Assembly (NCBI GenBank): GCA_012033255.1
Contig: JAAUSF010000001.1
Span: 62,001-126,000, forward strand
Direction: 5' to 3'
Length of the DNA stretch: 64,000 bases
Origin: Cyanobacteria bacterium RU_5_0
Lineage (GTDB): Bacteria > Cyanobacteriota > Cyanobacteriia > Elainellales > Elainellaceae
Part shown: piece after piece, positions 1 to 64,000 of the stretch
How positions within the stretch are numbered: the first letter of the stretch is position 1
Layout of the letters: the number at the start of each line of letters is the position of its first letter
The notes under the pieces: model-generated
Seen by the model: only the letters and a program-made list of their open reading frames with translations
Databases searched by the model: none
What the model was told of the DNA's origin: nothing
Made by a program: the position numbers and the translations under genes

Positions 1-88
1 GGAAGGCAAGTTGCTGCTGTCCGATCTGCGTAAGAATGTAGCGATCCTGTAAGGATTGTAACGATGAGGAATTCGTTTCAACATCCAT
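1..88 (-). CDS. CheW-like chemotaxis adaptor, N-terminal fragment (cut by window edge)
   Basis: An open frame begins with ATG at 88 and runs off the left edge without a stop. It gives 29 residues that start MDVETNSSS and reach an ILTQIGQQQLAF-type stretch, which resembles the first beta strands of cyanobacterial CheW adaptors. It follows a PatA-like and a CheY-like regulator on the same strand, the order pixG-pixH-pixI of phototaxis operons. CheW would couple the chemoreceptor to the CheA kinase. Too little is visible for certainty. Confidence 0.55.
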   Translation of the reverse strand, partial: MDVETNSSSLQSLQDRYILTQIGQQQLAF

Positions 89-124
89 ATAAAGTTTCTA
101 CAAGGGGTTAATGCGGGTCAGTAT

Positions 125-481
125 TCAGAGTTTTTGTAAGGCTCGTTCAAGGCGTTCACGAGTAATTGGCTTTGGTAGATAATCATCGGCACCAGCTCGT
201 TTGATGCCGTAGTTGACTTCTACAGGCATTTTCTTATTGGAATAAAAGATAACGTGTTGCTTCGTTGTACTTCGATTCAATCGCAGTTCTCGAAGAAATT
301 TGTAGCCATCTTGCTCAGGCATTACAATGTCTAGAAAAACAGATGTATAGTTTCCTGTTACCAGCTTATCAATCACCCCAGCTGTACTCTCGCACGAGTC
401 AGCTTGATGCCCCAGTTCTTCCAGCAAAGACTTCAGAAAACGTCGATCGACTGCACTATCATCTACAATTAGGAACCGCAT
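125..481 (-). CDS. CheY-like single-domain response regulator (PilH/PixH type)
   Basis: The 118-residue protein is one receiver domain. The acidic pair is in VDDS near residues 7-8, the phosphoacceptor Asp in FLDIVMP near residue 51, and the conserved Lys in PKP near residue 104. There is no output domain, so it should work by protein contact, as CheY-type proteins of taxis systems do. It lies 12 bp after the PatA-like regulator and just before a CheW-like start, so the three probably form one operon controlling type IV pilus motility. Assignment to phototaxis rather than another taxis pathway is inferred from gene order. Confidence 0.88.
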   Translation of the reverse strand: MRFLIVDDSAVDRRFLKSLLEELGHQADSCESTAGVIDKLVTGNYTSVFLDIVMPEQDGYKFLRELRLNRSTTKQHVIFYSNKKMPVEVNYGIKRAGADDYLPKPITRERLERALQKL

Positions 482-493
482 GATTTCACTCTC

Positions 494-1699
494 TTAAATT
501 AGGATAGTTTCAACAGACTTCTGTGTATGAAGGGGGGCTAGTTCTTCCAACAACAGGCGAAGTTCCATTTGAAAGTCAGGTACTTCTTTCGGAGTTAACG
601 GTTTTGTTAGGAATCTGCAACCGCTCCATTGCGCTCTCCAATTGTTGGAAAGTGTTTTCTCAGCCGTTAACATCACTAAAGGAATTGAGGCTAATTCAGG
701 TTGGCGACGAATTTGTTTAACTAGCTCAAAGCCCGTTATTTCTGGCATGTTGATGTCAAGAAAGATGATTACCGGATTAGACTGTAGAATGGTTTGAAGC
801 GCAGTTACAGGATCTTGGGATAATTTCACTTGATATCCCCAACTTGTTACTAAACTTCTAAACTGTTTCAGGATTAGAGGTGAGTCATCGACGATAACAA
901 TTTGAGCCATTGATGGTTTCATTGGTGACTTAAGCGTCACCAAACCATTATTGATAAGCTGGGCAAACCCTTTAGCAATCTCCAATGGATCTTGAGCTAA
1001 TGCAGAGGCAATATCATTTAAGGTTCTATCCCCTGAAGCTAACTTTTCTAACCGCTGTTTTTGCTCGATCGACAAATTTGAACGCATTGCTGTATCCTCA
1101 TTGAGGACAGGAATACTATTCAGTGATGGAATTTGTACTTTTAGCTTCCGCCATAACATGCGCCGCCTTTGAGCCTCAGCGAATAACTCATTTAACTCAA
1201 ATCCTGAAATGGGTGATTGAAGCCGCAGTTGGGGAGAGGGCAAGAATTGGGCATGTCCTGAGTAATTAAACAGATATTCATCGAAATCTGATAATATTTT
1301 CGATCGAAATGCTTGTACAACTTCTTGAATACTAACTAAGTTTTGCTTACGTAGTTCATTGAGCAGTTCAAGAGGGACGATCGATTGCGATCCCTGTCTC
1401 TTTGGAATTAATGCTTGTTCTAATGCAAGAATGGTATGTCTTGCACCTTCGCTTCGCAAACGAGGAACATAACGCTGTAGCGTTTTTAGAATATCTCGCC
1501 CAGCAAGACGTTGATGTCCTGAAAATACAACTTGCCCTCGTGACAACGAAAGATACAATGGCGCAACTTTATGGGTTTGGCAAGCATCAGGAAATTCACA
1601 AAGCCAATATCCTGTCAATATTCTTTTAGAGGTTTGGCTTAGTTTCTGAGGCAACTCCTGTGCTTGAAATGCGAAGCTATAGGATGTTGGCATTAGCAT
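494..1699 (-). CDS. PatA-like response regulator (PATAN domain plus C-terminal receiver)
   Basis: The N-terminal half has the PATAN (DUF4388) character, and the C-terminal 130 residues are a receiver with IVIVDDS, FLDINMP and LTKPL motifs. This is the domain order of PatA, PixG and TaxP1, which regulate pilus-dependent taxis or heterocyst pattern. The frame stays open to a GTG at 1771, but the extra 24 residues look unrelated; ATG codons at 1699 and 1693 fit the family better, though neither has a strong Shine-Dalgarno sequence. It is the first gene of the minus-strand taxis operon. Confidence 0.85.
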   Translation of the reverse strand: MLMPTSYSFAFQAQELPQKLSQTSKRILTGYWLCEFPDACQTHKVAPLYLSLSRGQVVFSGHQRLAGRDILKTLQRYVPRLRSEGARHTILALEQALIPKRQGSQSIVPLELLNELRKQNLVSIQEVVQAFRSKILSDFDEYLFNYSGHAQFLPSPQLRLQSPISGFELNELFAEAQRRRMLWRKLKVQIPSLNSIPVLNEDTAMRSNLSIEQKQRLEKLASGDRTLNDIASALAQDPLEIAKGFAQLINNGLVTLKSPMKPSMAQIVIVDDSPLILKQFRSLVTSWGYQVKLSQDPVTALQTILQSNPVIIFLDINMPEITGFELVKQIRRQPELASIPLVMLTAEKTLSNNWRAQWSGCRFLTKPLTPKEVPDFQMELRLLLEELAPLHTQKSVETILI

Positions 1700-2430
1700 A
1701 GGTAAATCAACAAGAGATGGATAGACAAACGTCAAACTTGCATGGGGTGAACAAGCAAATGCTCTTCTCACGCAAGGCTTGTGTAGCCATCCTGAATGAA
1801 TTGGGAGATATGCGAGAAAACAAGCCCCTGGTTTCCAGAGTCAGTTACCCATAAACCATTTGGGACTGCTACAGATTTGTACGCGCCACTACCACTAAAA
1901 GACAATTTACCCTGGCTCAATGTGCATTAACATCACAAATTGAGCAATCGATCGAATCCGTTCTCTAGATATCGCGCAGCATTAACCACTATCCTTTTGG
2001 CAACAAGCTTGGATTATTTAATGTTGGTACACGTTTAGCGTCGGCAGAACCCTACACCCTACTAAATCCAAGTTAAGAAGCCGTCTAGCACGTTTTATAC
2101 AATATCTCCTACGGGCTTTAAATACTAGTGTCTAATCTGGGCTTTAACGAATCTTTACACTCTACTTGCCTTCACTGGAGAGCAATGTCCTCTTTTGCTT
2201 AACAACGATCCTATTTATAGCCGTAGTCAGTTAGGTTAGGACATGGACATTTTTGTGGGGCGGCGAAGCCGCCCCACAAAAATGTCCTAACCACTATGAC
2301 TATGGCTATAATTCACTACTTTGGATCTTTGTTGTTTGCATTCAAAATCATGATCAAGTTGCAAACCAAGTACCGGGACAAGTACCGGGAAATGAGCATT
2401 ATGCCCAGCCCCCAAGAACTCTGATATTCC
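1700..2430. other. intergenic region with one MITE-like element
   Basis: No convincing gene is visible between the taxis operon and the P-type ATPase. The stretch holds the promoter side of the PatA-like gene and a 95-bp palindromic repeat at 2216-2310. The rest shows no recognisable structure. Confidence 0.6.
2216..2310. repeat. MITE-like palindromic element, copy A (95 bp)
   Basis: A nearly perfect palindrome begins TATAGCC and ends GGCTATA, with a GC-rich centre CGGCGAAGCCGCC. A copy of the same length lies at 14224-14318 and a half copy at 16021-16054. The TATA at both tips fits insertion at a TA dinucleotide, as for MITEs mobilised by IS630/mariner transposases. No transposase of that type is visible in the window. 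Confidence 0.85.
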
Positions 2431-5337
2431 CTACTTCGCAGAACGACTACCAAGCAACAGTTTTTGAATCTCAACTGCCCAAAAGCCGATCGTGCCTACT
2501 GCCAGACAAATCAGCAGTTCTTGGGTCGTTAAAGCGGTTGTTTTAAACCAGGTTTGTAACCAGGGGATAAAAATGACGGCCATCTGCAAGGCGAAGGTAA
2601 GTAGGACGGCTCCTAACATAGGTTTGTTGCTAAATAACCCTTTGCGAATCAGCAGATCGCGCTCCGATCGCATGGCGAGTGCCAGGAAGATCCGAGAAAA
2701 GGCTAGGGCGGCAAAAATCATGGTCTGCCAGTTTTGCCAGCCGATCGACCAGACGGAATAACCCATTGCTAACAATGCCAGTCCCATCAGCAAGCCCACC
2801 CAAATAATGTCTCTGCCGACTCCTCGACTGAAGACACTTTCATTTGGCGGATAGGGTGGACGTTGCATCACGCTCTCCTCTGCTGGCTCAACGCTGAGCG
2901 CCAGAGCTAATAAACCATCGGCTAACAGGTTAATCCAGAGGATCTGAATGGGTTGCAGGGGGAGTGGCATCGTCAGGAATGGAGCCATGATCATGATCAC
3001 AACAGTGCTGGCGTTGCCTGTCAGCGTGTAGCGAATGAACTTACGAATGTTGTCATAAATGACGCGCCCTTCGCCAACAGCCGCAACGATCGTGGTGAAG
3101 TTATCGTTCAGCAGCACCATATCTGCGGCTTCTTTAGCAACATCGGTGCCTGTGATGCCCATCGCCACACCAATGTCAGCTTTCCTGAGTGCCGGTGCAT
3201 CATTCACGCCATCTCCTGTCATTGAAACAATGTGACCGCGATTTTTCAGTGCCTCCACAATCTTGAGCTTTTGCTCTGGAGACACCCGTGCGTAGACAGA
3301 AACGTCTTCTGAGCGTTTCTCCAATTCTTCCACCGACATCTGATTGAGTTGTTGTCCGGTAAGGTATTGACCATTCTTTGAGATGGCAAGTTCTTCTGCA
3401 ATATGCCTTGCCATCAATGGGTGATCTCCGGTGATCATCACCGTGCGAATTCCCGCACGAGTACAGGTTTCAACGGCATCTTTTGCTTCTGGGCGAGCCG
3501 GATCGAGCATTCCCACTAACCCAACAAGTACCAAATCATCCTCAACCGAGGATTCCTTGCCAGGATCAGGTCGCTGATCGAGTAACCGGAATGCTACCCC
3601 TAACACGCGGGTTCCCATTGCCGCAAGTTTGTCATTTTCTTCCCGAACCCCCTCTTTCCGCTTATCATCAAGGGGTTCCATTCGCTCCCCTGTCCAAACG
3701 TGGGTTGCAATGTGTAGCAGACTGTCAACGGCTCCTTTGGTGAATGCAATGTAGGGATGGGATGAGAAATTTGACAGGCTTTTGAGTTGTTTAGCAACTC
3801 CTTCATCCCAATTGCGATCGCCGAATTCATGAATGGTAGACATCCGTTTGCGATCGGAGTCAAACGGGGCTTCCGCGATTCGAGGGAACACCTGTTCCAA
3901 ATCTTCTTTGTCGAGTCCCATGCGATCGGCGGCAACCACCAGCGCAATTTCAGTTGGATCACCAATGGCTTTAGGCTTTGAATTATTTTCCGAGTTCTGA
4001 TCTAAGTTTTGATCAGGATTTTTCCCTAAATTATTCTCTGATCTATTCTCTAAATTATTTTCTGATCTGGAATTTACACCATCCTGGGGATCTTCTTCAT
4101 CCGGTACTAAGGCATTATTACACAATGCACTTCCTATGAGTGTCAATGCCATTGGTGATTTCAGAGGCGTTCCTTCTCCCGGATTAAAAGTAGATTTTTG
4201 ACCATCTAAACGGGATGTAATTTGAGCAAATGATTCTCGGAGATCCACTCGTTCCCCTGCCAACGAAAGAATGGTGACGGTCATGCGGTTTTCGGTGAGC
4301 GTTCCTGTTTTATCTGAGCAGATGGTGGTGACAGAGCCGAGTGTTTCCACCGCAGGCAATTTACGAATGAGCGCATGACGTTTAAGCATTCGACGCGATC
4401 CCATTGCTAGAGCGATCGTCACGACCGCAGGTAACCCTTCCGGAATGATTGCCACAGCCAGACTAACAGCAGTCAAGAACATCTCACCCACTGCTTCACC
4501 GCGTACCAGCCCTATCGCAAAAATGACGGCAACCAGAGCGATAGCCACCATTGCTAACCGTTGCCCAAGTTGATTTAAGCGCCGTTGTAATGGAGTTTGC
4601 TCTTGCTCCACACTTTGCATTGAGTGAGCAATCTTACCTAACTCAGTGTTCATTCCCGTTTCTGTCACCACAGCTTTTGCCCGTCCATAGGTAACAACAG
4701 TTCCCATGTACACGATGTTGCGGCGATCGCTTAGATGTAAATCATTGCCCTGAATTGGAGCCGTACTTTTCTCAACGGATTCCGATTCCCCAGTAAAGGC
4801 TGACTCTTGTACCCGTAGATTGCTGCTTTCTAATAATCGACTATCCGCAGGCACCTGATCCCCATCCTCAAGCTGAATGATATCCCCAACGACGAGTTCA
4901 CGCGCTGAAACTTGCTGCCACTGCCCTTCTCGCCAAACCCTTGCCTTCGGAACCGCCAACTTTTTAAGCGCCGCAAACTCTTTTCCGGCTCGATATTCTT
5001 GACTAAACCCCAAAACCGCATTGAACACTACGATCGCCAAAATTGCGATCGTATCGTCTACATTTCCCAAAAATGCAGTAACAATTCCAGCCACAATCAA
5101 CACCACGATCGTGGTTGACGTAAACTGCTCCCACAACATCAACCAAGGACTTTTAGGCGGACGTTCCGCTAATTCATTGGCTCCCTGCTCTTCCAGTCGT
5201 TTACTAGCATCTTGGTTACTTAGCCCAGACGAGGCATTTGTGCCAAGCTGTTGTAGCACACCACGCGCATCAAGTTGATACCAGTTAGTCATGGCTATTC
5301 TAGAGTCACCCGCGTTTATCTCTGATTTCAGACTCAT
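2431..5337 (-). CDS. cation-translocating P-type ATPase, Ca2+-ATPase-like (P2 family)
   Basis: The 968-residue protein has all P-type ATPase landmarks: the actuator TGES loop, the PEGLPA kink of M4, the phosphorylation motif [12 protein letters not shown] with Asp at about 342, MITGDHP, and the hinge [13 protein letters not shown]. The M6 segment reads [13 protein letters not shown], and about ten transmembrane segments are expected, as in SERCA/PMCA-type pumps that export Ca2+ or Mn2+. The N domain carries an Asn/Glu/Ser-rich insert near residues 425-455 encoded by imprecise short repeats. ATG 5337 gives the longest form, but ATG 5292 (MTNWYQLDA) matches the usual family start better. The ion is not proven by sequence. 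Confidence 0.93.
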
Positions 5338-5414
5338 ACTGCACTAGAGTATCAGAGACTCCTAGATGGAGGATGCTAACCTCAAGGATGATTTTCCGGC
5401 TCGTCAAAAAGGGC

Positions 5415-5558
5415 TAAGGAGATTTCCGACAGATAAAATACCTGCGTAGGATGGGCAAAGGCATCCGTGCCCATCCATTATTCTGGCTGACGATGGGCAC
5501 GGGTAAGACCCTTTGCCCATCCTACGAATTGGTAGATTCTTTGCTGGAAATCTCCTAA
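5415..5558. repeat. imperfect palindromic repeat element (about 144 bp)
   Basis: The outer arms TAAGGAGATTTCC and GGAAATCTCCTAA face each other, and the inner arms both contain GTAGGATGGGCAAAGG-type sequence in opposite orientation. The right inner arm (5491-5526) is repeated without mismatch, inverted, at 61333-61368. It fills most of the gap between mnmA and the ATPase and looks like a non-autonomous mobile element or a transcribed hairpin. Confidence 0.7.
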
Positions 5559-5598
5559 TATTTACCGATTACCAAGTTGCAACTTCAACACCGATTAG

Positions 5599-6660
5599 CT
5601 ATTCGTCTTGACTCTGCTCGATCACGCCCCCTCCGAGCAACCGATCGCCTTCATACCAGACAGCCGCCTGCCCTGGAGTAACGCTGATTTGGGGTTCGTC
5701 GAAGACTACTTTGACACGAGCATTCTCTAATGGAATCACAGCGCAAGGAACCGCTTGCGATCGATAGCGAATCTGCACTTCTGCCCGGATTGGCATGGCG
5801 GGTTCTGCGATCGATACCCAGTTCACCCGTTGCACCGTAAAGTCTGTTTTCTGGATGGATTCTCGATCGCCTACGATCACCTGATTCCGTCCTACGTCGA
5901 TCCCGATTACATACAAGGGACGATCGGCGGCAATGCCAATTCCTTTACGCTGACCGATCGTATAGTGATGAATGCCATCATGCTGTCCCAGAACTTTACC
6001 CGATTGATCGACAATATAACCTTGCTGAGGAGCGAGATATTTGTCAAGAAACGATCGCATTGATCCATGTGCTTCAATTAAGCACAAATCCTGGCTTTCT
6101 GGCTTTTCTGCCGTATGCAATCCAAATTCCGCCGCCATTCGACGAGTTTCAGTTTTAGTCTGATCGCCCAGCGGAAACAGCGTATGAGCCAAAATCTCTT
6201 GACTCAGATCATAGAGAAAATAAGACTGATCTTTGCTCAAGTCTACGGCGCGTCGAAGCTCATACCGTCCGGTGTCAAGATTAGGCGTGATCCGGGCATA
6301 GTGTCCTGTAGCGATGCGATCGATCCCCAATTCTTCTCGCGCATAATTCCACATGGGACCAAACTTCACGGCTTTATTGCACTGCGAACAGGGAAGCGGC
6401 GTAATCCCCGATCCATACCCGCTCACCAAATAATCCACAATATTTTTCTCAAACACGTCCCGCGTATCCACCACATGATACGGAACTTCTAACTCGTCAC
6501 ACAGTCGCGCCGCGTCCATCATCCCTTCAGAGCAACATTGACCTTTCCCCTTCATCAACCAAAGGGTAAGACCAACGACTTCGTAGCCCTGACGATGCAG
6601 CGTCGCTGCTGCAACCGAGCTATCCACTCCACCTGAGAGTCCGACGACAACTTTGTTCAT
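5599..6660 (-). CDS. mnmA: tRNA-specific 2-thiouridylase MnmA
   Basis: The 353-residue protein makes the 2-thio group of wobble uridine 34 in tRNA Lys, Glu and Gln in the cytoplasm. It starts with the PP-loop [12 protein letters not shown] that binds and adenylates. The conserved [12 protein letters not shown] segment places C94 at the position of E. coli Cys102, and C193 in SQDLCLIE at the position of Cys199, the two catalytic cysteines. C91 replaces the Asp common in proteobacterial enzymes. The central GQRKGIGIA motif is present and the length is typical. It is flanked by repeats and appears to be monocistronic. Confidence 0.96.
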
Positions 6661-6939
6661 GAGCCTGTGAATGTAGCGATCGAAAGTTTGTATCGAAACA
6701 TTACCTCTAGGCTAGCACTTACGAGCGTAGGAGTGTAGACAAGAACTATACTCTATGCCCATTGTGTAGGAGGCACGGCATGCCGTGCCCGTACAAAGGT
6801 AAGGAAGATATGTTGTAGGTGAACTTAATGAATTGTGGGGTGGGGGTCTTCATCCACCTGGACGGGCAGATGCCCATCCCCCAAGAGGTATAATTCACTC
6901 TGTCTGACTACTCAGTATTTTTATTCCTTTTCCTTTGCC
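6661..6939. other. intergenic region with an 18-bp perfect palindrome
   Basis: No gene is visible. GGCACGGCATGCCGTGCC at 6772-6789 is a perfect palindrome between mnmA and the PPC protein. It has no T tract, so it may be a repeat arm rather than a terminator. A weak inverted repeat of G-rich and C-rich runs follows at about 6836-6890. Confidence 0.5.
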
Positions 6940-8337
6940 TTACGTTGTTGCCGGACTAGTAAACAGCGTCAGGGCGTAATTAGGATCGCTGAAGGATTGC
7001 GAGACTCGGAAGTAATAGGTTCCTGGATCAAGGGTGGTCGATCCAGTGGGATCAGAAATGCTCCTTAGAAATCCGTCATTTTCATCGACGATCGCCAGTG
7101 AAATGCTCTGACCCGCACCAGGAACGGCGGGTGAGGTGAGTGTGGTGGCATTGACCGTCGATCGCGCTGCCAGGGTGAACTTGTAGTAATCGCGATTATC
7201 CCCGGTGCCCACGAAATCATTAAAGTTGACAGGCGTAGAGGTGAGTGCCCCGATGTCTCGTGCCTGAGTAGGGTTATCCCCCGCAGTATCAGAAATTGCT
7301 ACACCAGCAAGATTGAGGTTGTAATTGGTCGAGTTGAAATCGCCATTGACACGGAGGTAGTAGGTTCCGGCGGCTAATAAAAACTCGTCTGTGCTACCGT
7401 CATTGTCGATCGATTGAATAAACTGGTCATTGACATCGCGAATTGAAAGACCGAGTGAACCAGTGACTCCGGTGACAGAGGCACTGATCCGGGTGGTTTT
7501 TTCGGTCAGCGTGAACGCATAGTAATCGTTGACATCAACATCCCCATCAATAAAATCGCTAAATGTGGTTGAGGTCGGCGAAAGGGAAATCGATCGGGCT
7601 TGCGGGAGCGTTTCACCCGCATTATCTGGAATCGATAGACCCGAAATATTCAAGTTGTAATTGGCTGTGCCTGTGACCCGTAGATAATAGGTTCCGGCAT
7701 TCAGTAACGTTTTGCTACTGCTGCCATCGGTATTGACAGATTGAAGAAATTGGTCATTGAGATTGCGAACAGACGCACTGATCGATCCCCCCGTCAGCCC
7801 CGTAAACGAGGTATCGACTTGAGTAATTTTGTCGGTCAGCGTGAACACATAATAGTCTGTTGAATCAGTGGTGCTGTTCACCGCATCGCTGAAGGTGGCT
7901 GGTGTCGGCGTGACAGCAATAGGACGAGCGGTTGCAGGCGTATTGCCAGCCAAATCTAGTGGGCGAGGAGGTGGGTCACCGATAATAATGGGCGCAGCAC
8001 TGAGTCGGAGGCGATAGTTGGTGTCTCCGGTTCTGTGAAAGACGCGAACCAGATAAGTCCCCGCGTCTAGTTCGCCATTGACCGTCTTGCGATTTCCTCG
8101 TGTTCTAGATGAAAGAACCACGCCCCCACCTTGCTTACGAACTTGAAAGTCGATATTGGCTCCTCGCCGGATGCCATTGAGAACACCATTCAAGTTGATG
8201 GAACTTCTGGCGGTGAAGCGATAAAAGTCAGCCCGATCGCGCCGGTCTAATGAATCTCGAAGGGTGATGGGGCTGGAAGTGACGGCGATCGGTCTAGCGT
8301 TCCGAGGGTTATTTCCGGCTAAATCTGGCAATGCCAT
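6940..8337 (-). CDS. protein with four tandem pre-peptidase C-terminal (PPC) domains
   Basis: Four repeats of about 110 residues each begin with a D-AGN/DNAG motif and a stretch ending ARPIAV, ARSISL or ARDIGA. They continue with DYYxFTL and close with AGTYYLRV, the beta-sandwich pattern of PPC domains of secreted proteases. No catalytic domain and no clear signal peptide are present, so a surface or matrix adhesin-like role is likely but unproven. The frame is open to 8385, but ATG 8337 has AGGAG about ten bases upstream and is the better start. Confidence 0.8.
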   Translation of the reverse strand: MALPDLAGNNPRNARPIAVTSSPITLRDSLDRRDRADFYRFTARSSINLNGVLNGIRRGANIDFQVRKQGGGVVLSSRTRGNRKTVNGELDAGTYLVRVFHRTGDTNYRLRLSAAPIIIGDPPPRPLDLAGNTPATARPIAVTPTPATFSDAVNSTTDSTDYYVFTLTDKITQVDTSFTGLTGGSISASVRNLNDQFLQSVNTDGSSSKTLLNAGTYYLRVTGTANYNLNISGLSIPDNAGETLPQARSISLSPTSTTFSDFIDGDVDVNDYYAFTLTEKTTRISASVTGVTGSLGLSIRDVNDQFIQSIDNDGSTDEFLLAAGTYYLRVNGDFNSTNYNLNLAGVAISDTAGDNPTQARDIGALTSTPVNFNDFVGTGDNRDYYKFTLAARSTVNATTLTSPAVPGAGQSISLAIVDENDGFLRSISDPTGSTTLDPGTYYFRVSQSFSDPNYALTLFTSPATT

Positions 8338-9066
8338 AACAAACTTTCTCCTGCTAATCGTAAATAAAGGGGCAGCATTCCGCACAGCGAGTTTGGCAGC
8401 AATGCACCGTTCGATCGAAATAGATTGATGAATACACCACTGCTACACCAAGTAGGGACAATGGTCTGGAAAAAACGATGCCCGTCGGGTTAATTTTTGG
8501 ATCGATCGAGAGAGACGGCTATCGCCCTGATTCGCTGAGGTCGTTGAGTGCGATCGGTGGATGCCTGTAAACTTATCAGGCAAATAATAATGTTTTACGC
8601 AGGAGGCACGGATTTTGAAACAGCTACATATAGATGGAGTGGGTGGATTGCTCCTACAAAATCTAATGCCAATCTATGGCGCATTTAGCGTCGATCGCGT
8701 CACAATGGCGATGTTGGGTAAAGGGTGACATCTTCGCAAGGCGCGATCGAGCTAGGACGATTTGGGTTGACCGAACCAGACGCTAAGTGAGGAGTAGGGC
8801 GATCGGGTTGGCACTCATGGAGGATTGAGCCGTGCGGAATGCTGATTCTGTTCCTGGCGTGTCGGTTTTGACGGTTTTTGAAAGCATTCCTCAGTAGAAA
8901 ATGGGTTAATCCACTGATCCAATTCACTTAGAAAAACGCTGGAAACCTGGCAATCTCCGGAAATTCTTGCTACTTGTGGAACAAGTACTCAGTAAAACAA
9001 GTACTAAACTTAAGGAAAGTCCGGTAACGTAAGTATACTTATTCGGCGCGGGTAGGAAGACGCCTG
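8338..9066. other. non-coding region upstream of the WD40 pseudokinase gene
   Basis: About 730 bp lie between two divergent genes. I see no credible reading frame. The promoters of the PPC gene and of the large signalling gene must lie here. The only structured site noted is the operator-like repeat at 8971-9005. Confidence 0.55.
8971..9005. promoter_or_regulatory. operator-like palindrome plus direct repeat
   Basis: TACTTGT-GGA-ACAAGTA forms a 7-bp inverted repeat at 8971-8987, and AACAAGTACT occurs twice with a 16-bp period (8980-8989 and 8996-9005). The group lies 60-95 bp before the start at 9067. It looks like a regulator binding site; the factor is unknown. Confidence 0.4.
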
Positions 9067-12000
9067 ATGATTATGAATCAAAGCAGCGTTCAATGGCAAG
9101 CTGGAGATCTCATCCTGGATCTATATCGGGTGATCGGGATTTTGGGTCGGGATGAGTTTGGTGAGGTCTACAAAGTCCGACATTTGGGTTGGAATATTGA
9201 CCTGGCTGTGAAAACTCCGAAGCCAGAGATGGTTGCGGCAGTGGGGGGAGTTGAAAACTTCGAGCGTCGGATTGAATCATGGATCAACCTGGGTCAGCAT
9301 CCACATCTCGTTGGCTGCTACTATACTCGCCGCTTAGAGAGCCATCCCCTGGTGTTCGTAGACTATGTGGCTGGGGGAAGCTTGCGGCAGCGCATTGAGA
9401 CACGGCGGCTCTATGCCAATGGCACCGCTTCATCACTCCGTCGAATTCTTGATATTGCGATTCAATATGCTTGGGGGTTGCACTATGCCCACGAGCAGGG
9501 CTTGATTCACCAGAATGCGACCCCCGATAACGCCATGATGACCCCCGATGGAGTCGTCAAGGTGAGCGATTTTGGACTGGGATGGGCGCAGGTGGCATAT
9601 TGTGCCCCGGAGCAGGCACAGCAAGGCACTATTACGCCACGCACGGATGTCTGGGGTTGGGGGTTGACTCTCCTGGAGATGCTTCTAGGACGGCGAACCT
9701 GGGCATCGGGGACGCTGGCGTCTCAAGCACTCGCCCATTATCTGGAAACAGGCGGCAAGGATGCCCAAATTCCCATGCCTGCTCAAATGGCTGAACTGCT
9801 GAAACACTGTTTTCAAGAGAACCCGGAGCAGCGTCCGGCAAACCTGCGCGAGGTGGCGATCGAACTGCAAAGCCTTTATCAGCAAGTCGTTGGCAGCACC
9901 TACCCTCGCCAAGAACCTAATATTCCGAGGGAGACCGCTTGCACTCTCAACAATCATGCCGTTGCGCTCTGGGATTTAGGACGCCCTGAAGAGTCCCTGC
10001 GGCTTTGGGATCAAGCCCTTGCCATTCAGCCACACCATCAAGAATCGATTTACAACCGGGGAATTGTGCTGTGGCGATCGGGCAGAATCGCGGACGACAA
10101 CACGTTACTCCGACAACTAGATGCCAGCCGCACCCAGGCCGACGATTGGACTGTCGATTATCTCTTGAGCCTGGTACATCTGGAGCGCGGAGATTATCAA
10201 ACCGCCTTGAGGTTATTAGAAAGCATTCAAGCCAGAGGGACTCAGCAGGACGACATCGAAGCAATGATTGCCCTGGTTCGAGAACGCCTCCCCTATTCGC
10301 GACAGCTTTTACCAGAGTTTGGCGATCGCGCGGCTGCCCTGCGTAACACCCCTTACATGATTACGGCGATCGCCCTGAGTCCGACGGGTCACTATGCTCT
10401 ATCTGGAGGAGATGACCAAACGATTCGGTTTTGGGAAGTGGCATCGGGTAAAAGCTGGGTGTTCAGAGGGCACCAGGGGCGGGTTTCGTCTGTAACGTTC
10501 AGTCCGGATGGCAGTAATGTGCTATCGGGCAGTGCTGATAAGACCGTGAAACTGTGGAATTTGGCATCCACGAGTCATCTTCATACGTTTGGTGGACGAG
10601 AAGAACGTGCCTCTGGGCTAAGACGATTTCTGGGTGGCGGTTCCAATCAGAGTCAGAAAGATGCTCATACCAGCCTCATCAACGCGATCGCCATTAGTCC
10701 GGATGGTCGCTATGTGCTGTCGGGCAGCGACGATCGCACGATCAAACTCTGGGAAGTAGCGACTGGAAAATGCCTGCGAACCTTCAAGGGGCATCGAGAG
10801 CGGGTATTTGCGGTGGTATTTAGCCCCGACCGCCAGCACATCCTTTCCGCCAGTGATGATCAGTCGATTCGATTGTGGAGCATTGCGACAGGTGGGGTCG
10901 TGCGAACTCTGGACGGACATCAGCGCCTCACCTCGATCGCCCTTAGCCCCAATGGACAGTTTGTGCTGGCAGGGGATAGCCCGGTTCGGATGTGGGATAT
11001 CATGTCTGGTCAAGTGGTACGAACCTTTGAAGGACATGAATCTGAAGTGAAAGCGGTGGCTTTCAGTCCCGATGGTCGGTCTATTTTATCTGGTGCCGAC
11101 GATAGCCGGCTAAAACTCTGGGACATCGCCACAGGTCGCTGTCTGCGAACCTTTGAAGGACATGAATCTGGCATCCACTCGATCGCTGTTAGCCAGGATG
11201 GTCGCTATGTGCTTTCCACCGATGGCAGTGTCATGAAGCTGTGGGCGGTTCACTGCACCACGCCTCCCACTTATGCGCCGCTCCGATTGTCTCATCTGCC
11301 GATGCCAGATGTAGTCATTACGGGCGATCGGATGTATGAGCAAGAGCTAGCCCAAGCTCAGGCAGCCCTTAGTCAGGGAGATGCGGTTGCCGCGGCCTCG
11401 CGGATTCGTCGGGCACGATCGCAGTCTGGCTATAACCGAGCCATGGAAGCTGTTCAAGCATGGCTGAACCTATATCCCTATTTGCCGCGTCAGGCGTTCA
11501 ATGGAGCTTGGGAACAAATTGCCTATACACGCCACATGGATGTGATCGGGACGGTGGCATTTAGTCCGGATGGCAACCAAGCCTTGTCGGGTGGTGCGGA
11601 TACCACGCTGAAACTGTGGGATACGGCAAGCGATCGCTGTCTACTTAGTTTTGAGGGACATCGAGGGAGCGTTGAAGCTGTCACCTTCAGCCCGGATGGA
11701 CGCTATGCCCTCTCCGGTAGCACAGATACAACTCTCAAACTTTGGGATGTCAGCACGGGCGACTGTCTACGAACCTTCGAGGGGCATGGTGGGGCTGTTC
11801 ATGCCGTAGCCGTTGCTCCTAAAGGTCGCTATGCGCTATCGGGTAGTGCAGATGGCATCCTGAAACTGTGGGATATGACGACGGGTCATTGCTTGCGAAC
11901 GTTTACTCGCCATCGAGACCGAGTAACGGCGGTAACTCTCAGCCCCGATGGACGCTATGCGCTATCAGGAAGCCTCGATAAAACGCTCAAACTCTGGGAT

Positions 12001-14136
12001 CTGACGACGGGCGAAACCCTCCGCACATTTGAGGGGCATATTGCCGCGATCCATTCGATCGCCATGAGCCTGGATGGACGTTACGCCCTTTCCGGTAGCG
12101 ATGACCAAACCCTAAAACTCTGGGATGTGAATACGAGCGATTGTCTACGGACGTTTAGCGGACACAGTGCCGCCATTCATGCTGTTGCATTCAGTGCCGA
12201 TGGACACTATGCGCTCTCAGGCAGCGATGATCAGTCTCTTAAACTGTGGGATGTCAATACAGGCGATTGTTTGCGAACCCTCACCGGACATTCTGCTGCC
12301 ATCCAGGCGGTTGCTTTTAGTCTAGACAGCCGCTATGCTCTCTCTGGCGGTACCGATCGCACCCTCAAACTGTGGATTTTGGATTGGGAGCTTGCCGATC
12401 GAGAATCCACTCAATGGGATGAAGGAGCTAGACCCTACCTGGATGTATTTCTTGCCCTGCATACGCCCCGGGCTGCAACGTTACCTACCAATCGACAACC
12501 GAGTGAACAAGAAGTCGCTCAGGCACTCCGTCCTCAAGGAACTCCCGTTTGGACAGATGCAGATCTCAGCAATCTGATGCAGACTCTCCGCTATGCCGGA
12601 TATGGCTGGCTGCGCCCGGAAGGAGTGCGACAACAATTAGTCACGCTAACCCGTGGATTGATCCACCAGACGGTTGTGCAACCCGTTGCTAAACAAGCAG
12701 TCGATGCCACGGTGTTCCCAACGGGTTTTGCCATCGACAATCCTACTGTCTTTCCAACTGAGTTCATTGAAGCGGAAACGGCCGCTAAGGTGATTTTGAC
12801 GGTTACAGAAGGCACCCTCAAAGGCGAAGAGTACACATTCCGCGATCGCACAATTTGCATCATTGGTCGTGCTAAAGATTGTCATCTCCAGCTTCCGAGT
12901 GACGAGAACCACAAAACCGTTTCCCGCTATCATTGCCTGTTAGATATTGATCCCCCGACCATCCGTATCCGCGATCTCGGCAGTCTGCATGGCACTTATG
13001 TCAACGGTCAGATTATCGGACGCCGTAAGCCCAACCAATCTCCGGAAGAGGGTGTTCAGATGAACTCGCCTGGAATTGACCTGACGATGGGGGATGAAAT
13101 CAAGCTGGGTAAAACGGTCTTCAAAGTTCGGATTGATGCGCCTAACGCCGATCGAGAGCGAACGATCGCGACTTCCTTTGCAACGGCAATTGGGGATCAA
13201 ACGGCGCTGTTCGATCGCCGTGATCTCAACCAATCTGATGCACCCGTGGCAAATGGGAGTCACCCTCAGAATTTGTCGATCGACGGTTACACGCCCTTAC
13301 GTCAATTAGAGAGTGGCGAATTTAGCGAGGTCTATTTGGCACGAGATAGCCAGAACAACCAACTCGTCACCCTGAAACTACTGCGAACAGAAAAGGGACC
13401 TCAATCGGCGGCGATCGAAACGCTGTTGCAAGATGTCGAGAGTCTGCGCGGTTTACAACACCCCAACATCATCCAACTTTTGAATTCTGGCTACTCGAAT
13501 GGGGCGCTTTTCTTTGCTCAAGACTATTGTGAAGGCAACACTGTAGCGGAACTCATTCAACGACGCGGCGGACGCTTATCTGTGGAAGAAGCGGTGTCGA
13601 TCGCCGCGCAAGTTTTAGAGGGGCTGGAATATGCCCATGATGCCGAAGTTCCACTCACCAGAGCCAATGGCAGGTTTGCTCAGGGACGCGGCTTTATCCA
13701 TTGCAACCTGAATCCGGCAACTATCCTGCTAGCGACGAGCCAAACGGCTCAGGTGGCGAAAATTGCTGACTACGGTTTAGCCCGTTCTCTGGATCAAGCC
13801 GGATTGCGAAATCAATCCACTAGCACCGCCACTAATCCTTCGGCATTTATGCCGCGTCAACAAGCCGTAGATTTCAAATACATCAGACCAGACATCGATA
13901 TTTGGGCAGCCGCTGCTTGCCTTTACTATATGCTCACAGGTGCCTATCCCCGCGATTTTGGCGATCGTGATCCTTACCTGGTCTTGCTGCAAACAGAACC
14001 GATCGCCATCCGCGATCGCGATGCTTCTATCCCCAAACAACTTGCCGAGTTAATTGACCTCGCCCTAGTGGATGCCCCTGAAATCTTCTTCAAAAATGCA
14101 ACTGCCTTCAAGCGGGCATTGAAGAGCATCGCTTAG
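9067..14136 (+). CDS. giant WD40/FHA protein with two degenerate protein kinase domains
   Basis: The 1689 residues contain, in order: a kinase-like domain (about 15-280), a short TPR-like part (290-345), seven WD40 repeats (430-730), a helical linker (755-815), seven more WD40 repeats (820-1110), an FHA domain (1240-1360, with SRYH and GSLHGTYVNG) and a second kinase-like domain (1405-1689). The first kinase keeps the glycine loop, AVK and DFG, but HRDLKPEN reads HQNATPDN (N150 for the catalytic Asp). The second reads HCNLNPAT (N1547) and DYG. Both are therefore probably pseudokinases, and the protein a phosphothreonine-reading scaffold. It stands alone with its own upstream region. Known relatives are Pkn2-type WD40 kinases of cyanobacteria. 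Confidence 0.9.
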   Translation: MIMNQSSVQWQAGDLILDLYRVIGILGRDEFGEVYKVRHLGWNIDLAVKTPKPEMVAAVGGVENFERRIESWINLGQHPHLVGCYYTRRLESHPLVFVDYVAGGSLRQRIETRRLYANGTASSLRRILDIAIQYAWGLHYAHEQGLIHQNATPDNAMMTPDGVVKVSDFGLGWAQVAYCAPEQAQQGTITPRTDVWGWGLTLLEMLLGRRTWASGTLASQALAHYLETGGKDAQIPMPAQMAELLKHCFQENPEQRPANLREVAIELQSLYQQVVGSTYPRQEPNIPRETACTLNNHAVALWDLGRPEESLRLWDQALAIQPHHQESIYNRGIVLWRSGRIADDNTLLRQLDASRTQADDWTVDYLLSLVHLERGDYQTALRLLESIQARGTQQDDIEAMIALVRERLPYSRQLLPEFGDRAAALRNTPYMITAIALSPTGHYALSGGDDQTIRFWEVASGKSWVFRGHQGRVSSVTFSPDGSNVLSGSADKTVKLWNLASTSHLHTFGGREERASGLRRFLGGGSNQSQKDAHTSLINAIAISPDGRYVLSGSDDRTIKLWEVATGKCLRTFKGHRERVFAVVFSPDRQHILSASDDQSIRLWSIATGGVVRTLDGHQRLTSIALSPNGQFVLAGDSPVRMWDIMSGQVVRTFEGHESEVKAVAFSPDGRSILSGADDSRLKLWDIATGRCLRTFEGHESGIHSIAVSQDGRYVLSTDGSVMKLWAVHCTTPPTYAPLRLSHLPMPDVVITGDRMYEQELAQAQAALSQGDAVAAASRIRRARSQSGYNRAMEAVQAWLNLYPYLPRQAFNGAWEQIAYTRHMDVIGTVAFSPDGNQALSGGADTTLKLWDTASDRCLLSFEGHRGSVEAVTFSPDGRYALSGSTDTTLKLWDVSTGDCLRTFEGHGGAVHAVAVAPKGRYALSGSADGILKLWDMTTGHCLRTFTRHRDRVTAVTLSPDGRYALSGSLDKTLKLWDLTTGETLRTFEGHIAAIHSIAMSLDGRYALSGSDDQTLKLWDVNTSDCLRTFSGHSAAIHAVAFSADGHYALSGSDDQSLKLWDVNTGDCLRTLTGHSAAIQAVAFSLDSRYALSGGTDRTLKLWILDWELADRESTQWDEGARPYLDVFLALHTPRAATLPTNRQPSEQEVAQALRPQGTPVWTDADLSNLMQTLRYAGYGWLRPEGVRQQLVTLTRGLIHQTVVQPVAKQAVDATVFPTGFAIDNPTVFPTEFIEAETAAKVILTVTEGTLKGEEYTFRDRTICIIGRAKDCHLQLPSDENHKTVSRYHCLLDIDPPTIRIRDLGSLHGTYVNGQIIGRRKPNQSPEEGVQMNSPGIDLTMGDEIKLGKTVFKVRIDAPNADRERTIATSFATAIGDQTALFDRRDLNQSDAPVANGSHPQNLSIDGYTPLRQLESGEFSEVYLARDSQNNQLVTLKLLRTEKGPQSAAIETLLQDVESLRGLQHPNIIQLLNSGYSNGALFFAQDYCEGNTVAELIQRRGGRLSVEEAVSIAAQVLEGLEYAHDAEVPLTRANGRFAQGRGFIHCNLNPATILLATSQTAQVAKIADYGLARSLDQAGLRNQSTSTATNPSAFMPRQQAVDFKYIRPDIDIWAAAACLYYMLTGAYPRDFGDRDPYLVLLQTEPIAIRDRDASIPKQLAELIDLALVDAPEIFFKNATAFKRALKSIA

Positions 14137-14503
14137 GGATGAGGGATGAAGGGGATAGCTAGCATAAAATGGTGATCGGTCTCATTCCTTATCTAAAAGG
14201 AATAATGTGGCAAACGATCGATCTATAGCCATAGTCAGTTAGGTTAGGACATGGACATTTTTGTGGGGCGGCGGAGCCGCCCCACAAAAATGTCCTAACC
14301 AATATGACTATGGCTATAAAACCCCATCAGAGGATGTTATGGCTAAGTGCTGAGTTCTGAGGACTGAGTGCTGAGTCAGGATTGATTGACCGTTTGCCTT
14401 TCAGCCTTTGGCATTGTGCCTCTTGCGTTTCTAGCATGAATGCAAGCTGTGTGAGAAGTGCGCTAAAATTTGGACTAGCCATTCACTAAGTCTGTGAACT
14501 GCA
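14137..14503. other. intergenic region with MITE copy B and short degenerate repeats
   Basis: It contains the 95-bp element at 14224-14318, followed at about 14350-14380 by imperfect CTGAGT-type short repeats. No gene is visible. Confidence 0.6.
14224..14318. repeat. MITE-like palindromic element, copy B (95 bp)
   Basis: It has the same length and nearly the same sequence as 2216-2310, with tips TATAGCCATAGTCA and TGACTATGGCTATA. The tips are perfect inverses here. The high identity between copies suggests recent movement. Confidence 0.87.
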
Positions 14504-14689
14504 ATGAGTGACAAAGAAGCAGTTATTGAACTTCTAAAGCGCTTGCCTTCTGAAGTATCACTCCGTGAAATCCTTCGAGAGATCGAGTTCATCGCTGCGG
14601 TCAAAGAGGGTTTAGATGAGATCGATCAGGGAGAAGGGGTGTCAGTCGAAGCGGTCGAGAAAATGATGGAAGCATGGACTACGCCATAA
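14504..14689 (+). CDS. antitoxin of a ParE/RelE-type toxin-antitoxin pair
   Basis: This is a 61-residue acidic, helical protein with an LLKRLP segment and a charged C terminus, the usual look of cyanobacterial antitoxins that precede ParE-type toxins. It overlaps the toxin start by 16 bp, so translation is coupled. It should bind and neutralise the toxin and repress the operon. I do not see a clear DNA-binding fold, so the family name is left open. Confidence 0.75.
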   Translation: MSDKEAVIELLKRLPSEVSLREILREIEFIAAVKEGLDEIDQGEGVSVEAVEKMMEAWTTP

Positions 14690-14970
14690 TCTTTTCTCCA
14701 AAAGCGGTTGGGGATTTAGAGACAATTGTCCGGTATATTTCTCTGACCAACCCAAGTGCTGCAAAGAAAGTAGGGCAAAGCCTCCTTGAAAAGACTAAGG
14801 ATCTGAGTCAGTTTCCGTTCAAAGGTCAGAAAGTGCCTGAGTTTGACAGTCCCGACATTCGGCAACTCATTCTAAAGCCATATCGAATTGTTTACAGAGT
14901 TGAAGAGGGCAAAAAGCTCATCAGCATTGCTCGCTTTTGGCATTCATCTCAGGAGAACCTCGAACTTTAG
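14674..14970 (+). CDS. ParE/RelE-superfamily toxin
   Basis: The 98-residue protein has the FSPKAVGDLETIVRYI opening helix, the IRQLILKPYRIVYRV central strands and an IARFWHSSQ end, the standard signature of ParE/RelE toxins. Such proteins poison gyrase or cut mRNA on ribosomes; the sequence does not decide which. It is partnered by the overlapping antitoxin and followed 20 bp later by an attC-like repeat, which suggests a mobile cassette. Confidence 0.85.
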   Translation: MDYAIIFSPKAVGDLETIVRYISLTNPSAAKKVGQSLLEKTKDLSQFPFKGQKVPEFDSPDIRQLILKPYRIVYRVEEGKKLISIARFWHSSQENLEL

Positions 14971-14990
14971 AGTCCTGGTACATCTGCCGT

Positions 14991-15073
14991 ATAACGATTG
15001 AGTTCAGCGGCGGCTAGTAACTTTGGCATCCTACCGACCATCTCTATTCCGCCGCTGCAACGATTTGTTATGC
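14991..15073 (+). repeat. attC-like integron recombination site (candidate)
   Basis: An 83-bp imperfect palindrome runs from ATAACGATTGAG to a GTTATGC end box. The inner arms CAGCGGCGG and CCGCCGCTG pair perfectly, and the right arm has one extra base (GTTGCAG against GTTCAG), which recalls the extrahelical bases of attC sites. It starts 20 bp after the toxin stop. A related half site follows the GNAT gene at 19991-20020. No integrase gene is visible. Confidence 0.5.
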
Positions 15074-15214
15074 CTTAACCTCACCGATTACTCCCTAAAT
15101 TTCCAATATTTCGTCCTCTTTTTAGAGAATTTCCCAGAACTTAAAATCTCCGCAACACTCTAACTGGCACTTAATAATTTCAAAAATAAAGACACGTTTA
15201 CTCTGAGCAAAGTT

Positions 15215-16027
15215 CTACACTTTGCTATACTCAGAGCGCTTAAGCAGACTCAAACTATCGGTGAAAGATAAGTCATCTTCTTCACCAAGGTTTAATGTGC
15301 ATTGCACCCAATCTATCCGTTCTATCATGCGAGAACGGATAGATTTAACCAGAGCATTCCACGATCCAATGTCACCCGAATTTGTGATGGCCTTAATTTC
15401 AATAAGTTCTTCCACATCTAGTAATAATGGTTGGGCTAGTTGTACACAATAGGGTGAACGAAGTTCAGCAGTAAAACTAACGGAATAGCTTTTGGCACCA
15501 GATGTCTTATTCTTCAGATTTGTAGCACGCACAACGGCTGTCACCTGTGATGCCCCAAGAGGTTTATTGGTTGTTACATTGCGAAGGTGGCTTGGGAATA
15601 TAAAGATTTCATTACTCTGTTCGTTCAATTCCTTATTGGAAAAACACACCAAAGCGTAATGACTTTCTTTTTTTCTACCAGAAGGCAAAGATGCACGGCT
15701 CGTGATGAAGCAATGAATTGGCAATCTTCTTACCACGCCTTGTGCATCAACCCAGGCGTTCCATATAACCACATCATTCGGTGCCACATCAATTAGCTTA
15801 GGTTTGCTGGGCATTGGCGAAAAAATCACATGTAAAGAAGCTATTTCAGGTGCTGCAACTTTAGCGTTTTCACCAAGGGACTGACCAATTCCCCAAAAGA
15901 AGTATCCACCACCTAACTGGCGTTCCCACTCCTTCCTGCGGATAATTGCCGCCAACTCTTCGCCAGCTTCTGTTCCCATTTTGGTCCAGCAGAATGTCGG
16001 GGGAATTTTTTTCATAATCGTGTCCAT
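15215..16027 (-). CDS. protein of unknown function (270 aa)
   Basis: I do not recognise this family. The protein is soluble, with an FFWGIG motif near residue 45 and a PYCVQL motif near residue 202. A remnant at 18125-18370 has a similar FWGYG...PYAVFL pair, so a family may be present twice. The first ATG (16027) lies inside the half MITE at 16021-16054; the next ATG at 16015 (MKKIPPTF) may be the original start. It is divergent from the HTH/ImmA-IrrE/PIN genes and sits in the accessory island. Confidence 0.6.
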   Translation of the reverse strand: MDTIMKKIPPTFCWTKMGTEAGEELAAIIRRKEWERQLGGGYFFWGIGQSLGENAKVAAPEIASLHVIFSPMPSKPKLIDVAPNDVVIWNAWVDAQGVVRRLPIHCFITSRASLPSGRKKESHYALVCFSNKELNEQSNEIFIFPSHLRNVTTNKPLGASQVTAVVRATNLKNKTSGAKSYSVSFTAELRSPYCVQLAQPLLLDVEELIEIKAITNSGDIGSWNALVKSIRSRMIERIDWVQCTLNLGEEDDLSFTDSLSLLKRSEYSKV

Positions 16028-16054
16028 GTCCTAACCTAACTGACTATGGCTATA
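16021..16054. repeat. half copy of the MITE-like element (copy C)
   Basis: The 34 bp ending in TGACTATGGCTATA match one arm of the 95-bp element at 2216 and 14224 in inverse orientation. The other arm is missing. Its inner end coincides with the annotated start codon of the minus-strand gene, so excision or deletion here has probably rewritten that gene's 5' end. Confidence 0.8.
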
Positions 16055-16096
16055 TCATTATGCTATTCATTAGTAATTATCGAATAGCATGATGAA
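16054..16096. promoter_or_regulatory. operator-like inverted repeat upstream of the HTH gene
   Basis: ATGCTATTC (16060-16068) and GAATAGCAT (16082-16090) are a perfect inverted pair, extendable to 15-bp imperfect arms. The site ends six bases before the ATG at 16102. Its position suits autoregulation by the HTH protein it precedes. It also lies between divergent genes. Confidence 0.5.
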
Positions 16097-16101
16097 TAGA
16101 C

Positions 16102-16472
16102 ATGACAAATGATCAAACTCAGTCGGTGGTTCAGCAATTACTATCCTGCCTAAGAGCTGATAGCCGCTCTTCAAGTGAAATCGCTCGACTAGCTCTGTGA
16201 GTCAGCCAACTGTTTCGCGTATGCGACGGTTCGATGGGAAGCGTCAGCGCATCAGTCAGTCATTCAATAAGCTATGCAATTTCTATGATGTGCTATCTGT
16301 TACAGATGGTAAAGCTAGTCATAGATACGATGATTTACTGCGAGACGCTATTATTGATGCATGGGACGGAACAGAGGCAGGTGGAAAAGCGTTGCTTGCA
16401 GTGATTAAGTGCCTGAAAGGGTTAAACAGAAAAGTAGATGACACAGCGGGAGATTCACTCGGACATATCTAA
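16102..16472 (+). pseudogene. HTH transcriptional regulator split by a one-base frameshift
   Basis: The frame from ATG 16102 encodes a helix ending in SSSEIARLAL and stops at 16195. The frame one base off continues from GTG 16197 with VSQPTVSRMRRF. Together they form a helix-turn-helix (IARLA-x-VSQPTVSR), so one base appears to be missing near 16193. The rest (AIIDAWDGTEAGGKALLAVIKCL) is conserved-looking. If the break is real, the C-terminal part could still be made from the GTG. The gene opens an operon with the ImmA/IrrE and PIN-like genes. Confidence 0.6.
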
Positions 16473-17484
16473 CCGTCAGATCGACAGGATCTTTGGTTCA
16501 CTGGAATCTGCTGGCTTCCCGCGCAGCATGCAAAATGTGCTGTTACCTGAATGGGTAACACCGGAAGTATTGTCAGATACTTCGGCATCATTAGAAATCG
16601 CAGCGATTCTCGCAAAGCGGCTTGGTCTTCGTACTAGTCTTCTTTTTGATGCAAATCCTCGAGTCGAATCGCTTCGGCGACGTGACGTAAAATACAAGCG
16701 TTCAATTCCCAACAAGTCGAAGAACCTGACGGCATCTACAGCAATTGCAGTTAGTGTTGCTGAATCGATCGCAGCAGCTTGTCGTGTGGAATTTATTCCA
16801 TTTGTCGGTAGTGCTAATGCTCTCCGTCAAGAGGTGCTGACTTCCTTTCCAGGTAACTGGCTAGGGCTGAGAAATTTACTCCTGTCTTGCTGGTCGCATG
16901 GCGTACCTGTGATTTATCTGGCTGAACTTGGCATCGGTGTAGCGAAAATGGATGGCATGGTAATTCATACAGACAGCCGACCCGTCATCATTTTGTCAAA
17001 AGCGTCTCCTCTCTGGGCGTGGCAACTCTTTATTTTGGCTCACGAAGTCGCTCACTTGGCACTGGGACATGTGGCTCCTAATGAAGTATTGATTGATGAG
17101 GAACTTAGCGAAGACTCCTACGCCCTGAAGGATGCTGACTTGGACGAGCGTGCGGCTGATATGTTCGCACTTGAACTATTAAATGGTAGATCAAATGCAA
17201 CTTATGTCTCAGCAGATAATCAGATTAATTTTAGGGAATTAGCCCATTCAGCATTTGAGCATGGCAAGGAACACCGTATCGATCCTGGGCACATTGCGTT
17301 GAACTTTGCGAATCAGTCAGGGAAATGGGGTATGGGTATTGAAGCCGCAAAGGTGCTACAAGGTGAGAATCCACCCGCACCAGTAATTATTAACGAAGCG
17401 ATGTGGGGCGGCATCAACCCTGAAACACTGCCTTTGGAGACCCTGGAATTCCTTGGTAGAGTTACTGGATCGCACCTTGAGTGA
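16438..17484 (+). CDS. ImmA/IrrE-family metallopeptidase
   Basis: The protease motif HEVAHLALGH (H-E-x-x-H) lies near residue 202, with a downstream DERAADMFA segment supplying the third ligand region, as in COG2856/ImmA-IrrE proteins. These cleave or inactivate a partner repressor. The N-terminal 120 residues (MQNVLLPEWVTPEVL onward) are the usual antitoxin-like region. ATG 16438 overlaps the HTH gene by 35 bp; the internal ATG 16528 is a good alternative start. It overlaps the PIN-like gene by four bases, so the two are translationally coupled. Confidence 0.85.
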   Translation: MTQREIHSDISNRQIDRIFGSLESAGFPRSMQNVLLPEWVTPEVLSDTSASLEIAAILAKRLGLRTSLLFDANPRVESLRRRDVKYKRSIPNKSKNLTASTAIAVSVAESIAAACRVEFIPFVGSANALRQEVLTSFPGNWLGLRNLLLSCWSHGVPVIYLAELGIGVAKMDGMVIHTDSRPVIILSKASPLWAWQLFILAHEVAHLALGHVAPNEVLIDEELSEDSYALKDADLDERAADMFALELLNGRSNATYVSADNQINFRELAHSAFEHGKEHRIDPGHIALNFANQSGKWGMGIEAAKVLQGENPPAPVIINEAMWGGINPETLPLETLEFLGRVTGSHLE

Positions 17485-18128
17485 GGTCGTTCATGGATCG
17501 GCTGCTTCTGATCGATAACGATGCCTTACTTAAACTTGCACGTTATGGGCTACTTGATGAGGTCATAGCTCGATTCGATTTCACAATCACCGATGTACGG
17601 GTACTTGCGACTGCAAAATACGTCCTCCTTCCCGCCAAAAATCGCTTGCTTTTTTGTGAGGATGAAGAGAGCTACTCTAGGCTAAAATCATTCCTCAAAA
17701 TCGCTAAACCCCTGGATGCTAGATCGGCTGACCCAGATCTACTGGATGCAATGAGTGCGGTACAAAATATTGATACCGGAGAAGCCTTGCTGCTTGCAGT
17801 AGGTGCTACTGCTAGAGATGCACTTATCATTACAGGCGATAAGCGATCGCTAGCAGCACTTTGCTCCCATGAATCTGTCGCTCACCTCGCCAATGCACTG
17901 GCGGGTCGTGTGATATCGATGGAAGTGTTGTTCTCGTACTTAGTCGAGAATCAATTTACTCACGTCCAAGAGTGCGTGAGATCAAAGCCTGATGTCGATA
18001 AAGCATTGAACATTGCATTTGGCGTAACTATTCCTGCAAGTTATGAGTCAGTGCAAGAGGCGCTAGCTTCGTATATCAATCATCTGCGTGCTGTGACAGG
18101 GGACTTACTATACACAAAATCTGGTTAA
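17481..18128 (+). CDS. PIN-like domain protein (probable nuclease toxin)
   Basis: The 215-residue protein opens with LLIDNDALLKLARYG, has a central DTGEALLLA and then ALIITGDKRSLAAL. These are the spaced acidic residues of PIN nucleases. GTG 17481 overlaps the preceding stop (GTGA); ATG 17493 is the alternative start. Its coupling to a COG2856 protease and an HTH regulator suggests a three-part toxin module in which proteolysis of the regulator releases the operon. The nuclease activity is inferred from fold motifs only. Confidence 0.7.
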   Translation: MRSFMDRLLLIDNDALLKLARYGLLDEVIARFDFTITDVRVLATAKYVLLPAKNRLLFCEDEESYSRLKSFLKIAKPLDARSADPDLLDAMSAVQNIDTGEALLLAVGATARDALIITGDKRSLAALCSHESVAHLANALAGRVISMEVLFSYLVENQFTHVQECVRSKPDVDKALNIAFGVTIPASYESVQEALASYINHLRAVTGDLLYTKSG

Positions 18129-18370
18129 TTTTTGAGGAAAACTGCATAAGGCGCTTTAACGTTGGCAACCAGTCCGATACGCTTTAATGGCTGCTCCTCC
18201 TGTGTTATGGGTAATTCCCGAGGCGTATAAAGAAAGCACCCTTTGTCCGCCTGACCAACTAAATATTGGTCAGCTTTGCGTCCACGGCTAGGTCCAATTC
18301 CAACCTGTAGTTCACCCAGATCCAAGTCAACGCCATAACCCCAAAAAATAGAGCCTGCCTCTTCAAATTC
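18125..18370 (-). pseudogene. remnant of a gene related to the 270-aa island protein
   Basis: A minus-strand frame encodes AGSIFWGYGVDLDLG through PYAVFLKN. The FWGYG and PYAVFL motifs echo FFWGIG and PYCVQL of the gene at 15215-16027. The frame stays open to 18487, but beyond about 18370 it is the antisense of another plus-strand remnant, so the N terminus has been lost at a junction. Function is unknown. Confidence 0.4.
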
Positions 18371-18373
18371 AGC

Positions 18374-18592
18374 CAATATTGGGAAGAGCGCAATCGTGAA
18401 CGCTTTGCTCAAATTGCAAGAATGCTGCACAAAGCTGAACAAGAAGCTCTTTGGGCAAAACTTGAGGAGCAAAAGACACCACGCCATCCATCAACAGAAA
18501 ATTTACAAGTGGAAATAATTCGCTCTTTGAGTCATTCTCTCGAAATAAACTTTATTGTTCTAGCCAAATACTTTGATATTCTATTTGGATGA
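18374..18592 (+). pseudogene. C-terminal remnant of an unknown charged helical protein
   Basis: A plus-strand frame without a start reads QYWEERNRERFAQIARML and onward to AKYFDILFG before a TGA. Its composition is that of a real protein: amphipathic, and no stops for 73 codons. It meets the minus-strand remnant at about 18370, which suggests a deletion or rearrangement junction that fused two gene tails. Confidence 0.4.
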
Positions 18593-18723
18593 TCCTCTAC
18601 CCACTCCGAAAGTATGAATCGCGCAGTATGGAACTGAGATAAGTTGAGCCTTTGGATGGGCGCAGCGAAAAGAATAGACGGAATAAGCTAATGGTATCCA
18701 GGATTGTATACGCATCCATTCAC

Positions 18724-19089
18724 ATGAGTTATTATCCAGAGTACAGCCCGACCCCTGACGACAAGTGGTTAGCACTGGCACAGTTATTAGGGGAATTTGG
18801 TGATGATGCTTATCTCGCAACGTTGGCAACGCTTGGTTATGAGCAATATGGTTGTGGTGCTGTTGGAGTGGCGATCGATCGCACAGCCAGCATTTCTCCG
18901 CCCACGTATCTTTCACGTTCATACTGGGTAAAGTTGTTAGAAGGAGAGCGACGGGAGCGATGCTTAGAGGCGATCGATCACTACGATCCCGATACGCAGC
19001 TTGTGTTGGTGATTCGCCAACGCACTCCTGACCCGCATCGATTTTGGATCACAACTTATCTGCTGGAGTGGGAATATCATTTGGCGTAA
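18724..19089 (+). CDS. small conserved-looking protein of unknown function (121 aa)
   Basis: The sequence MSYYPEYSPTPDDKWLALAQ begins at ATG 18724; the frame extends to 18652, but the extra 24 residues look random. It is a soluble alpha/beta protein ending in LLEWEYHLA, with no recognised motif. It is followed by an IS110 transposase remnant on the other strand. Confidence 0.5.
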   Translation: MSYYPEYSPTPDDKWLALAQLLGEFGDDAYLATLATLGYEQYGCGAVGVAIDRTASISPPTYLSRSYWVKLLEGERRERCLEAIDHYDPDTQLVLVIRQRTPDPHRFWITTYLLEWEYHLA

Positions 19090-19182
19090 GCTCATGAAAA
19101 ATAGCTACTATTTCATTTCATTTTTTCTATTTCATTGACCTCTTTTATTGATTCACCAAGACAGGCATGCTCATCTGTAAAC

Positions 19183-19377
19183 TCATAGACTGAGCCAGTT
19201 TACAATCGCAGAACCCTTTCGCCGCCATGCCGCGACCTCCTTCGCTTCATCATAGGCTCCTCGGTTTTGCCAGCAGTGAACCCAGAGGTGTAGCCACTGA
19301 ACGCCAGCGATCGCCGCTGAATGGGGCTTGCCTTTGTCGCGTTGGATTCGGTAGAAGACCGATCGGTTGGTGTCCAA
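19183..19377 (-). pseudogene. C-terminal remnant of an IS110-family transposase
   Basis: The 64 residues contain YRIQRDKGKPHSAAIAGV, HCWQNRGAYDEAKEV and a final RRKGSA. This matches the end of IS110/IS116 transposases, where a KG-K-H-AA-R-A stretch, CWK-R-PYDE and RRGSPL occur. The catalytic N-terminal part is missing, so it is inactive. It marks past insertion in this island. Confidence 0.55.
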
Positions 19378-19463
19378 AGTTATAGGACGGCAAGATTATC
19401 GGTGAGGCGATTGTTTGAATAAAATCGGTTGGGCAATCAGAATTAGATTGATGTGAATTTGCC

Positions 19464-19472
19464 CAAAGGAGG
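19464..19472 (+). promoter_or_regulatory. strong ribosome binding site deciding the GNAT start
   Basis: CAAAGGAGG lies ten bases before ATG 19483. The longer frame from 19453 would place this site inside the coding sequence, so 19483 is the likely start. Confidence 0.7.
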
Positions 19473-19482
19473 ACTCATTCTC

Positions 19483-19995
19483 ATGGCAGTGATTGTGCGA
19501 GATGCTCTTGCTCAAGAGTTTAATGATGTTGCATCGCTAACTGTAGAGGCCTATCGCGAATATGCTCAGACACTGACCTCAGACAATTGGGAGATCATGC
19601 GAACCAGCTTATCCAAGGTGGCAGAGATAGCGAAGCAGGGACAATTGATCGTTGCTCAACGAGATCAAGAGTTAGTCGGGTCGGTTGTTTACCATCCTCC
19701 TGGAGTATCGGATCGTCGTCTTTTTCAGCCAGAGTGGGCATCGTTGCGGATGTTAGCGGTATCGCCACAGCACCGAGGTCAAGGAATCGGACAGCAACTC
19801 AGTTTGGAATGCGTTCATCGAGCGAAGCAAGACAAAGCGGCGGTGATTGGGCTACATACGAGCGAGTTGATGGTAGCAGCAAGGCGGATGTATGAGAGAC
19901 TGGGATTCAAACAAGAGATTGAGTTGCCCAACCATTTAGGAATACGGTATTGGCGGTATGTGTTGAAGTTGGCGGAGTCGTTGCCAGCGAGATAA
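19483..19995 (+). CDS. GNAT-family N-acetyltransferase
   Basis: The 170-residue protein has the GNAT core: LRMLAVSPQHRGQGIGQQL is beta4 with the pyrophosphate-binding R/Q-x-x-G-x-G/A loop, followed by MVAARRMYERLGFKQEIEL. It transfers acetyl groups from acetyl-CoA to an unknown amine. The stop codon lies inside an attC-like half site (19991-20020), the arrangement seen in integron cassettes. Confidence 0.9.
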   Translation: MAVIVRDALAQEFNDVASLTVEAYREYAQTLTSDNWEIMRTSLSKVAEIAKQGQLIVAQRDQELVGSVVYHPPGVSDRRLFQPEWASLRMLAVSPQHRGQGIGQQLSLECVHRAKQDKAAVIGLHTSELMVAARRMYERLGFKQEIELPNHLGIRYWRYVLKLAESLPAR

Positions 19996-20020
19996 CAAAT
20001 CGTTGGAGCGGCGAATAGAG
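19991..20020 (+). repeat. attC-like half site behind the GNAT gene
   Basis: GATAACAAATCGTTGGAGCG and the next bases match, with about two differences over 30 bp, the inverse of the right half of the attC-like repeat at 14991-15073. The opposite arm is not recognisable, so this copy is degenerate. Confidence 0.5.
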
Positions 20021-20145
20021 TCTTCTAGCTTCGTTTACATCGGTGATTGATCTTAATTGAACGGAACATTTTTTAGAATTGATCAAGCGTTAGAGAATAT
20101 CTAACTTGGCACACTATCTTATCTTGACTCGTAAGACTTCTGCCA

Positions 20146-23070
20146 ATGACCTCACATCATCCAATTTGGACGCTGACGACTGAGGATGTTTATCAGGCCT
20201 TGGGCACTTCTGCTCAGGGGCTTGCGGAAGACGAAGCTGCATCCAGGCTGAAGCAATATGGTTACAACGAGTTGCCAGAACCGGCACGGCGATCGCTGCT
20301 GTTGCGCTTCATCGACCAGTTAACACACTTCATGGCACTGCTGCTGTGGGTGGCAGGAATTTTGGCATTTATCTCCAACACACCTGAATTGGGTTGGGCA
20401 ATTTGGGCAGTGATCTGGATTAATGCGGCGTTTAGTTTCTGGCAGGAATACCAGGCAGAGCAGGCGTTAGCAGCCTTAAAACGAGTGCTGCCTGTCCAGG
20501 TCAAGGTGTATCGAGGGGGTGTGCTTCGTACAATTCTGGCGCGAGAGTTAGTTCCAGGGGATGTGATTCAGCTCGAAGAGGGCGATCGCATCTCTGCCGA
20601 TGCCAGATTGGTTGCAAGCCAGTCTTTTTATGTGGATGTTTCGGTTCTCACAGGGGAATCGCTCCCGGTTTCCAGACATCCGGAACCTGTTACCACCGAA
20701 ATCGTGCCGCCTGCCGAGGTCGCTAATCTCATCTTTGCAGGGTCTACCGTTGCTACAGGACGGGGAACTGCTGTAGTTCACGCCACGGGAGCGCAAACAG
20801 AATTGGGTCAAGTGGCTCATTTGACTGCCAGCGTCAAACGAGAACCCAGCACGCTAGAGGTACAAATTGCCAAAATCGTTCAGTTAATCACCGTCATAGC
20901 CGTGGGCATGGGAGTCACCGTGTTCTTGCTGAGCTACCTGCTGATTGGCATGGACGTGAAGGAGAGCTTTGTCTTTGGTATTGGCATTATTGTTGCTAAT
21001 GTGCCGGAAGGACTATTGCCCACCGTCTCGCTGGCTTTGGCGATCGCCGTTCAGCGTATGGCACGACGCAAAGCCCTAGTCCGTCGCTTGTCTGCGGTTG
21101 AGACTCTCAGTGCGACAACGGTAATCTGTACCGATAAAACCGGCACCTTGACGAAAAATGAGATGACCGTTTGCGCCCTCTGGATTCCAACAGGGAGGAG
21201 TCAGAAGCCAGGAGTCAGGAGTCAGAAGTCAGAAGATCGGGGAGATGGGGGAGGTGAAGAAGTCAGTTCTATTCCCTTTTCTTCTCAATCTAAAATCCAA
21301 AATCTAAAATCTAAAATTGCTTCATCCGTGATTGAGGTCACTGGCGTAGGTTATATGCCCCAGGGAGAAGTTCGCATTCCTGACTCTGTTGAACCGTGGA
21401 ACGTTGATCTATTGCTGGCAGGAGCTGCCCTATGTTCCAATGCAAAATTGGTTCATCCGGTAGGCTCTAGTCAGTGGCAAGAGATTGGTGACCCAACCGA
21501 GGCAGCATTGCTGGTGGTTGCTTTGAAAGCAGGGCTAGATCTTGAAACATTACAGCAGCGATCGCCCAGGCTTCGCGAAATCCCGTTTGATTCTCGCCGC
21601 AGAATGATGACAGTAGTGCTGAACTGGAAATCCTCTGATCTTTGGACGAATGAAGCTCCCTACCTCAGTTTTACAAAAGGTGCTCCGGTGGAGGTGTCAC
21701 AACGCTGCCGCTTTATTCTGCAAGACGGGCAACCCCACGATATGACAGCCGCAGAGCGGGATGCCGTGATTGCAACAAATGACCATCTTGCCAGTCAGGG
21801 CTATCGAGTATTGGGGATCGCGGCTCGCAAGGGAGGCAGTGAATTGCTAGAGCAGGATGCTCACAACCTGGAGTATGACTTGATCTTTATTGGGTTGATG
21901 GCAATGATCGACCCACCCCGGACTGAAGTTGCAGAGGCGATCGCGCTGTGTCATCAGGCAGGCATTGCCGTCACGATGGTTACAGGGGATTATGGATTGA
22001 CCGCAGAAGCGATCGCCCATCGCATCGGCTTAGTCAATCACAAAGCCAGGGTCGTCACGGGTGAGCAAATGGGGCATCTCTCCGATGCCCAACTCCGCCA
22101 AATTTTGCACCATCATCAGGCAGGGTTAATCTTTGCGCGAGTGGCACCAGAGCAAAAACTGAGATTGGTGCAGGCATACAAAGCGCTGGGCCATGTCGTT
22201 GCGGTGACAGGAGATGGGGTGAATGATGCTCCAGCACTGCGGGCTGCCAATATTGGCATTGCAATGGGCATCAGTGGTACGGATGTGGCGCGGGAAGCCG
22301 CCGATATTGTGTTGATTGATGATAACTTTGCCACGATTGTGAGTGCGATCGAGCAGGGACGGGCAGTGTATCAGAATATTCGCAAGTTCATGACCTACAT
22401 CTTGTCCTCCAACGTTCCAGAGATTGTGCCGTTTTTGGCAATGGTCGCGTTCAAAATCCCACCTGCACTGACGATTTTGCAAATTCTGGTGATTGATCTA
22501 GGAACTGATATGGTTCCGGCGCTGGCGCTGGGTGCAGAACTTCCCGAAACAGGCATCATGCAGCAACCTCCTAGACCGAAAAAGAAACCGTTGCTTGACC
22601 AGTGGTTGTTAGTTCGGGCGTATGTTTTCTTAGGCATTATTGAAGCGATCGCCGGCATGGTAGGCTTTTTCCTGGTTTGGTGGAGCCACGGCTACGCGAT
22701 CGCCGATATTCAGCGCGTCACTCCAGCCATTTTGGCTCACACCGCTGATCCGACTGTCACTGCCATTTATCGTCAGGCAACCACCATGACCTTAGCGGCG
22801 ATCGTTGCCTGTCAGGTAGGCAACATTTTTGCCTGTCGCTCCGATCGCGCTTCTATTTTTAGAATTGGCTGGTTTAGTAATCGGTTAGTGTGGGTCGGAA
22901 TTGCCGTTGAGTTGGTCTTGCTGCTGGCAATTGTCAATATCGTTCCGCTATCGCAGATTTTTGCAACAAACTCTCTGACTTCCTGGCAGTGGCTGGTTTT
23001 ACTAGTGTGCCCACCGTTCGTGTTAGGGGCTGAAGAAGTGCGAAAGTGGATTGCTCGTAGAATGCCATGA
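20146..23070 (+). CDS. cation-transporting P-type ATPase, Na,K-ATPase-like
   Basis: Landmarks are TGES, NVPEGLLPTVSLALA in M4, ICTDKTGTLTKNEMTV with Asp at about 330, [19 protein letters not shown] and the M6 sequence LVIDLGTDMVPALALGAE. M4 and M6 are of the Na,K/H,K (P2C) type, unlike the Ca2+-type pump at 2431-5337. Residues about 351-391 are an insert encoded by tandem GGAGTCA-type and AAAATCT-type heptamer repeats that are normally intergenic in cyanobacteria, yet the frame is kept. Length 974 is typical with this insert. The transported ion is not certain. Confidence 0.92.
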   Translation: MTSHHPIWTLTTEDVYQALGTSAQGLAEDEAASRLKQYGYNELPEPARRSLLLRFIDQLTHFMALLLWVAGILAFISNTPELGWAIWAVIWINAAFSFWQEYQAEQALAALKRVLPVQVKVYRGGVLRTILARELVPGDVIQLEEGDRISADARLVASQSFYVDVSVLTGESLPVSRHPEPVTTEIVPPAEVANLIFAGSTVATGRGTAVVHATGAQTELGQVAHLTASVKREPSTLEVQIAKIVQLITVIAVGMGVTVFLLSYLLIGMDVKESFVFGIGIIVANVPEGLLPTVSLALAIAVQRMARRKALVRRLSAVETLSATTVICTDKTGTLTKNEMTVCALWIPTGRSQKPGVRSQKSEDRGDGGGEEVSSIPFSSQSKIQNLKSKIASSVIEVTGVGYMPQGEVRIPDSVEPWNVDLLLAGAALCSNAKLVHPVGSSQWQEIGDPTEAALLVVALKAGLDLETLQQRSPRLREIPFDSRRRMMTVVLNWKSSDLWTNEAPYLSFTKGAPVEVSQRCRFILQDGQPHDMTAAERDAVIATNDHLASQGYRVLGIAARKGGSELLEQDAHNLEYDLIFIGLMAMIDPPRTEVAEAIALCHQAGIAVTMVTGDYGLTAEAIAHRIGLVNHKARVVTGEQMGHLSDAQLRQILHHHQAGLIFARVAPEQKLRLVQAYKALGHVVAVTGDGVNDAPALRAANIGIAMGISGTDVAREAADIVLIDDNFATIVSAIEQGRAVYQNIRKFMTYILSSNVPEIVPFLAMVAFKIPPALTILQILVIDLGTDMVPALALGAELPETGIMQQPPRPKKKPLLDQWLLVRAYVFLGIIEAIAGMVGFFLVWWSHGYAIADIQRVTPAILAHTADPTVTAIYRQATTMTLAAIVACQVGNIFACRSDRASIFRIGWFSNRLVWVGIAVELVLLLAIVNIVPLSQIFATNSLTSWQWLVLLVCPPFVLGAEEVRKWIARRMP
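21194..21318 (+). repeat. short tandem heptamer repeats inside the ATPase gene
   Basis: AGGAGTCAG-type units fill about 21194-21240 and TCTAAAATC-type units about 21288-21318. Both are classic cyanobacterial STRR families usually found between genes. Here they lie in the nucleotide-binding domain without breaking the frame. Confidence 0.8.
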
Positions 23071-23120
23071 TTCTGGCGTGCTAGCAATTTGTTGGTCGAG
23101 GTATTGCCGAAACGCTTTTC

Positions 23121-23140
23121 GGTCTTTCACCAGAAAGACC
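23121..23140 (+). terminator. hairpin downstream of the P-type ATPase
   Basis: GGTCTTTC-ACCA-GAAAGACC is a perfect 8-bp stem with a four-base loop, 50 bp after the stop at 23070. It lacks a following T run; a second hairpin, AAACCC-CTTT-GGGTTT, follows inside the repeat at 23148-23189. Together they may end transcription. Confidence 0.4.
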
Positions 23141-23147
23141 AGACATC

Positions 23148-23189
23148 GTCCCCAAACCCCTTTGGGTTTTCTCACAATTGATTTGGGAT
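23148..23189. repeat. 42-bp dispersed repeat, copy 1
   Basis: The sequence from GTCCCCAAACCCC to GATTTGGGAT is identical to 28127-28168. It contains an AAACCC/GGGTTT hairpin. The longer copy at 28 kb shows it is one arm of a palindromic element. Confidence 0.8.
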
Positions 23190-23287
23190 TGCTATAGCTG
23201 TATTCGTTGAGGAGAGTGCCATCAGCATCCAGCTTCAATGCGAGTTACCGGAACAATGACAATGTGCATTGAGACATGGTGCTTCCC

Positions 23288-23911
23288 TTATCCACTGCAT
23301 AAGTTATCAAACATTCGTGCTGACATGACTTCTGGAAATTCCTCGCAGTATTCCTCATAGACGGTTTTGGCAATTCGCTGCGATCGGTGATGTGCCAGTT
23401 CAGTTTCCAGTGCATCTACTACATCCCACGCCGCTGCACACTCTCTCGCTCCAGGTCCCTTTTCAGTGCAAATCGCGTTCGCATTTTGAATCGCATCCTG
23501 TAAATCTTTTTCCAACGTGGAGGTTAGTGGATGTTCAATAAATTTACTTTTAGTCAGGATATCGGAAACAGAAATAATGCCGAGCAGTCCGCTTTGAATG
23601 ACGGGTGCCCTGAGCAGATCATTATCTGCAAACAAACGAGCGACATACTCCACACTCAGGTCAGGATTAATCACAATACACGGTTTGGTCATCACCTCAT
23701 GTACCCGAATGGTATGGGGATCTTTGCCAAAAGCAATGACCTTGTACACAATGTCCGTTTCGGTGATAATCCCATACGCATCTTGTTCATTGCGTCGATC
23801 GACAATCAGCGATCGCCATCCCCTTTCTTTCATCAGCAGAGCGGCTTCAGCAACGGTCGCAGAACCACGGATGGTTGCCACATCTTTGGTCATGATGTCG
23901 GATGCTTTCAT
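23288..23911 (-). CDS. CBS-domain pair fused to a CP12 domain
   Basis: Two CBS motifs (about residues 1-125) are followed by a CP12-like tail: the pair C...CAAAWDVVDALETELAHH, then YCEEFPEV. CP12 binds GAPDH and phosphoribulokinase and switches the Calvin cycle by redox; CBS pairs bind adenosine nucleotides. The usual C-terminal disulfide partner is absent: where CP12 has ECRxY the protein reads SARMF. The frame is open to 24034, but AGGAGG at 23921-23926 supports ATG 23911. A hoxY fossil lies directly upstream. Confidence 0.88.
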   Translation of the reverse strand: MKASDIMTKDVATIRGSATVAEAALLMKERGWRSLIVDRRNEQDAYGIITETDIVYKVIAFGKDPHTIRVHEVMTKPCIVINPDLSVEYVARLFADNDLLRAPVIQSGLLGIISVSDILTKSKFIEHPLTSTLEKDLQDAIQNANAICTEKGPGARECAAAWDVVDALETELAHHRSQRIAKTVYEEYCEEFPEVMSARMFDNLCSG

Positions 23912-23937
23912 CACGATGAACCTCCTGGGAATTTCTC

Positions 23938-24130
23938 TTAACCAAACTTGATTTGTTGTCCTACCAAGTGGGGCGTTTCGCCTGCTAGTAATGGTTCCAA
24001 AACGGCTCGAATCCGGTCTGCTGGCGGAGGACAACCCGGTAAGTAAATAAACATCGACGGATACAATGGCATGAACCGGAATTACCCAATCTAAAAGCGG
24101 GGGAACAATTCCTGGCTCTTGGGGAATTTA
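23938..24130 (-). pseudogene. hoxY: C-terminal remnant of hydrogenase small subunit HoxY
   Basis: Minus-strand frames read LLDWVIPVHAIVSVDV and then YLPGCPPPADRIRAVLEPLL to a final QQIKFG stop, the end of the bidirectional NiFe-hydrogenase small subunit including its FeS-ligand PGCPP motif. The two parts are out of frame by a tandem TTAC duplication at about 24030-24037, and an in-frame stop lies upstream. No other hox gene is in the window, so this is a fossil of a lost hydrogenase. Confidence 0.65.
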
Positions 24131-24217
24131 TCCGTACTTCTCTGCTACTTCAGCATAACACCGTGGCAAGATCGGTTTGGCGCTGCCGAAGGGATTGCGT
24201 AGCGTGGGGAGTGTCAA

Positions 24218-24517
24218 CTAATCAAACAAACCATCTACAGTTTGCCGAAAAGCAATCAAGGCATGCGTTGCCTGAAATGGCTTCAGGTCTTCTAGCAATT
24301 GGGCAGATGTCTCTGGAGCAACAATCGTTTTGATTTCAATATTGGTGTTGTAACCTGCCATATCTCCCATGCGTCTCCCATGACTTCCAGCGCCCTGCGC
24401 CGGAATAATCGTATAGCCAGACACACCCAGTTGTGTTAGCAGGTGGATCAGACGATCCTGCAAGACAGCTTCACCAATAATCGTGACGAGAATACCTTGG
24501 GCTAAGGAAGAGGACAT
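24218..24517 (-). CDS. PII-like signalling protein
   Basis: The protein of about 99 residues has ILVTIIGEAVLQDRLIHLL, then GVSGYTIIPAQGAGSHGRR, the T-loop base and a NIEIKTIV strand. This is the ferredoxin-like fold of PII/SbtB-type proteins. SbtB-like members bind cyclic AMP or adenine nucleotides and control bicarbonate uptake. The frame extends to 24553, but ATG 24517 is the plausible start. It lies between FtsH and the CBS-CP12 gene, both linked to photosynthesis control. Confidence 0.7.
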   Translation of the reverse strand: MSSSLAQGILVTIIGEAVLQDRLIHLLTQLGVSGYTIIPAQGAGSHGRRMGDMAGYNTNIEIKTIVAPETSAQLLEDLKPFQATHALIAFRQTVDGLFD

Positions 24518-24613
24518 AAAAACTCCAAGAACATTTGTATTTAAGGGCTTCAATGAAGCAGTTGTGGTTCTAGTGATTGGGTTAGAGAATGCTGCTGATC
24601 AGCATCCAATATC

Positions 24614-26488
24614 TCAAAGTGCTGGTGCAGCTTGAACCTGGCTCAGCAAGTGATGCAGTTTATCACCTTCGATCGCTTCTGTTTCCAAGAGTTGCATCGT
24701 GATGGTTTCCAACAAGTCTCGGTTGTGATTGAGTGTATCCAACGCATGTTGATGGGCGGTTTCAACAATGTCTTTTACCTCACGATCGATCGCCTGTGCG
24801 GTTTCCTCGCTCATGGAACGACGGGCATTGGGCATACCATCGTTCAAAAACATCGGTCGTGCGCCTTGCTGATACGCCAGCGGACCGAGGATTTTGCTCA
24901 TGCCAAAGGTCGTCACCATTTGCTCTGCTAAGTCGGTCGCCCGTTGCAAATCGTTGGATGCGCCAGTGGTGATGCTGTTAAACACAATCTCTTCTGCCGA
25001 TCGCCCGCCCAACAAGGTGGCAATCTGCCCTCGCAATTCTGCTTCATCCATCAAGAACCGATCTTCCGTGGGCAGTTGCAGCGTATAGCCCAGGGCTGCC
25101 ATGCCACGAGAGACAATCGAGATTTTTTCGATCCGACCACTCCCCGGCATCAGCGAACCCACTAGGGCATGACCGACTTCGTGGTATGCGACAATTTTCT
25201 TTTCCTTCTCGTTGAGGACGCGGCTTTTCTTTTCGAGTCCAGCCACAACCCGCTCGATCGCTTCGGCAAAGTCTGCCTGTGCTACCGCCTGACGCCCGTT
25301 ACGAGCCGCTAACAGCGCCGCTTCATTCACCAGATTTGCCAGGTCTGCTCCGGCAAAACCAGGGGTGCGGGTGGCGATCGCCCTTAGATCCACATCTTCG
25401 CCTAACTTCACCTTCTGGGCATGGATGTTGAGAATCGCTTCTCGTCCTGATAATGCGGGGCGATCGACCAGCACTTGCCGATCAAACCGACCGGGACGCA
25501 AGAGGGCAGGATCAAGAATTTCAGGGCGATTGGTGGCTGCCAGCACAATTACCGTGGCATCCTCCACAGCAAATCCATCCATCTCAGATAGCAACTGGTT
25601 CAGCGTCTGTTCCCGTTCATCATTGCCGCCATAGAACCCGCTACTGCTGCGCGACTTGCCGATCGCATCCAGTTCATCAATAAACACAATGCAGGGAGCC
25701 TGCTTCTGCGCTTGCTCAAACAAATCTCGTACCCGTGAAGAACCCACGCCGACAAACATTTCCACAAACTCAGAGCCAGAGATACTGAAGAACGGCACCC
25801 CTGCTTCCCCAGCCACGGCTTTCGCCAGCAGCGTTTTACCCGTCCCCGGAGGACCAACCAGCAACACTCCCTTGGGAATTCGCGCCCCAATCTGGGTATA
25901 ACGTCCTGGTGTTTTGAGGAAATCGACAATTTCAACTAACTCAGCCTTGGCTTCCTCCACCCCCGCTACATCGGCAAAGGTCGTCTTAGCAGCTTCTCCC
26001 TCAACATACACTTTAGCTTTGCTTTTACCGATCGAGAGCATACCCTGAGGACCGCCACCGCCGCGACGGACAAAAAACTGCCAGATGCCTACAAAAATCA
26101 GCGGGGGAATCACCCAGCCCAACAAACTGGTCAGCCAACCATTTTGGGGTGGCGGAGCGGCAGCAAATTCAACGCCCTTTTCTTCGAGCAAGTTAGGCAA
26201 GCTCAAGTCAAAGATAGGGGTAGTTGAGAACACTTGCCCAACCTGATCATCACCTGTTTTCAATTGAAATCGAATTTGATTTTGTCCCACTTGCACCCGT
26301 GCGACTTCTCCTTCTTGCACCTGATGGATGAACAGGCTGTAGGGCACTCCGGGAATTTGGGGACCTAAGATGGAAGGCAAGATAAAATTGGCAACCAGGA
26401 ATAACGCTCCCAATATCAGAAAAATGTTATTGAAGAGACGAAACCGTGGAGGAGTTGGTTGATTTTTAATCGGCATAATAATTACCAA
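24614..26488 (-). CDS. ftsH: ATP-dependent zinc metalloprotease FtsH
   Basis: The 624-residue membrane protease has an N-terminal segment, a periplasmic/lumenal part, a second segment ([17 protein letters not shown]), the AAA+ module with Walker A GPPGTGKT (K218) and FIDELDAIG, then the zinc site HEVGH (H436, H440). Thylakoid FtsH removes damaged D1 and other membrane proteins. The start may be ATG 26476 (MPIKNQ) rather than 26488. Its neighbours (HLIP, NblA, Rieske, PII-like) fit a photodamage response. Confidence 0.96.
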
Positions 26489-26575
26489 TCTATAAATAAA
26501 TAATGGAATACTCTTGCAGCATGACTGAATGCTGTTTGATTTGTGGGGTTATTTGATTAACTACGACATCAAAAT

Positions 26576-27061
26576 TCAGCGGCTAAAAAGATTCCTTCCC
26601 ACGGTGCTGAAGTAAGTTCTCACTGGGAATCGATAAAATCCGATGATTGAGCGCCCGATCAAGGCTAAGTGCAACAAAAAGGTTAACCCCGTCCACACGA
26701 TCGATAGCAGGGGCGGAGAAGCACCAGAAGCCGTAACCAAAGCGTAAGCTGATACTCCAATCAAGGTGGGTGGCAACAACACAAAAGCCACTGCACTGAG
26801 CCAGTATCTCCAACCTAGCTTCACCCCTTCTACATGCGCTCCTGTCCAATTTCTACCATTCCAATGCCAAACGAGAGGCGGTGAGCGATCGACCATCAAG
26901 AGCCATTGTCTTTGCAGGTTAGCCGTGAAAATGTGCCGACAAGTGTTGCAAGCCATTGCATCCATTAGGGACAATGCTTGAATCTGACCCAAACGACATG
27001 CCGGACAGGGGTAAACTCCCTGCTCATTAAAGCCTTGAACCGAGGTGTCTGCACTGTCCAT
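26576..27061 (-). CDS. zinc-ribbon membrane protein of unknown function
   Basis: This is a 161-residue protein. The N terminus has two CxxC pairs (CPAC near 19, CNTC near 38) typical of a zinc ribbon. Two hydrophobic segments follow (WLSAVAFVLLPPTLIGVSAYA and LSIVWTGLTFLLHLALIG), with a WHWNGRNW loop between. It is probably membrane bound, with the zinc ribbon in the cytoplasm. It lies upstream of ftsH on the same strand. Confidence 0.7.
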   Translation of the reverse strand: MDSADTSVQGFNEQGVYPCPACRLGQIQALSLMDAMACNTCRHIFTANLQRQWLLMVDRSPPLVWHWNGRNWTGAHVEGVKLGWRYWLSAVAFVLLPPTLIGVSAYALVTASGASPPLLSIVWTGLTFLLHLALIGRSIIGFYRFPVRTYFSTVGRNLFSR

Positions 27062-27202
27062 GAAAATAGCAATTTGAATTGGTTTTAACTGAATACAGAT
27101 TAAAGTATTTGACTAAGTTCGGCTATTTACCCTCCCATCTGCTCACTTTAATGAAAAGATGGGAGTCAAGAGCAATCTAGAAATTGCTAAGTCCAAAAAA
27201 CG

Positions 27203-27345
27203 TTATCCAAAAAACGTTGGAATGTAGCCGATCGCAGCAGAGAACTGATCAGTTGGATACTTGGCAGTTTTCCAGGGTGTTACACCGATTAGTTCAGCAA
27301 CGTTTCGATAACCGGCTTGACGCAGTTTGAAGGTCGCCTCAGATG
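27203..27345 (-). pseudogene. remnant of a rhodanese-domain protein
   Basis: A minus-strand frame reads ASEATFKLRQAGYRNVAELI and VTPWKTAKYPTDQF, which matches the C terminus of the intact rhodanese at 28171-28548 (EAASKLREAGYQHIAELI, AWKMAKYP). A stop precedes it, and no N-terminal half exists. It is a degraded paralogue about 1 kb from the intact gene. Confidence 0.7.
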
Positions 27346-27529
27346 CTCAATGCAGGAACATGTATATGAACTATCATAACAAATTATTTACATAGATTGA
27401 CACTTTTTACTGATTATGATCCTTGCTCTCAGTAAAAATATTGTCTATCCGATTGCCTGTTGGTCAAATCCTTTCACAAAATCGCAGCACTTCAATCTCG
27501 CCGCAACTCAGCCAGTGTCGGTTTGTAAG

Positions 27530-27566
27530 CTCCTTATTTGTGAACTCCTTATTTGTGAACTCCTTA
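27530..27566. repeat. 15-bp tandem repeat (2.5 units)
   Basis: CTCCTTATTTGTGAA is repeated exactly at 27530-27544 and 27545-27559, followed by CTCCTTA. It lies downstream of the Rieske gene next to the small Lys-rich remnant. Confidence 0.75.
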
Positions 27567-27576
27567 ATAGACGTGT

Positions 27577-27643
27577 TTATCGACCATCATGTCGCTTGGG
27601 GTCATTCTTTTGCTTCTTTGTGGCATTTTTTCTCTTTTGGCAT
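27577..27643 (-). pseudogene. remnant of a small Lys-rich protein
   Basis: The minus strand starts ATG at 27643, but the recognisable peptide TKKQKNDPKRHDGR is one base off that start. It matches KKQKKDPKRHDG of the 43-residue protein at 29623-29754. It is therefore a frameshifted paralogue of an unknown small basic protein. Confidence 0.4.
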
Positions 27644-27673
27644 AACGATTCTCCAATTGAATATCTGCCACCT

Positions 27674-28030
27674 CTACTCCTCTATATCCACCCAGATACT
27701 GCCTTCTTCTACGCGGGTTGGGAAAACGGTCAGACCCTTTTCTTTAGAAACCATTGCCAGAACTCGCCCGATGCCAGGGGGCCAGGGACTCCAGTCTTTG
27801 ACAGCCCCACTTTGGAGGTCAAAGGCACTATGGTGCCAGGGACACACGATCGCATTGTCTGCCGTTATTTTGCCCCCTTGCAGCGGCAGTCTCATGTGAG
27901 GACAGGCATTATCCATCGCATAGATCTGCTCTCCATGATGCAGGAGCAAGATCGCGTGGTTACCTACTGTCACAACCTTCCGCGCGTCTTTTGGGAGCGC
28001 ATCTTGAGCAAGCACCTTAACCCAATTCAT
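27674..28030 (-). CDS. Rieske-type [2Fe-2S] ferredoxin
   Basis: The 118-residue soluble protein has the cluster motifs C43-P-H45 and C63-P-W-H66, with the following PWPPG loop, as in NirD/BphF-type small Rieske ferredoxins. It has no membrane anchor, so it is an electron carrier rather than a cytochrome b6f subunit. The partner is unknown; it lies downstream of a rhodanese gene on the same strand and within the stress cluster. Confidence 0.9.
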   Translation of the reverse strand: MNWVKVLAQDALPKDARKVVTVGNHAILLLHHGEQIYAMDNACPHMRLPLQGGKITADNAIVCPWHHSAFDLQSGAVKDWSPWPPGIGRVLAMVSKEKGLTVFPTRVEEGSIWVDIEE

Positions 28031-28069
28031 GTCAACCTCCAGTGTCTCAGTCTAATCATCATATAGCAG

Positions 28070-28168
28070 CCCTAAATCATTTGTAAGAAGGGGGTGGAGG
28101 GGGCAGTGCCCCCTCCTTGGGACGAAGTCCCCAAACCCCTTTGGGTTTTCTCACAATTGATTTGGGAT
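28070..28168. repeat. palindromic element containing copy 2 of the 42-bp repeat
   Basis: The arms CCTAAATCATTTGTAAG and CTCACAATTGATTTGGGA are imperfect inverses and enclose G-rich and C-rich runs. The right part (28127-28168) is identical to 23148-23189. It sits between the rhodanese stop and the Rieske start and may attenuate transcription between them. Confidence 0.7.
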
Positions 28169-28170
28169 AA

Positions 28171-28548
28171 TTAAACGTGAATCGCTGAAATCCCTTCAAT
28201 GGGATACTTAGCCATTTTCCAGGCTGTTAGACCCCCTATCAATTCAGCGATGTGCTGATATCCTGCTTCCCGCAGTTTAGAGGCAGCTTCAGTAGTTTGC
28301 TCATCCGTCTGACCGTAAACATAGATGTCACGGATTGGTTCGAGGCTGGCACGAGCGCGGCTAACAAGTTCGTGCATGGGCATCGCGATCGCTCCCATGA
28401 TGTGACTAGTGTTGAAAGCATCTCTATCTCTGACATCAACAATGGTCAGGGCAGGCTCGCCCCAATCCAATCGATTCTTTAAGGCACCGACACGGGACTT
28501 GTCCTGAATGGCTTCAGGAATGAGAATGAATTGAAAAAAACTAGCCAT
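28171..28548 (-). CDS. rhodanese-like domain protein lacking the catalytic cysteine
   Basis: The 125-residue protein has the rhodanese core: TIVDVRDRDAFNTSHIMGAI, then HIAELIGGLTAWKMAKYP. At the active-site loop, where VYC-x-x-G-x-R is expected, it reads VYGQTDEQT, so no cysteine is available for sulfur transfer. It may act as a binding or regulatory domain. It lies just downstream of the HLIP and NblA genes on the minus strand. Confidence 0.85.
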   Translation of the reverse strand: MASFFQFILIPEAIQDKSRVGALKNRLDWGEPALTIVDVRDRDAFNTSHIMGAIAMPMHELVSRARASLEPIRDIYVYGQTDEQTTEAASKLREAGYQHIAELIGGLTAWKMAKYPIEGISAIHV

Positions 28549-28637
28549 ATTTCACCAGAGGTAAATGGTTAACACTGACTTTGCTAACAGCAAAGGACAG
28601 TTAGCCCAGTCAGTCTAATGAATCAAAGGTGACTCAC

Positions 28638-28814
28638 TTACATGAGATTCCAGAAATGAAGTAAGCCCTGACCAGAGAACACTTCAATCAGAACAGCCGA
28701 CACAAAACCGATCATTGCTAGACGACCATTCCAACTCTCAGCTTGAGGAGTAAATCCCCAAATCCAACCGTTGCGATCGTTAGAAGAAGTGATTCCTTTT
28801 GTAGAACTTGTCAT
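28638..28814 (-). CDS. high-light-inducible protein (HLIP/SCP)
   Basis: This 58-residue protein has the single chlorophyll-a/b-binding helix of HLIPs: [19 protein letters not shown] carries the E-x-x-N-G-R chlorophyll-binding motif, followed by a hydrophobic stretch to the C terminus. HLIPs bind chlorophyll and carotenoid and protect photosystem II assembly intermediates in excess light. It is directly upstream of the rhodanese and Rieske genes and likely co-regulated with nblA. Confidence 0.9.
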
Positions 28815-28890
28815 GATAATTACTCCAAATTTTGTGATTTTGTGATTGTAAGAACTGGTTCAGTTGTGAAATATGGGAATTGCCTGCCAT

Positions 28891-29088
28891 CTAAGGAGAG
28901 GTAAAATTCACATCCAATTTCCATTCTTGCTTCAGAAGATCCTGATACATCGTTTTCTGAATCATCATGAGCCTGTGCTGTTCAATTAGAAATTCTTGCG
29001 CCTGTTCCCGAGACATCTGCTTTACCTGTTCTGCAAAGCATCTGAGGTTGAATTCTTGCTCTAAAGTGAGTTCGATCGCCTGATTCAT
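28891..29088 (-). CDS. nblA: phycobilisome degradation protein NblA
   Basis: The 65-residue helical protein reads MNQAIELTLEQEFNLRCFA, then QVKQMSREQAQEFLIE and YQDLLKQEWKLD, which follows the NblA pattern along its length. NblA marks phycobilisomes for Clp-dependent breakdown during nutrient or light stress. It sits next to a HLIP gene, as expected for a stress regulon. Confidence 0.92.
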   Translation of the reverse strand: MNQAIELTLEQEFNLRCFAEQVKQMSREQAQEFLIEQHRLMMIQKTMYQDLLKQEWKLDVNFTSP

Positions 29089-29108
29089 AGCTGTCTCCTG
29101 TAGCCCAA

Positions 29109-29330
29109 TTAGGGTAAAAATTGTGAGCCTGATAATACGCTAGATGTCTTGAGATCTGCCTCTAAGACAGCTCGGCTCGTTATGTTTGACGCTTGGCTAA
29201 CAGCAGGGGCTATTAACGGAGTTGGCATAACAAGGGAAGCAAGTGACTGGAAAAAAGGATCAATGTTCTTGATTGAAGAACTCAGATAGATGGATTGATC
29301 TGATGTTTGCGTAGGCGCTAAGTCTGTCAT
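29109..29330 (-). CDS. small protein of unknown function (73 aa)
   Basis: A Ser/Thr/Ala-rich peptide without recognised motif lies 20 bp upstream of nblA on the same strand and may be its co-transcribed neighbour. Coding status is uncertain. Confidence 0.35.
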   Translation of the reverse strand: MTDLAPTQTSDQSIYLSSSIKNIDPFFQSLASLVMPTPLIAPAVSQASNITSRAVLEADLKTSSVLSGSQFLP

Positions 29331-29622
29331 TGATTAGGAACAGAGCTACGTCCTTATTTGTTGCGTTATGTAAATTAGTATAACAACTATTTACATATTT
29401 GACAATTTTGAAAAATTATGGATTGCTGCTTTTTTCTGGGTGATGAGAACCTCATTTAACGGATCACTCTTGCACTATGACAAGATGTTGTTTCATTTCT
29501 AGGGTTATTTGGTTGATAAAAAACTCCCACCTGCTTATGGTGGGTAAGCGGTGGGAATTTAAAGCGATCAAGCGATCGCGATTTACCGAAAAAGAGCGAA
29601 ACTGAATGGCATCAGTGAAACC

Positions 29623-29754
29623 CTACTTTGAACTACCAAATAGCCCTGATATATTCCCATCATGCCTTTTGGGATCTTTCTTTTGTTTCTTAGTTCCATC
29701 AGAAACTGCTTTCGGTTTTTTAGATTCTTTGTTGGTTTTTCTTTGTTTTGACAT
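29623..29754 (-). CDS. small Lys-rich protein (43 aa)
   Basis: MSKQRKTNKESKKPKAVSDG begins a 43-residue protein with about one-third basic residues and a conserved-looking KKQKKDPKRHDG segment. The same segment survives in a frameshifted remnant at 27577-27643, which supports it as a real gene. It may bind nucleic acid, by composition only. Confidence 0.5.
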   Translation of the reverse strand: MSKQRKTNKESKKPKAVSDGTKKQKKDPKRHDGNISGLFGSSK

Positions 29755-29790
29755 AACGCTTCCTCAATCAAAATTTTTCCATCTGTAATC

Positions 29791-29929
29791 TTTTGTTGAT
29801 TTTGTGATCGATCGGGGCAACCACGTCGGGATTGCCCCGATCTACGCCATTTTTTGTTGATTTTGTGATCGATCGGGGCAACCACGTCGGGATTGCCCCT
29901 ACGCTACGGCAACCACGTCGGATTGCCCC
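29791..29929. repeat. 48-bp tandem-like repeats
   Basis: Two 48-bp units (29791-29838 and 29852-29899) match, each with a GATCGATCGGGGCAACCACG core. A 22-bp partial third copy is at 29908-29929. They lie in the upstream region of the Lys-rich gene. Confidence 0.8.
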
Positions 29930-30112
29930 GACGCCACGGCAACCATCAACGGAAAATTTACAGGTGGACGGCAGATCAAACTTCATTGGCATCCATATTG
30001 GTTGCCTCGCAACGTGTAGCGTTATCGCTGTATATATCTATTCTAGGTCTCAATTAATTGCTCTAACCATCTTAGCAAATTCAGATGCATGAACCCATAC
30101 CTTATTCGCCCA

Positions 30113-30214
30113 ATGGAGTCACATACAGTTTCGTCAGGCATTTTGGTTCTACTCAGCGCTGCCCCGTTAATGTTAGCTCCATTTTTGTTCTTCAATATTA
30201 GTAGTTTTTATTAA
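30113..30214 (+). CDS. possible single-helix membrane peptide (33 aa)
   Basis: The frame opens MESHTVSSGILVLLSAAPLM and ends in a hydrophobic FLFFN stretch, the size and character of small photosystem subunits. I cannot match it to PsbX, PsaI, PetL or similar. It is the only plus-strand candidate in this region. Confidence 0.25.
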   Translation: MESHTVSSGILVLLSAAPLMLAPFLFFNISSFY

Positions 30215-30365
30215 GGTAAATATGGGGTTGGAACAGCATCCTCAGTCCCTCCATATCCCATTGATTCGAGAAATGCTATAGATAAAAATATTTGACTGGA
30301 AATAGCGATCGAATATTAGGATGATTTCCTGCAAAAGAATCAGGTTAGAGCAACAATTCTTCTTC

Positions 30366-30593
30366 TCAATTTAGTGGCTCTTCCTCATTTTCCGGAACAT
30401 AAACTTCTGGTTCTAGAATATCATCTAAGTCTTCTGGTACCTTGTGATCTTGAAATTCATCAATTTCCCTAGACTGAAACCTGCCAGTGCTTTCTAACCA
30501 GCTGAAAAGAGATTCCCTTGGCATTGGAGGGACGACTTTCATCGGTTGATTTAGGGGTTCTTCGTAGAGAGCAGGGTTGTGCCGCGTAGTCAT
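30366..30593 (-). CDS. DUF3134-like small protein
   Basis: The 75-residue protein has an ESLFSWLESTGRF core and an acidic tail, resembling the DUF3134 family that occurs only in cyanobacteria. Function is unknown. Confidence 0.6.
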   Translation of the reverse strand: MTTRHNPALYEEPLNQPMKVVPPMPRESLFSWLESTGRFQSREIDEFQDHKVPEDLDDILEPEVYVPENEEEPLN

Positions 30594-30819
30594 CGTTATC
30601 TTCCTGTTTAGGGTGAATACAAATAGGTGGGTGAAGTTAAATTGAAGATAAGCTTAGGGGTGAGGGATGGAATTCTCAGCCCAGAGCAATACTCTTCCTA
30701 CAAAGTTAAACTTGATTATTGATTATTGATAGTTAGATTGTCTCGATCGCGAGTGGTGAAAGCATACTGTTTAAATTCAGTAGAACAATGTTGTGCGATC
30801 TGACAAACAACATGAATTC

Positions 30820-31113
30820 CTAGCTAACAGCAAATGCAATCAGTAGCAGCGTGACAACAAACAGGGTAGCTCCTGCTCCCAGGAAAATATATCGCTGCTG
30901 CTGTTTCGGTGAAGGATATTCTGATGCAGACATATCAGGCTGAATCGCGTAGCTATTGATGAGACCTTCATCGTCTATGGTGTAACCCACTGCAAAAGGA
31001 ACATCAAGCGATCGGTTGCCATCATGACGAATATTCGCGTTAACTTCAGCAGGAATCAATTCACTGCCATCACTCCGACTTAGGGTTTTCCCTTGTGTCT
31101 TGGTGTAGCTCAT
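30820..31113 (-). CDS. Psb34-like (ssl1498 family) light-harvesting-like protein
   Basis: The 97-residue protein ends with PSPKQQQRYIFLGAGATLF and a membrane helix, which matches the C-terminal half of Psb34/ssl1498-type proteins that bind photosystem II during repair. Here the N-terminal part is longer (about 65 residues) and contains SYAIQPDMSASEYP where Psb34 has its short conserved arm. It belongs with the HLIP, NblA and FtsH neighbours. Confidence 0.6.
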   Translation of the reverse strand: MSYTKTQGKTLSRSDGSELIPAEVNANIRHDGNRSLDVPFAVGYTIDDEGLINSYAIQPDMSASEYPSPKQQQRYIFLGAGATLFVVTLLLIAFAVS

Positions 31114-31277
31114 GGTGCCCTCTTATAGACTTTGTAATTTCATCATAGTCTATTTAAACAATCAATGTATTGCTAAAGTAGACTATCAATCGTTCAAATC
31201 CATACACTCTATAAGTTGCAGTTGTTAGAAACAAAATTAATTGAACTGCTGAAGAAATTGAAGCAAAAAAATGAGTT

Positions 31278-32855
31278 TTATATGGAGCGATGTGCGGCTA
31301 ATTGAGTAGTTTTCAGTTCTAACGATACATAATTAGCCAATTGAATTTCAATTTCATTCCGCACAATTTGACGATAGTCGATGAAGTGTTCCAGGTGAGC
31401 GCAACTAGTCAGGTAATGTTTGAACACGCCTGGGTTATGCCGAATGATTGAAAATAACTGCTGCCAAAACTGCCATCGGGTATTACGTTTTAGCCCTTGT
31501 CGCCAGCAAATGATGAACAGTGCCTGTAGATCTACCAATTCTGGCGGTTTGAATTTTCTCTTGTGCGACTTCGGCTTCATGTCAATAAAGTGGCGATAGA
31601 CCCGTGCTAAGTAGCGATCGGGTTCATATAAATCCCAAAAGCATCGGATATACTCACGCGCAATCTCTTCCAGGGGACGGGTTGGAATAAAATTAATCAA
31701 CGTTGTCTGATGGGCATTGGCTTCAGTTCCCGTTTCCAGTAACCGTCCTTCTTTTTGCAGACGATGCGATAGCGCGGTGTTCGGTAAGGCTTGCAGCATA
31801 CTAAAGAGTGCCTGGGGAATGGCAGTGGCTTCCACAAAGTCAATGATGCGATCGCCTGCACCTGATTTTTCACCATCAAACCCAATGATGAATCCTGCCA
31901 TCACCCGCAACCCCGCTCGATTGATGGTTTGAACTGACTCTATTAGAGAGTTACGGGTATTTTGAAATTTTTGAGTCAGGGAAAGGCTCTCGGTGTCTGG
32001 GGTTTCAATGCCCAAAAAGACAGCACTAAAATTAGCTGCGATCATCAGATCCAGCAATTCCTGATCTTGGGCTAAATCAACCGACGCTTCTGTTGAGAGG
32101 CTGAAGGGGTAGTCATGTTCTGCCATCCAGGGTGCCAGTTCTCGTAGCATCAGCTTGGCGTTGCGCTTGTTGCCAATGAAGTTGTCGTCTACGACAAAGA
32201 TCGATCGTCGCCAACCCAAGTCGTAAAGCATTTGCAATTCTGCCAGCAGTTGAGTTGGTGTTTTGGTGCGAGGTTTGCGTCCATACAGCACAATAATGTC
32301 ACAGAATTCACATTGGTAGGGGCACCCCCGTGAAAACTGAACTGACATATCGCTGTATACGTTTAGATTGAGCAAGTCAAATCGAGGAATAGGTGTGGTG
32401 GTGACATCAGGCTTTTCACCATTGGCGCGAAAGATGCCCGATGTTTTACCTTGTTCCAGAGCTTCGACCAACAAAGGTAAAGTAATTTCGCCCTCATCTA
32501 ACACCAGAAAATCTGCCCCTGCCTCCTGTGCAGCCTCAGGCACAGAAGTAACATAGGGACCCCCGACGGCTACTCGTTTGCCCCGTCGCTTCGCTGATTC
32601 AATGAGAAACAGCATGTCGTCTTTCTGCACGATCATGCCAGAGATAATCACGAGTTCTGCCCAGTACCAGTCGGCTTCACTTTCATAGCCAACATTTCGA
32701 TCTACTAAACGAAATTCCCAGGTTTGAGGCAGAATAGCGGCAACAGTGATCAAACTCAGAGGAGGAAGAGAAACTTTGCGCCCAATCAATTCTAAGGCTT
32801 TGTCAAACGACCAGAATGATTTGGGAAAGAGAGGATAAAGTAATAGAACTCGCAT
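31278..32855 (-). CDS. B12-binding-domain radical SAM protein
   Basis: The 525-residue enzyme starts with a cobalamin-binding Rossmann domain (about 1-150), then the radical SAM motif RGCPYQCEFCDI near residue 176 and a DUF4070-like C terminus. Relatives methylate unactivated carbons (HpnP on hopanoids) or ring atoms of pigments, but the substrate cannot be read from sequence. It is a single gene on the stress-cluster strand. The conserved DEGE and GGPYVTSVPE motifs confirm the family. Confidence 0.88.
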   Translation of the reverse strand: MRVLLLYPLFPKSFWSFDKALELIGRKVSLPPLSLITVAAILPQTWEFRLVDRNVGYESEADWYWAELVIISGMIVQKDDMLFLIESAKRRGKRVAVGGPYVTSVPEAAQEAGADFLVLDEGEITLPLLVEALEQGKTSGIFRANGEKPDVTTTPIPRFDLLNLNVYSDMSVQFSRGCPYQCEFCDIIVLYGRKPRTKTPTQLLAELQMLYDLGWRRSIFVVDDNFIGNKRNAKLMLRELAPWMAEHDYPFSLSTEASVDLAQDQELLDLMIAANFSAVFLGIETPDTESLSLTQKFQNTRNSLIESVQTINRAGLRVMAGFIIGFDGEKSGAGDRIIDFVEATAIPQALFSMLQALPNTALSHRLQKEGRLLETGTEANAHQTTLINFIPTRPLEEIAREYIRCFWDLYEPDRYLARVYRHFIDMKPKSHKRKFKPPELVDLQALFIICWRQGLKRNTRWQFWQQLFSIIRHNPGVFKHYLTSCAHLEHFIDYRQIVRNEIEIQLANYVSLELKTTQLAAHRSI

Positions 32856-32873
32856 AATCCTTAATTAGTTCAT

Positions 32874-33290
32874 TCAACCGTTACTGCATTATCTGCATCT
32901 AGTCTGGCAGCAATTGCCTCTAAAATTGCCTCTTCTGCTTCATCGATCGGCTGCCATTGCCACTACAATTTCACCAGCAGCATAATCTTCAGCCCGATCT
33001 GCACGGCGGTTGAGTTCCTCAATTTCCCGGTTTGTTTTCCACGCCTCAACTTTTGACTTGACCTCAGCTTGCTTTTCTTCGGCTTGCCTTTTAAGGTCTA
33101 TCCTGTACGTATTGAATTCTTGTCGCTTAGTCTCCAGCCTTGCTTTAACCTCCTTCAGTTTGGATTCGATCGTTGCTTGGGCTTCTTTAGAAGCCAACTC
33201 TAGGGTTAGCTTGACTGATGACAGGCGATCGTCGATATCGTTTAATTTATCTCGAAGGTTGTTGGTGAAATTGTCGATCTGTTCACTCAT
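32874..33290 (-). pseudogene. coiled-coil protein, frameshifted near its C terminus
   Basis: From ATG 33290 the protein is almost wholly a charged coiled coil (116 residues) and stops at 32940. The next frame continues IDEAEEAILEAIAARLDADN to a stop at 32874, in keeping with the same composition, so one base is probably inserted at about 32937 in CCGATCGATG. The original product would be about 138 residues. The motif context GATCGAT makes a sequencing error possible. It lies upstream of the radical SAM gene. Confidence 0.6.
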
Positions 33291-33335
33291 AAAGGCTGCT
33301 CCTGACTTGGTTTATAAAAAATTAGCTTAAAAACT

Positions 33336-33629
33336 TTAGTTAAGAGATTTTGCGAGATCGGGCTTCTCATTAACGTGCAATAATTTACAGTTAATTTTGC
33401 TTGGTCGCGTGCCATTAATCAGAGATGCATATACTTCCAGATATGATTCTGGCAATGCTTCAAATAAAATGCGCTCTCCTGAGAAGACGACACGCTCAAA
33501 ATGACACCCTACTCCACTCATTGCCCGAATAATTTGGACATCACTCGTGTCATTAATGTAATAGCAGAGAATTTGGGTGGATTCTTTAGAAGGAGATTCA
33601 GTCGTTAAAAGAGAAAGCAAGTAAGTCAT
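33336..33629 (-). CDS. DUF1830-family protein
   Basis: The 97-residue protein has ILCYYINDTSDVQIIRAM followed by FERVVFSGERILFEALPES, the hallmark of the DUF1830 family of cyanobacteria. Function is unknown; members are small, soluble and often stress-linked. It lies upstream of the coiled-coil gene. Confidence 0.85.
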   Translation of the reverse strand: MTYLLSLLTTESPSKESTQILCYYINDTSDVQIIRAMSGVGCHFERVVFSGERILFEALPESYLEVYASLINGTRPSKINCKLLHVNEKPDLAKSLN

Positions 33630-33774
33630 CTTTTTGAATTCAACTTAAGTGTTAGATGAACCATCATTATTTCTAATTTTAAGTATCATGACATAAGGAT
33701 GTTTGAAATGATGTTTATGCAGATGTTTGAGTTGTATGAGTTGCATCAAAATGTATTAAAGTTTTACCAGGCAA

Positions 33775-34110
33775 CTAGGAACTCAATACTGCAACAGAAC
33801 AGTTGGCGTAAGTCAGAATCGCATCCCCCTGGGATACCAGAAATATTCGTTTAATCATCATCCAACTGTTCGTGCCCAGAAAAATTAAATCGCCCTGTTC
33901 GTTTATTTGTTTCTGATAGGACAGGAGTGCGTATAGCGTGACTGCCAATCGTCCGATCCAGTGATTCAATCGGCGATCGCTCGGAAGCACGGCTCCGTGT
34001 ATTGCGTCATGAGCGAGAGGAATTCTAGGCTGCTGATCCAGAGAACCACGATGACCAAAGCAACCAGAAGTCCTGTTAACGGCTTTGATTTTAGGTCATG
34101 CTGCACACAA
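33775..34110 (-). pseudogene. crtW: chimeric remnant: beta-carotene ketolase CrtW joined to universal stress protein tail
   Basis: Minus-strand pieces read LTGLLVALVIVVLWISSLEF (first CrtW membrane helix), then in another frame LAHDAIHGAVLPSDRRLNHW and IGRLAVTLYALLSYQK, which contains the HDxxH histidine box and following segment of CrtW. The frame then runs into DLIFLGTNSWMMIKRIFL and DAILTYANCSVAVL, the end of a universal stress protein. About 25 residues are missing before the histidine box, and the rest of both genes is gone. It is a product of at least two deletions. Confidence 0.6.
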
Positions 34111-34496
34111 ATCTTCCTCGTTCGACAAGATACATCCAGGTTTCAACTTCAGGTCTCTACCCACAAAGCTCACTCGTTGAGCTTTAACCTCTGAGTTGCC
34201 ATTTTGATATTCGTCATGGGCGTCGCAACTCATGCGACACCGTACTCAATTCGTTCTACTAACGCATCACAACACAATGTCTTGTCTTGTCTCTTGTCTT
34301 GGCTATATTCTGTTTCGTGATCCAGTCTTGAATGCTGAGTGGATGTGCGGTTTTTGACAGCAGTATCAAGCTCCAGATCTACCTGAAACTAGAAAACTGA
34401 ATCGGATGGGGCAAGAATGACGGGCGTGACCGAGCAAACAGATGAGCAGCGAGGGCATGTATATCTGCCCGCATCACTTGCCCAATGTTAGACCGA
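34111..34496. other. non-coding stretch between crtW/usp remnant and apcA-like gene
   Basis: No credible frame, repeat or hairpin was recognised here. Confidence 0.4.
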
Positions 34497-34978
34497 CTAG
34501 AGAGCACTAATGAGGTAATCAAAGTAAGCGCCAATTTCGCTAGCGTCTTCTCCTGACATCATCGAAGTCGCCACAGTCTTCATGGCACGAACGCTTTCGG
34601 CAACGGCATCAATGGGAGTGCCCAAGGAGCGATACATCTGGCGAACCCCAATTACCCCGATCTCCTGAATGGGCGTCGCTTCTCCAGCTGCAACACTGTA
34701 AGTGACTAAACGCAAGTAGTAATCCATATCTCGCAGGCAAACGGCCGTCATTTCTTCACCGTAGGCGTTGCCACCGGGAGAAACAAGGCTGGGACGGCGT
34801 TGGAACAACTGGTTTGCCGCTTGCTTAACAATGCGATCGCGGCTTTCCGTTAACGTTTTGACCAAGCGCAAACGCGATCGCCACTCATCGTAAAGCTCTT
34901 GATTTGATCCATCTCTCCAGGGCTGAGATAGCGAGACTCAGCATCTGCATTCACAATTAATTTCGTGATAATACTCAT
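34497..34978 (-). pseudogene. apcA: allophycocyanin alpha-subunit-like gene with one-base frameshift
   Basis: ATG 34978 begins [20 protein letters not shown] as in ApcA. At about 34875 the frame changes inside GATCGCG, and the rest ([20 protein letters not shown] onward, with the bilin-binding Cys in [13 protein letters not shown]) is in the next frame down to FDYLISAL. Restoring one base gives a normal protein of about 160 residues. It could be a recently broken apcA paralogue or an assembly error at a GATC site. No apcB, apcC or apcE is adjacent, so it is not the main core operon. Confidence 0.8.
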
Positions 34979-35196
34979 TAAGCAAGTTCCTTAAAGATTT
35001 GAACGAGGATTCAATACAACTGAGCTATCGAAGATTATCCTCACACGTTGGCTTGTCTGCACTCTTCGAGTTACCAATTACAATGACAGGTCAAAGTTTC
35101 ATTTCGTGAGTGAGTTGATTAACGTCAACAGAAAGCTTTATAAAAAACCAGTGCCCGTTTCCCCTCTGTCTCCGCGAGAATTTTGAACTCTAGGCA

Positions 35197-35587
35197 TTAC
35201 GGTAAGCTAATCAGTCCTCGCTTGAGCGCCACAATCACGGCTTGAGTGCGATCGCTAACATTCAGTTTGCTGAGAATATGATTAACGTGAGATTTGACAG
35301 TTCCTTCTGTAATTTGCAGCGTTGTCCCAATTTCCAAGTTACTCATCCCTACGGGTAGCAATTGCAGAACTTCGCGTTCTCGCTTACTCAGGACAGGGCT
35401 ACTTATCCGCTCCGATATCGGGTTGGAGTTGAGCAAACAATTCAACCATTTCATAGCCATTCTTGGCTTGACCGACCACGTGAAGGTTCGCCTCTGGGTC
35501 AATTTCGAGCATCGCGACAATGCCAGAGCGAACAACCGGATGATCGTCTGCAATTAAGATGCGAATAGGGGGTTTCTGGCTGATCAT
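35197..35587 (-). pseudogene. NarL/LuxR-type response regulator with deleted receiver core
   Basis: ATG 35587 begins a receiver domain (ILIADDHPVVRSGIVAMLE) that ends abruptly after LFAQLQPDI. The sequence then continues, out of frame, with SERISSPVLSKREREVLQLL and a full LuxR-type HTH (NLEIGTTLQITEGTVKSHVN). The phosphoacceptor Asp and about 85 residues are missing. It overlaps the histidine kinase by four bases, so it was its cognate regulator. The DNA-binding part could only be made by internal initiation. Confidence 0.85.
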
Positions 35588-37971
35588 GCGCTGTCCTCCT
35601 TACAAAGCAAGGGTGCTGCCAACGGCACGATCGCCACCACTTCTGTTCCTTGCCCTGCCTGGCTAGTGATGATCAACTGCCCGCCTAGATTCTGGACACG
35701 TTCCCGCATTCCTACCAAACCAAAGCCCAGACCGTTATGATGATCAGGATTAAATCCATCGCCATTGTCTTGTACCCGTAGTCGAATGGCTTGGAAATCA
35801 AAGGTCAATTCCACAGAAATTGTCCTGGCATTGGCATGTTTGAGTGTGTTGATCGTCGCTTCCTGAACAATCCGCAACAGATTCGTTTCGATGTCGCAAG
35901 GTAAAGGATAAGGAGGGGTTTGAATCTGGCACTGAGCTTGGAGGGTAGTGCCTGTTGTGAGTCCATTGACCAGGCGCTGTAACGTATGGCTCAGACCTTC
36001 TTGCTCTAATCGGGGTGGACGAAGTGCCCAGACCGATCGCCGTGCTTCTGCTAACCCTTCCCGTGCTAAATCATAGGTTGCGTTGATCAGGGTTCTGGCT
36101 CGTGAGTCGGTTGGGACTACGACTTTTGCCGTCTCCATCTGCATAATCACCCCTGTAAACACTTGCGCGAGCGTATCGTGAATCTCGCGGGCAAAGCGGT
36201 TGCGCTCTTCTAAAATGGAGGCTGCTTCCGCTTGCTGGCGTTCAGCGAGTGCAGCGGCTCGCTGCGGTCTTAGATCCAGTACAAATCCAATCATAGTCTG
36301 TTGGCTATTTTTTAGAACAGCCTCTTGGAGAACGGCATAGCCAATTAAAACGGGAACGCGACTCCCATTCTTGCAATAGTATTCCTTCTCGTAGGAGCGA
36401 CATACCCCCTTGGTTTTGAGTTCTTCAACGGCTTGTTGATCGACCTGAATATACTCGGATGGAGTCATCTCAGACCAATTGACTTTACCAGAACGAACAT
36501 CGTCCTGGGTGTAGTCAATCATGTTTAAGAAGGCATCATTGGCTTCCATCACTGAACCATTCAGGTCAGCGACGATCGCGCCAATCAGGTTGGATTCGAC
36601 TAAGCGCCTAAATTTGGCTTCACTGCGTCGCAGGGCGGCTTCTGATTGCTGACGTTCTTCAGTAAAGGAAGCTTGGAGTTGATGCGCCATCCAGTTAAAG
36701 GATGCGGCGAGTTCTCCTAAATCGCCCGATCGCTCAATTTTGACGGTCTGATCCCATTCTCCTCTGGCGAGTGCTTTTGCAGAGCGACTGAGGCTGACCA
36801 GTGGGCGGGTAATCCACCGGGCTGTCAGAATACTAATGGCGACTCCGACGATTAAAGCGGCAATACACAATAGAACAGTGATGCGGGTGTTAGCCTGGAT
36901 TCGCTCCATGAAATCGGCTTCTGGAAGCACCGTCACAATCAGCCAATCTAACCCTCGTGGGTCTTGAAACGGCAATACCTGGACAAACTGTTGTTTGCCG
37001 TCCATCCTGAAGTCTAGTAGCTGAGAGGTCTGAATTTGATCGAAGCTACCAAAGCGATCGCGCAAGTAGGTTGCCGTTGTCTGTACGGTTCTATTGTCAC
37101 TGGCGATCGCGCTTAAGCGTTGAGCCGTATTCGCATGGCTTTCGCTCGTCGGTTGCTCGATCGAGGTAGAAACTAACAGTCCCGATCGCTCCATAATAAA
37201 AGCCGTTCCACTCTTGCCAATCTCCAGGCTTTCCAGAAATCGGTTCATCTCTTGAGGTAAGAAAAAATCGGTGGCACAAACGCCACGCAGCGATTGATTC
37301 GTCGCATCATAGATCGGCATACTCGCCGTAATGGTGGGTAGGCCCGTGGTGAAATCGGCATAGATAGCGCTCCAGGTCGGTTGACCCACGATGACGGCTG
37401 CCTTGTACCACGGGCGCAGCCGAGCATCGAACCGTTTCGTATCTTTGCCCAAGAGTCGATCGCGCTTGCCCTGGGAATTTAAGCTATAGAAATGGGGAAT
37501 ATTGTGGGTCGTGGTGTTACTGCTCCAAAGCTGCAATGAGTTTTCTCCCGCCAGTCTGCCAACACCCAGAACCGCTCCACTGCGATCGCTGCCACAATAA
37601 ATTAAGCTGGTAGAAGGAAACATCAAGGTTTGCTGCCAGAATTGAGACTCTCCCTTGGCATTGTCTACATCAATACTGTTCTCAGCAAAGGCGATCGCAT
37701 TAAAGCGATTGATGGTATGCGGAATCTCGGTATAGGTCTTAAGTTTTTCTTCAATCCGATTCGTAATGCCGCGCCGCAGTTGACCAGACAGATCATTGAC
37801 CGTCTGCTGTCCATGTCTAAACGAAAAATAGCCGACTAAACCAACGGTTACAAGGGTTTGTAGAGCAAACGGAAGAATTAGAACAGTTTGTAGGGGAACA
37901 GTTTTAGAAACCTGGCGGACTGCATGATTGAATCGTTTGAGTAACATGTCAAGATTCCCTGAACTATGCAC
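35584..37971 (-). CDS. hybrid-sensing histidine kinase (Cache-HAMP-PAS-HisKA_3)
   Basis: The 795-residue membrane kinase has an N-terminal segment, a large periplasmic dCache-type domain (about 60-345), a second segment, HAMP, a PAS domain (about 455-560), the NarX-type phosphoacceptor REIHDTLAQ (H598) and a GHKL ATPase ending with GFGLVGMRERV. Cache domains sense small extracellular ligands. Its partner regulator, overlapping by four bases, is broken, so the kinase may be orphaned or may talk to another regulator. Confidence 0.92.
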   Translation of the reverse strand: MHSSGNLDMLLKRFNHAVRQVSKTVPLQTVLILPFALQTLVTVGLVGYFSFRHGQQTVNDLSGQLRRGITNRIEEKLKTYTEIPHTINRFNAIAFAENSIDVDNAKGESQFWQQTLMFPSTSLIYCGSDRSGAVLGVGRLAGENSLQLWSSNTTTHNIPHFYSLNSQGKRDRLLGKDTKRFDARLRPWYKAAVIVGQPTWSAIYADFTTGLPTITASMPIYDATNQSLRGVCATDFFLPQEMNRFLESLEIGKSGTAFIMERSGLLVSTSIEQPTSESHANTAQRLSAIASDNRTVQTTATYLRDRFGSFDQIQTSQLLDFRMDGKQQFVQVLPFQDPRGLDWLIVTVLPEADFMERIQANTRITVLLCIAALIVGVAISILTARWITRPLVSLSRSAKALARGEWDQTVKIERSGDLGELAASFNWMAHQLQASFTEERQQSEAALRRSEAKFRRLVESNLIGAIVADLNGSVMEANDAFLNMIDYTQDDVRSGKVNWSEMTPSEYIQVDQQAVEELKTKGVCRSYEKEYYCKNGSRVPVLIGYAVLQEAVLKNSQQTMIGFVLDLRPQRAAALAERQQAEAASILEERNRFAREIHDTLAQVFTGVIMQMETAKVVVPTDSRARTLINATYDLAREGLAEARRSVWALRPPRLEQEGLSHTLQRLVNGLTTGTTLQAQCQIQTPPYPLPCDIETNLLRIVQEATINTLKHANARTISVELTFDFQAIRLRVQDNGDGFNPDHHNGLGFGLVGMRERVQNLGGQLIITSQAGQGTEVVAIVPLAAPLLCKEDSA

Positions 37972-38006
37972 GAATCCAATTCGATCGCTATCATGAGGTG
38001 GAGCAG

Positions 38007-38288
38007 TTAAGACACTTTGGGCAATTCCATCGGTTTTAACCCAAGTCCTAGTTCCTTCAGCAACAGAAACAATTGATGAAACGTTCTATCCATTGAAGTC
38101 GGTTGGACAATTTTTAGCCGTTCAAGCAAGTCTGCCTCTTTGCCGCTTGCCTTTGCCACATTCTGCAACGCTACCAAAAACAAATCTGCATCGCCTTCCT
38201 CTAACGCCGCATTGAGATAGGCAACTGCTCGTTCTGGGTCTTGCAAATATCCCATCAACTCTTGCTCGTAGCTTCTGCTCTTAGGCAT
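38007..38288 (-). CDS. HigA-like antitoxin (addiction module antidote)
   Basis: MPKSRSYEQELMGYLQDPERAVAYLNAALEEGD starts an approximately 93-residue protein of the HigA-like antidote family with a Cro/CI-like HTH (LFLVALQNVAKASG). The frame is open to 38363, but that extension is the other-frame reading of the toxin gene. Its toxin partner just upstream is decayed, so this is an orphan antitoxin. It might still protect against related toxins or act as a repressor. Confidence 0.8.
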   Translation of the reverse strand: MPKSRSYEQELMGYLQDPERAVAYLNAALEEGDADLFLVALQNVAKASGKEADLLERLKIVQPTSMDRTFHQLFLLLKELGLGLKPMELPKVS

Positions 38289-38500
38289 CATCCCGACTCC
38301 TGTAATCCATCCAATACTGTTGCGCTTTTTCAATATCTCGTGACTTAGAGCTTTTATCCCCACCCCAAAGAATTACAATCCCTGGTCACTCACTCGCCCA
38401 AAATACACTCGATAGCCTGCACCCGTGTCAATCCGAAACTCAAACATTCCATCTGTGCAATCAGTTTATAATCACCTAGATTGCCTTATTTAACCTTAAT
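38281..38500 (-). pseudogene. decayed HigB-type (RelE/ParE superfamily) toxin
   Basis: Minus-strand fragments in three frames read GNLGDYKLIA, MFEFRIDTGAGYRVYFGRV, and VILWGGDKSSKSRDIEKA with QQYWMDYRSRDDA before the stop at 38281. They follow the HigB/COG3657 pattern. At least two frameshifts and one in-frame stop separate them. The last codons overlap the antitoxin start by eight bases, the normal toxin-antitoxin arrangement. Confidence 0.8.
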
Positions 38501-38593
38501 TTTCTCAAGTGGCGATCGCTATGACGGAGAATTTGCGAATGGTAAGCGCAATGGTTGTGGAACAGTATTCTTTACAAAACATAAGTCTACTGA

Positions 38594-38962
38594 CTAACGA
38601 CAGTCTAAAAGCTGCGTTTTGGAATATGCCTTTTGCAATTCTGTTTGGCGTTGCTTATCAGAATGACCATAGGTTGATAAGGTTTGAATAACCGCAGGCA
38701 TGGGCGGTGAGACAAAGACGTCCTGACCCAGATTGCTGAACAGGATGACCGTTTGTAGGCGCAATTGACGCCGTTGATGCTGGCGGTACAAGTTGGTGTA
38801 GGTCTGTGAAACCTGTTGCCACTGATCAGGAGGGCAGTAGCTGCGATCGATCAATACGGTAATCGTTGGAATGGCAAAGAACCAACTGATCAATAGTCCG
38901 GTGATCAAAAACGCTAGCCAACTGAATCCTAGTGTTTTAAGGAGTCGTGTGTTGAGGTTCAT
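38594..38962 (-). CDS. small membrane-anchored protein of unknown function
   Basis: One N-terminal hydrophobic segment (LGFSWLAFLITGLLISWFFA) is followed by a charged part with a QHQRRQLRLQ helix and two cysteines. It is 122 residues, probably anchored and facing the periplasm. It follows the VWA lipoprotein gene by 27 bp and is likely the last gene of that operon. Confidence 0.6.
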   Translation of the reverse strand: MNLNTRLLKTLGFSWLAFLITGLLISWFFAIPTITVLIDRSYCPPDQWQQVSQTYTNLYRQHQRRQLRLQTVILFSNLGQDVFVSPPMPAVIQTLSTYGHSDKQRQTELQKAYSKTQLLDCR

Positions 38963-38989
38963 AGTTGGGATGTTTTGAACGTAATTGGA

Positions 38990-40720
38990 TCAGAGATTTG
39001 TTTGGAACAAGTCCTTGAGCAGAATTTGTACTTTTTCGGGAGTACCTTCGTACACAGTCCCTTCTCGAATGGCAGCGATCGCCTCTAATTCTTGTTGATT
39101 CACTTCTCCGTAGGCAATCGGGTAAATCCTCACGCCACTGTGCTGAATCACATCCTTAATTTGTTCAAATTCCAGTCCATCGGTTCGTTCTCCATCGGTA
39201 AGCAGCAGTAGGTAAAATTGTCCCTCTGGATCGGTTTTTTGCTTTTCCATCAGATCGGCTAAACCAACGGCAACTCCGTCATAAAGTGCTGTGGCACCAT
39301 TGGCTTGAAGTTGATTAATCGCAACAAACAATCGTTTTTGCTCTGACATGTTAAACGGAGCAAGGGCAATCCGGCGAATGGGGCGATCGCCAAAAGTCAC
39401 CAAGCCGATCTGATTTCCTGCGTTGATCTGCTGGCTAGCAAATCGGAGGGCATCCTGAACCGCTTTCAGACGACCATTTTGCTCCATCGAGCCACTTGTA
39501 TCTATGACTAGCTCCATGTACACCGTTTTGCCACCATCTTTACGCTGTTTCCAGAAGGTCTGAGCCGCTTTCAGCACTTCCCCTGACGGGATGGGCGGAA
39601 ATTCACCTTGCTTCAGATACTCAGTTTGTTCATAGCCCTGTTGCTCTGCCAATTGTTGCATAGGAGCAGAAGTAGCAAATTTGGCAAACGCTTGCAGGGC
39701 TTCTCGTTCAGATGCCGTATTCCACTCAAATCCAACTAGGGGAGAGACTTCAGGAACACCAAAGGGAACATAGGCGAGTTGTTCAAATCCTGGTTGTTTC
39801 TTGAGAGTGACATAGCTCTGATATGCCATGACGATCGCCTGGAATGTTTGGGGATCACGCAGCCAAATTTGTTTCAAGTCCAGGTAGGTGGGCGTTGTTA
39901 AGGCAATTTGTTTTTGGAAGGTACTAAACGCTGAACTAGTTTGAGGAGATTCTAGTTCGGCAACCGTCAAGGGTTTGCCGTCTTGAGCATGACCAGCGGA
40001 GCGCCAAAGCAAAGTATACAGAAAATTCAATGCCGATGAAGCGATATAGGGATTAGAATAGCCAACTTTGATCTGACCCGCCAGAATGGTATTTAATACG
40101 CGATCGAACGTCACCTTTCCACCCTGCCCCAATGCTGCATAGACCTGGGGCTGGATAGCAAAAATGGCTTGGTTTGAGACTAATGCAGGGGCGATCGGTT
40201 GTAGTGGCACTCCTTCTGCTTTCAGAATCTCTACCCACAAATCGTTGGCCGGGGTGTAGCCTGCGGGTTCTCCTTTCTTAGCCGCTAGAATTTGTGCGCC
40301 CAATCCAGACGGAATATTGCGAATTCCAACTTGTATCACCTCCCCAGAACTGAGAGTTTGTCGTTGCTGATTAAACTGTTCAACCACATCAATTAACCAG
40401 CGTTCATCTTGTCGTTCTCCATTCGCTTTTTCAGCCGAACTGTAAATCTCAACATATACAATATTTGGGTCATCAGTGGGTTTAGCACCATACAGAGGAA
40501 AGGTATTTGGATCGGGTACAGAATCAGTCAGGGGAGGAATCTCGATATTGTAGGTTTCGGTATCGTTTATCGTCTGAGATTCCACTTGAATCTTGGGTAA
40601 AAGCTGTTCACGGAGATAGCGATCGGCGCTTTCAAATGAATCGATCGACGGTGAACAAGCCCATAGCAAGCTGAGACATAGACCGATCGCTAGCCAAAAT
40701 TTGAAGTGTAATTTTTTCAT
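38990..40720 (-). CDS. lipoprotein with solute-binding-like and VWA domains
   Basis: The 576-residue protein has a lipobox signal (LSLLWAC, Cys about 22). A solute-binding-like region (about 65-370, with VSNQAIFAIQP and WLRDPQTFQAIVMAY) is followed by a von Willebrand A domain with MIDAS motif DTSGSMEQNG, GLVTFGD and LLLTDGERTDG. It should sit on the outer face of the inner membrane and bind metal-dependent ligands. It lies five bases after the membrane coiled-coil gene and belongs to the CHAT/kinase locus. Confidence 0.88.
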   Translation of the reverse strand: MKKLHFKFWLAIGLCLSLLWACSPSIDSFESADRYLREQLLPKIQVESQTINDTETYNIEIPPLTDSVPDPNTFPLYGAKPTDDPNIVYVEIYSSAEKANGERQDERWLIDVVEQFNQQRQTLSSGEVIQVGIRNIPSGLGAQILAAKKGEPAGYTPANDLWVEILKAEGVPLQPIAPALVSNQAIFAIQPQVYAALGQGGKVTFDRVLNTILAGQIKVGYSNPYIASSALNFLYTLLWRSAGHAQDGKPLTVAELESPQTSSAFSTFQKQIALTTPTYLDLKQIWLRDPQTFQAIVMAYQSYVTLKKQPGFEQLAYVPFGVPEVSPLVGFEWNTASEREALQAFAKFATSAPMQQLAEQQGYEQTEYLKQGEFPPIPSGEVLKAAQTFWKQRKDGGKTVYMELVIDTSGSMEQNGRLKAVQDALRFASQQINAGNQIGLVTFGDRPIRRIALAPFNMSEQKRLFVAINQLQANGATALYDGVAVGLADLMEKQKTDPEGQFYLLLLTDGERTDGLEFEQIKDVIQHSGVRIYPIAYGEVNQQELEAIAAIREGTVYEGTPEKVQILLKDLFQTNL

Positions 40721-40724
40721 TGCT

Positions 40725-42119
40725 TTAATCTCCTAAAATTCCTCGTGCGTTTTCTGCGATCAGGGTTTGTAACCGAGTTGAGATGACAGAAGCAGTGGTC
40801 AATGAACGTTGCTTCAAGTGTTCTAGCGCCATCTGATCGCGCAATTCCTGAAGTTGGTCATGAGTGAATTGAAGCCGAGTTTGGCTACTTTGCAATTGTT
40901 GTTGTGCCAACTCTCGATAGCGTGGTGTTTGCACTTGTTGAATCACTTGCAACGCCTGTACCAGTTGGTCAACCAGATCCAGGACGGTGTGCAATGTTTC
41001 GAGTAAATCTGGAATGAAAGTAGATTCTTGTGCGGCAATTTGTGTGGCTATCTTCTGGATGTCCTGAGCTTGTTGCTCAACCGATTGCCACAGCGATCGA
41101 GACGCATCGGGAATTTGGTTGTTCAGAACATTGATGTGATTGAGAAAAACATCGATTTGCAGTAGGTTTGCAGAACTTGTTGAAGGTGTTGCTGAATGAG
41201 TTGTTTTGTGAGATTGAAGTTGTCTATACCAGGAAACGATCGCCAACGCTACAATCACAGCACCACTCAAGAGAACGATCGATCGTATTCCTAACCACCC
41301 CATAAAGCCGATGTAACCGATCGCTAAACCAAGCAACAAGAAATAAGTATGGGGTAATCGAGAGAAATAATGCTGAAGTTGAGTCGTCATGACTGGATGA
41401 CCTCGCTGATAGTTTTCAGAGTGCCAGAGCTGCATTGTTGCACCACGCATTTGAACGTTTATACATTCAATGCGACTTAGAAATTTTCGACGTTGATCTC
41501 TTTTGAAGTACTGAAGTGGTGATACCAATTGCTTGAAAACCCAGTTGATCAATTGAACAACTAAAAGAAAAGCGCAAGGTAGGCTAAAAAAGCAAACAAT
41601 GTAAAGAAAGCCACAAAGAAAATCAATGACAGGTTGCCATCGATTGTATTGCAATGAGACGAACAATTTTTCTTCAGGATTCTCGATAAATTTGTTGAAG
41701 TGATGATTCAAAATCTCTAATCCTGGATCATTACGAATAGAGTAAGTTTTAATTGGATAAATACCACTTCGAGAGCGTAATGAAGCAACATACTTAGTCT
41801 GGTTTTCGCCGTCTGAGGAAGAGATATGCTCATCAATCGCTATTCCTTGAACGTCTTTGATCTCCTGTTCTGAAGAACGTAATAAAGCCTGATATTTTAA
41901 TATGCAATCAATGCGAATAGAGTTTACTTTCTGGCAAGTCGCCTCGCTTGGCTGACCAATCCACAATGCAAAATAAATAGAGAATAGAATAGCGAAAACA
42001 ATCGATAGATTTATCAAAAGCATATACAACATCAATAGCCCCCAAAATATTGCTTTGACTGTCTTCCGAAGTACTTTGCAGATACGCGATCGCAACGTTG
42101 GCGACGATGAGTTTGGCAT
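40725..42119 (-). CDS. membrane protein with C-terminal coiled coil
   Basis: Hydrophobic segments lie near the N terminus (WGLLMLYMLLINLSIVFAI), the middle (FLCGFLYIVCFFSLPCAF) and about residues 265-305 (two helices). The last 130 residues are a coiled coil (QQLQSSQTRLQFTHDQLQEL). A TTG at 42200 would extend it, but ATG 42119 (MPNSSSPTL) is likelier. I do not recognise the family. Its place between the kinase and the VWA lipoprotein suggests a signal transmitter. Confidence 0.65.
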   Translation of the reverse strand: MPNSSSPTLRSRICKVLRKTVKAIFWGLLMLYMLLINLSIVFAILFSIYFALWIGQPSEATCQKVNSIRIDCILKYQALLRSSEQEIKDVQGIAIDEHISSSDGENQTKYVASLRSRSGIYPIKTYSIRNDPGLEILNHHFNKFIENPEEKLFVSLQYNRWQPVIDFLCGFLYIVCFFSLPCAFLLVVQLINWVFKQLVSPLQYFKRDQRRKFLSRIECINVQMRGATMQLWHSENYQRGHPVMTTQLQHYFSRLPHTYFLLLGLAIGYIGFMGWLGIRSIVLLSGAVIVALAIVSWYRQLQSHKTTHSATPSTSSANLLQIDVFLNHINVLNNQIPDASRSLWQSVEQQAQDIQKIATQIAAQESTFIPDLLETLHTVLDLVDQLVQALQVIQQVQTPRYRELAQQQLQSSQTRLQFTHDQLQELRDQMALEHLKQRSLTTASVISTRLQTLIAENARGILGD

Positions 42120-42770
42120 AGGTGGCAAACGAGTAGATTGAGGGATTGGTTTATAGAAAAGCTTTCGCAAGAAATGTTCGACATCCAGTTGGGCAACCAA
42201 GCAGGGATTGGATTTGGTGGCGATCGTAAGATTTGACTAGTTAATTGATCCGTCGCCTTCTGTAACCCCCACTCTTATCCTTTTGTTTGAAATAATTTGC
42301 CCAATTCCTTATCGGTAAAAAATAGGCTGGAGGGCGTGACCCACTTCATGGACAGCGATCGCTGCTGCAATCTTTGACATCTTTCCGCTCTCGCTCCCGC
42401 AGAATTGTTCGAGTCACTTCAATCGCAGTTATTCCATATTGGTTATCTTCCAGAAGAATCCGTTTCCAAGAACAATGCAGCCGGGGCGTTAATGCATCAA
42501 TTAACTGCTGGAAATATCTAGAACTGGTAGAGTTGCTATGGTGGTTGCTTTTAGGAACGTCCGATCGCATTAATTAGTTCTCCAGATGACGAAACTAATT
42601 CTTGAGCCGCTAAAGGACTGTCGGAAGCTGGAGTGAAATCCGCCGAAATTTTTACACAACTTTACATCGAGTTTGCTGAAAAAGTTAAACCCAAATAATA
42701 AGGAGTGATGCTCCTTACATCGATCGCTAATCTGAAACTTGGAATGGAATAACAAGCAACGAAAAATCGA
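42120..42770. other. intergenic gap with a protease-motif remnant
   Basis: This 650-bp gap separates the kinase gene from the membrane coiled-coil gene and may hold a second promoter. Apart from the short HEVGH remnant at 42309-42380, no gene is visible. Confidence 0.5.
42309..42380 (-). pseudogene. fragment with a zinc-protease HEVGHALQ motif
   Basis: A 23-residue minus-strand frame reads MSKIAAAIAVHEVGHALQP before a stop. It resembles the active-site helix of membrane zinc peptidases (YugP/Zn_peptidase_2 type) or M41 peptidases. No continuation is recognisable, so it is a relic at most. Confidence 0.3.
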
Positions 42771-44285
42771 TCACTGACGACGTAATATCCAAGACATTAT
42801 AAAAGTATAGATACCTAAATACATAGAGCCGCTCACAACCAGCCATGTAAAACTGCTTATAACTGGCCATATGGTACCAGCCTGCGTTTCGATATCAACG
42901 GGAGATAAGTCAAGTCGATCTACGGCAGCACTCATAGCAAACCACGGAATCAACCAGATTGCTCTTGGTGTTTTCTCTCTAATCACTGACCATCGGGCTG
43001 TTCCTGATATTGCACCAAAGATTGCCTGGTGCCAAACAGCATTCGCACCCAAAACCACCGTAGCGTTTGTCAAAGTTGAGCTAAAAACAGATGCAGGTAT
43101 CCACCAAGCAATTTCAGAAATCCATTTTTTCAGGACTAACCATTCTGCAACGCCAACACAAAAACCTAGCACAGTTCCAATTGTGAATGCACTGACTATC
43201 TGCAAGACATTTTCATCTTTATAAGTGTCAAGCACACCTAACCGTAGACGGCTATCAATACTATAAAAAATAATAAACAGGATAAAAACGATGACATAGC
43301 CAGCCGTAAAACCTAGACATGTTGCGATAAAGAACCTGAACCTGAAGTGCCAACCTACCTGCGATCGCTTGAGCGGGTATTGACGGGATGGAGGTTGAAC
43401 TGTTGAAACTAACTGATTGGGTGACAGTGGCACAGTTTGAGGTAGAATGCTTTGTCGTAAATTTTCGAGAGACTGTAACGCCTCTTGAGCAGATTGATAA
43501 CGCTCCTTGAAGTGACAGCGAACCATCCTATCTAAAACTGCGGTGAACTCTGGGCTAGCTTGCGCCCAGTTGTGCCACAGAGTTTCACCTGTGGTTGGAT
43601 CTTCTGGTAACTGCTGTGGTGCAAGGCCGGTTAGGGCTTGAATTCCGATCATTCCCACAGCATAGATATCACTACTGCGTTTGGGTTTGCCCGCTGCTTG
43701 TTCACCTGGCATGTACCCGGGTGTCCCAATTACGATCGTCCGACTGCTTGAGCCTTGAGTACAGGTTGTTTGAGCAACGGTTTCTTTGACAGCACCAAAG
43801 TCGATTAAGACAATTTTGCGGGTGTGTTTATGCCGAATTAGATTCTCAGGTTTAATATCCCGATGGATCACATTCTCCTGATGAACAAATGACAACACTC
43901 CCAAGATATCTTTTAACAAATCAATGACTTGAGTTTCAGACCAGGGACTTCCGGGAAGTATCTCTTTACTCAGATCATTGCCCTCAATAAATTCTTGAAC
44001 CAGATAGAATTCTTGATTCTCTTCAAAGTGAGCAAATAGCTGTGGGATTTGCTCATGCCTATTTCCTAACCGATAAAGAACTTCAGCTTCAGCATCAAAA
44101 AGCCGTTTAGCTGTTTGTAGTATAAAAGTATTAGTGCTTTGAGGCTGGAGTTGTTTGACGACACAAAACGGTTGACCAGGAAGTTGTTGATCAACGGCTA
44201 AGAAAGTTTGACCAAATCCGCCACTGCCCAAGTGTTTTGTAACATAATAGCGTCCACCCAGCGTTCTACCCAGCATGGCATACAC
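42771..44285 (-). CDS. membrane Ser/Thr protein kinase
   Basis: The 504-residue protein has an intact kinase domain (about 10-270): LGSGGFGQTFLA, VVKQL, VIHRDIKPENLI and LIDFGAVKE, so it should be active. The C-terminal 200 residues contain four or five membrane segments (such as FFIATCLGFTAGYVIVFILF). Start could be ATG 44276 (MLGRTLGG). It lies three bases after the CHAT gene stop, so the two are co-translated. Its topology puts the kinase in the cytoplasm beside the CHAT domain. Confidence 0.92.
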   Translation of the reverse strand: MYAMLGRTLGGRYYVTKHLGSGGFGQTFLAVDQQLPGQPFCVVKQLQPQSTNTFILQTAKRLFDAEAEVLYRLGNRHEQIPQLFAHFEENQEFYLVQEFIEGNDLSKEILPGSPWSETQVIDLLKDILGVLSFVHQENVIHRDIKPENLIRHKHTRKIVLIDFGAVKETVAQTTCTQGSSSRTIVIGTPGYMPGEQAAGKPKRSSDIYAVGMIGIQALTGLAPQQLPEDPTTGETLWHNWAQASPEFTAVLDRMVRCHFKERYQSAQEALQSLENLRQSILPQTVPLSPNQLVSTVQPPSRQYPLKRSQVGWHFRFRFFIATCLGFTAGYVIVFILFIIFYSIDSRLRLGVLDTYKDENVLQIVSAFTIGTVLGFCVGVAEWLVLKKWISEIAWWIPASVFSSTLTNATVVLGANAVWHQAIFGAISGTARWSVIREKTPRAIWLIPWFAMSAAVDRLDLSPVDIETQAGTIWPVISSFTWLVVSGSMYLGIYTFIMSWILRRQ

Positions 44286-44288
44286 TCT

Positions 44289-47033
44289 TTATTGTTGACT
44301 GGAACACGGAACATCTTTCACTAGATCAAACCGCAACTGCTCATTCACCGTTACGATCGCCCGCGTGGTAATTTCTCGACGATCGCCTCTGGCATCAAAA
44401 CTGATCGATACACCTTCCAGGATCGCACTTGAGGCGGCCGCATCTTCTCGAATTCCAGTTTCAGATAATTTCTGTCGAATTTCTTGTCGAGTGACGGGTG
44501 AGTTTGAGGACAGCGAGATGGCTTGCAACACGGCTTGAACTGCCTCATAAGCTAGGGCCGTGCGTCGATTCAGATCACCACCCCAATAGTCATTGATTTG
44601 TTTGGCAAACGCTGCTGCACCGCATTGCTTCGGATGCCAGTCAACCGCAACGAATAAGCGATCGACGAGGGCATCTCCAGCCTGATCCACCACGTTTTGC
44701 AGATAGAGGGTATTTGCTCCCAAAACAGGTTTTTCTCCGTTGTTCAACTTGAGGATCTCGATCGCCTTCTGAAACGCCGTTGCATCGCCTGTGCCGCTAT
44801 CCGGTAGTATTGTTCCGCCATCTGGTAATACCGCCAGGGCATCTGCCTCGCTCACCTGCGGCGGCAATTGACGGGCATCGAAGGTTGGATCAGCGAGATC
44901 AAAGGTTGCCGTGACCGTTCCCCCATAAGCGTTGAGAACTTGAACGAACTGATGATACAAATCCTGGCTAAATAATTCTTTGCTGTTATAGAAAGCGACA
45001 ACTTTGGGTTGAGGTGTTTTGAGATCATTGATTAAATATCGCACCAACGTGTTGGCTTCCACGCGAGTCGTTGAAACCGTGCGGAAGAATACGTTGTTGG
45101 AATCACCACCGCAGTCTGAATTCGATTTCAGATCAACCGTTGTACTGGTTGGAGCAACCACTGCAAGATGACTGGGGGAATAGACCTTCAACGCAGCACA
45201 GGTATTGGGAGAGGTATAGTGTCCCACCACAGCCAGAATCCTGGGATTTTGAGAGAGGCTTTCTGCAACCTTCTCCGCTTGAGCAGGATTATTGCTATCA
45301 TTGGCAATCACAACTTGCAGGTTGATCCCCTGCTTAACAGCGACATCTTGCGCTTGCGCGACCCCTAAAACAATACTTGTCCCTGCGTCGAGGTTCAATG
45401 GGGCAGCCACCGCGATCGTGTAAATGGGTAAACTTGGGTTTTGGCGATGGCGATCGTTGACAAACGCATTGTTGCGATAAATCAGAATTTCTGGATCTTG
45501 TAGCACAGCCAATGCGGGTTGACTGCGGCTGGGATCATTTCTATTTTGTTCTGCCAGGTTGCGAAGGTCATCAAAAATTCTCACGGCATCGCCATATCTT
45601 CCTTCAGCAAAGGCGGCAATCCCTTGTTGTTTTAACAGGAGATGTAGGTCAATCAGTTGGGTTCTGCTATCCGCAATGGGCTTCTCACCACTGCTGATAA
45701 ATTGCTCGACTGGGCTGGCGCAGATTAAAGGAAAAATCTGCTGACAGCCTTTAATCACCGTTGGGGAGGCAAGAGCGATGAGTCCAAGCAAAACCCCTAA
45801 TCCAATTAGGAAATAATAATGACGACGAAGGCAAGGTAGCAAGCGAGACAGTAGCGATGGGGGCTGCGGGTGAGAAAGGGGCTGAGCGGCTGGCCAAACT
45901 AACTCTGGCTGCTGGGGGTTAATGCATACGACAGGTAACCAGGATGCGGCTGGAAACATGCCTTCTGTAAGTCGGAGGCGCTCACGAGCTTCCCGTACTG
46001 CCAGACAAAGCTGTCTACCCTGAGAGAATTCCTCCAAAAAGTAAAATAAAAACTGTCCAGCAATTTGGTCTGGTACTGGTTCCCGGTATACAATCATGGC
46101 TGGCACGTTCGACCTTGCCAGGGCTTCCGCAATCCCTAACCCATCACAGGAATTGAAAATCGCCAGTTTCAAGCCATTCCTGACCGCTCTCGTTAAACCT
46201 GGATGCAAATCATCCAGGTGTAAAAAAACATTCTCCCTAATCTGAATCTGTCCACTGATACCTTCATGGGAAGTAGCGTCTGTGGTGGAACTACTATGCC
46301 CTGCAAAAGCCAATATGTCCCAGGCTTGATCAAATAGCAAGCGAGATAACTCTTGCTCACTTGGCTCTGAGCATTCGACAATTTCTGCTCCACGCTGTCG
46401 GAGTGTCTCTAACGCTTTTGCATCTTGTTCCAATCGCAACCCCCCATGAGCACTGCCGAAAATGGCAAGAACTCTAACAGGTGCTTTCAGTGTGACAACT
46501 TGGCGAGGCGATCGAGTAAACAAGGCAAATTCGGCATTGTCCAGGTTGGTAAATAAGTCCCAGAAATGCCAGGGTAGCCTACGCAACAGTTGGTTTTGGT
46601 TACTATCTCCTGTATCGCAGCGAATGATGATGGGAACCGATCGATCTCTTCTGACTTCTTCATTGGCTCGAATGTGAGCACTCAAGCTGCTAAAGGCTTG
46701 ATTCCTAAACCATTTCATACAATAAGCTTTAAGCCTTTCGGCTCTTTGCTTCCATTTTTGATTTTCTTCTTCTTCGGATACGTTAGTTACCTGTTCAGGA
46801 ACAGCTTGCAATCTACGACTGCCTTCTAGTGATAGATCTTGCCACTCCTGATACAACGCTGGCATTTCGGATGCATCAGGAATACGAGGAAGGTCATCGT
46901 ATTCTTGAATAATCCGACCATCCTCTAGAATTTGAAGCGTCACCGTAAACCCGTCATCGAAGCTACCGCTACCAATCCGGAGAACAACAGCGACGTTTTG
47001 AGGAGGTTGGGAGCTAGAGGGGGGCTTAGCCAT
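44289..47033 (-). CDS. CHAT protease domain fused through the membrane to a periplasmic amino-acid-binding-type domain
   Basis: The 914-residue protein has a CHAT (caspase-HetF-associated) domain at about 130-375 with the His-Cys dyad FAGH246 and NSC296DG. A single membrane helix (about 406-425, FLIGLGVLLGLIALASP) follows, then a short TPR-like stretch (470-500) and a type I periplasmic-binding domain (about 535-914: IYTIAVAAPLNLD, ILAVVGHYTSPNTC). The design is a receptor: a ligand outside would control a caspase-like protease inside. It is flanked by DUF1822 and a membrane kinase in one operon. Confidence 0.88.
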   Translation of the reverse strand: MAKPPSSSQPPQNVAVVLRIGSGSFDDGFTVTLQILEDGRIIQEYDDLPRIPDASEMPALYQEWQDLSLEGSRRLQAVPEQVTNVSEEEENQKWKQRAERLKAYCMKWFRNQAFSSLSAHIRANEEVRRDRSVPIIIRCDTGDSNQNQLLRRLPWHFWDLFTNLDNAEFALFTRSPRQVVTLKAPVRVLAIFGSAHGGLRLEQDAKALETLRQRGAEIVECSEPSEQELSRLLFDQAWDILAFAGHSSSTTDATSHEGISGQIQIRENVFLHLDDLHPGLTRAVRNGLKLAIFNSCDGLGIAEALARSNVPAMIVYREPVPDQIAGQFLFYFLEEFSQGRQLCLAVREARERLRLTEGMFPAASWLPVVCINPQQPELVWPAAQPLSHPQPPSLLSRLLPCLRRHYYFLIGLGVLLGLIALASPTVIKGCQQIFPLICASPVEQFISSGEKPIADSRTQLIDLHLLLKQQGIAAFAEGRYGDAVRIFDDLRNLAEQNRNDPSRSQPALAVLQDPEILIYRNNAFVNDRHRQNPSLPIYTIAVAAPLNLDAGTSIVLGVAQAQDVAVKQGINLQVVIANDSNNPAQAEKVAESLSQNPRILAVVGHYTSPNTCAALKVYSPSHLAVVAPTSTTVDLKSNSDCGGDSNNVFFRTVSTTRVEANTLVRYLINDLKTPQPKVVAFYNSKELFSQDLYHQFVQVLNAYGGTVTATFDLADPTFDARQLPPQVSEADALAVLPDGGTILPDSGTGDATAFQKAIEILKLNNGEKPVLGANTLYLQNVVDQAGDALVDRLFVAVDWHPKQCGAAAFAKQINDYWGGDLNRRTALAYEAVQAVLQAISLSSNSPVTRQEIRQKLSETGIREDAAASSAILEGVSISFDARGDRREITTRAIVTVNEQLRFDLVKDVPCSSQQ

Positions 47034-47111
47034 AGACGAAAAGGGGGGAACGTCTGGAGATGGGAAATCTATTTACTAGATAAGCATGATCGATCGAGGC
47101 AGTACAATACA

Positions 47112-48311
47112 CTAAACCACAAAACTCTCGGTAAAGCTGGCATCATTGAGAACCACACGAGCATCGAAGCGATCGCCCTCGTCTGCCGTAAATTTGAATT
47201 GTATAGTTTTATCTCGCTGGCGCGATTCCACTTCAAAAAACGAATTTCTGGTTTCATCCAGCCCAATCAGCTTCAGACCCAACGGCAGCCGAGACAATTG
47301 CCCCAACGGATACACCCGTAACAGGATTAGCATTTTGTTATCGGACTTCGGCAACATCCCCACCATCAGGGCGACTGTATGCCCTGCCAGATAAAATCCT
47401 AAATCTTTCGCGCTGATCACTGGACAATTTGGATGGTGTGGATCAAGTTCCCACAACAACTCAGCAGACTGCCAGCGAATTTCATCATCCTGAGTCGTTT
47501 GGATTAAGTGAACTAAAGCATCCAGGGGATTCAGGTTAACCGGAACAGGTTGCCCTCGATCAGAAGAGCGGTAGCAAAGTTCTTCGATCCGGTGCTGAAT
47601 CAGGTTAACTGGAATGGGTTGTTCTCGATCGGGAGATCGGGAGTGATAGGATGGTTTGATCTGTCGTTGAATCGGCTCAAAATTTGCTCCACCTCGTTCA
47701 CATTGTGTTTCACGGAGTTGCAAAATTGATCCTCTGATTGATCCTCTTATCGGGTTCAACAAGTCTTCTGAGAATTGCCAATCGGGTTCAAATATCCGTT
47801 TCAGCCATTGTCTCAGTTGAATGCTAGGTTGTGGCGATCGCTCTAAAAACTGCTCAATTAATTTAGTCAGCGGTTGGAGATAGCTGAGTGGCAGTTCCGG
47901 CACCGATACAGATTCCACAAATCCTAACAGTTGTCCTTCCTGATAAGGTTCATCGATCTGAACGACAACGTAGCCAACCCGATCGTCCCACACCTCTTCT
48001 GGAACTGTACATTTGCGATCGCCCTGACGCACCGGACGACATTCTAAACAGCCTTGCAATGCAGGAATATACAAGTCTGCAATGTTTTCTAAGAGGCGAT
48101 CGAGCGGATTCCAACTCTGACTGGCATCTAAATCAGTATCAATTCCCAACAATTGCAAATAGCGTTGCATCACTAACACAGCGAGCGTGTTTCGATAAAC
48201 CTGGTTTGTTTGGGCTTGGGTCGGCTGCTGTGCGGCAAATTGATACGCCTGCCTTCGGTCAGTTGCCGTAATCGGAATGGCGATCGGAATAAGTGCATCA
48301 GTGTCAATCAT
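47112..48311 (-). CDS. DUF1822-family protein
   Basis: The 399-residue protein has the DUF1822 layout: an N-terminal LIPIAIPITATDRRQAYQFA, a middle NTLAVLVMQRYLQLLGIDTD segment and a C-terminal beta-rich part. DUF1822 genes occur in cyanobacteria, and I recall them next to CHAT and sigma-like genes. Here the repeats REQPIPVNLIQHRIEEL and RGQPVPVNLNPLDAL suggest an internal duplication at about residues 225-270. Function is unknown. Confidence 0.8.
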   Translation of the reverse strand: MIDTDALIPIAIPITATDRRQAYQFAAQQPTQAQTNQVYRNTLAVLVMQRYLQLLGIDTDLDASQSWNPLDRLLENIADLYIPALQGCLECRPVRQGDRKCTVPEEVWDDRVGYVVVQIDEPYQEGQLLGFVESVSVPELPLSYLQPLTKLIEQFLERSPQPSIQLRQWLKRIFEPDWQFSEDLLNPIRGSIRGSILQLRETQCERGGANFEPIQRQIKPSYHSRSPDREQPIPVNLIQHRIEELCYRSSDRGQPVPVNLNPLDALVHLIQTTQDDEIRWQSAELLWELDPHHPNCPVISAKDLGFYLAGHTVALMVGMLPKSDNKMLILLRVYPLGQLSRLPLGLKLIGLDETRNSFFEVESRQRDKTIQFKFTADEGDRFDARVVLNDASFTESFVV

Positions 48312-48365
48312 GATTCGTGTCAGAAAATTCGTGTCAAAGAAAATGTCTGGAAACTCTCGGAACTA

Positions 48366-49061
48366 TTATTCAGGCAACAACTGTTTGAAACAAGGGAAGC
48401 ATCGTCTCTTACAAAATTTTCTCAACGCCGACGGTTCAACTTCATAATCTTGGGCGATCGCTTTCCAGGAAAACTCTTCTGAATTCCTCAATACCGTCAA
48501 GATCTGAATCAACAAAACTTGACAGTTGACGTGAGGAGAACGCTGCGATCGACAATTCCTAAAAAGATGCGGATGATTTTGCACTAACTCCAGCCATTCT
48601 TGTATTGTTTCATCCCACCGATCGGGAAATGGCCCAATCTGGTAAATCCGCTCTTTATCCTGATCATCGATTGGAGAGAGTTCTCGGATGACATCCTGAA
48701 TCATCCATACTAGTTTTTGGTTAAACCAGGTTACAAAGCTTGCCTTTTCTGGATCATACGTCTGAAGATGCTCCATAAACCACACCCAGGTTCGGGATAG
48801 AGATTCGCTGTAGACATCGGGTGATATCTTTCCGCCACGCCAAATCAACCTGGAAGACTGCATGACTGCAATGATCAGATCTGCTGCCCGATTGAGATCG
48901 TCAGGCTGACAGGCTTGCTCAAATAGCCATCGACGGGCAGGAACATTGTTCATAATTTCCCGGAGCTTTTCCGGTTGCTGTAATAGCTTGCTCTTTTCAA
49001 TGGGGCTACTTACAGCCGCCTGAAGCAAACTAATCAACGGGGGAGTAGAGTCATTACACAT
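48366..49061 (-). CDS. sigma-70-like factor, non-canonical
   Basis: The 231-residue protein has a region-2-like segment (TWVWFMEHLQTYDPEKASFVTWFNQKLVWMIQDVI) and a C-terminal HTH-like part (SWKAIAQDYEVEPSALRKFCKRR). This looks like the sigma-like regulators found at the head of CHAT/DUF1822 loci. It is the first gene of the minus-strand run down to 42771 and may direct transcription of that operon. Whether it binds RNA polymerase is not shown. Confidence 0.7.
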   Translation of the reverse strand: MCNDSTPPLISLLQAAVSSPIEKSKLLQQPEKLREIMNNVPARRWLFEQACQPDDLNRAADLIIAVMQSSRLIWRGGKISPDVYSESLSRTWVWFMEHLQTYDPEKASFVTWFNQKLVWMIQDVIRELSPIDDQDKERIYQIGPFPDRWDETIQEWLELVQNHPHLFRNCRSQRSPHVNCQVLLIQILTVLRNSEEFSWKAIAQDYEVEPSALRKFCKRRCFPCFKQLLPE

Positions 49062-49570
49062 AGAGATTATCCAGACCCAAGCAGTTTAGGTTTGAACATC
49101 ATGACAGTACCTAACCTCTCCTGATTCACCTGGTAGGTTATCGGAGCTAGAACCTGAATCCATCCAAATTGTTTGCAAAACTTTACTCTGGGAAGATACG
49201 AGACGCTGAGCAGCCATGACAGATGACATCGACTGCTCTCTGATGAGAGTTTTCTCAGAAATTTCTAAGGTTTTTTCATCCGTTTATTAGTGGGTTACAC
49301 GGAGTTTCTTAGCGTTCAATCATCTTTCAACCGAGTTTGCGAACCATAATCAACACAACTGTTTAAGAGGATGTTTGAAACGTGTCAAATGGGCTGCATT
49401 TGCCCCCTAAATCCTCCAATTCTGGGGGACTTCGAGCCGGATTCCCTCCAACGTTGGGGGGCTAGGGGGCGATTCGGGTCGCAATCAGCACTTTTAAAGC
49501 AGCCTCTAAGTGAAAAGCATCGATCGTTATTCAATTCGACATTGAAAGAACTTGATCTAGGAGGACAGGC
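49062..49570. other. divergent intergenic region with a palindromic repeat
   Basis: This is the upstream region of the sigma-like gene and of the SDR gene. Most of the right half is the repeat at 49363-49509; no gene is visible. Confidence 0.55.
49363..49509. repeat. palindromic repeat element (about 147 bp)
   Basis: The ends TTAAGAGGATGTTTGAAA and TTTTAAAGCAGCCTCTAA are imperfect inverses. The inner arms carry GCCCCCTAAATCCTCC and its near complement GGGGGGCTAGGGGGC. The G/C-rich core is a common cyanobacterial intergenic repeat type. It ends about 60 bp before the SDR start. Confidence 0.7.
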
Positions 49571-50383
49571 ATGAAACTCGAAGGAAAGGTGGCGCTTGTA
49601 ACTGGCAGCAGTCAAGGGATTGGACAGGGTATTGTTCTGCGACTCGCCGAAGCTGGGGCAGATGTGGTGATTAACTATCGATCTCATCCGGAAGGTGCTG
49701 AAGAAACGCTGGCGAAAGTTCAAGCGATCGGTGGCAGATGCCATATGGCGCAATGTCCGAATGATCAATCGCCGATCGCTCAGGGTCATACCATTCGAGC
49801 AGATCTGGGCAGCGTCACTGAAGTACGTCAACTGATTGCGGAAAGCATTGAACATTTTGGCAAGCTGGATATTCTGGTGAACAATGCTGGAATTGAAAAA
49901 CATGCTCCATTCTGGGAAGTTACGGAAGCAGATTATGATGCCGTTCTGAATGTCAATTTGAAAGGCGTGTTCTTTGCCACGCAAGCCTTTGTGCAACACC
50001 TGATTGGAACCAAACGCACCGGAAAGATCATCAACATCAGTTCCGTTCATGAAGATTTGCCCTTCCCCAATTTTGCGGCGTATTGCGTCAGTAAAGGCGG
50101 AATGAAAATGTTGACTCGCAATCTGGCTATTGAGTTGGGATCATTCGGCATCACGATCAACAACGTGGCACCAGGGGCGATCGAGACTCCCATCAATACT
50201 CAATTGTTGAATAATCCAGAAAAGCTGGGAGCACTATTAAACACCATTCCACTGGGACGCTTAGGACAACCTCAAGAAGTGGCTTCGTTAGTGGTATTTC
50301 TTGCCTCTGGGGATGCCGACTACATCACGGGCAGCACCTTTTTTGTTGATGGCGGGTTGCTTTGGAACTATCAGGAGCAATAG
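49571..50383 (+). CDS. short-chain dehydrogenase (glucose 1-dehydrogenase-like)
   Basis: The 270-residue SDR has the cofactor motif TGSSQGIG, the NNAG motif, a catalytic Ser in NISSVH and YCVSK. AGGAGG lies just before ATG 49571. Compared with normal SDRs it has about 16 extra residues (CHMAQCPNDQSPIAQG) before the RADL strand, near the adenine-binding pocket. It begins a plus-strand set with a ferredoxin-type reductase and a GMC remnant, so sugar or polyol oxidation is plausible. Confidence 0.88.
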   Translation: MKLEGKVALVTGSSQGIGQGIVLRLAEAGADVVINYRSHPEGAEETLAKVQAIGGRCHMAQCPNDQSPIAQGHTIRADLGSVTEVRQLIAESIEHFGKLDILVNNAGIEKHAPFWEVTEADYDAVLNVNLKGVFFATQAFVQHLIGTKRTGKIINISSVHEDLPFPNFAAYCVSKGGMKMLTRNLAIELGSFGITINNVAPGAIETPINTQLLNNPEKLGALLNTIPLGRLGQPQEVASLVVFLASGDADYITGSTFFVDGGLLWNYQEQ

Positions 50384-50419
50384 CTATTTGAAGACAACCC
50401 TAAAGATCAGGAGTAAACC

Positions 50420-51781
50420 ATGCTGGCAAGTTTAGGCAAAATTCAAAATTCTTTTGTTAGAAGCCTGACAGCCGCCGCGACCGTTGGTTCAGCAATTACG
50501 ATGGCTGCCGCGATCGGACTTGGCGTCACCAACGCTAAAGAGAACGCGGCATATCGAGCAGCTTTATATTCTGCATTGGCTGGAACAGGTTGTGGCGCGA
50601 TTTTTGGTTTGGTCTATTCAGCGAGAGGCAGCCAACCCTCGACGCAAACCCAGCCAGAAAGGCAAACTCTATCCATCGATGGGCTTCGCCCCGCCGCAGG
50701 CGAACGTCAAACCTGGAAAGACTGGCGTAACTTTGTGGTAATTCGCAAGGTGAAAGAGAGCGAAGAAATTACCTCCTTCTATTTGCAACCTGAAGATGGC
50801 GGAGCCATTCCCAATTTTCAACCCGGTCAATTTCTCACCATCAAGCTGGATATTCCTGGACAACCCAGACCCGTCATCCGCACCTATTCCCTCTCGGATT
50901 ATGCTGAATCAGGTGCATACTATCGACTCTCCATTAAGCGTGAACCGATGCCGGTTGGCACCAATTTCATGCCAGGAATCGCATCCAACTTTATGCACGA
51001 TCGCGTTCAGGTAGGCTCGATCATTCCAGCCAAGCCGCCCAGCGGTAAGTTTGTTTTAGATCCCCAAAAATCACTGCCTGCGGTGTTAATTAGTAACGGG
51101 GTCGGTATTACACCGATGATTAGCATGGCAAAAGCAGCGACTCTGCTCAATCCGCATCGACCGATCTGGTTTGTGCATGGGGCGCGCGAGGGTCGATTTC
51201 ATGCCTTTCGGGACGAAGTGGCGACCATTGCTCAGCAAAATCCTAACTTGCACGTCCATGTTGCCTACAGCCGTCCGCAACCACCGGATACGGGGCACTA
51301 CCACAGCACGGGCTATGTGGACACCGACCTGATTCGATCGCTGGTTCAACAAGATGCAGAGTATTTCCTGTGCGGCTCTCCTGCGTTTATGCAATCCCTC
51401 AGGGAAGGACTGAAAGCGGCGGGAGTGCCTGATAGCCAAGTGTTTTTTGAAGCATTCACTAAGGGCATCTCGATGGGGACTGAAGCCAGAGCCATCGCTG
51501 CCAACCCCAATGGAGCAGGCGATCGACCGGAAGTTGTGTTTGCCGAATCTGGGAAAACGGCAACCTGGCGATCGGGCGATGGCAGTCTGTTGGAATTTGC
51601 CGAAGCGAACGATTTGAATCCTTCCTACAGTTGTCGCCAGGGGATCTGCGGCACCTGTATGTGTCGAATTCTGGAAGGCGAAGTGGACTATCAAAACACA
51701 CCCGTTGCCGCGATCGATGATGGTTCTGTGCTGATTTGCATTTCTACACCCAAAACCGCACGAGTTGTTCTCGATCTGTAA
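50420..51781 (+). CDS. membrane-anchored FNR-type oxidoreductase with C-terminal [2Fe-2S] ferredoxin domain
   Basis: The 453-residue protein starts with two short hydrophobic glycine-rich segments (about 15-35 and 45-65), probably an anchor hairpin. The FAD domain follows (RTYSLSDY), then the NAD domain (VLISNGVGITPMISM) and a plant-type ferredoxin (YSCRQGICGTCMC...LICIS). It passes electrons from NAD(P)H through FAD to its own cluster. The membrane hairpin is unusual for this family. It lies 36 bp after the SDR gene and is probably co-transcribed. Confidence 0.9.
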   Translation: MLASLGKIQNSFVRSLTAAATVGSAITMAAAIGLGVTNAKENAAYRAALYSALAGTGCGAIFGLVYSARGSQPSTQTQPERQTLSIDGLRPAAGERQTWKDWRNFVVIRKVKESEEITSFYLQPEDGGAIPNFQPGQFLTIKLDIPGQPRPVIRTYSLSDYAESGAYYRLSIKREPMPVGTNFMPGIASNFMHDRVQVGSIIPAKPPSGKFVLDPQKSLPAVLISNGVGITPMISMAKAATLLNPHRPIWFVHGAREGRFHAFRDEVATIAQQNPNLHVHVAYSRPQPPDTGHYHSTGYVDTDLIRSLVQQDAEYFLCGSPAFMQSLREGLKAAGVPDSQVFFEAFTKGISMGTEARAIAANPNGAGDRPEVVFAESGKTATWRSGDGSLLEFAEANDLNPSYSCRQGICGTCMCRILEGEVDYQNTPVAAIDDGSVLICISTPKTARVVLDL

Positions 51782-51809
51782 TGCGAATCAGAATACTCAG
51801 GAGAACAGT

Positions 51810-52069
51810 ATGTCGAATCATTATGACATCATCATTATCGGTACAGGGGCATTCCCATACAAGGGGTGGCTCATCAAGTGGGAACCTGTCGCTTTGGAGC
51901 AGATCCACAGACTTCGGTATTAGACCTCAATTGCCGTACTCATGACGTGGATAATCTCTACGTGGTAGACGGCAGCTTTTTCCCATCGAGTGGTGCCGTC
52001 AATCCGTCGCTGACCATCATTGCCAACGCCATGCGAGTGGGTGATCACCTACTGGAGCGCTTGAAATAA
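51810..52069 (+). pseudogene. GMC oxidoreductase with large internal deletion
   Basis: ATG 51810 starts MSNHYDIIIIGTGA, the FAD-binding strand of GMC enzymes. The sequence jumps out of frame to the C-terminal end (VAHQVGTCRFGADPQTSVLD, DNLYVVDGSFFPSSGAVNPS, LTIIANAMRVG) and stops at 52069. About 1.3 kb of coding sequence is missing by family length. It remains in place after the reductase gene, so the SDR-reductase-GMC set was once a three-enzyme oxidation operon. Confidence 0.85.
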
Positions 52070-52113
52070 TGGGTTCTGGTGATAAGTTAATCGGCGTTGA
52101 AGTGGCACGATTT

Positions 52114-52141
52114 GGTAATGGGTAATGGGTAATGGGTTATG
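52114..52141. repeat. heptamer tandem repeat (GGTAATG)
   Basis: GGTAATG occurs three times in tandem, followed by a GGTTATG variant. It lies between the GMC remnant and the chlorite-dismutase-family gene and is typical of cyanobacterial STRR sequences. Confidence 0.8.
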
Positions 52142-52253
52142 GATTGTGGAGCGATAGAACTCAGCACTTAGCTATACCTGGACAATACGCCGATTCACTC
52201 AGAAGGCTAGACAGTGAAAGACAAAGATTAAAATTCTCAAAGGTAGGGATATC

Positions 52254-52811
52254 ATGAACAACAAATATTCGTTTGTTGGCGGCAAGCAGGGCATATGGCG
52301 AGTGACAGATGTGCGGGGTGTTTCTGGATCTAGTTTAGAGTTGGTTGAAAGAGTGAATGTGGTGAATGATGTTGTTCCAGAATTACCATTGAATAGTTCG
52401 TGGGTTCTGCAAAGTTTCGTCAGTAATATTCGCTACTCTAAGCGTGATGAAGTCAACGCTCTTCGGGCAGTGCAGCCTGTATTGAATCGTTCGGAAGCTG
52501 TTTCTGCGGTGCTGATTCCGATCAAAAAATCTGCCCAGTGGTGGGAAATGGCACAAGATGAGCGGCGAGCAATTTTTGAGGAAGAGTCTCATCATACATC
52601 TGTTGGTTTAGAGTATCTGCCGGGAGTTGCGCGTCGGCTGCTTCACTGTCGAGATCTGGGAGAGCCGTTTGACTTTCTCACATGGTTTGAATTCGCGCCG
52701 AAGCATACCAAGGCTTTTGATGAATTACTGCTGCGGATGCGGACAAGCAAAGAATGGGAGTATGTGGAGCGCGAAGTTGAGGTTCGCCTGGAGCGAGATG
52801 ATATTTCGTAA
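52254..52811 (+). CDS. chlorite dismutase-family heme protein (short clade)
   Basis: The 185-residue protein matches short (lineage II) Clds: QWWEMAQDERRAIF, SHHTSVGLEYLPGVARRL and GEPFDFLTWFEF. H114 is placed as the proximal heme ligand and R127 as the distal Arg, the same numbering as the protein from Cyanothece PCC 7425, as I recall it. Such proteins split chlorite to chloride and O2 in vitro; the in vivo role in cyanobacteria is unclear. It precedes a glucosidase gene by 31 bp. Confidence 0.9.
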   Translation: MNNKYSFVGGKQGIWRVTDVRGVSGSSLELVERVNVVNDVVPELPLNSSWVLQSFVSNIRYSKRDEVNALRAVQPVLNRSEAVSAVLIPIKKSAQWWEMAQDERRAIFEEESHHTSVGLEYLPGVARRLLHCRDLGEPFDFLTWFEFAPKHTKAFDELLLRMRTSKEWEYVEREVEVRLERDDIS

Positions 52812-52842
52812 ATAGGATTACTCATCTGACGAGGAAAAGAAT

Positions 52843-55494
52843 ATGACGGCTGAAGCGAAGAGATTGCAAGAAAATCAGAATCATACGGCTCATTGGCGAC
52901 GTTGGGGCCCTTACTTGAGCGATCGACAATGGGGAACAGTACGCGAGGATTATAGTCCGCATGGAACCGCCTGGGATTATTTCCCCCATGACCAGGCGCG
53001 ATCGCGGACCTACCGCTGGGGTGAGGATGGCATTGCCGGAATTTCCGATAACCATCAGCGATTGTGTTTTGCGATTGCACTGTGGAATAGTGAAGATGCG
53101 ATTTTGAAAGAGCGATTGTTTGGGCTAACGGGCAGTGAAGGCAATCACGGCGAGGATGTCAAAGAATATTACTTCTACCTGGATAACACGCCGACGCACT
53201 CCTACATGAAAGCGCTCTACAAATATCCGCATCAGGCGTTTCCCTATGAGCAGTTGGTGGCAGAGAACCGCCGCAGAAATCGCCACGAACCGGAGTTTGA
53301 GTTGCTGCATACCGGAATTTTTGAGGACAATCGTTATTTTGATGTGTTCGTTGAGTATGCCAAACAGTCGGCTGAAGATATTTTGATTCAGATTACCGTA
53401 ATCAATCGGGGAACGGAGACAAGAACCCTGCATGTGTTGCCAACCCTCTGGTTTCGCAATACCTGGTCATGGAATGGTGACGACAGCAAACCAACCTTGC
53501 AGGAGACGAAATCGAACGCGAACGTGAACATCATTAGTGCATTTCATCCCACGCTAGGGAAACGCTGGTTATATGCACCTGGCAATGCAGAACTCTTATT
53601 TACCGAAAACGAAACCAACTATAAACGGTTATTTGGTACGTCTAATGACTCAACCTATGTCAAAGATGGCATCAATGATTACATCGTGCAGGGTGATCAA
53701 ACAGCCATCAATCCTGATTTAATTGGCACAAAAGCAGCCGTGCATTGTGAATTAACGATCGCACCCCATGAAACCAAAACGATTCAGTTGCGATTAACCG
53801 ATGCACCCAATTTAGTCGAACCCTTTGGTGACCCGTTCAATGCAGCGTTCGCCGCTCGCAAACAAGAAGCTGATGAATTTTATCAGAGCATCGTTCCTGC
53901 ATCCATCAGCGAAGACAGGCGGAACGTGCAGCGACAGGCGTTTGCGGGAATGCTCTGGAGCAAGCAATTCTATCACTATGTCGTGGAAGATTGGCTGAAG
54001 GGCGATCGCTCTACCCCTCCGCCACCCCCGGAACGGAAACGAGGGAGAAATCAGGAATGGTTTCATCTCTACAGCGATGATATTCTCTCCATGCCCGACA
54101 AGTGGGAATATCCCTGGTTTGCCGCTTGGGATCTGGCGTTTCACTGTATTCCTCTCGCCATCATTGACCCCGATTTTGCCAAATATCAGTTAGACGTGCT
54201 AACGCGAGAATGGTACATGCACCCGAACGGGCAAATTCCCGCCTATGAATGGGCATTGGGCGATGTCAATCCTCCGGTTCATGCCTGGGCAACCTGGCGC
54301 GTGTATCAGATTGAGCAGAAAACCTATGGACGAGCCGATCGCCAGTTCCTGGAACGAGTGTTTCAGAAGCTGATGCTGAATTTTACCTGGTGGGTGAATC
54401 GCAAAGATGTAGAAGGCAAAAATGTGTTTCAGGGCGGCTTCTTGGGCTTAGACAACATTGGCGTGTTCGATCGCAGCGCCAAGCTGCCTACAGGTGGACA
54501 TATTGACCAATCAGATGGCACCAGTTGGATGGGCATGTATTGTTTGAACATGCTGACGATCGCTCTAGAATTGGCAAAAACCAACCCAGTTTATGAAGAC
54601 ATTGCCACTAAGTTTTTTGAACATTTTCTCTACATTGCCGATGCCATGAACCACATCGGCAACATGGAAGATGCACTGTGGAATGAATCAGATGGATTCT
54701 ATTATGACGTGCTGCATTTGCCAGACGATCGCCAAATTGAACTGAAGGTGCGATCGATGGTGGGACTCATTCCCCTGTTTGCTGTGGAAACATTGGAACC
54801 TGAAACCCTCCAACAACTCCCTGCTTTCAAAAAACGGCTGGACTGGTTCATAAAACATCGTCCCGACCTGCGGCAAAACGTGGCTTGTATGGAAACCAAA
54901 GGCATGCAGGCGCGGCGACTGCTGGCGATCGTCTCCCGCGATAAACTGAGACGCATTCTGCAAACGATGCTGGATGAACGAGAGTTTTTGGGAGATTACG
55001 GCATCCGCGCCATTTCCCGTTGCCATGCCGATCACCCCTATATTTTTGAGGCTGATGGAACGCAATTTCGCGTGGATTATGAACCGGCAGAATCGACCAG
55101 TGGTTTATTTGGCGGTAATTCTAACTGGCGCGGTCCCGTCTGGTTTCCGGTCAATTTCCTCTTAATCGAATCGCTCCAAACGTTTCATGTTTACTTAGGA
55201 GACGAGTTCAAAGTGGAATGTCCTACAGGGTCTGGTCATATGCTGACACTCGGAGAAGTGGCAATTGAGCTTTCGCAACGGCTGATCCGAACGTTCCTGA
55301 GAGATTCCTCCGGAAAACGACCCGTTTACGGCGGCACTGACCAGTTTCAGACGGATGCACACTGGCGAGACTTGATCTTGTTCCACGAATACTTTCACGG
55401 AGACAACGGTGCAGGCATTGGTGCCAGCCATCAAACCGGATGGACGGGGTTAGTTGCCCAACTGATTCAACACTGTGGTGAGTCTGAGGCGTAA
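52843..55494 (+). CDS. GH63 / MGH1-like glycoside hydrolase
   Basis: The 883-residue protein begins [20 protein letters not shown] and contains [39 protein letters not shown] and [19 protein letters not shown]. These are the (alpha/alpha)6-barrel motifs of GH63-type glucosidases found in bacteria. It would hydrolyse alpha-glucosidic bonds, perhaps of glucosylglycerate or mannosylglycerate type, but the substrate is not evident. No signal peptide is seen. It is linked to the Cld gene and to sugar-oxidising neighbours. Confidence 0.88.
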
Positions 55495-55642
55495 CATCAT
55501 TATCTACGTTTAGTTCTAATGCATTGTTAAACCTTCAGAGTACATTTTTTAGTGATGATGCTCTAAATTCGTGATTAGTGTACGGATTTGCCATTTGTGA
55601 AAATATTTTGAGAAGCCTCTTCAAACCTGGTGATTGGGAAGG

Positions 55643-56488
55643 TTACACCGATCGAATCCCCTCAATCAACCCTCGACACACACCTGTCAGAAAATCCAGA
55701 TCCAGTGTTTCCAGCCGATCGCTGCGCCGGTGATAATGGGGGTTTCTTAAATTGGCGGTATCTGTCACCATGATTGCTCGATATCCAGCATCCCAGAAGG
55801 GGGCATGATCGCTGCGTCGGGTATCCGGAACGATCTTGCCTCGATGTCCGGCGGGTAGCCATTCACAAGGCAGTCCGGTTTTGCGAATTTGATGACTGAG
55901 ACGAATCAGATCGGGGATAGTTTGCCAGGTGCCGATTAGCCCAATGAAATCGCCGCGATCGGGATAGAAATAGTTCAATCCGGCTGGATAGCGTTGAGAG
56001 TGAGGAGTACGATCGCAGTATCCCAACATTTCTAGAGACAGCATCAGTCGTAGAGGTTGATGCTGCCGTTGTAGTTCAACGACATAGGCTTTACTCCCCA
56101 ATAAACCGCTTTCTTCCAAGTCAAAAGCAACGAGGCGAATGGGGAGTCGCGCAGGTTCAGTGGCAAACGATCGCGCCAACTCCAGCAACACCGCGATTCC
56201 CGTGGCATTATCGTCGGCTCCTGGTGAACCTGGCACCGTGTCATAGTGAGCCGCAATCAGAATCGGAGGGTTGCTTTGCGGCATGGGAGAGTATGCAGGT
56301 AAATTCAGGAGCAAATTTTGATGTAGCTTACCCTTAAACTCAAATTCATGCGTTTCGACGGTGCCCCACTGAGCGAATTGTTGGCGAATATAGTGCTGCG
56401 CGTAAAAGTGTCCCTCTGTGGCAAGATAAGGATCACGATCGCGTATTACCTGTTGCAGATGAGTGAGGAGATTGTGCTGTAGATTCAA
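55643..56488 (-). CDS. M28-family metallopeptidase
   Basis: The motifs AAHYDTVPGSPGADDNATG, AFDLEESGLLGSKAYV and RSDHAPFWDAG give the two-zinc site of M28 aminopeptidases. The frame is open to 56680, but the part before about 56500 overlaps the next gene in another frame. TTG 56488 (NLQHNLLTHLQQVIRD) is the most plausible start, giving 281 residues. Start uncertainty does not affect the family call. Confidence 0.85.
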   Translation of the reverse strand: MNLQHNLLTHLQQVIRDRDPYLATEGHFYAQHYIRQQFAQWGTVETHEFEFKGKLHQNLLLNLPAYSPMPQSNPPILIAAHYDTVPGSPGADDNATGIAVLLELARSFATEPARLPIRLVAFDLEESGLLGSKAYVVELQRQHQPLRLMLSLEMLGYCDRTPHSQRYPAGLNYFYPDRGDFIGLIGTWQTIPDLIRLSHQIRKTGLPCEWLPAGHRGKIVPDTRRSDHAPFWDAGYRAIMVTDTANLRNPHYHRRSDRLETLDLDFLTGVCRGLIEGIRSV

Positions 56489-56508
56489 GGAACTAAATCT
56501 AAACGGGG

Positions 56509-56916
56509 TTAACTCGAAAAGATGGTTTTTATCACCATTGCCAGCGTGACACATCCCATTATTGTCATCATGACTCGCCCTAGTCGCCAGGAAACAAATC
56601 GAATGCGAGGCAACCATGCCCACACAACCGCCTGTATCAACGCCGCGACCATTAAATTGGCCTCGATCGATCGCCCCCAAAATTGTCGCAATGTACTTTC
56701 AATTTCACTCGGCGCAAGCAGCAGCAGAATCGAGAGGCAAAGCCCGCCCAGTGTGAAGATCGCTCCTGTAAAAGCGCATGTAACCGTGATTCCTTGCAGC
56801 AGATAGATGCCGTCATGTCGCGTTTTAGCCATAAGCGGACGTTGAGGAAGAGACCGATGGAAGGAGCATAACTCGACAGAATCTCTCAGAAGGCTATGAT
56901 AGTAGGCAGTATTCAT
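56509..56916 (-). CDS. small membrane protein of unknown function
   Basis: Three hydrophobic stretches (LLQGITVTCAFTGAIFTLGG, LMVAALIQAVVWAWLP and VMMTIMGCVTLAMVI) make a small integral membrane protein. The frame reaches 56973 but would overlap the divergent transporter start at 56939; ATG 56916 avoids this, and ATG 56832 is another option. It lies upstream of the M28 peptidase gene on the same strand. Confidence 0.6.
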   Translation of the reverse strand: MNTAYYHSLLRDSVELCSFHRSLPQRPLMAKTRHDGIYLLQGITVTCAFTGAIFTLGGLCLSILLLLAPSEIESTLRQFWGRSIEANLMVAALIQAVVWAWLPRIRFVSWRLGRVMMTIMGCVTLAMVIKTIFSS

Positions 56917-56938
56917 ATTTCTTAACGGTTTGCGCTGA

Positions 56939-58372
56939 ATGGTCATTTCCTTCCCTGGCTTGCCTAAGTTCAAAGGTTTCCTAACCGAAAAGGTGTTTTT
57001 TGGGAACGAGCCGACCCCAGAATTAATCGCAATTCTGCTGGTCTATGTCGTTCAGGGAATCCTGGGACTGGCACGGTTGGCAGTCAGCTTTTTCCTGAAA
57101 GACGATTTGAGTCTGAGTCCGGCTCAAGTATCCGCCATGATGGGAATTGCTGCCTTACCCTGGATGATAAAGCCGCTATTTGGGTTTATCTCCGATGGAC
57201 TGCCATTGTTCGGCTATCGTCGTCGTCCCTACTTGATTTTGTCGGGAATTTTGGGAGCCGCCGCTTGGATCGCGATGGCAACGATCGTACATACAGCATG
57301 GGCCGCAACGCTGGTGATTGCCCTCAGTTCTCTTTCCGTCGCCTTTAGCGATGTCATTGTCGATTCACTCGTGGTCGAACGGGCACGCCAAGAATCTGTT
57401 ACCGATGCCGGATCGCTGCAATCGCTCTGCTGGGGAGCTTCAGCCGTCGGAGGACTCGTGACTGCCTACTTCAGTGGCTTACTGCTGGAACACTTCAGCA
57501 ATCGCACCGTGTTTGGCATTACGGCAACTTTTCCTCTGGTTGTGTCGATCGTGGCATGGTTGATCAGCGAATCCCAGGTAGAGCATTCAAATAGTTGGTC
57601 AACCGTATGGGAACAGGTAAAGCAACTCAAAGGTGCGGTGACTCAAAAATCAATTTGGCTACCAACCGCATTCTTGTTTCTCTGGCAAGCAACACCAACG
57701 GCTGATTCGGCTTTCTTCTTCTTCACGACCAATGAGTTAGGCTTCCAACCGGAATTTTTGGGACGTGTGCGATTGGTCACGAGCATCGCATCGCTGGTTG
57801 GAATCTGGATGTTCCAACGATTCTTCAAATCAGCGCCCTTCCGAGTATTTTTTGGCTGGACAACAGTAATCTCTACCGTCTTGGGGATGACGACTCTGTT
57901 GCTCGTGACCCATACGAATCGGGCGATCGGCATTGATGACTACTGGTTTAGCTTGGGCGACAGCTTGATTCTGACCGTCATGGGACAGATCGCCTATATG
58001 CCTGTTTTAGTGTTAGCTGCCCGACTCTGCCCACTGGGAGTTGAAGCGACTCTCTTCGCGTTGCTAATGTCAGTGACAAATCTAGCAGGCTTACTCTCGT
58101 ATGAATTTGGCGCAGTTCTGATGCACTGGCTAGGCATCACTGAAACAAATTTTAATAATCTCTGGCTTTTAGTCTTCATTACGAACCTTAGCACTTTGCT
58201 ACCGTTGCCATTTTTAGGGTGGCTTCCAGATACTCAAGAGGGTCAAACTGTCACTTCTGCTGATGTTGTGCCCTCCTTGCCGCAGTCTACCGCGTCTGTT
58301 TTAGAAACCGAGCTATCTCCGTCTACCGGGGCAGACCTGGATAAAGGACTCGTTGTTGAATTCAGGCCGTAA
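56939..58372 (+). CDS. folate/biopterin transporter (FBT family, MFS fold)
   Basis: The 477-residue protein has 12 expected membrane segments and FBT family motifs: YVVQGILGLARLAVSFFLKD, KPLFGFISDGLPLFGYRRR and SDVIVDSLVVERAR. Relatives such as Slr0642 of Synechocystis carry folates; plant relatives are plastidial. It is divergent from the small membrane gene and 130 bp upstream of the carotenoid oxygenase. Confidence 0.9.
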   Translation: MVISFPGLPKFKGFLTEKVFFGNEPTPELIAILLVYVVQGILGLARLAVSFFLKDDLSLSPAQVSAMMGIAALPWMIKPLFGFISDGLPLFGYRRRPYLILSGILGAAAWIAMATIVHTAWAATLVIALSSLSVAFSDVIVDSLVVERARQESVTDAGSLQSLCWGASAVGGLVTAYFSGLLLEHFSNRTVFGITATFPLVVSIVAWLISESQVEHSNSWSTVWEQVKQLKGAVTQKSIWLPTAFLFLWQATPTADSAFFFFTTNELGFQPEFLGRVRLVTSIASLVGIWMFQRFFKSAPFRVFFGWTTVISTVLGMTTLLLVTHTNRAIGIDDYWFSLGDSLILTVMGQIAYMPVLVLAARLCPLGVEATLFALLMSVTNLAGLLSYEFGAVLMHWLGITETNFNNLWLLVFITNLSTLLPLPFLGWLPDTQEGQTVTSADVVPSLPQSTASVLETELSPSTGADLDKGLVVEFRP

Positions 58373-58502
58373 TAATGAGCATTTTTAAGTTGCCTGATCT
58401 GAGCGGGCAAGATGGCCACTCCACCAGAACTTCAGAAAATTGCCAATGCAAAAGTGAATGCCGATTAGCTTAGTTGCTCTTACAGTAATATTGCCATCTA
58501 TC

Positions 58503-59999
58503 ATGACTAGCCTTCAACTCAACCAACCTGTAATTTCTGGTGGATCGCGCTCCTATAGCCGTGAGGCGTGGCAAAAGGGATATCGATCGCTTCCTCAAGA
58601 ATATGACTATTGGATCGACGAGATCGAGGGACAGATTCCACCTGATTTACACGGAACTTTATTCCGGAACGGGCCCGGTTTGCTGGAGGTCAATGAGCAG
58701 CGAATTCATCATCCGTTTGATGGAGATGGCATGATCTGCTCGATCGCCTTTCAAAATGGACGCGCCCACTTCCGCAATCGCTTTGTTCAGACTCAAGGAT
58801 TTCTGGAAGAAAAACAGGCTGGCAAAATCTTGTATCGCGGCGTGTTTGGTACCCAAAAGCCCGGAGGTTGGCTAGCGAATCTGTTTGACTCCCGCTTGAA
58901 GAACATTGCCAATACCCATGTGATTTATTGGGGCGGAAAACTATTGGCGCTCTGGGAAGCGGCCGAACCGCATCGACTCGATCCGGCAACGTTAGACACC
59001 TGGGGATTGGATTATCTAGATGGAGTGTTGCAGCCCGGTTCCGCGTTTGCGGCTCATCCTCGGATTGATCCGGCGTGTGAACTGGATGATGGCAAACCGT
59101 GTTTAGTCAACTTTTCGATTAAACCGGGACTCTCGACCACGATCACTATTTATGAGCTAAACTCGGCAGGCAGAGTCGTCCGGCAACATGCTCATGCGGT
59201 TCCTGGTTTTGCCTTTATTCATGACTTCGCAATCACGCCCAACTATTGCATCTTTTTTCAGGCTCCCATGAGCTTTAATCCTCTGCCCTACGTGTTGGGA
59301 TGGCGGAGTGCAGGGCAATGTCTCCAGTTTCTCTCACAGCGACCCACTCAGGCGATCGTCATTCCCCGCCACGGTTCCGACCCCGTACAGATCATTCCGA
59401 TCGAAGCGGGCTTTGTGTTTCATCACGCTAACGCCTTTGAGCAAGATGGCTTCCTCTATGTTGACTCGATTGGCTACGCCTCTCTGTCGTCCGTAGAGCC
59501 AGAGCAAGATTACCGTGAAGTCAACTTTGAGGCGATCGATCCGGGGCAACTGTGGCGTTTCCAGTTTGACCTCAACACTGGCAAATTAGTGCAGCGTCAA
59601 CTCATTGAGTCTCGTTGCTGCGAATTTCCCGCCATGCATCCCGATCGAGTTGGACGATCGTATCGCTATGCATTCATGGGCGCGGCTCACAATCCAGAAG
59701 GCAACGCGCCACTGCAAGCCATCCTGAAACTCGATATGGAAACAGGCGAACGCCATCTCTGGAGTGCGGCTCCTCACGGTTTTGTCAGTGAACCGATTTT
59801 TGTACCCCGATCGACTCATCCCGATGCGGCTGAAGACGACGGTTGGCTGCTCACACTGGTCTTCAACGGAGAGAAAGAGCGATCGGACGTTGTGATTCTG
59901 GATGCTCGTGACTTAAATCTTGTAGCACGACTTCATCTGAAGCACCATGTCCCTTATGGATTGCATGGCAGCTTCACGAACCAGTGTTTTATCTCTTAA
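58503..59999 (+). CDS. carotenoid cleavage oxygenase (RPE65/ACO family)
   Basis: This protein of about 498 residues has the seven-bladed fold motifs and the four iron-binding histidines of the family: AAHPRIDP, FIHDF, FHHANAF and the final LHGSF, plus GTLFRNGPG near the N terminus. It cleaves carotenoids or apocarotenoids with O2. Similarity is greatest in layout to cyanobacterial apocarotenoid 15,15'-oxygenase. ATG 58503 is preferred to 58458 because the extension is unrelated. It converges with the Uma2 gene, overlapping by four bases. Confidence 0.93.
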   Translation: MTSLQLNQPVISGGSRSYSREAWQKGYRSLPQEYDYWIDEIEGQIPPDLHGTLFRNGPGLLEVNEQRIHHPFDGDGMICSIAFQNGRAHFRNRFVQTQGFLEEKQAGKILYRGVFGTQKPGGWLANLFDSRLKNIANTHVIYWGGKLLALWEAAEPHRLDPATLDTWGLDYLDGVLQPGSAFAAHPRIDPACELDDGKPCLVNFSIKPGLSTTITIYELNSAGRVVRQHAHAVPGFAFIHDFAITPNYCIFFQAPMSFNPLPYVLGWRSAGQCLQFLSQRPTQAIVIPRHGSDPVQIIPIEAGFVFHHANAFEQDGFLYVDSIGYASLSSVEPEQDYREVNFEAIDPGQLWRFQFDLNTGKLVQRQLIESRCCEFPAMHPDRVGRSYRYAFMGAAHNPEGNAPLQAILKLDMETGERHLWSAAPHGFVSEPIFVPRSTHPDAAEDDGWLLTLVFNGEKERSDVVILDARDLNLVARLHLKHHVPYGLHGSFTNQCFIS

Positions 60000-60568
60000 C
60001 TCTCCTGCTCAAACTGGACATCTTCATACAGCAACTCGATCGCACAAGAGAACTCAATGCTTTCTAACGTAACACTCTCTCCAGATGCATAAGGCACATA
60101 AATCCATACTCGTCCTTCTCCACGTCGAAAACATTCAACGCTCATCTGCTCGGAATCAATCAGAACATACTCTTCGAGAGTAGAAAGATGACGATAATGA
60201 TTAAATTTTCTACCCCGATCGTCTCCCTCTGTACTCGGAGAAAGCACTTCAACAATCAATTTAGGATGTTGAATCAGTTTGATGGCATTGCGATCGCGCT
60301 CATCACAACTCACCACCAGATCAGGATAAAAATAAATTGTAGATGTCACCTGAACTTTGACATCTGCAACATTAATCCGACAGCCCTTGGGACGGACATG
60401 CGGATAGAGTGATCTATACAAATTGAGGGCAATGTCATTGTGAGGAATCGTGCCTCCGGTCATGGCGACGATTTCCCCTGCAATGTATTCATGACGAATC
60501 TGCTGATGGCGCTCCCACTCCAGATATTCGTCTGCGGTCATGGGAATCTCTTGAGGATTAGCAATCAT
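59996..60568 (-). CDS. Uma2-family (DUF820) restriction-endonuclease-fold protein
   Basis: MTADEYLEWERHQQIRHEYI opens the 190-residue protein, followed by GEIVAMTGGTIPHNDIALNL and the catalytic-type FYPDLVVSC...KLIVEVLSPST...GRKFNHYR. These are the conserved acidic and lysine residues of the Uma2 PD-(D/E)xK family, greatly expanded in cyanobacteria. Function is unknown. Confidence 0.92.
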   Translation of the reverse strand: MIANPQEIPMTADEYLEWERHQQIRHEYIAGEIVAMTGGTIPHNDIALNLYRSLYPHVRPKGCRINVADVKVQVTSTIYFYPDLVVSCDERDRNAIKLIQHPKLIVEVLSPSTEGDDRGRKFNHYRHLSTLEEYVLIDSEQMSVECFRRGEGRVWIYVPYASGESVTLESIEFSCAIELLYEDVQFEQES

Positions 60569-60627
60569 GGCGATCTCCTGACTGATAGTTGTTTTATTAT
60601 GATCGAGAAACCCGATCGCCTTCTTTG

Positions 60628-60840
60628 CTATTCCTCTTCACGTTCCGGCGGCAAATCAAACACAACGATAAATCGCCGATCGGGATGCTGTTGTTGTAGA
60701 AACCGACAGTGTCCTTCTGCATCCGTTCGCGCAGCGTCTCCTCTGGAGAATCGTCTGTGAAATCGGTGAATAATTTGCCAGTTTTGCGATGGCAACAGCC
60801 GAGCCACGGCCCAAGAATTCAGGCGGTCTCGATAGGTCAT
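60628..60840 (-). CDS. small basic protein of unknown function (70 aa)
   Basis: MTYRDRLNSWAVARLLPSQN begins a small protein that ends RFIVVFDLPPEREEE. The spacing WAVARLLP...VVFD is a pattern seen in small cyanobacterial proteins without a known role. An upstream frame extends to 60882. Confidence 0.5.
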   Translation of the reverse strand: MTYRDRLNSWAVARLLPSQNWQIIHRFHRRFSRGDAARTDAEGHCRFLQQQHPDRRFIVVFDLPPEREEE

Positions 60841-60974
60841 AATCAGATTTACTCCTATGCAAATGGGAGCGAGAGCCAGCACCCCGGAGCCTAGGAAACT
60901 TACGAGTGCTGGCTTTCGTTTTCATTTAATTTGTACGGATGAATATACCGCGACAGGAAAGGAAAGTAACAAAA

Positions 60975-61004
60975 GATACTAAAGTACCTTGGTATTTTAG
61001 TATC
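60975..61004. promoter_or_regulatory. near-perfect 30-bp operator-like palindrome
   Basis: GATACTAAAGTACC and GGTATTTTAGTATC are inverses in 13 of 14 positions around a TT centre. The site is 41 bp before the gene at 61046, whose product looks like a ribbon-helix-helix protein. Autoregulation is a reasonable guess. Confidence 0.5.
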
Positions 61005-61045
61005 CAAACTATTCTGCAATTTATGATTATGGAGCTAAGCTTTGG

Positions 61046-61255
61046 ATGCACCGTTACGAAAGGCAACGTGAGATTGTGGCGGATCGAGTTACTGTAGATA
61101 TTGAAGGCTTGCGAGAAGAGATTGAAGCGGCATATTCGGATAATCCGCTTTGGGAAGAACTATCGCTTTCTCAAAAACTGCGTCGATTAATTCAAGAGCG
61201 TTTAACTGAAATCAAACAACAGCGATCGACTGCCAACGATCCGAAATCTAAATGA
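61046..61255 (+). CDS. possible ribbon-helix-helix regulator (69 aa)
   Basis: The peptide has a beta-strand-like VADRVTVDI, then two amphipathic helices (LREEIEAAY, SLSQKLRRLIQERL), fitting the RHH layout of CopG/ParD-type DNA-binding proteins. No toxin partner follows. A strong palindrome lies just upstream. Confidence 0.5.
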   Translation: MHRYERQREIVADRVTVDIEGLREEIEAAYSDNPLWEELSLSQKLRRLIQERLTEIKQQRSTANDPKSK

Positions 61256-61332
61256 ACCGTTCTATCGAATTCGCTGTAGAAACCAAAGACCCAAAATCTA
61301 AGGTGATTTTCAACAAAGAACTTACTCATAAT

Positions 61333-61368
61333 CGTAGGATGGGCAAAGGGTCTTACCCGTGCCCATCG
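61333..61368. repeat. partial copy of the 5.4-kb palindromic element
   Basis: These 36 bp are the exact inverse complement of 5491-5526. Confidence 0.85.
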
Positions 61369-61462
61369 CAAGGAGCAGCTAACGTGATACCAAGATACTC
61401 TAGTACTAAAAGGAGGTAATGCCCTTTTGTAAAGGGTAGAGAAAAATTGCTCTGTTCCATTC

Positions 61463-61565
61463 AGCGATCGGTAGCGCAAGCCTCTTGCCTGCCTGCGGAC
61501 TGCCTGAGTGACAGTCGAGACGACGGTGCTACAGTTTTTCTCCATCATTGACAAAATAGGACTAC
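61463..61565. repeat. dispersed repeat element, copy 1 (minus orientation)
   Basis: Its inverse complement begins GTAGTCCTATTTTGTCAATG and contains GTCGTCTCGACTGTCAC and a CAGGCAAGAGGC segment. The same sequence is found at 62469-62561 with a few changes and an 11-bp length difference. Confidence 0.8.
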
Positions 61566-61616
61566 CTAATGATGCTTGTTTATAGTTGAATCAGAAAGTT
61601 CATGATATTGATGAAC

Positions 61617-61817
61617 ATGAGTACCCTAAGCGAAATCGAACAGGCTGTCAGACAACTATCATCTGAAGATCTTTCTGCTTTCCGCGCTTGGTTTGCAGAA
61701 TTTGATGCAGAGTTTTGGGATCGACAATTTGAGGTGGATGTAGCAGCCGGTCGGCTTGATGCACTTGCTGAAAAGGCGTTACAACACCTACGGGAAGGAC
61801 GCTGTACGGATCTGTGA
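61617..61817 (+). CDS. antitoxin of the second ParE-type pair
   Basis: MSTLSEIEQAVRQLSSEDLS starts a 66-residue helical protein of the type that precedes small ParE-like toxins in cyanobacteria (LSAFRAWFAEFDAEFWDRQF). The frame extends to 61602 (MILMNMSTL). It overlaps the toxin start by four bases. Confidence 0.8.
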   Translation: MSTLSEIEQAVRQLSSEDLSAFRAWFAEFDAEFWDRQFEVDVAAGRLDALAEKALQHLREGRCTDL

Positions 61818-62071
61818 AACACCGAGCGACTCCGGATTTCTGGTATCACTATCAACAGTTACCACAGAATATTCAAGACCTTGCTGATCAGTGTTACGAG
61901 TTGCTAAAGCAAAACCCTCGGCATCCGTCGCTGCACTTCAAGAAAGTAGGGCAGTTTTGGTCTGTGCGAGTAGGGTTGCACTATCGAGCCGTTGCTGTAG
62001 AGGGAGATAATGAGATGGCTTGGTTCTGGATTGGGTCACATGCAGAGTATGACAAACTTTTGGGGCAGTAG
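61814..62071 (+). CDS. ParE/RelE-superfamily toxin (second pair)
   Basis: The 85-residue protein starts at GTG 61814 inside GTGA and reads PDFWYHYQQLPQNIQDLADQ, LHFKKVGQFWSVRVGLHYRA and WFWIGSHAEYDKLL, which is the short ParE-like fold. It is coupled with the upstream antitoxin. An attC-like repeat begins five bases after its stop, as for the first pair at 14.5 kb. Confidence 0.85.
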   Translation: MKHRATPDFWYHYQQLPQNIQDLADQCYELLKQNPRHPSLHFKKVGQFWSVRVGLHYRAVAVEGDNEMAWFWIGSHAEYDKLLGQ

Positions 62072-62075
62072 CGCG

Positions 62076-62162
62076 GCGTAACAACCCCAATGCACCCGAT
62101 CGCCGAGAGGTGATCTGTGGCAACCAAAGGTTATCTACGGCGGCTCAACGCAACCGTTGTGC
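62076..62162 (+). repeat. attC-like site behind the second toxin-antitoxin pair (candidate)
   Basis: It starts GCGTAACAACC and ends CAACGCAACCGTTGTGC, with a GCGTAAC box and an opposite GTTGTGC box. The inner arms (GATCGCCG and CGGCGG types) pair imperfectly. Position right after a toxin-antitoxin pair matches the site at 14991. Support is weaker than for that copy. Confidence 0.4.
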
Positions 62163-62210
62163 CATAATAAATCCAAGTTTCTCAAACCAACTCTCCACCA
62201 TCCGTCAGCA

Positions 62211-62489
62211 ATGGCTTGGCAAGCAGGGCAGCAAATCCAAGGCGGCAAATACACGATCGATCGCATCCTCGGTATCGGTGGTGCAGGCATCACCTACTTA
62301 GCACGACGGCAAGACGGGCAACGCTTCGTAATCAAAACCCTCAACGATACTGTCAGACTCGACCCGCGTTTCGCCAACTATCAAACGAAACTCCAGCAAG
62401 ACTTTCTGAACGAAGCCCTCCGTCTCGCCCGATGCAGCCATCCTCGCGAAGAAATATTGGGCAGATGGGTAGTCCTATTTTGTCAATGA
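62211..62489 (+). pseudogene. N-terminal remnant of a Ser/Thr protein kinase
   Basis: MAWQAGQQIQGGKYTIDRIL begins a typical cyanobacterial kinase start with glycine loop LGIGGAGITYLA and catalytic Lys in FVIKTL. Homology stops after LARCSHP at about 62450, and the frame then runs into the dispersed repeat at 62469-62561. The activation loop and catalytic loop are absent, so it is inactive. The repeat is the likely cause or mark of the truncation. Confidence 0.8.
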
Positions 62490-62561
62490 TCGAGAAAACC
62501 CGTGGCACAGTCGTCTCGACTGTCACCCAGGCAGGCAAGAGGCCTGCGCTACGGATCGCTT
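62469..62561. repeat. dispersed repeat element, copy 2
   Basis: It matches the inverse of 61463-61565 and follows the kinase remnant directly. The 35-bp sequence at 62556-62590 just after it is repeated exactly at 63858-63892. Confidence 0.8.
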
Positions 62562-62590
62562 CACTGGATAAGACAGCGATCGATTGGCAC
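62556..62590 (+). repeat. 35-bp direct repeat, copy 1
   Basis: The sequence from TCGCTTCACTGGATAAGACA to GATTGGCAC recurs without mismatch at 63858-63892, in the same orientation, bracketing the DUF433/DUF5615 genes. Confidence 0.85.
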
Positions 62591-62662
62591 GATCGCCCTC
62601 CAACCCCTTGCCAGTAGAAGCGATCGGGCATAATTGAAAAACAACAGAGAGAGGCAAGCGTC

Positions 62663-62980
62663 ATGACACGGATAGCCACCGAACACAAATATGTACAACT
62701 CAATGAGCAGAGGGTTCCCGTCATTGCTGGAACTACCCTGAAAGTTGTTGAGCTAGTTATGGCTCAGAGGGCATATGGTTGGAGTCCGGAAGACTTGCAG
62801 CAACAGCATCCTTATCTTTCGATGAGCCAAATTTTTTCTGCACTTGCATACTACTGGGATCATAAACCAGAGCTTGATGCAGATATCGATCGACGGGAGC
62901 AATATGTGATCCAGGCAGAGCAAGACGCTGCCCCCTCTCCAATTGTTGCCAAACTGCGGACGATGGGCTTGTTGGGATGA
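62663..62980 (+). CDS. DUF433-family antitoxin-like protein
   Basis: The 105-residue protein has IAGTTLKVVELVMAQRAYGW, SPEDLQQQHPYLSMSQIFSA and LAYYWDHKPEL, the DUF433 pattern (HTH-like, VapB45 relatives). Such genes pair with DUF5615 PIN-like toxins. Here no toxin follows directly; the next pair at 63147-63849 has its own DUF433 gene. GAGAGAGGC upstream may be the ribosome site. Confidence 0.88.
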   Translation: MTRIATEHKYVQLNEQRVPVIAGTTLKVVELVMAQRAYGWSPEDLQQQHPYLSMSQIFSALAYYWDHKPELDADIDRREQYVIQAEQDAAPSPIVAKLRTMGLLG

Positions 62981-63146
62981 GTCTACCTCTGTACATACAT
63001 GGATGAACATGTTCCGATCGCCCCTTCCCTCAACTTGTAAACGTGATCGGGCATATGGAAAAATAGCAGAGAGAGGCGATCGCTAATCATAGTGGTACGA
63101 TCGAAGTAGATTGGCAAGAGCAGCATGGACATAGAAGTTCAAAATC

Positions 63147-63490
63147 ATGCAACTTGAAGAATACTTTGATTTCCTATCACCTGACGATATTCGAGTTAAG
63201 GGAACTCGGATGGGCATTGAACATATCCTTGATGAATATATTCATGCTGGTGCGGCTCCAGAGGCGATCGCCAGAAATTTCATAGTGTTACCTTAGAGCA
63301 GATTTACGCCACAATTTTGTATTACCTCCACAACCAGGAGACTGTAGGAAAATATGTGGATGAATGGCTAAAATACACGCTCAGTGTTCAAGCAGAGCAA
63401 GATAGGAATCCACCTTCTGTAGTTATCAAACTACGGGAATGGAAGGCACAACATCAAACCGTTCAGACTGTTGAGCAAGCTCACGGATGA
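63147..63490 (+). pseudogene. DUF433 antitoxin with one-base deletion
   Basis: ATG 63147 begins MQLEEYFDFLSPDDIRVKGT and stops at 63296. The next frame continues HSVTLEQIYATILYYLHNQE to a TGA at 63490 that overlaps the toxin start. A single missing base near 63280 (AAATTTCAT) explains both. With the base restored, the protein is a normal DUF433 antitoxin of about 114 residues. Either the antitoxin is dead beside an intact toxin, or the base is an assembly error. Confidence 0.8.
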
Positions 63491-63849
63491 ATGTTCAGTA
63501 TTTGTTGGATGAAAACCTGGCTCCTATTTATCGAGAGCAACTCTTACGCCGCCAGTTCGATTTAGTCGTTTGGATGGTTGGCGATCCATATGCACCCGCC
63601 AAAGGTACACAAGATCCAGAAATTCTATTCTGGTGCGAAAAGAATAGTTGCTTGCTTGTAACTAATAATCGTCGCTCAATGCCTGTTCACTTAGCCGATC
63701 ATCTCACTCAAGGTCGCCATGTTCCAGGCATTTTAGTTCTCCGACCCAGAGCAGAGATCGGTCAAGTTGTTGATGACTTGCTAGCGATCGCAGGAGCATC
63801 TCTTAAAGACGAATATCGCGATCGAATCCTCTACATTCCGTTGAATTAA
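63487..63849 (+). CDS. DUF5615 PIN-like toxin
   Basis: The 120-residue protein opens MNVQYLLDENLAPIYREQLL with the first acidic PIN motif, then GTQDPEILFWCEKNSCLLVT and NNRRSMPVHLADHLTQGRHV. It belongs to the DUF5615/Mut7-C-like PIN group, predicted ribonucleases. It overlaps the frameshifted DUF433 gene by four bases (ATGA), the normal antitoxin-toxin order. Confidence 0.88.
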   Translation: MNVQYLLDENLAPIYREQLLRRQFDLVVWMVGDPYAPAKGTQDPEILFWCEKNSCLLVTNNRRSMPVHLADHLTQGRHVPGILVLRPRAEIGQVVDDLLAIAGASLKDEYRDRILYIPLN

Positions 63850-63857
63850 AAGTCTTC

Positions 63858-63892
63858 TCGCTTCACTGGATAAGACAGCGATCGATTGGCAC
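63858..63892 (+). repeat. 35-bp direct repeat, copy 2
   Basis: Identical to 62556-62590. It begins nine bases after the DUF5615 toxin gene. Confidence 0.85.
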
Positions 63893-63967
63893 AATCGCCC
63901 CTCCTCTCAACACGCAAAACGCGATCGCCTAAACTAGATAAATGCGATCGCTCAGAGGAAGAAAAAC

Positions 63968-64000
63968 ATGGAGCAAACCATCTATAAAATAGATGCTTTC
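63968..64000 (+). CDS. start of a PhzF-family protein (cut by window edge)
   Basis: ATG 63968 gives MEQTIYKIDAF before the window ends. The Y-x-I/V-DAF opening is typical of PhzF-type isomerases, which begin with this strand and continue with TDRPF-GNPAA. GAGGAAG upstream may be the ribosome site. Only eleven residues are visible. Confidence 0.45.
   Translation, partial: MEQTIYKIDAF

Follow-up and report, generated by a model that had tools for sequence, protein, structure and literature searches.

The window analysed here is a stretch of 64,000 nucleotides of Cyanobacteria bacterium RU_5_0 (contig JAAUSF010000001.1), and the locus of interest occupies positions 38594-49061 on its minus strand. 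An earlier note, made from the letters alone, had listed seven minus-strand genes and their domains at this site; all seven open reading frames were recovered, and the frame check and the domain searches agree that genes and domains are real (Table 1). No family was assigned to the 491-aa and 122-aa proteins by the domain search. A scan for known RNA elements in Rfam found none, and a scan for generic sigma70 promoters and terminators gave no more matches than shuffled sequences.

Table 1. Genes and promoters of the locus (positions in the window)
Feature	Position	Strand	Evidence or remark
Promoter P1	49136..49185	-	Box A TAAAGTTTTGCAAA, 29 nt, GATAACC; 5' of the sigma-like gene
Sigma-like factor, 231 aa, divergent	48366..49061	-	TIGR02937 E=0.0018 (below the cut-off) and predicted fold
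DUF1822 protein, 399 aa	47112..48311	-	PF08852 E=2.7e-80
CHAT receptor, 914 aa	44289..47033	-	CHAT, one TM helix, Peripla_BP_6
Optional membrane Ser/Thr kinase, 3'-most gene of transcript 1	42771..44285	-	Pkinase E=2e-34
Promoter P2	42616..42664	-	Box A TAAAGTTGTGTAAA, 28 nt, GACAGTC; in the gap, start of transcript 2
Coiled-coil membrane protein, 491 aa	40725..42200	-	Four hydrophobic helices; TTG start
SBP_bac_11 + VWA lipoprotein	38990..40720	-	Domain matches; MIDAS intact
Small one-TM protein, 122 aa, last gene of the cassette	38594..38962	-	Homologue 3' of the VWA gene in 28 loci

The CHAT receptor is one protein, in which an N-terminal constant region is followed by the CHAT domain (residues 202-357, E=5.2e-11), a single hydrophobic helix (409-427) and an extracytoplasmic Peripla_BP_6 domain (551-861, E=2.5e-22). 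The region N-terminal of CHAT is conserved in the alignment of relatives, and we call it EACC2-like. The H246/C296 dyad, on which the earlier note had based a caspase-like active site, is invariant across 39 aligned homologues, i.e. it was never lost. The CHAT domain is constant in 43 of 43 relatives while the C-terminal modules are exchanged: Peripla_BP_6 was found in 21 and CHASE2 in 11, and PBP_like_2, NACHT, WD40 and others also occur. Several CHAT matches are seen per cyanobacterial genome, up to about a dozen.

The order of the upstream genes is conserved across relatives as well, as the earlier reading required: 65 of the 76 DUF1822 genes directly precede CHAT, and a detectable sigma-like gene lies 5' in 38. 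Some Nostoc loci have DUF1822-CHAT with no sigma-like gene nearby. The call of a sigma-like factor stands in part. The gene is conserved, its predicted fold consists of two helical domains (pLDDT 90), and sigma factors make up most of the top hits in a Foldseek search, but no single hit is significant and the match by sequence is weak. Members of the family show a weak Sigma70_r2 match, and comparison of the family with conventional sigma factors by hhalign gives a weak match at the region-4 end only. Genes of 440-500 aa located 5' of DUF1822 were considered as homologues of the sigma-like gene and rejected, as the profile comparison was not significant. One of these genes has a Sigma70_r4 domain.

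The DUF1822 protein is soluble, i.e. it has no transmembrane helix. AlphaFold2 (pLDDT 88) predicts an N-terminal alpha/beta part, a low-confidence linker at about 190-235, a helical part and a C-terminal beta-sandwich. The predicted fold gave no global or significant match in the PDB. A relationship with Csx30 was considered and rejected, since the DUF1822 profile finds no PDB sequence and there is no fold match.

The kinase was described earlier as intact, membrane bound and three bases downstream of CHAT, and this description holds: the GSGGFG, VVK, HRD and DFG motifs are intact, the tail has two hydrophobic helices and the spacing is 3 bp. Its role as a general component of the system did not find support. 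A kinase directly 3' of this type of CHAT gene is found only here and in the genome G013, and the same locus in the genome G025 has none. The kinase is a lineage-specific extra that the system can lack.

The genes for the coiled-coil protein, the SBP/VWA lipoprotein and the small membrane protein make up a cassette that is conserved in 45-48 of 291 cyanobacterial genomes. A homologue of the small protein follows the VWA gene in 28 fetched loci. The lipoprotein has an intact MIDAS (DTSGS and LTDG) and an intact lipobox-like LWAC. The N-terminal half of the coiled-coil protein is a gene of its own in G025, and the C-terminal half, a transmembrane hairpin plus coiled coil, is fused to CHAT in one genus (g44), where the VWA gene comes next. 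On the VWA tree CHAT and the cassette came to be linked separately in no fewer than three lineages, in one case as the CHAT::coiled-coil gene fusion. Linkage to CHAT occurs in 14 of 48 cassette loci and in 0 of 40 loci of a parallel VWA2 cassette (Fisher p=8e-5, uncorrected for kinship). That the lipoprotein and the coiled-coil protein are part of the CHAT system, as the earlier note had it, is supported by gene fusion, repeated linkage and a common promoter.

This promoter is bipartite, TAAAGTTnnGTAA[AC] - 28/29 nt - GAYAnnC, and lies 5' of the sigma operon (P1) and in the gap 5' of the cassette operon (P2). In relatives the same two positions carry it, and it is hardly seen outside such loci; the culturable relatives Calothrix brevissima NIES-22 and Tolypothrix sp. 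FACHB-123 have both promoters. A weight matrix from whose training the window was left out gave P1 37.6 bits, as against 10.2 bits for the best background site, and P2 39.7 bits; held-out sites scored 27.5-39.7 bits and the next best site per sequence at most 10.6. In the whole genome (5.88 Mb), sites with 0 or 1 mismatch are P1 (1 mismatch), P2 (0 mismatches, the best site of the genome) and one 5' of the sigma-like gene of another such locus only. It is conspicuous that 31 matches occur at the 28/29 spacing in 2.90 Mb, where other spacings have 0.98 on average (P about 2e-26). Among 30 distinct matches, 17 lie before transcript 1, 12 right after CHAT or the kinase and 1 before a second VWA cassette. 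The presence of the motif tracks the sigma clade, with 7 changes where shuffling gave a mean of 17.6. It is absent from 35 of 57 sigma-like genes, and VWA cassettes without CHAT have no such site.

Since P1 and P2 belong to a common promoter class, the locus is read as two transcripts in one regulon. The earlier note had suggested a split at a gap of 650 bp (42120-42770). P2 inside the gap would start transcript 2, so the split is upheld; the gap is present, but counted from the TTG start codon of the coiled-coil gene it measures 570 bp, and about 650 bp only from a later ATG. Conserved DNA in the gap was also considered as a gene remnant and set aside, as the promoter accounts for the part kept in G013 and G025.

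The genome also contains a second, non-homologous VWA/coiled-coil cassette with a third copy of the promoter 5' of it. In Lyngbya (L151) and Okeania (L162), CHAT is followed by an SBP_bac_8/VWA2 plus cc2 cassette; as an independent proof of linkage it was judged weak alone, with 0 of 40 others near CHAT, and it regained weight because the copy in this genome carries the promoter. The genes of second transcripts encode envelope or secreted proteins (VWA lipoprotein, DUF2207, S41 protease, PBP). The lipoprotein may present a ligand, as the earlier note proposed; given its promoter, it would at a minimum be one of the pathway's outputs.

The gene order, the domains, the dyad, the fusion and the shared, locus-restricted promoter support, at the level of wiring, the earlier proposal that an extracytoplasmic signal controls a CHAT protease to which a sigma-like factor is coupled. 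The ligand, the protease activity and cleavage, DUF1822 as inhibitor and substrate, the activity of the sigma-like factor as reader of the promoter and the role of the kinase are parts that we infer. The mechanism may be as follows. P1 would give a transcript for three proteins, the sigma-like factor, DUF1822 and the CHAT::periplasmic-binding receptor, to which this lineage adds the kinase; P2 would give one with the three cassette genes. The outside domain would bind a small molecule, probably amino-acid-like, and the single helix would relay the signal inward to activate the CHAT dyad. DUF1822 would hold the sigma-like factor inactive until CHAT, probably by cleaving DUF1822, frees it; the linker at about 190-235 is a candidate cleavage site. 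The freed factor would then transcribe from P1, which amounts to positive feedback, from P2 and from a small number of further envelope genes, among them the second VWA/coiled-coil cassette. We give an even chance to this mechanism, in which ligand-activated CHAT frees the sigma-like factor and the factor turns on both its own operon and genes of the envelope. Since one rare, conserved promoter precedes both receptor and cell-surface genes, an outside signal probably induces its own receptor together with surface proteins. Against the mechanism speak the weak sequence evidence for the sigma-like factor and the lack of likeness of the DUF1822 model and profile to Csx30 or any solved structure. 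The Nostoc loci with no sigma-like gene nearby, the 35 sigma-like genes that have no motif, the unusual spacing of the promoter and the many genomes in which the VWA cassette stands alone count against it too.

The promoter may have another reader. Box A looks like two TGTAAA repeats spaced by 10 bp, and as the 28/29-nt spacing does not fit a normal -35/-10 pair, its reader may be an activator. If this were RpaB or another global regulator of the OmpR type, acting with the housekeeping sigma factor, the two operons would be a light- or redox-regulated pair, with the sigma-like product acting elsewhere. The repeats are near the reverse complement of HLR1, i.e. (G/T)TTACA(T/A)(T/A) twice with 2 nt between (PMC9241938), and box A is placed relative to the GATA box where activators bind. 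Nevertheless, a plain HLR1/RpaB box is not favoured: 36 HLR1-like sites (at most 1 mismatch) occur in the genome, whereas the bipartite site is seen only at CHAT-sigma loci and before one VWA cassette and is missing from cassettes without CHAT. A dedicated reader is favoured by the fixed spacing to an unusual GATA box and by the way the site follows the sigma clade, and we consider regulation by RpaB unlikely.

A stand-alone envelope cassette could also have come to lie beside CHAT as a neighbour of separate function, as most genomes have the cassette without CHAT. The fusion, the three linkages on the VWA tree and the unequal linkage of the two cassettes speak against this, and the same promoter on both transcripts weakens it further; it is improbable. 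The other possibility is an EACC2-type conflict or cell-death system in which caspase-like activation leads to suicide or a counter-invader response, a role suggested for the class by Kaur et al. (PMC8195603), who are also the source of the class assignment. NACHT or WD40 in other members, CHAT in defence (Craspase) and a match of the kinase to PD-T4-6 profiles, which are generic kinase profiles though, are in line with it. The sensor here, however, is an amino-acid-type periplasmic binding domain, second-transcript genes are of the envelope or secreted, no nuclease, TIR or pore effector is present in the locus and there are several copies per genome, which makes such a system unlikely.

The preferred reading, a CHAT receptor that frees a sigma-like factor, extends to a general one, which we put forward tentatively, at below even confidence: a cyanobacterial family of membrane receptors in which the inner CHAT protease acts directly on a divergent sigma factor dedicated to it, each pair with its own promoter class driving the receptor operon and a few envelope genes led by VWA/coiled-coil cassettes, as a ligand-gated counterpart of Craspase. 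If true, photosynthetic bacteria would use caspase-like proteases to switch transcription in a ligand-gated manner, and the logic of the CRISPR Craspase would be an instance of a broader design. CHAT/DUF1822/sigma systems are widespread among cyanobacteria, and we found no experimental work on them; the promoter gives them a first concrete output, and the conserved SBP/VWA lipoprotein cassette gains a first context. What is new here is the conserved cassette, its joining of CHAT loci and the bipartite promoter common to both transcripts.

Among known systems, HetF is likewise a cyanobacterial CHAT-domain protein, but the receptor scores 15.7 bits with the HetF profile NF045509, the cut-off being 1200. 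The MoxR-vWA ternary conflict systems have a cytoplasmic vWA and an adjacent MoxR ATPase, whereas here the VWA belongs to an SBP-domain lipoprotein and no MoxR is among the locus genes. DegS-RseA-sigmaE anti-sigma proteolysis (named in PMC10028731) shares with the proposed mechanism the outside signal, the protease, the release of an alternative sigma factor and the envelope genes; here the protease is a caspase-like domain within the receptor itself, and DUF1822 is soluble. In Craspase/CASP (type III-E CRISPR: Csx29 TPR-CHAT, Csx30, CASP-sigma), the sigma inhibitor Csx30 is a substrate of the CHAT protease Csx29, and motifs bound by CASP-sigma lie in its own locus (PMC10028731), a precedent for the mechanism proposed here. 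The likeness comprises the CHAT protease, a sigma or sigma-like factor, a putative sigma inhibitor and the own-locus motifs. The signal is RNA via gRAMP in Craspase and would be extracytoplasmic via a binding domain here, DUF1822 shows no relation to Csx30, and a scan covering eight locus genes showed neither gRAMP/Cas7-11 nor a CRISPR array. The EACC2-caspase/DUF1822/ECF-sigma systems are a class that Kaur et al. named in 2021 from sequence (PMC8195603) and to which the sigma-like/DUF1822/CHAT core probably belongs; the earlier note had not recognised this. They have the constant N-terminal region, the caspase-like domain, the variable C-terminal sensor and the neighbouring sigma and DUF1822 genes; relative to the passages of that paper that were considered, the locus described here adds the membrane kinase, the coiled-coil/VWA/small-protein cassette and the bipartite promoter on two transcripts.

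DNA in the 570-bp gap between the kinase and coiled-coil genes, and ahead of the sigma-like gene, shows conservation with two relatives, G013 and G025 (Drouetiella), and the two stretches of the window resemble one another. Aligning both positions across relatives gave the consensus TGTAAAGTTTTGTAAA (box A), 28 or 29 nt, then GAYAnnC. Across the 2.90 Mb of sequence fetched, the combination of box A and GAYAnnC occurred 19 times at spacing 28 and 12 times at spacing 29, as opposed to a mean of 0.98 for each other spacing. These 31 matches are 30 distinct ones, as one locus was fetched twice: 17 precede a sigma-like gene (one lies before a Band_7 gene just ahead of it), 12 directly follow CHAT or the kinase, and one, almost identical to P1 across 49 bases, lies 281 bp before a second VWA/coiled-coil cassette of the window's genome. 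At stand-alone cassettes without CHAT the promoter was not found in the scan of the fetched loci.

Promoter sites and other features (G, genome, with G000 that of the window; C, contig; L, fetched locus)
Feature	Sequence	Position	Strand	Remark
P1	window	49136-49185	minus	before the sigma-like gene
P2	window	42616-42664	minus	in the gap
Remote site	G000:C7 (L222)	2201-2249		cassette behind it: SBP_bac_8/VWA lipoprotein and TM-hairpin coiled-coil protein, family in 60/291 cyanobacterial genomes
Second locus, sigma-DUF1822-CHAT::BP	G000:C67 (L046)	4551, 9926		weaker copies of both promoters; unknown 136-aa gene after the second
Desmonostoc site	G285:C49 (L298)	7525	minus	single site, away from the CHAT locus
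DUF1822	window	47112-48311	minus	internal duplication SPDREQPIPVNL / SSDRGQPVPVNL at about residues 224-262, within or beside a low-confidence linker
Short frame in gap	window	42315-42380	minus	MSKIAAAIAVHEVGHALQ; by eye like a zinc metallopeptidase gene remnant
Small gene just downstream of locus	window	38007-38363		HI1420-type addiction-module antidote-like (PF21716, E=4.5e-8)
1689-aa protein	window	9067-14136		by eye kinase, WD40 repeats, FHA, second kinase
Overlapping genes	window	16438-18128		by eye ImmA/IrrE-type metallopeptidase and PIN-like protein; possible toxin-antitoxin pair

A weight matrix built from sites outside the window's genome scored the two window sites at 39.7 and 37.6 bits, the remote site at 35.6 and the second sigma-DUF1822-CHAT locus at 33.3 and 27.5; the next best site per scored sequence reached 10.6 bits or lower. 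Whole-genome scans allowing up to 2 mismatches returned 12 sites (reversed control patterns, 8 and 3), and with 0 or 1 mismatch only the two window sites and one in the second locus. The motif is present in 10/10 members of the window's sigma clade and absent from several other clades; on the sigma tree it requires 7 changes vs 17.6 with shuffled labels, although common ancestry alone also clusters labels.

The suggestion of the earlier note that the gap may split the locus is thus borne out by a conserved bipartite promoter within it; the seven ORFs of the locus, with their strand and spacing, agree with the note. Since the same promoter stands in the gap and before the sigma-like gene, the locus is predicted to be two transcripts, both under one control. 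With its long spacing and TGTAAA repeats the promoter could also be read by an activator, for instance an OmpR-type regulator, which we consider unlikely. Of the identifications at the locus, that of the sigma-like protein is the weakest: its match to TIGR02937 (E=0.0018) is under the cut-off. Its AlphaFold2 model (pLDDT 90) is helical with two domains, and the top Foldseek matches are mostly sigma factors (sigH, AlgU, sigE, RpoE, sigL, sigB, sigK) at E-values of 0.08 or more.

Under the proposed common control of two transcripts, the second carries different genes in other loci: the VWA cassette, a response regulator and a DUF2207 protein, DUF1614 with PBP_like_2, a PEP-CTERM-like protein with an S41 protease, or TPR, SBP and RTX-repeat proteins. 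The Desmonostoc site precedes genes for an HlyC-like acyltransferase and a 1999-aa RTX-repeat/Hint protein. Most of the predicted products are secreted or belong to the envelope, in keeping with an extracytoplasmic response.

G013 has the triad of sigma-like, DUF1822 and CHAT genes followed by the kinase (62% identity) without the cassette, and G025 the triad followed by the cassette without the kinase. The coiled-coil C half (48/291 cyanobacterial genomes) and the VWA lipoprotein (45/291) travel together, often with the small protein; behind the window's CHAT type the cassette occurs in the window and in G025, G285, G154 and G135. The CHAT proteins of genus g44 (604-619 aa, dyad intact) carry the coiled-coil domain and its TM hairpin as a C-terminal fusion, and a VWA gene follows; in Pantanalinema (G104) the cassette lies a few genes past tandem CHATs. 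On the VWA protein tree the CHAT-linked members fall in separate clades, well-supported branches forcing at least three changes. Of the window-type cassettes 14/48 lie near CHAT, vs 0/40 of a parallel, non-homologous control (SBP_bac_8/VWA plus TM-hairpin coiled-coil protein, in 60/291 genomes), the p-value (Fisher, 8e-5) being inflated by related rows.

The receptor comprises CHAT (residues 202-357), a TM helix (409-427) and Peripla_BP_6 (551-861), whose best PDB profile matches are branched-chain amino-acid binding proteins; kinase and MIDAS motifs are intact. Protease activity, ligand binding and transcription at the locus are predicted from sequence. The outside domain is found in other contexts as well, fused to Ser/Thr kinases (L035, L039, L043, L048) and, in L042, to a Peptidase_C14 caspase; one sensor domain thus stands with three kinds of output, and sensor and output modules are exchanged between proteins.

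Conservation was assessed in 80 related loci of named cyanobacterial genomes, with simple ORFs as gene calls. Of 76 DUF1822 genes there, 65 have CHAT directly after them on the same strand and 38 a detectable sigma-like gene before them; the genomes fall into related groups, and neither these nor the other counts stand for independent events. All 43 scanned relatives keep the CHAT domain, and the His-Cys dyad is invariant among aligned homologues, while the C-termini vary (Peripla_BP_6, CHASE2, PBP_like_2, NACHT, WD40, others). Nine Nostoc loci (L165, L167, L171, L173-L175, L178, L179, L181) keep the order DUF1822 (~322 aa), CHAT (~786 aa), exported protein (~270 aa); in most of them no sigma-like gene stands immediately ahead.

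The kinase is rare at such loci, which argues for a modifier rather than a core part; it could phosphorylate the sigma-like factor, by analogy with PknS, which phosphorylates EcfK according to an excerpt of PMC13147305. In Craspase, the CHAT protease Csx29 cleaves Csx30 and relieves inhibition of CASP-sigma, and motifs for CASP-sigma lie within the locus that encodes it (PMC10028731). The window locus is parallel in layout, with a CHAT protease, a sigma-like factor and promoter motifs at its own locus, and by this analogy DUF1822 would be both inhibitor and CHAT substrate; PDB profile and fold searches found no Csx30-like sequence or fold in DUF1822. Kaur et al. 2021 (PMC8195603) describe a class in which the N-terminus (EACC2 plus caspase) is constant and the C-terminus variable, the genes of most members adjoining ECF sigma and DUF1822 genes, and propose sensing, autopeptidase activation and transcriptional output. 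The core of the window locus, with its EACC2-like N-terminal region and sigma-like gene, fits this class.
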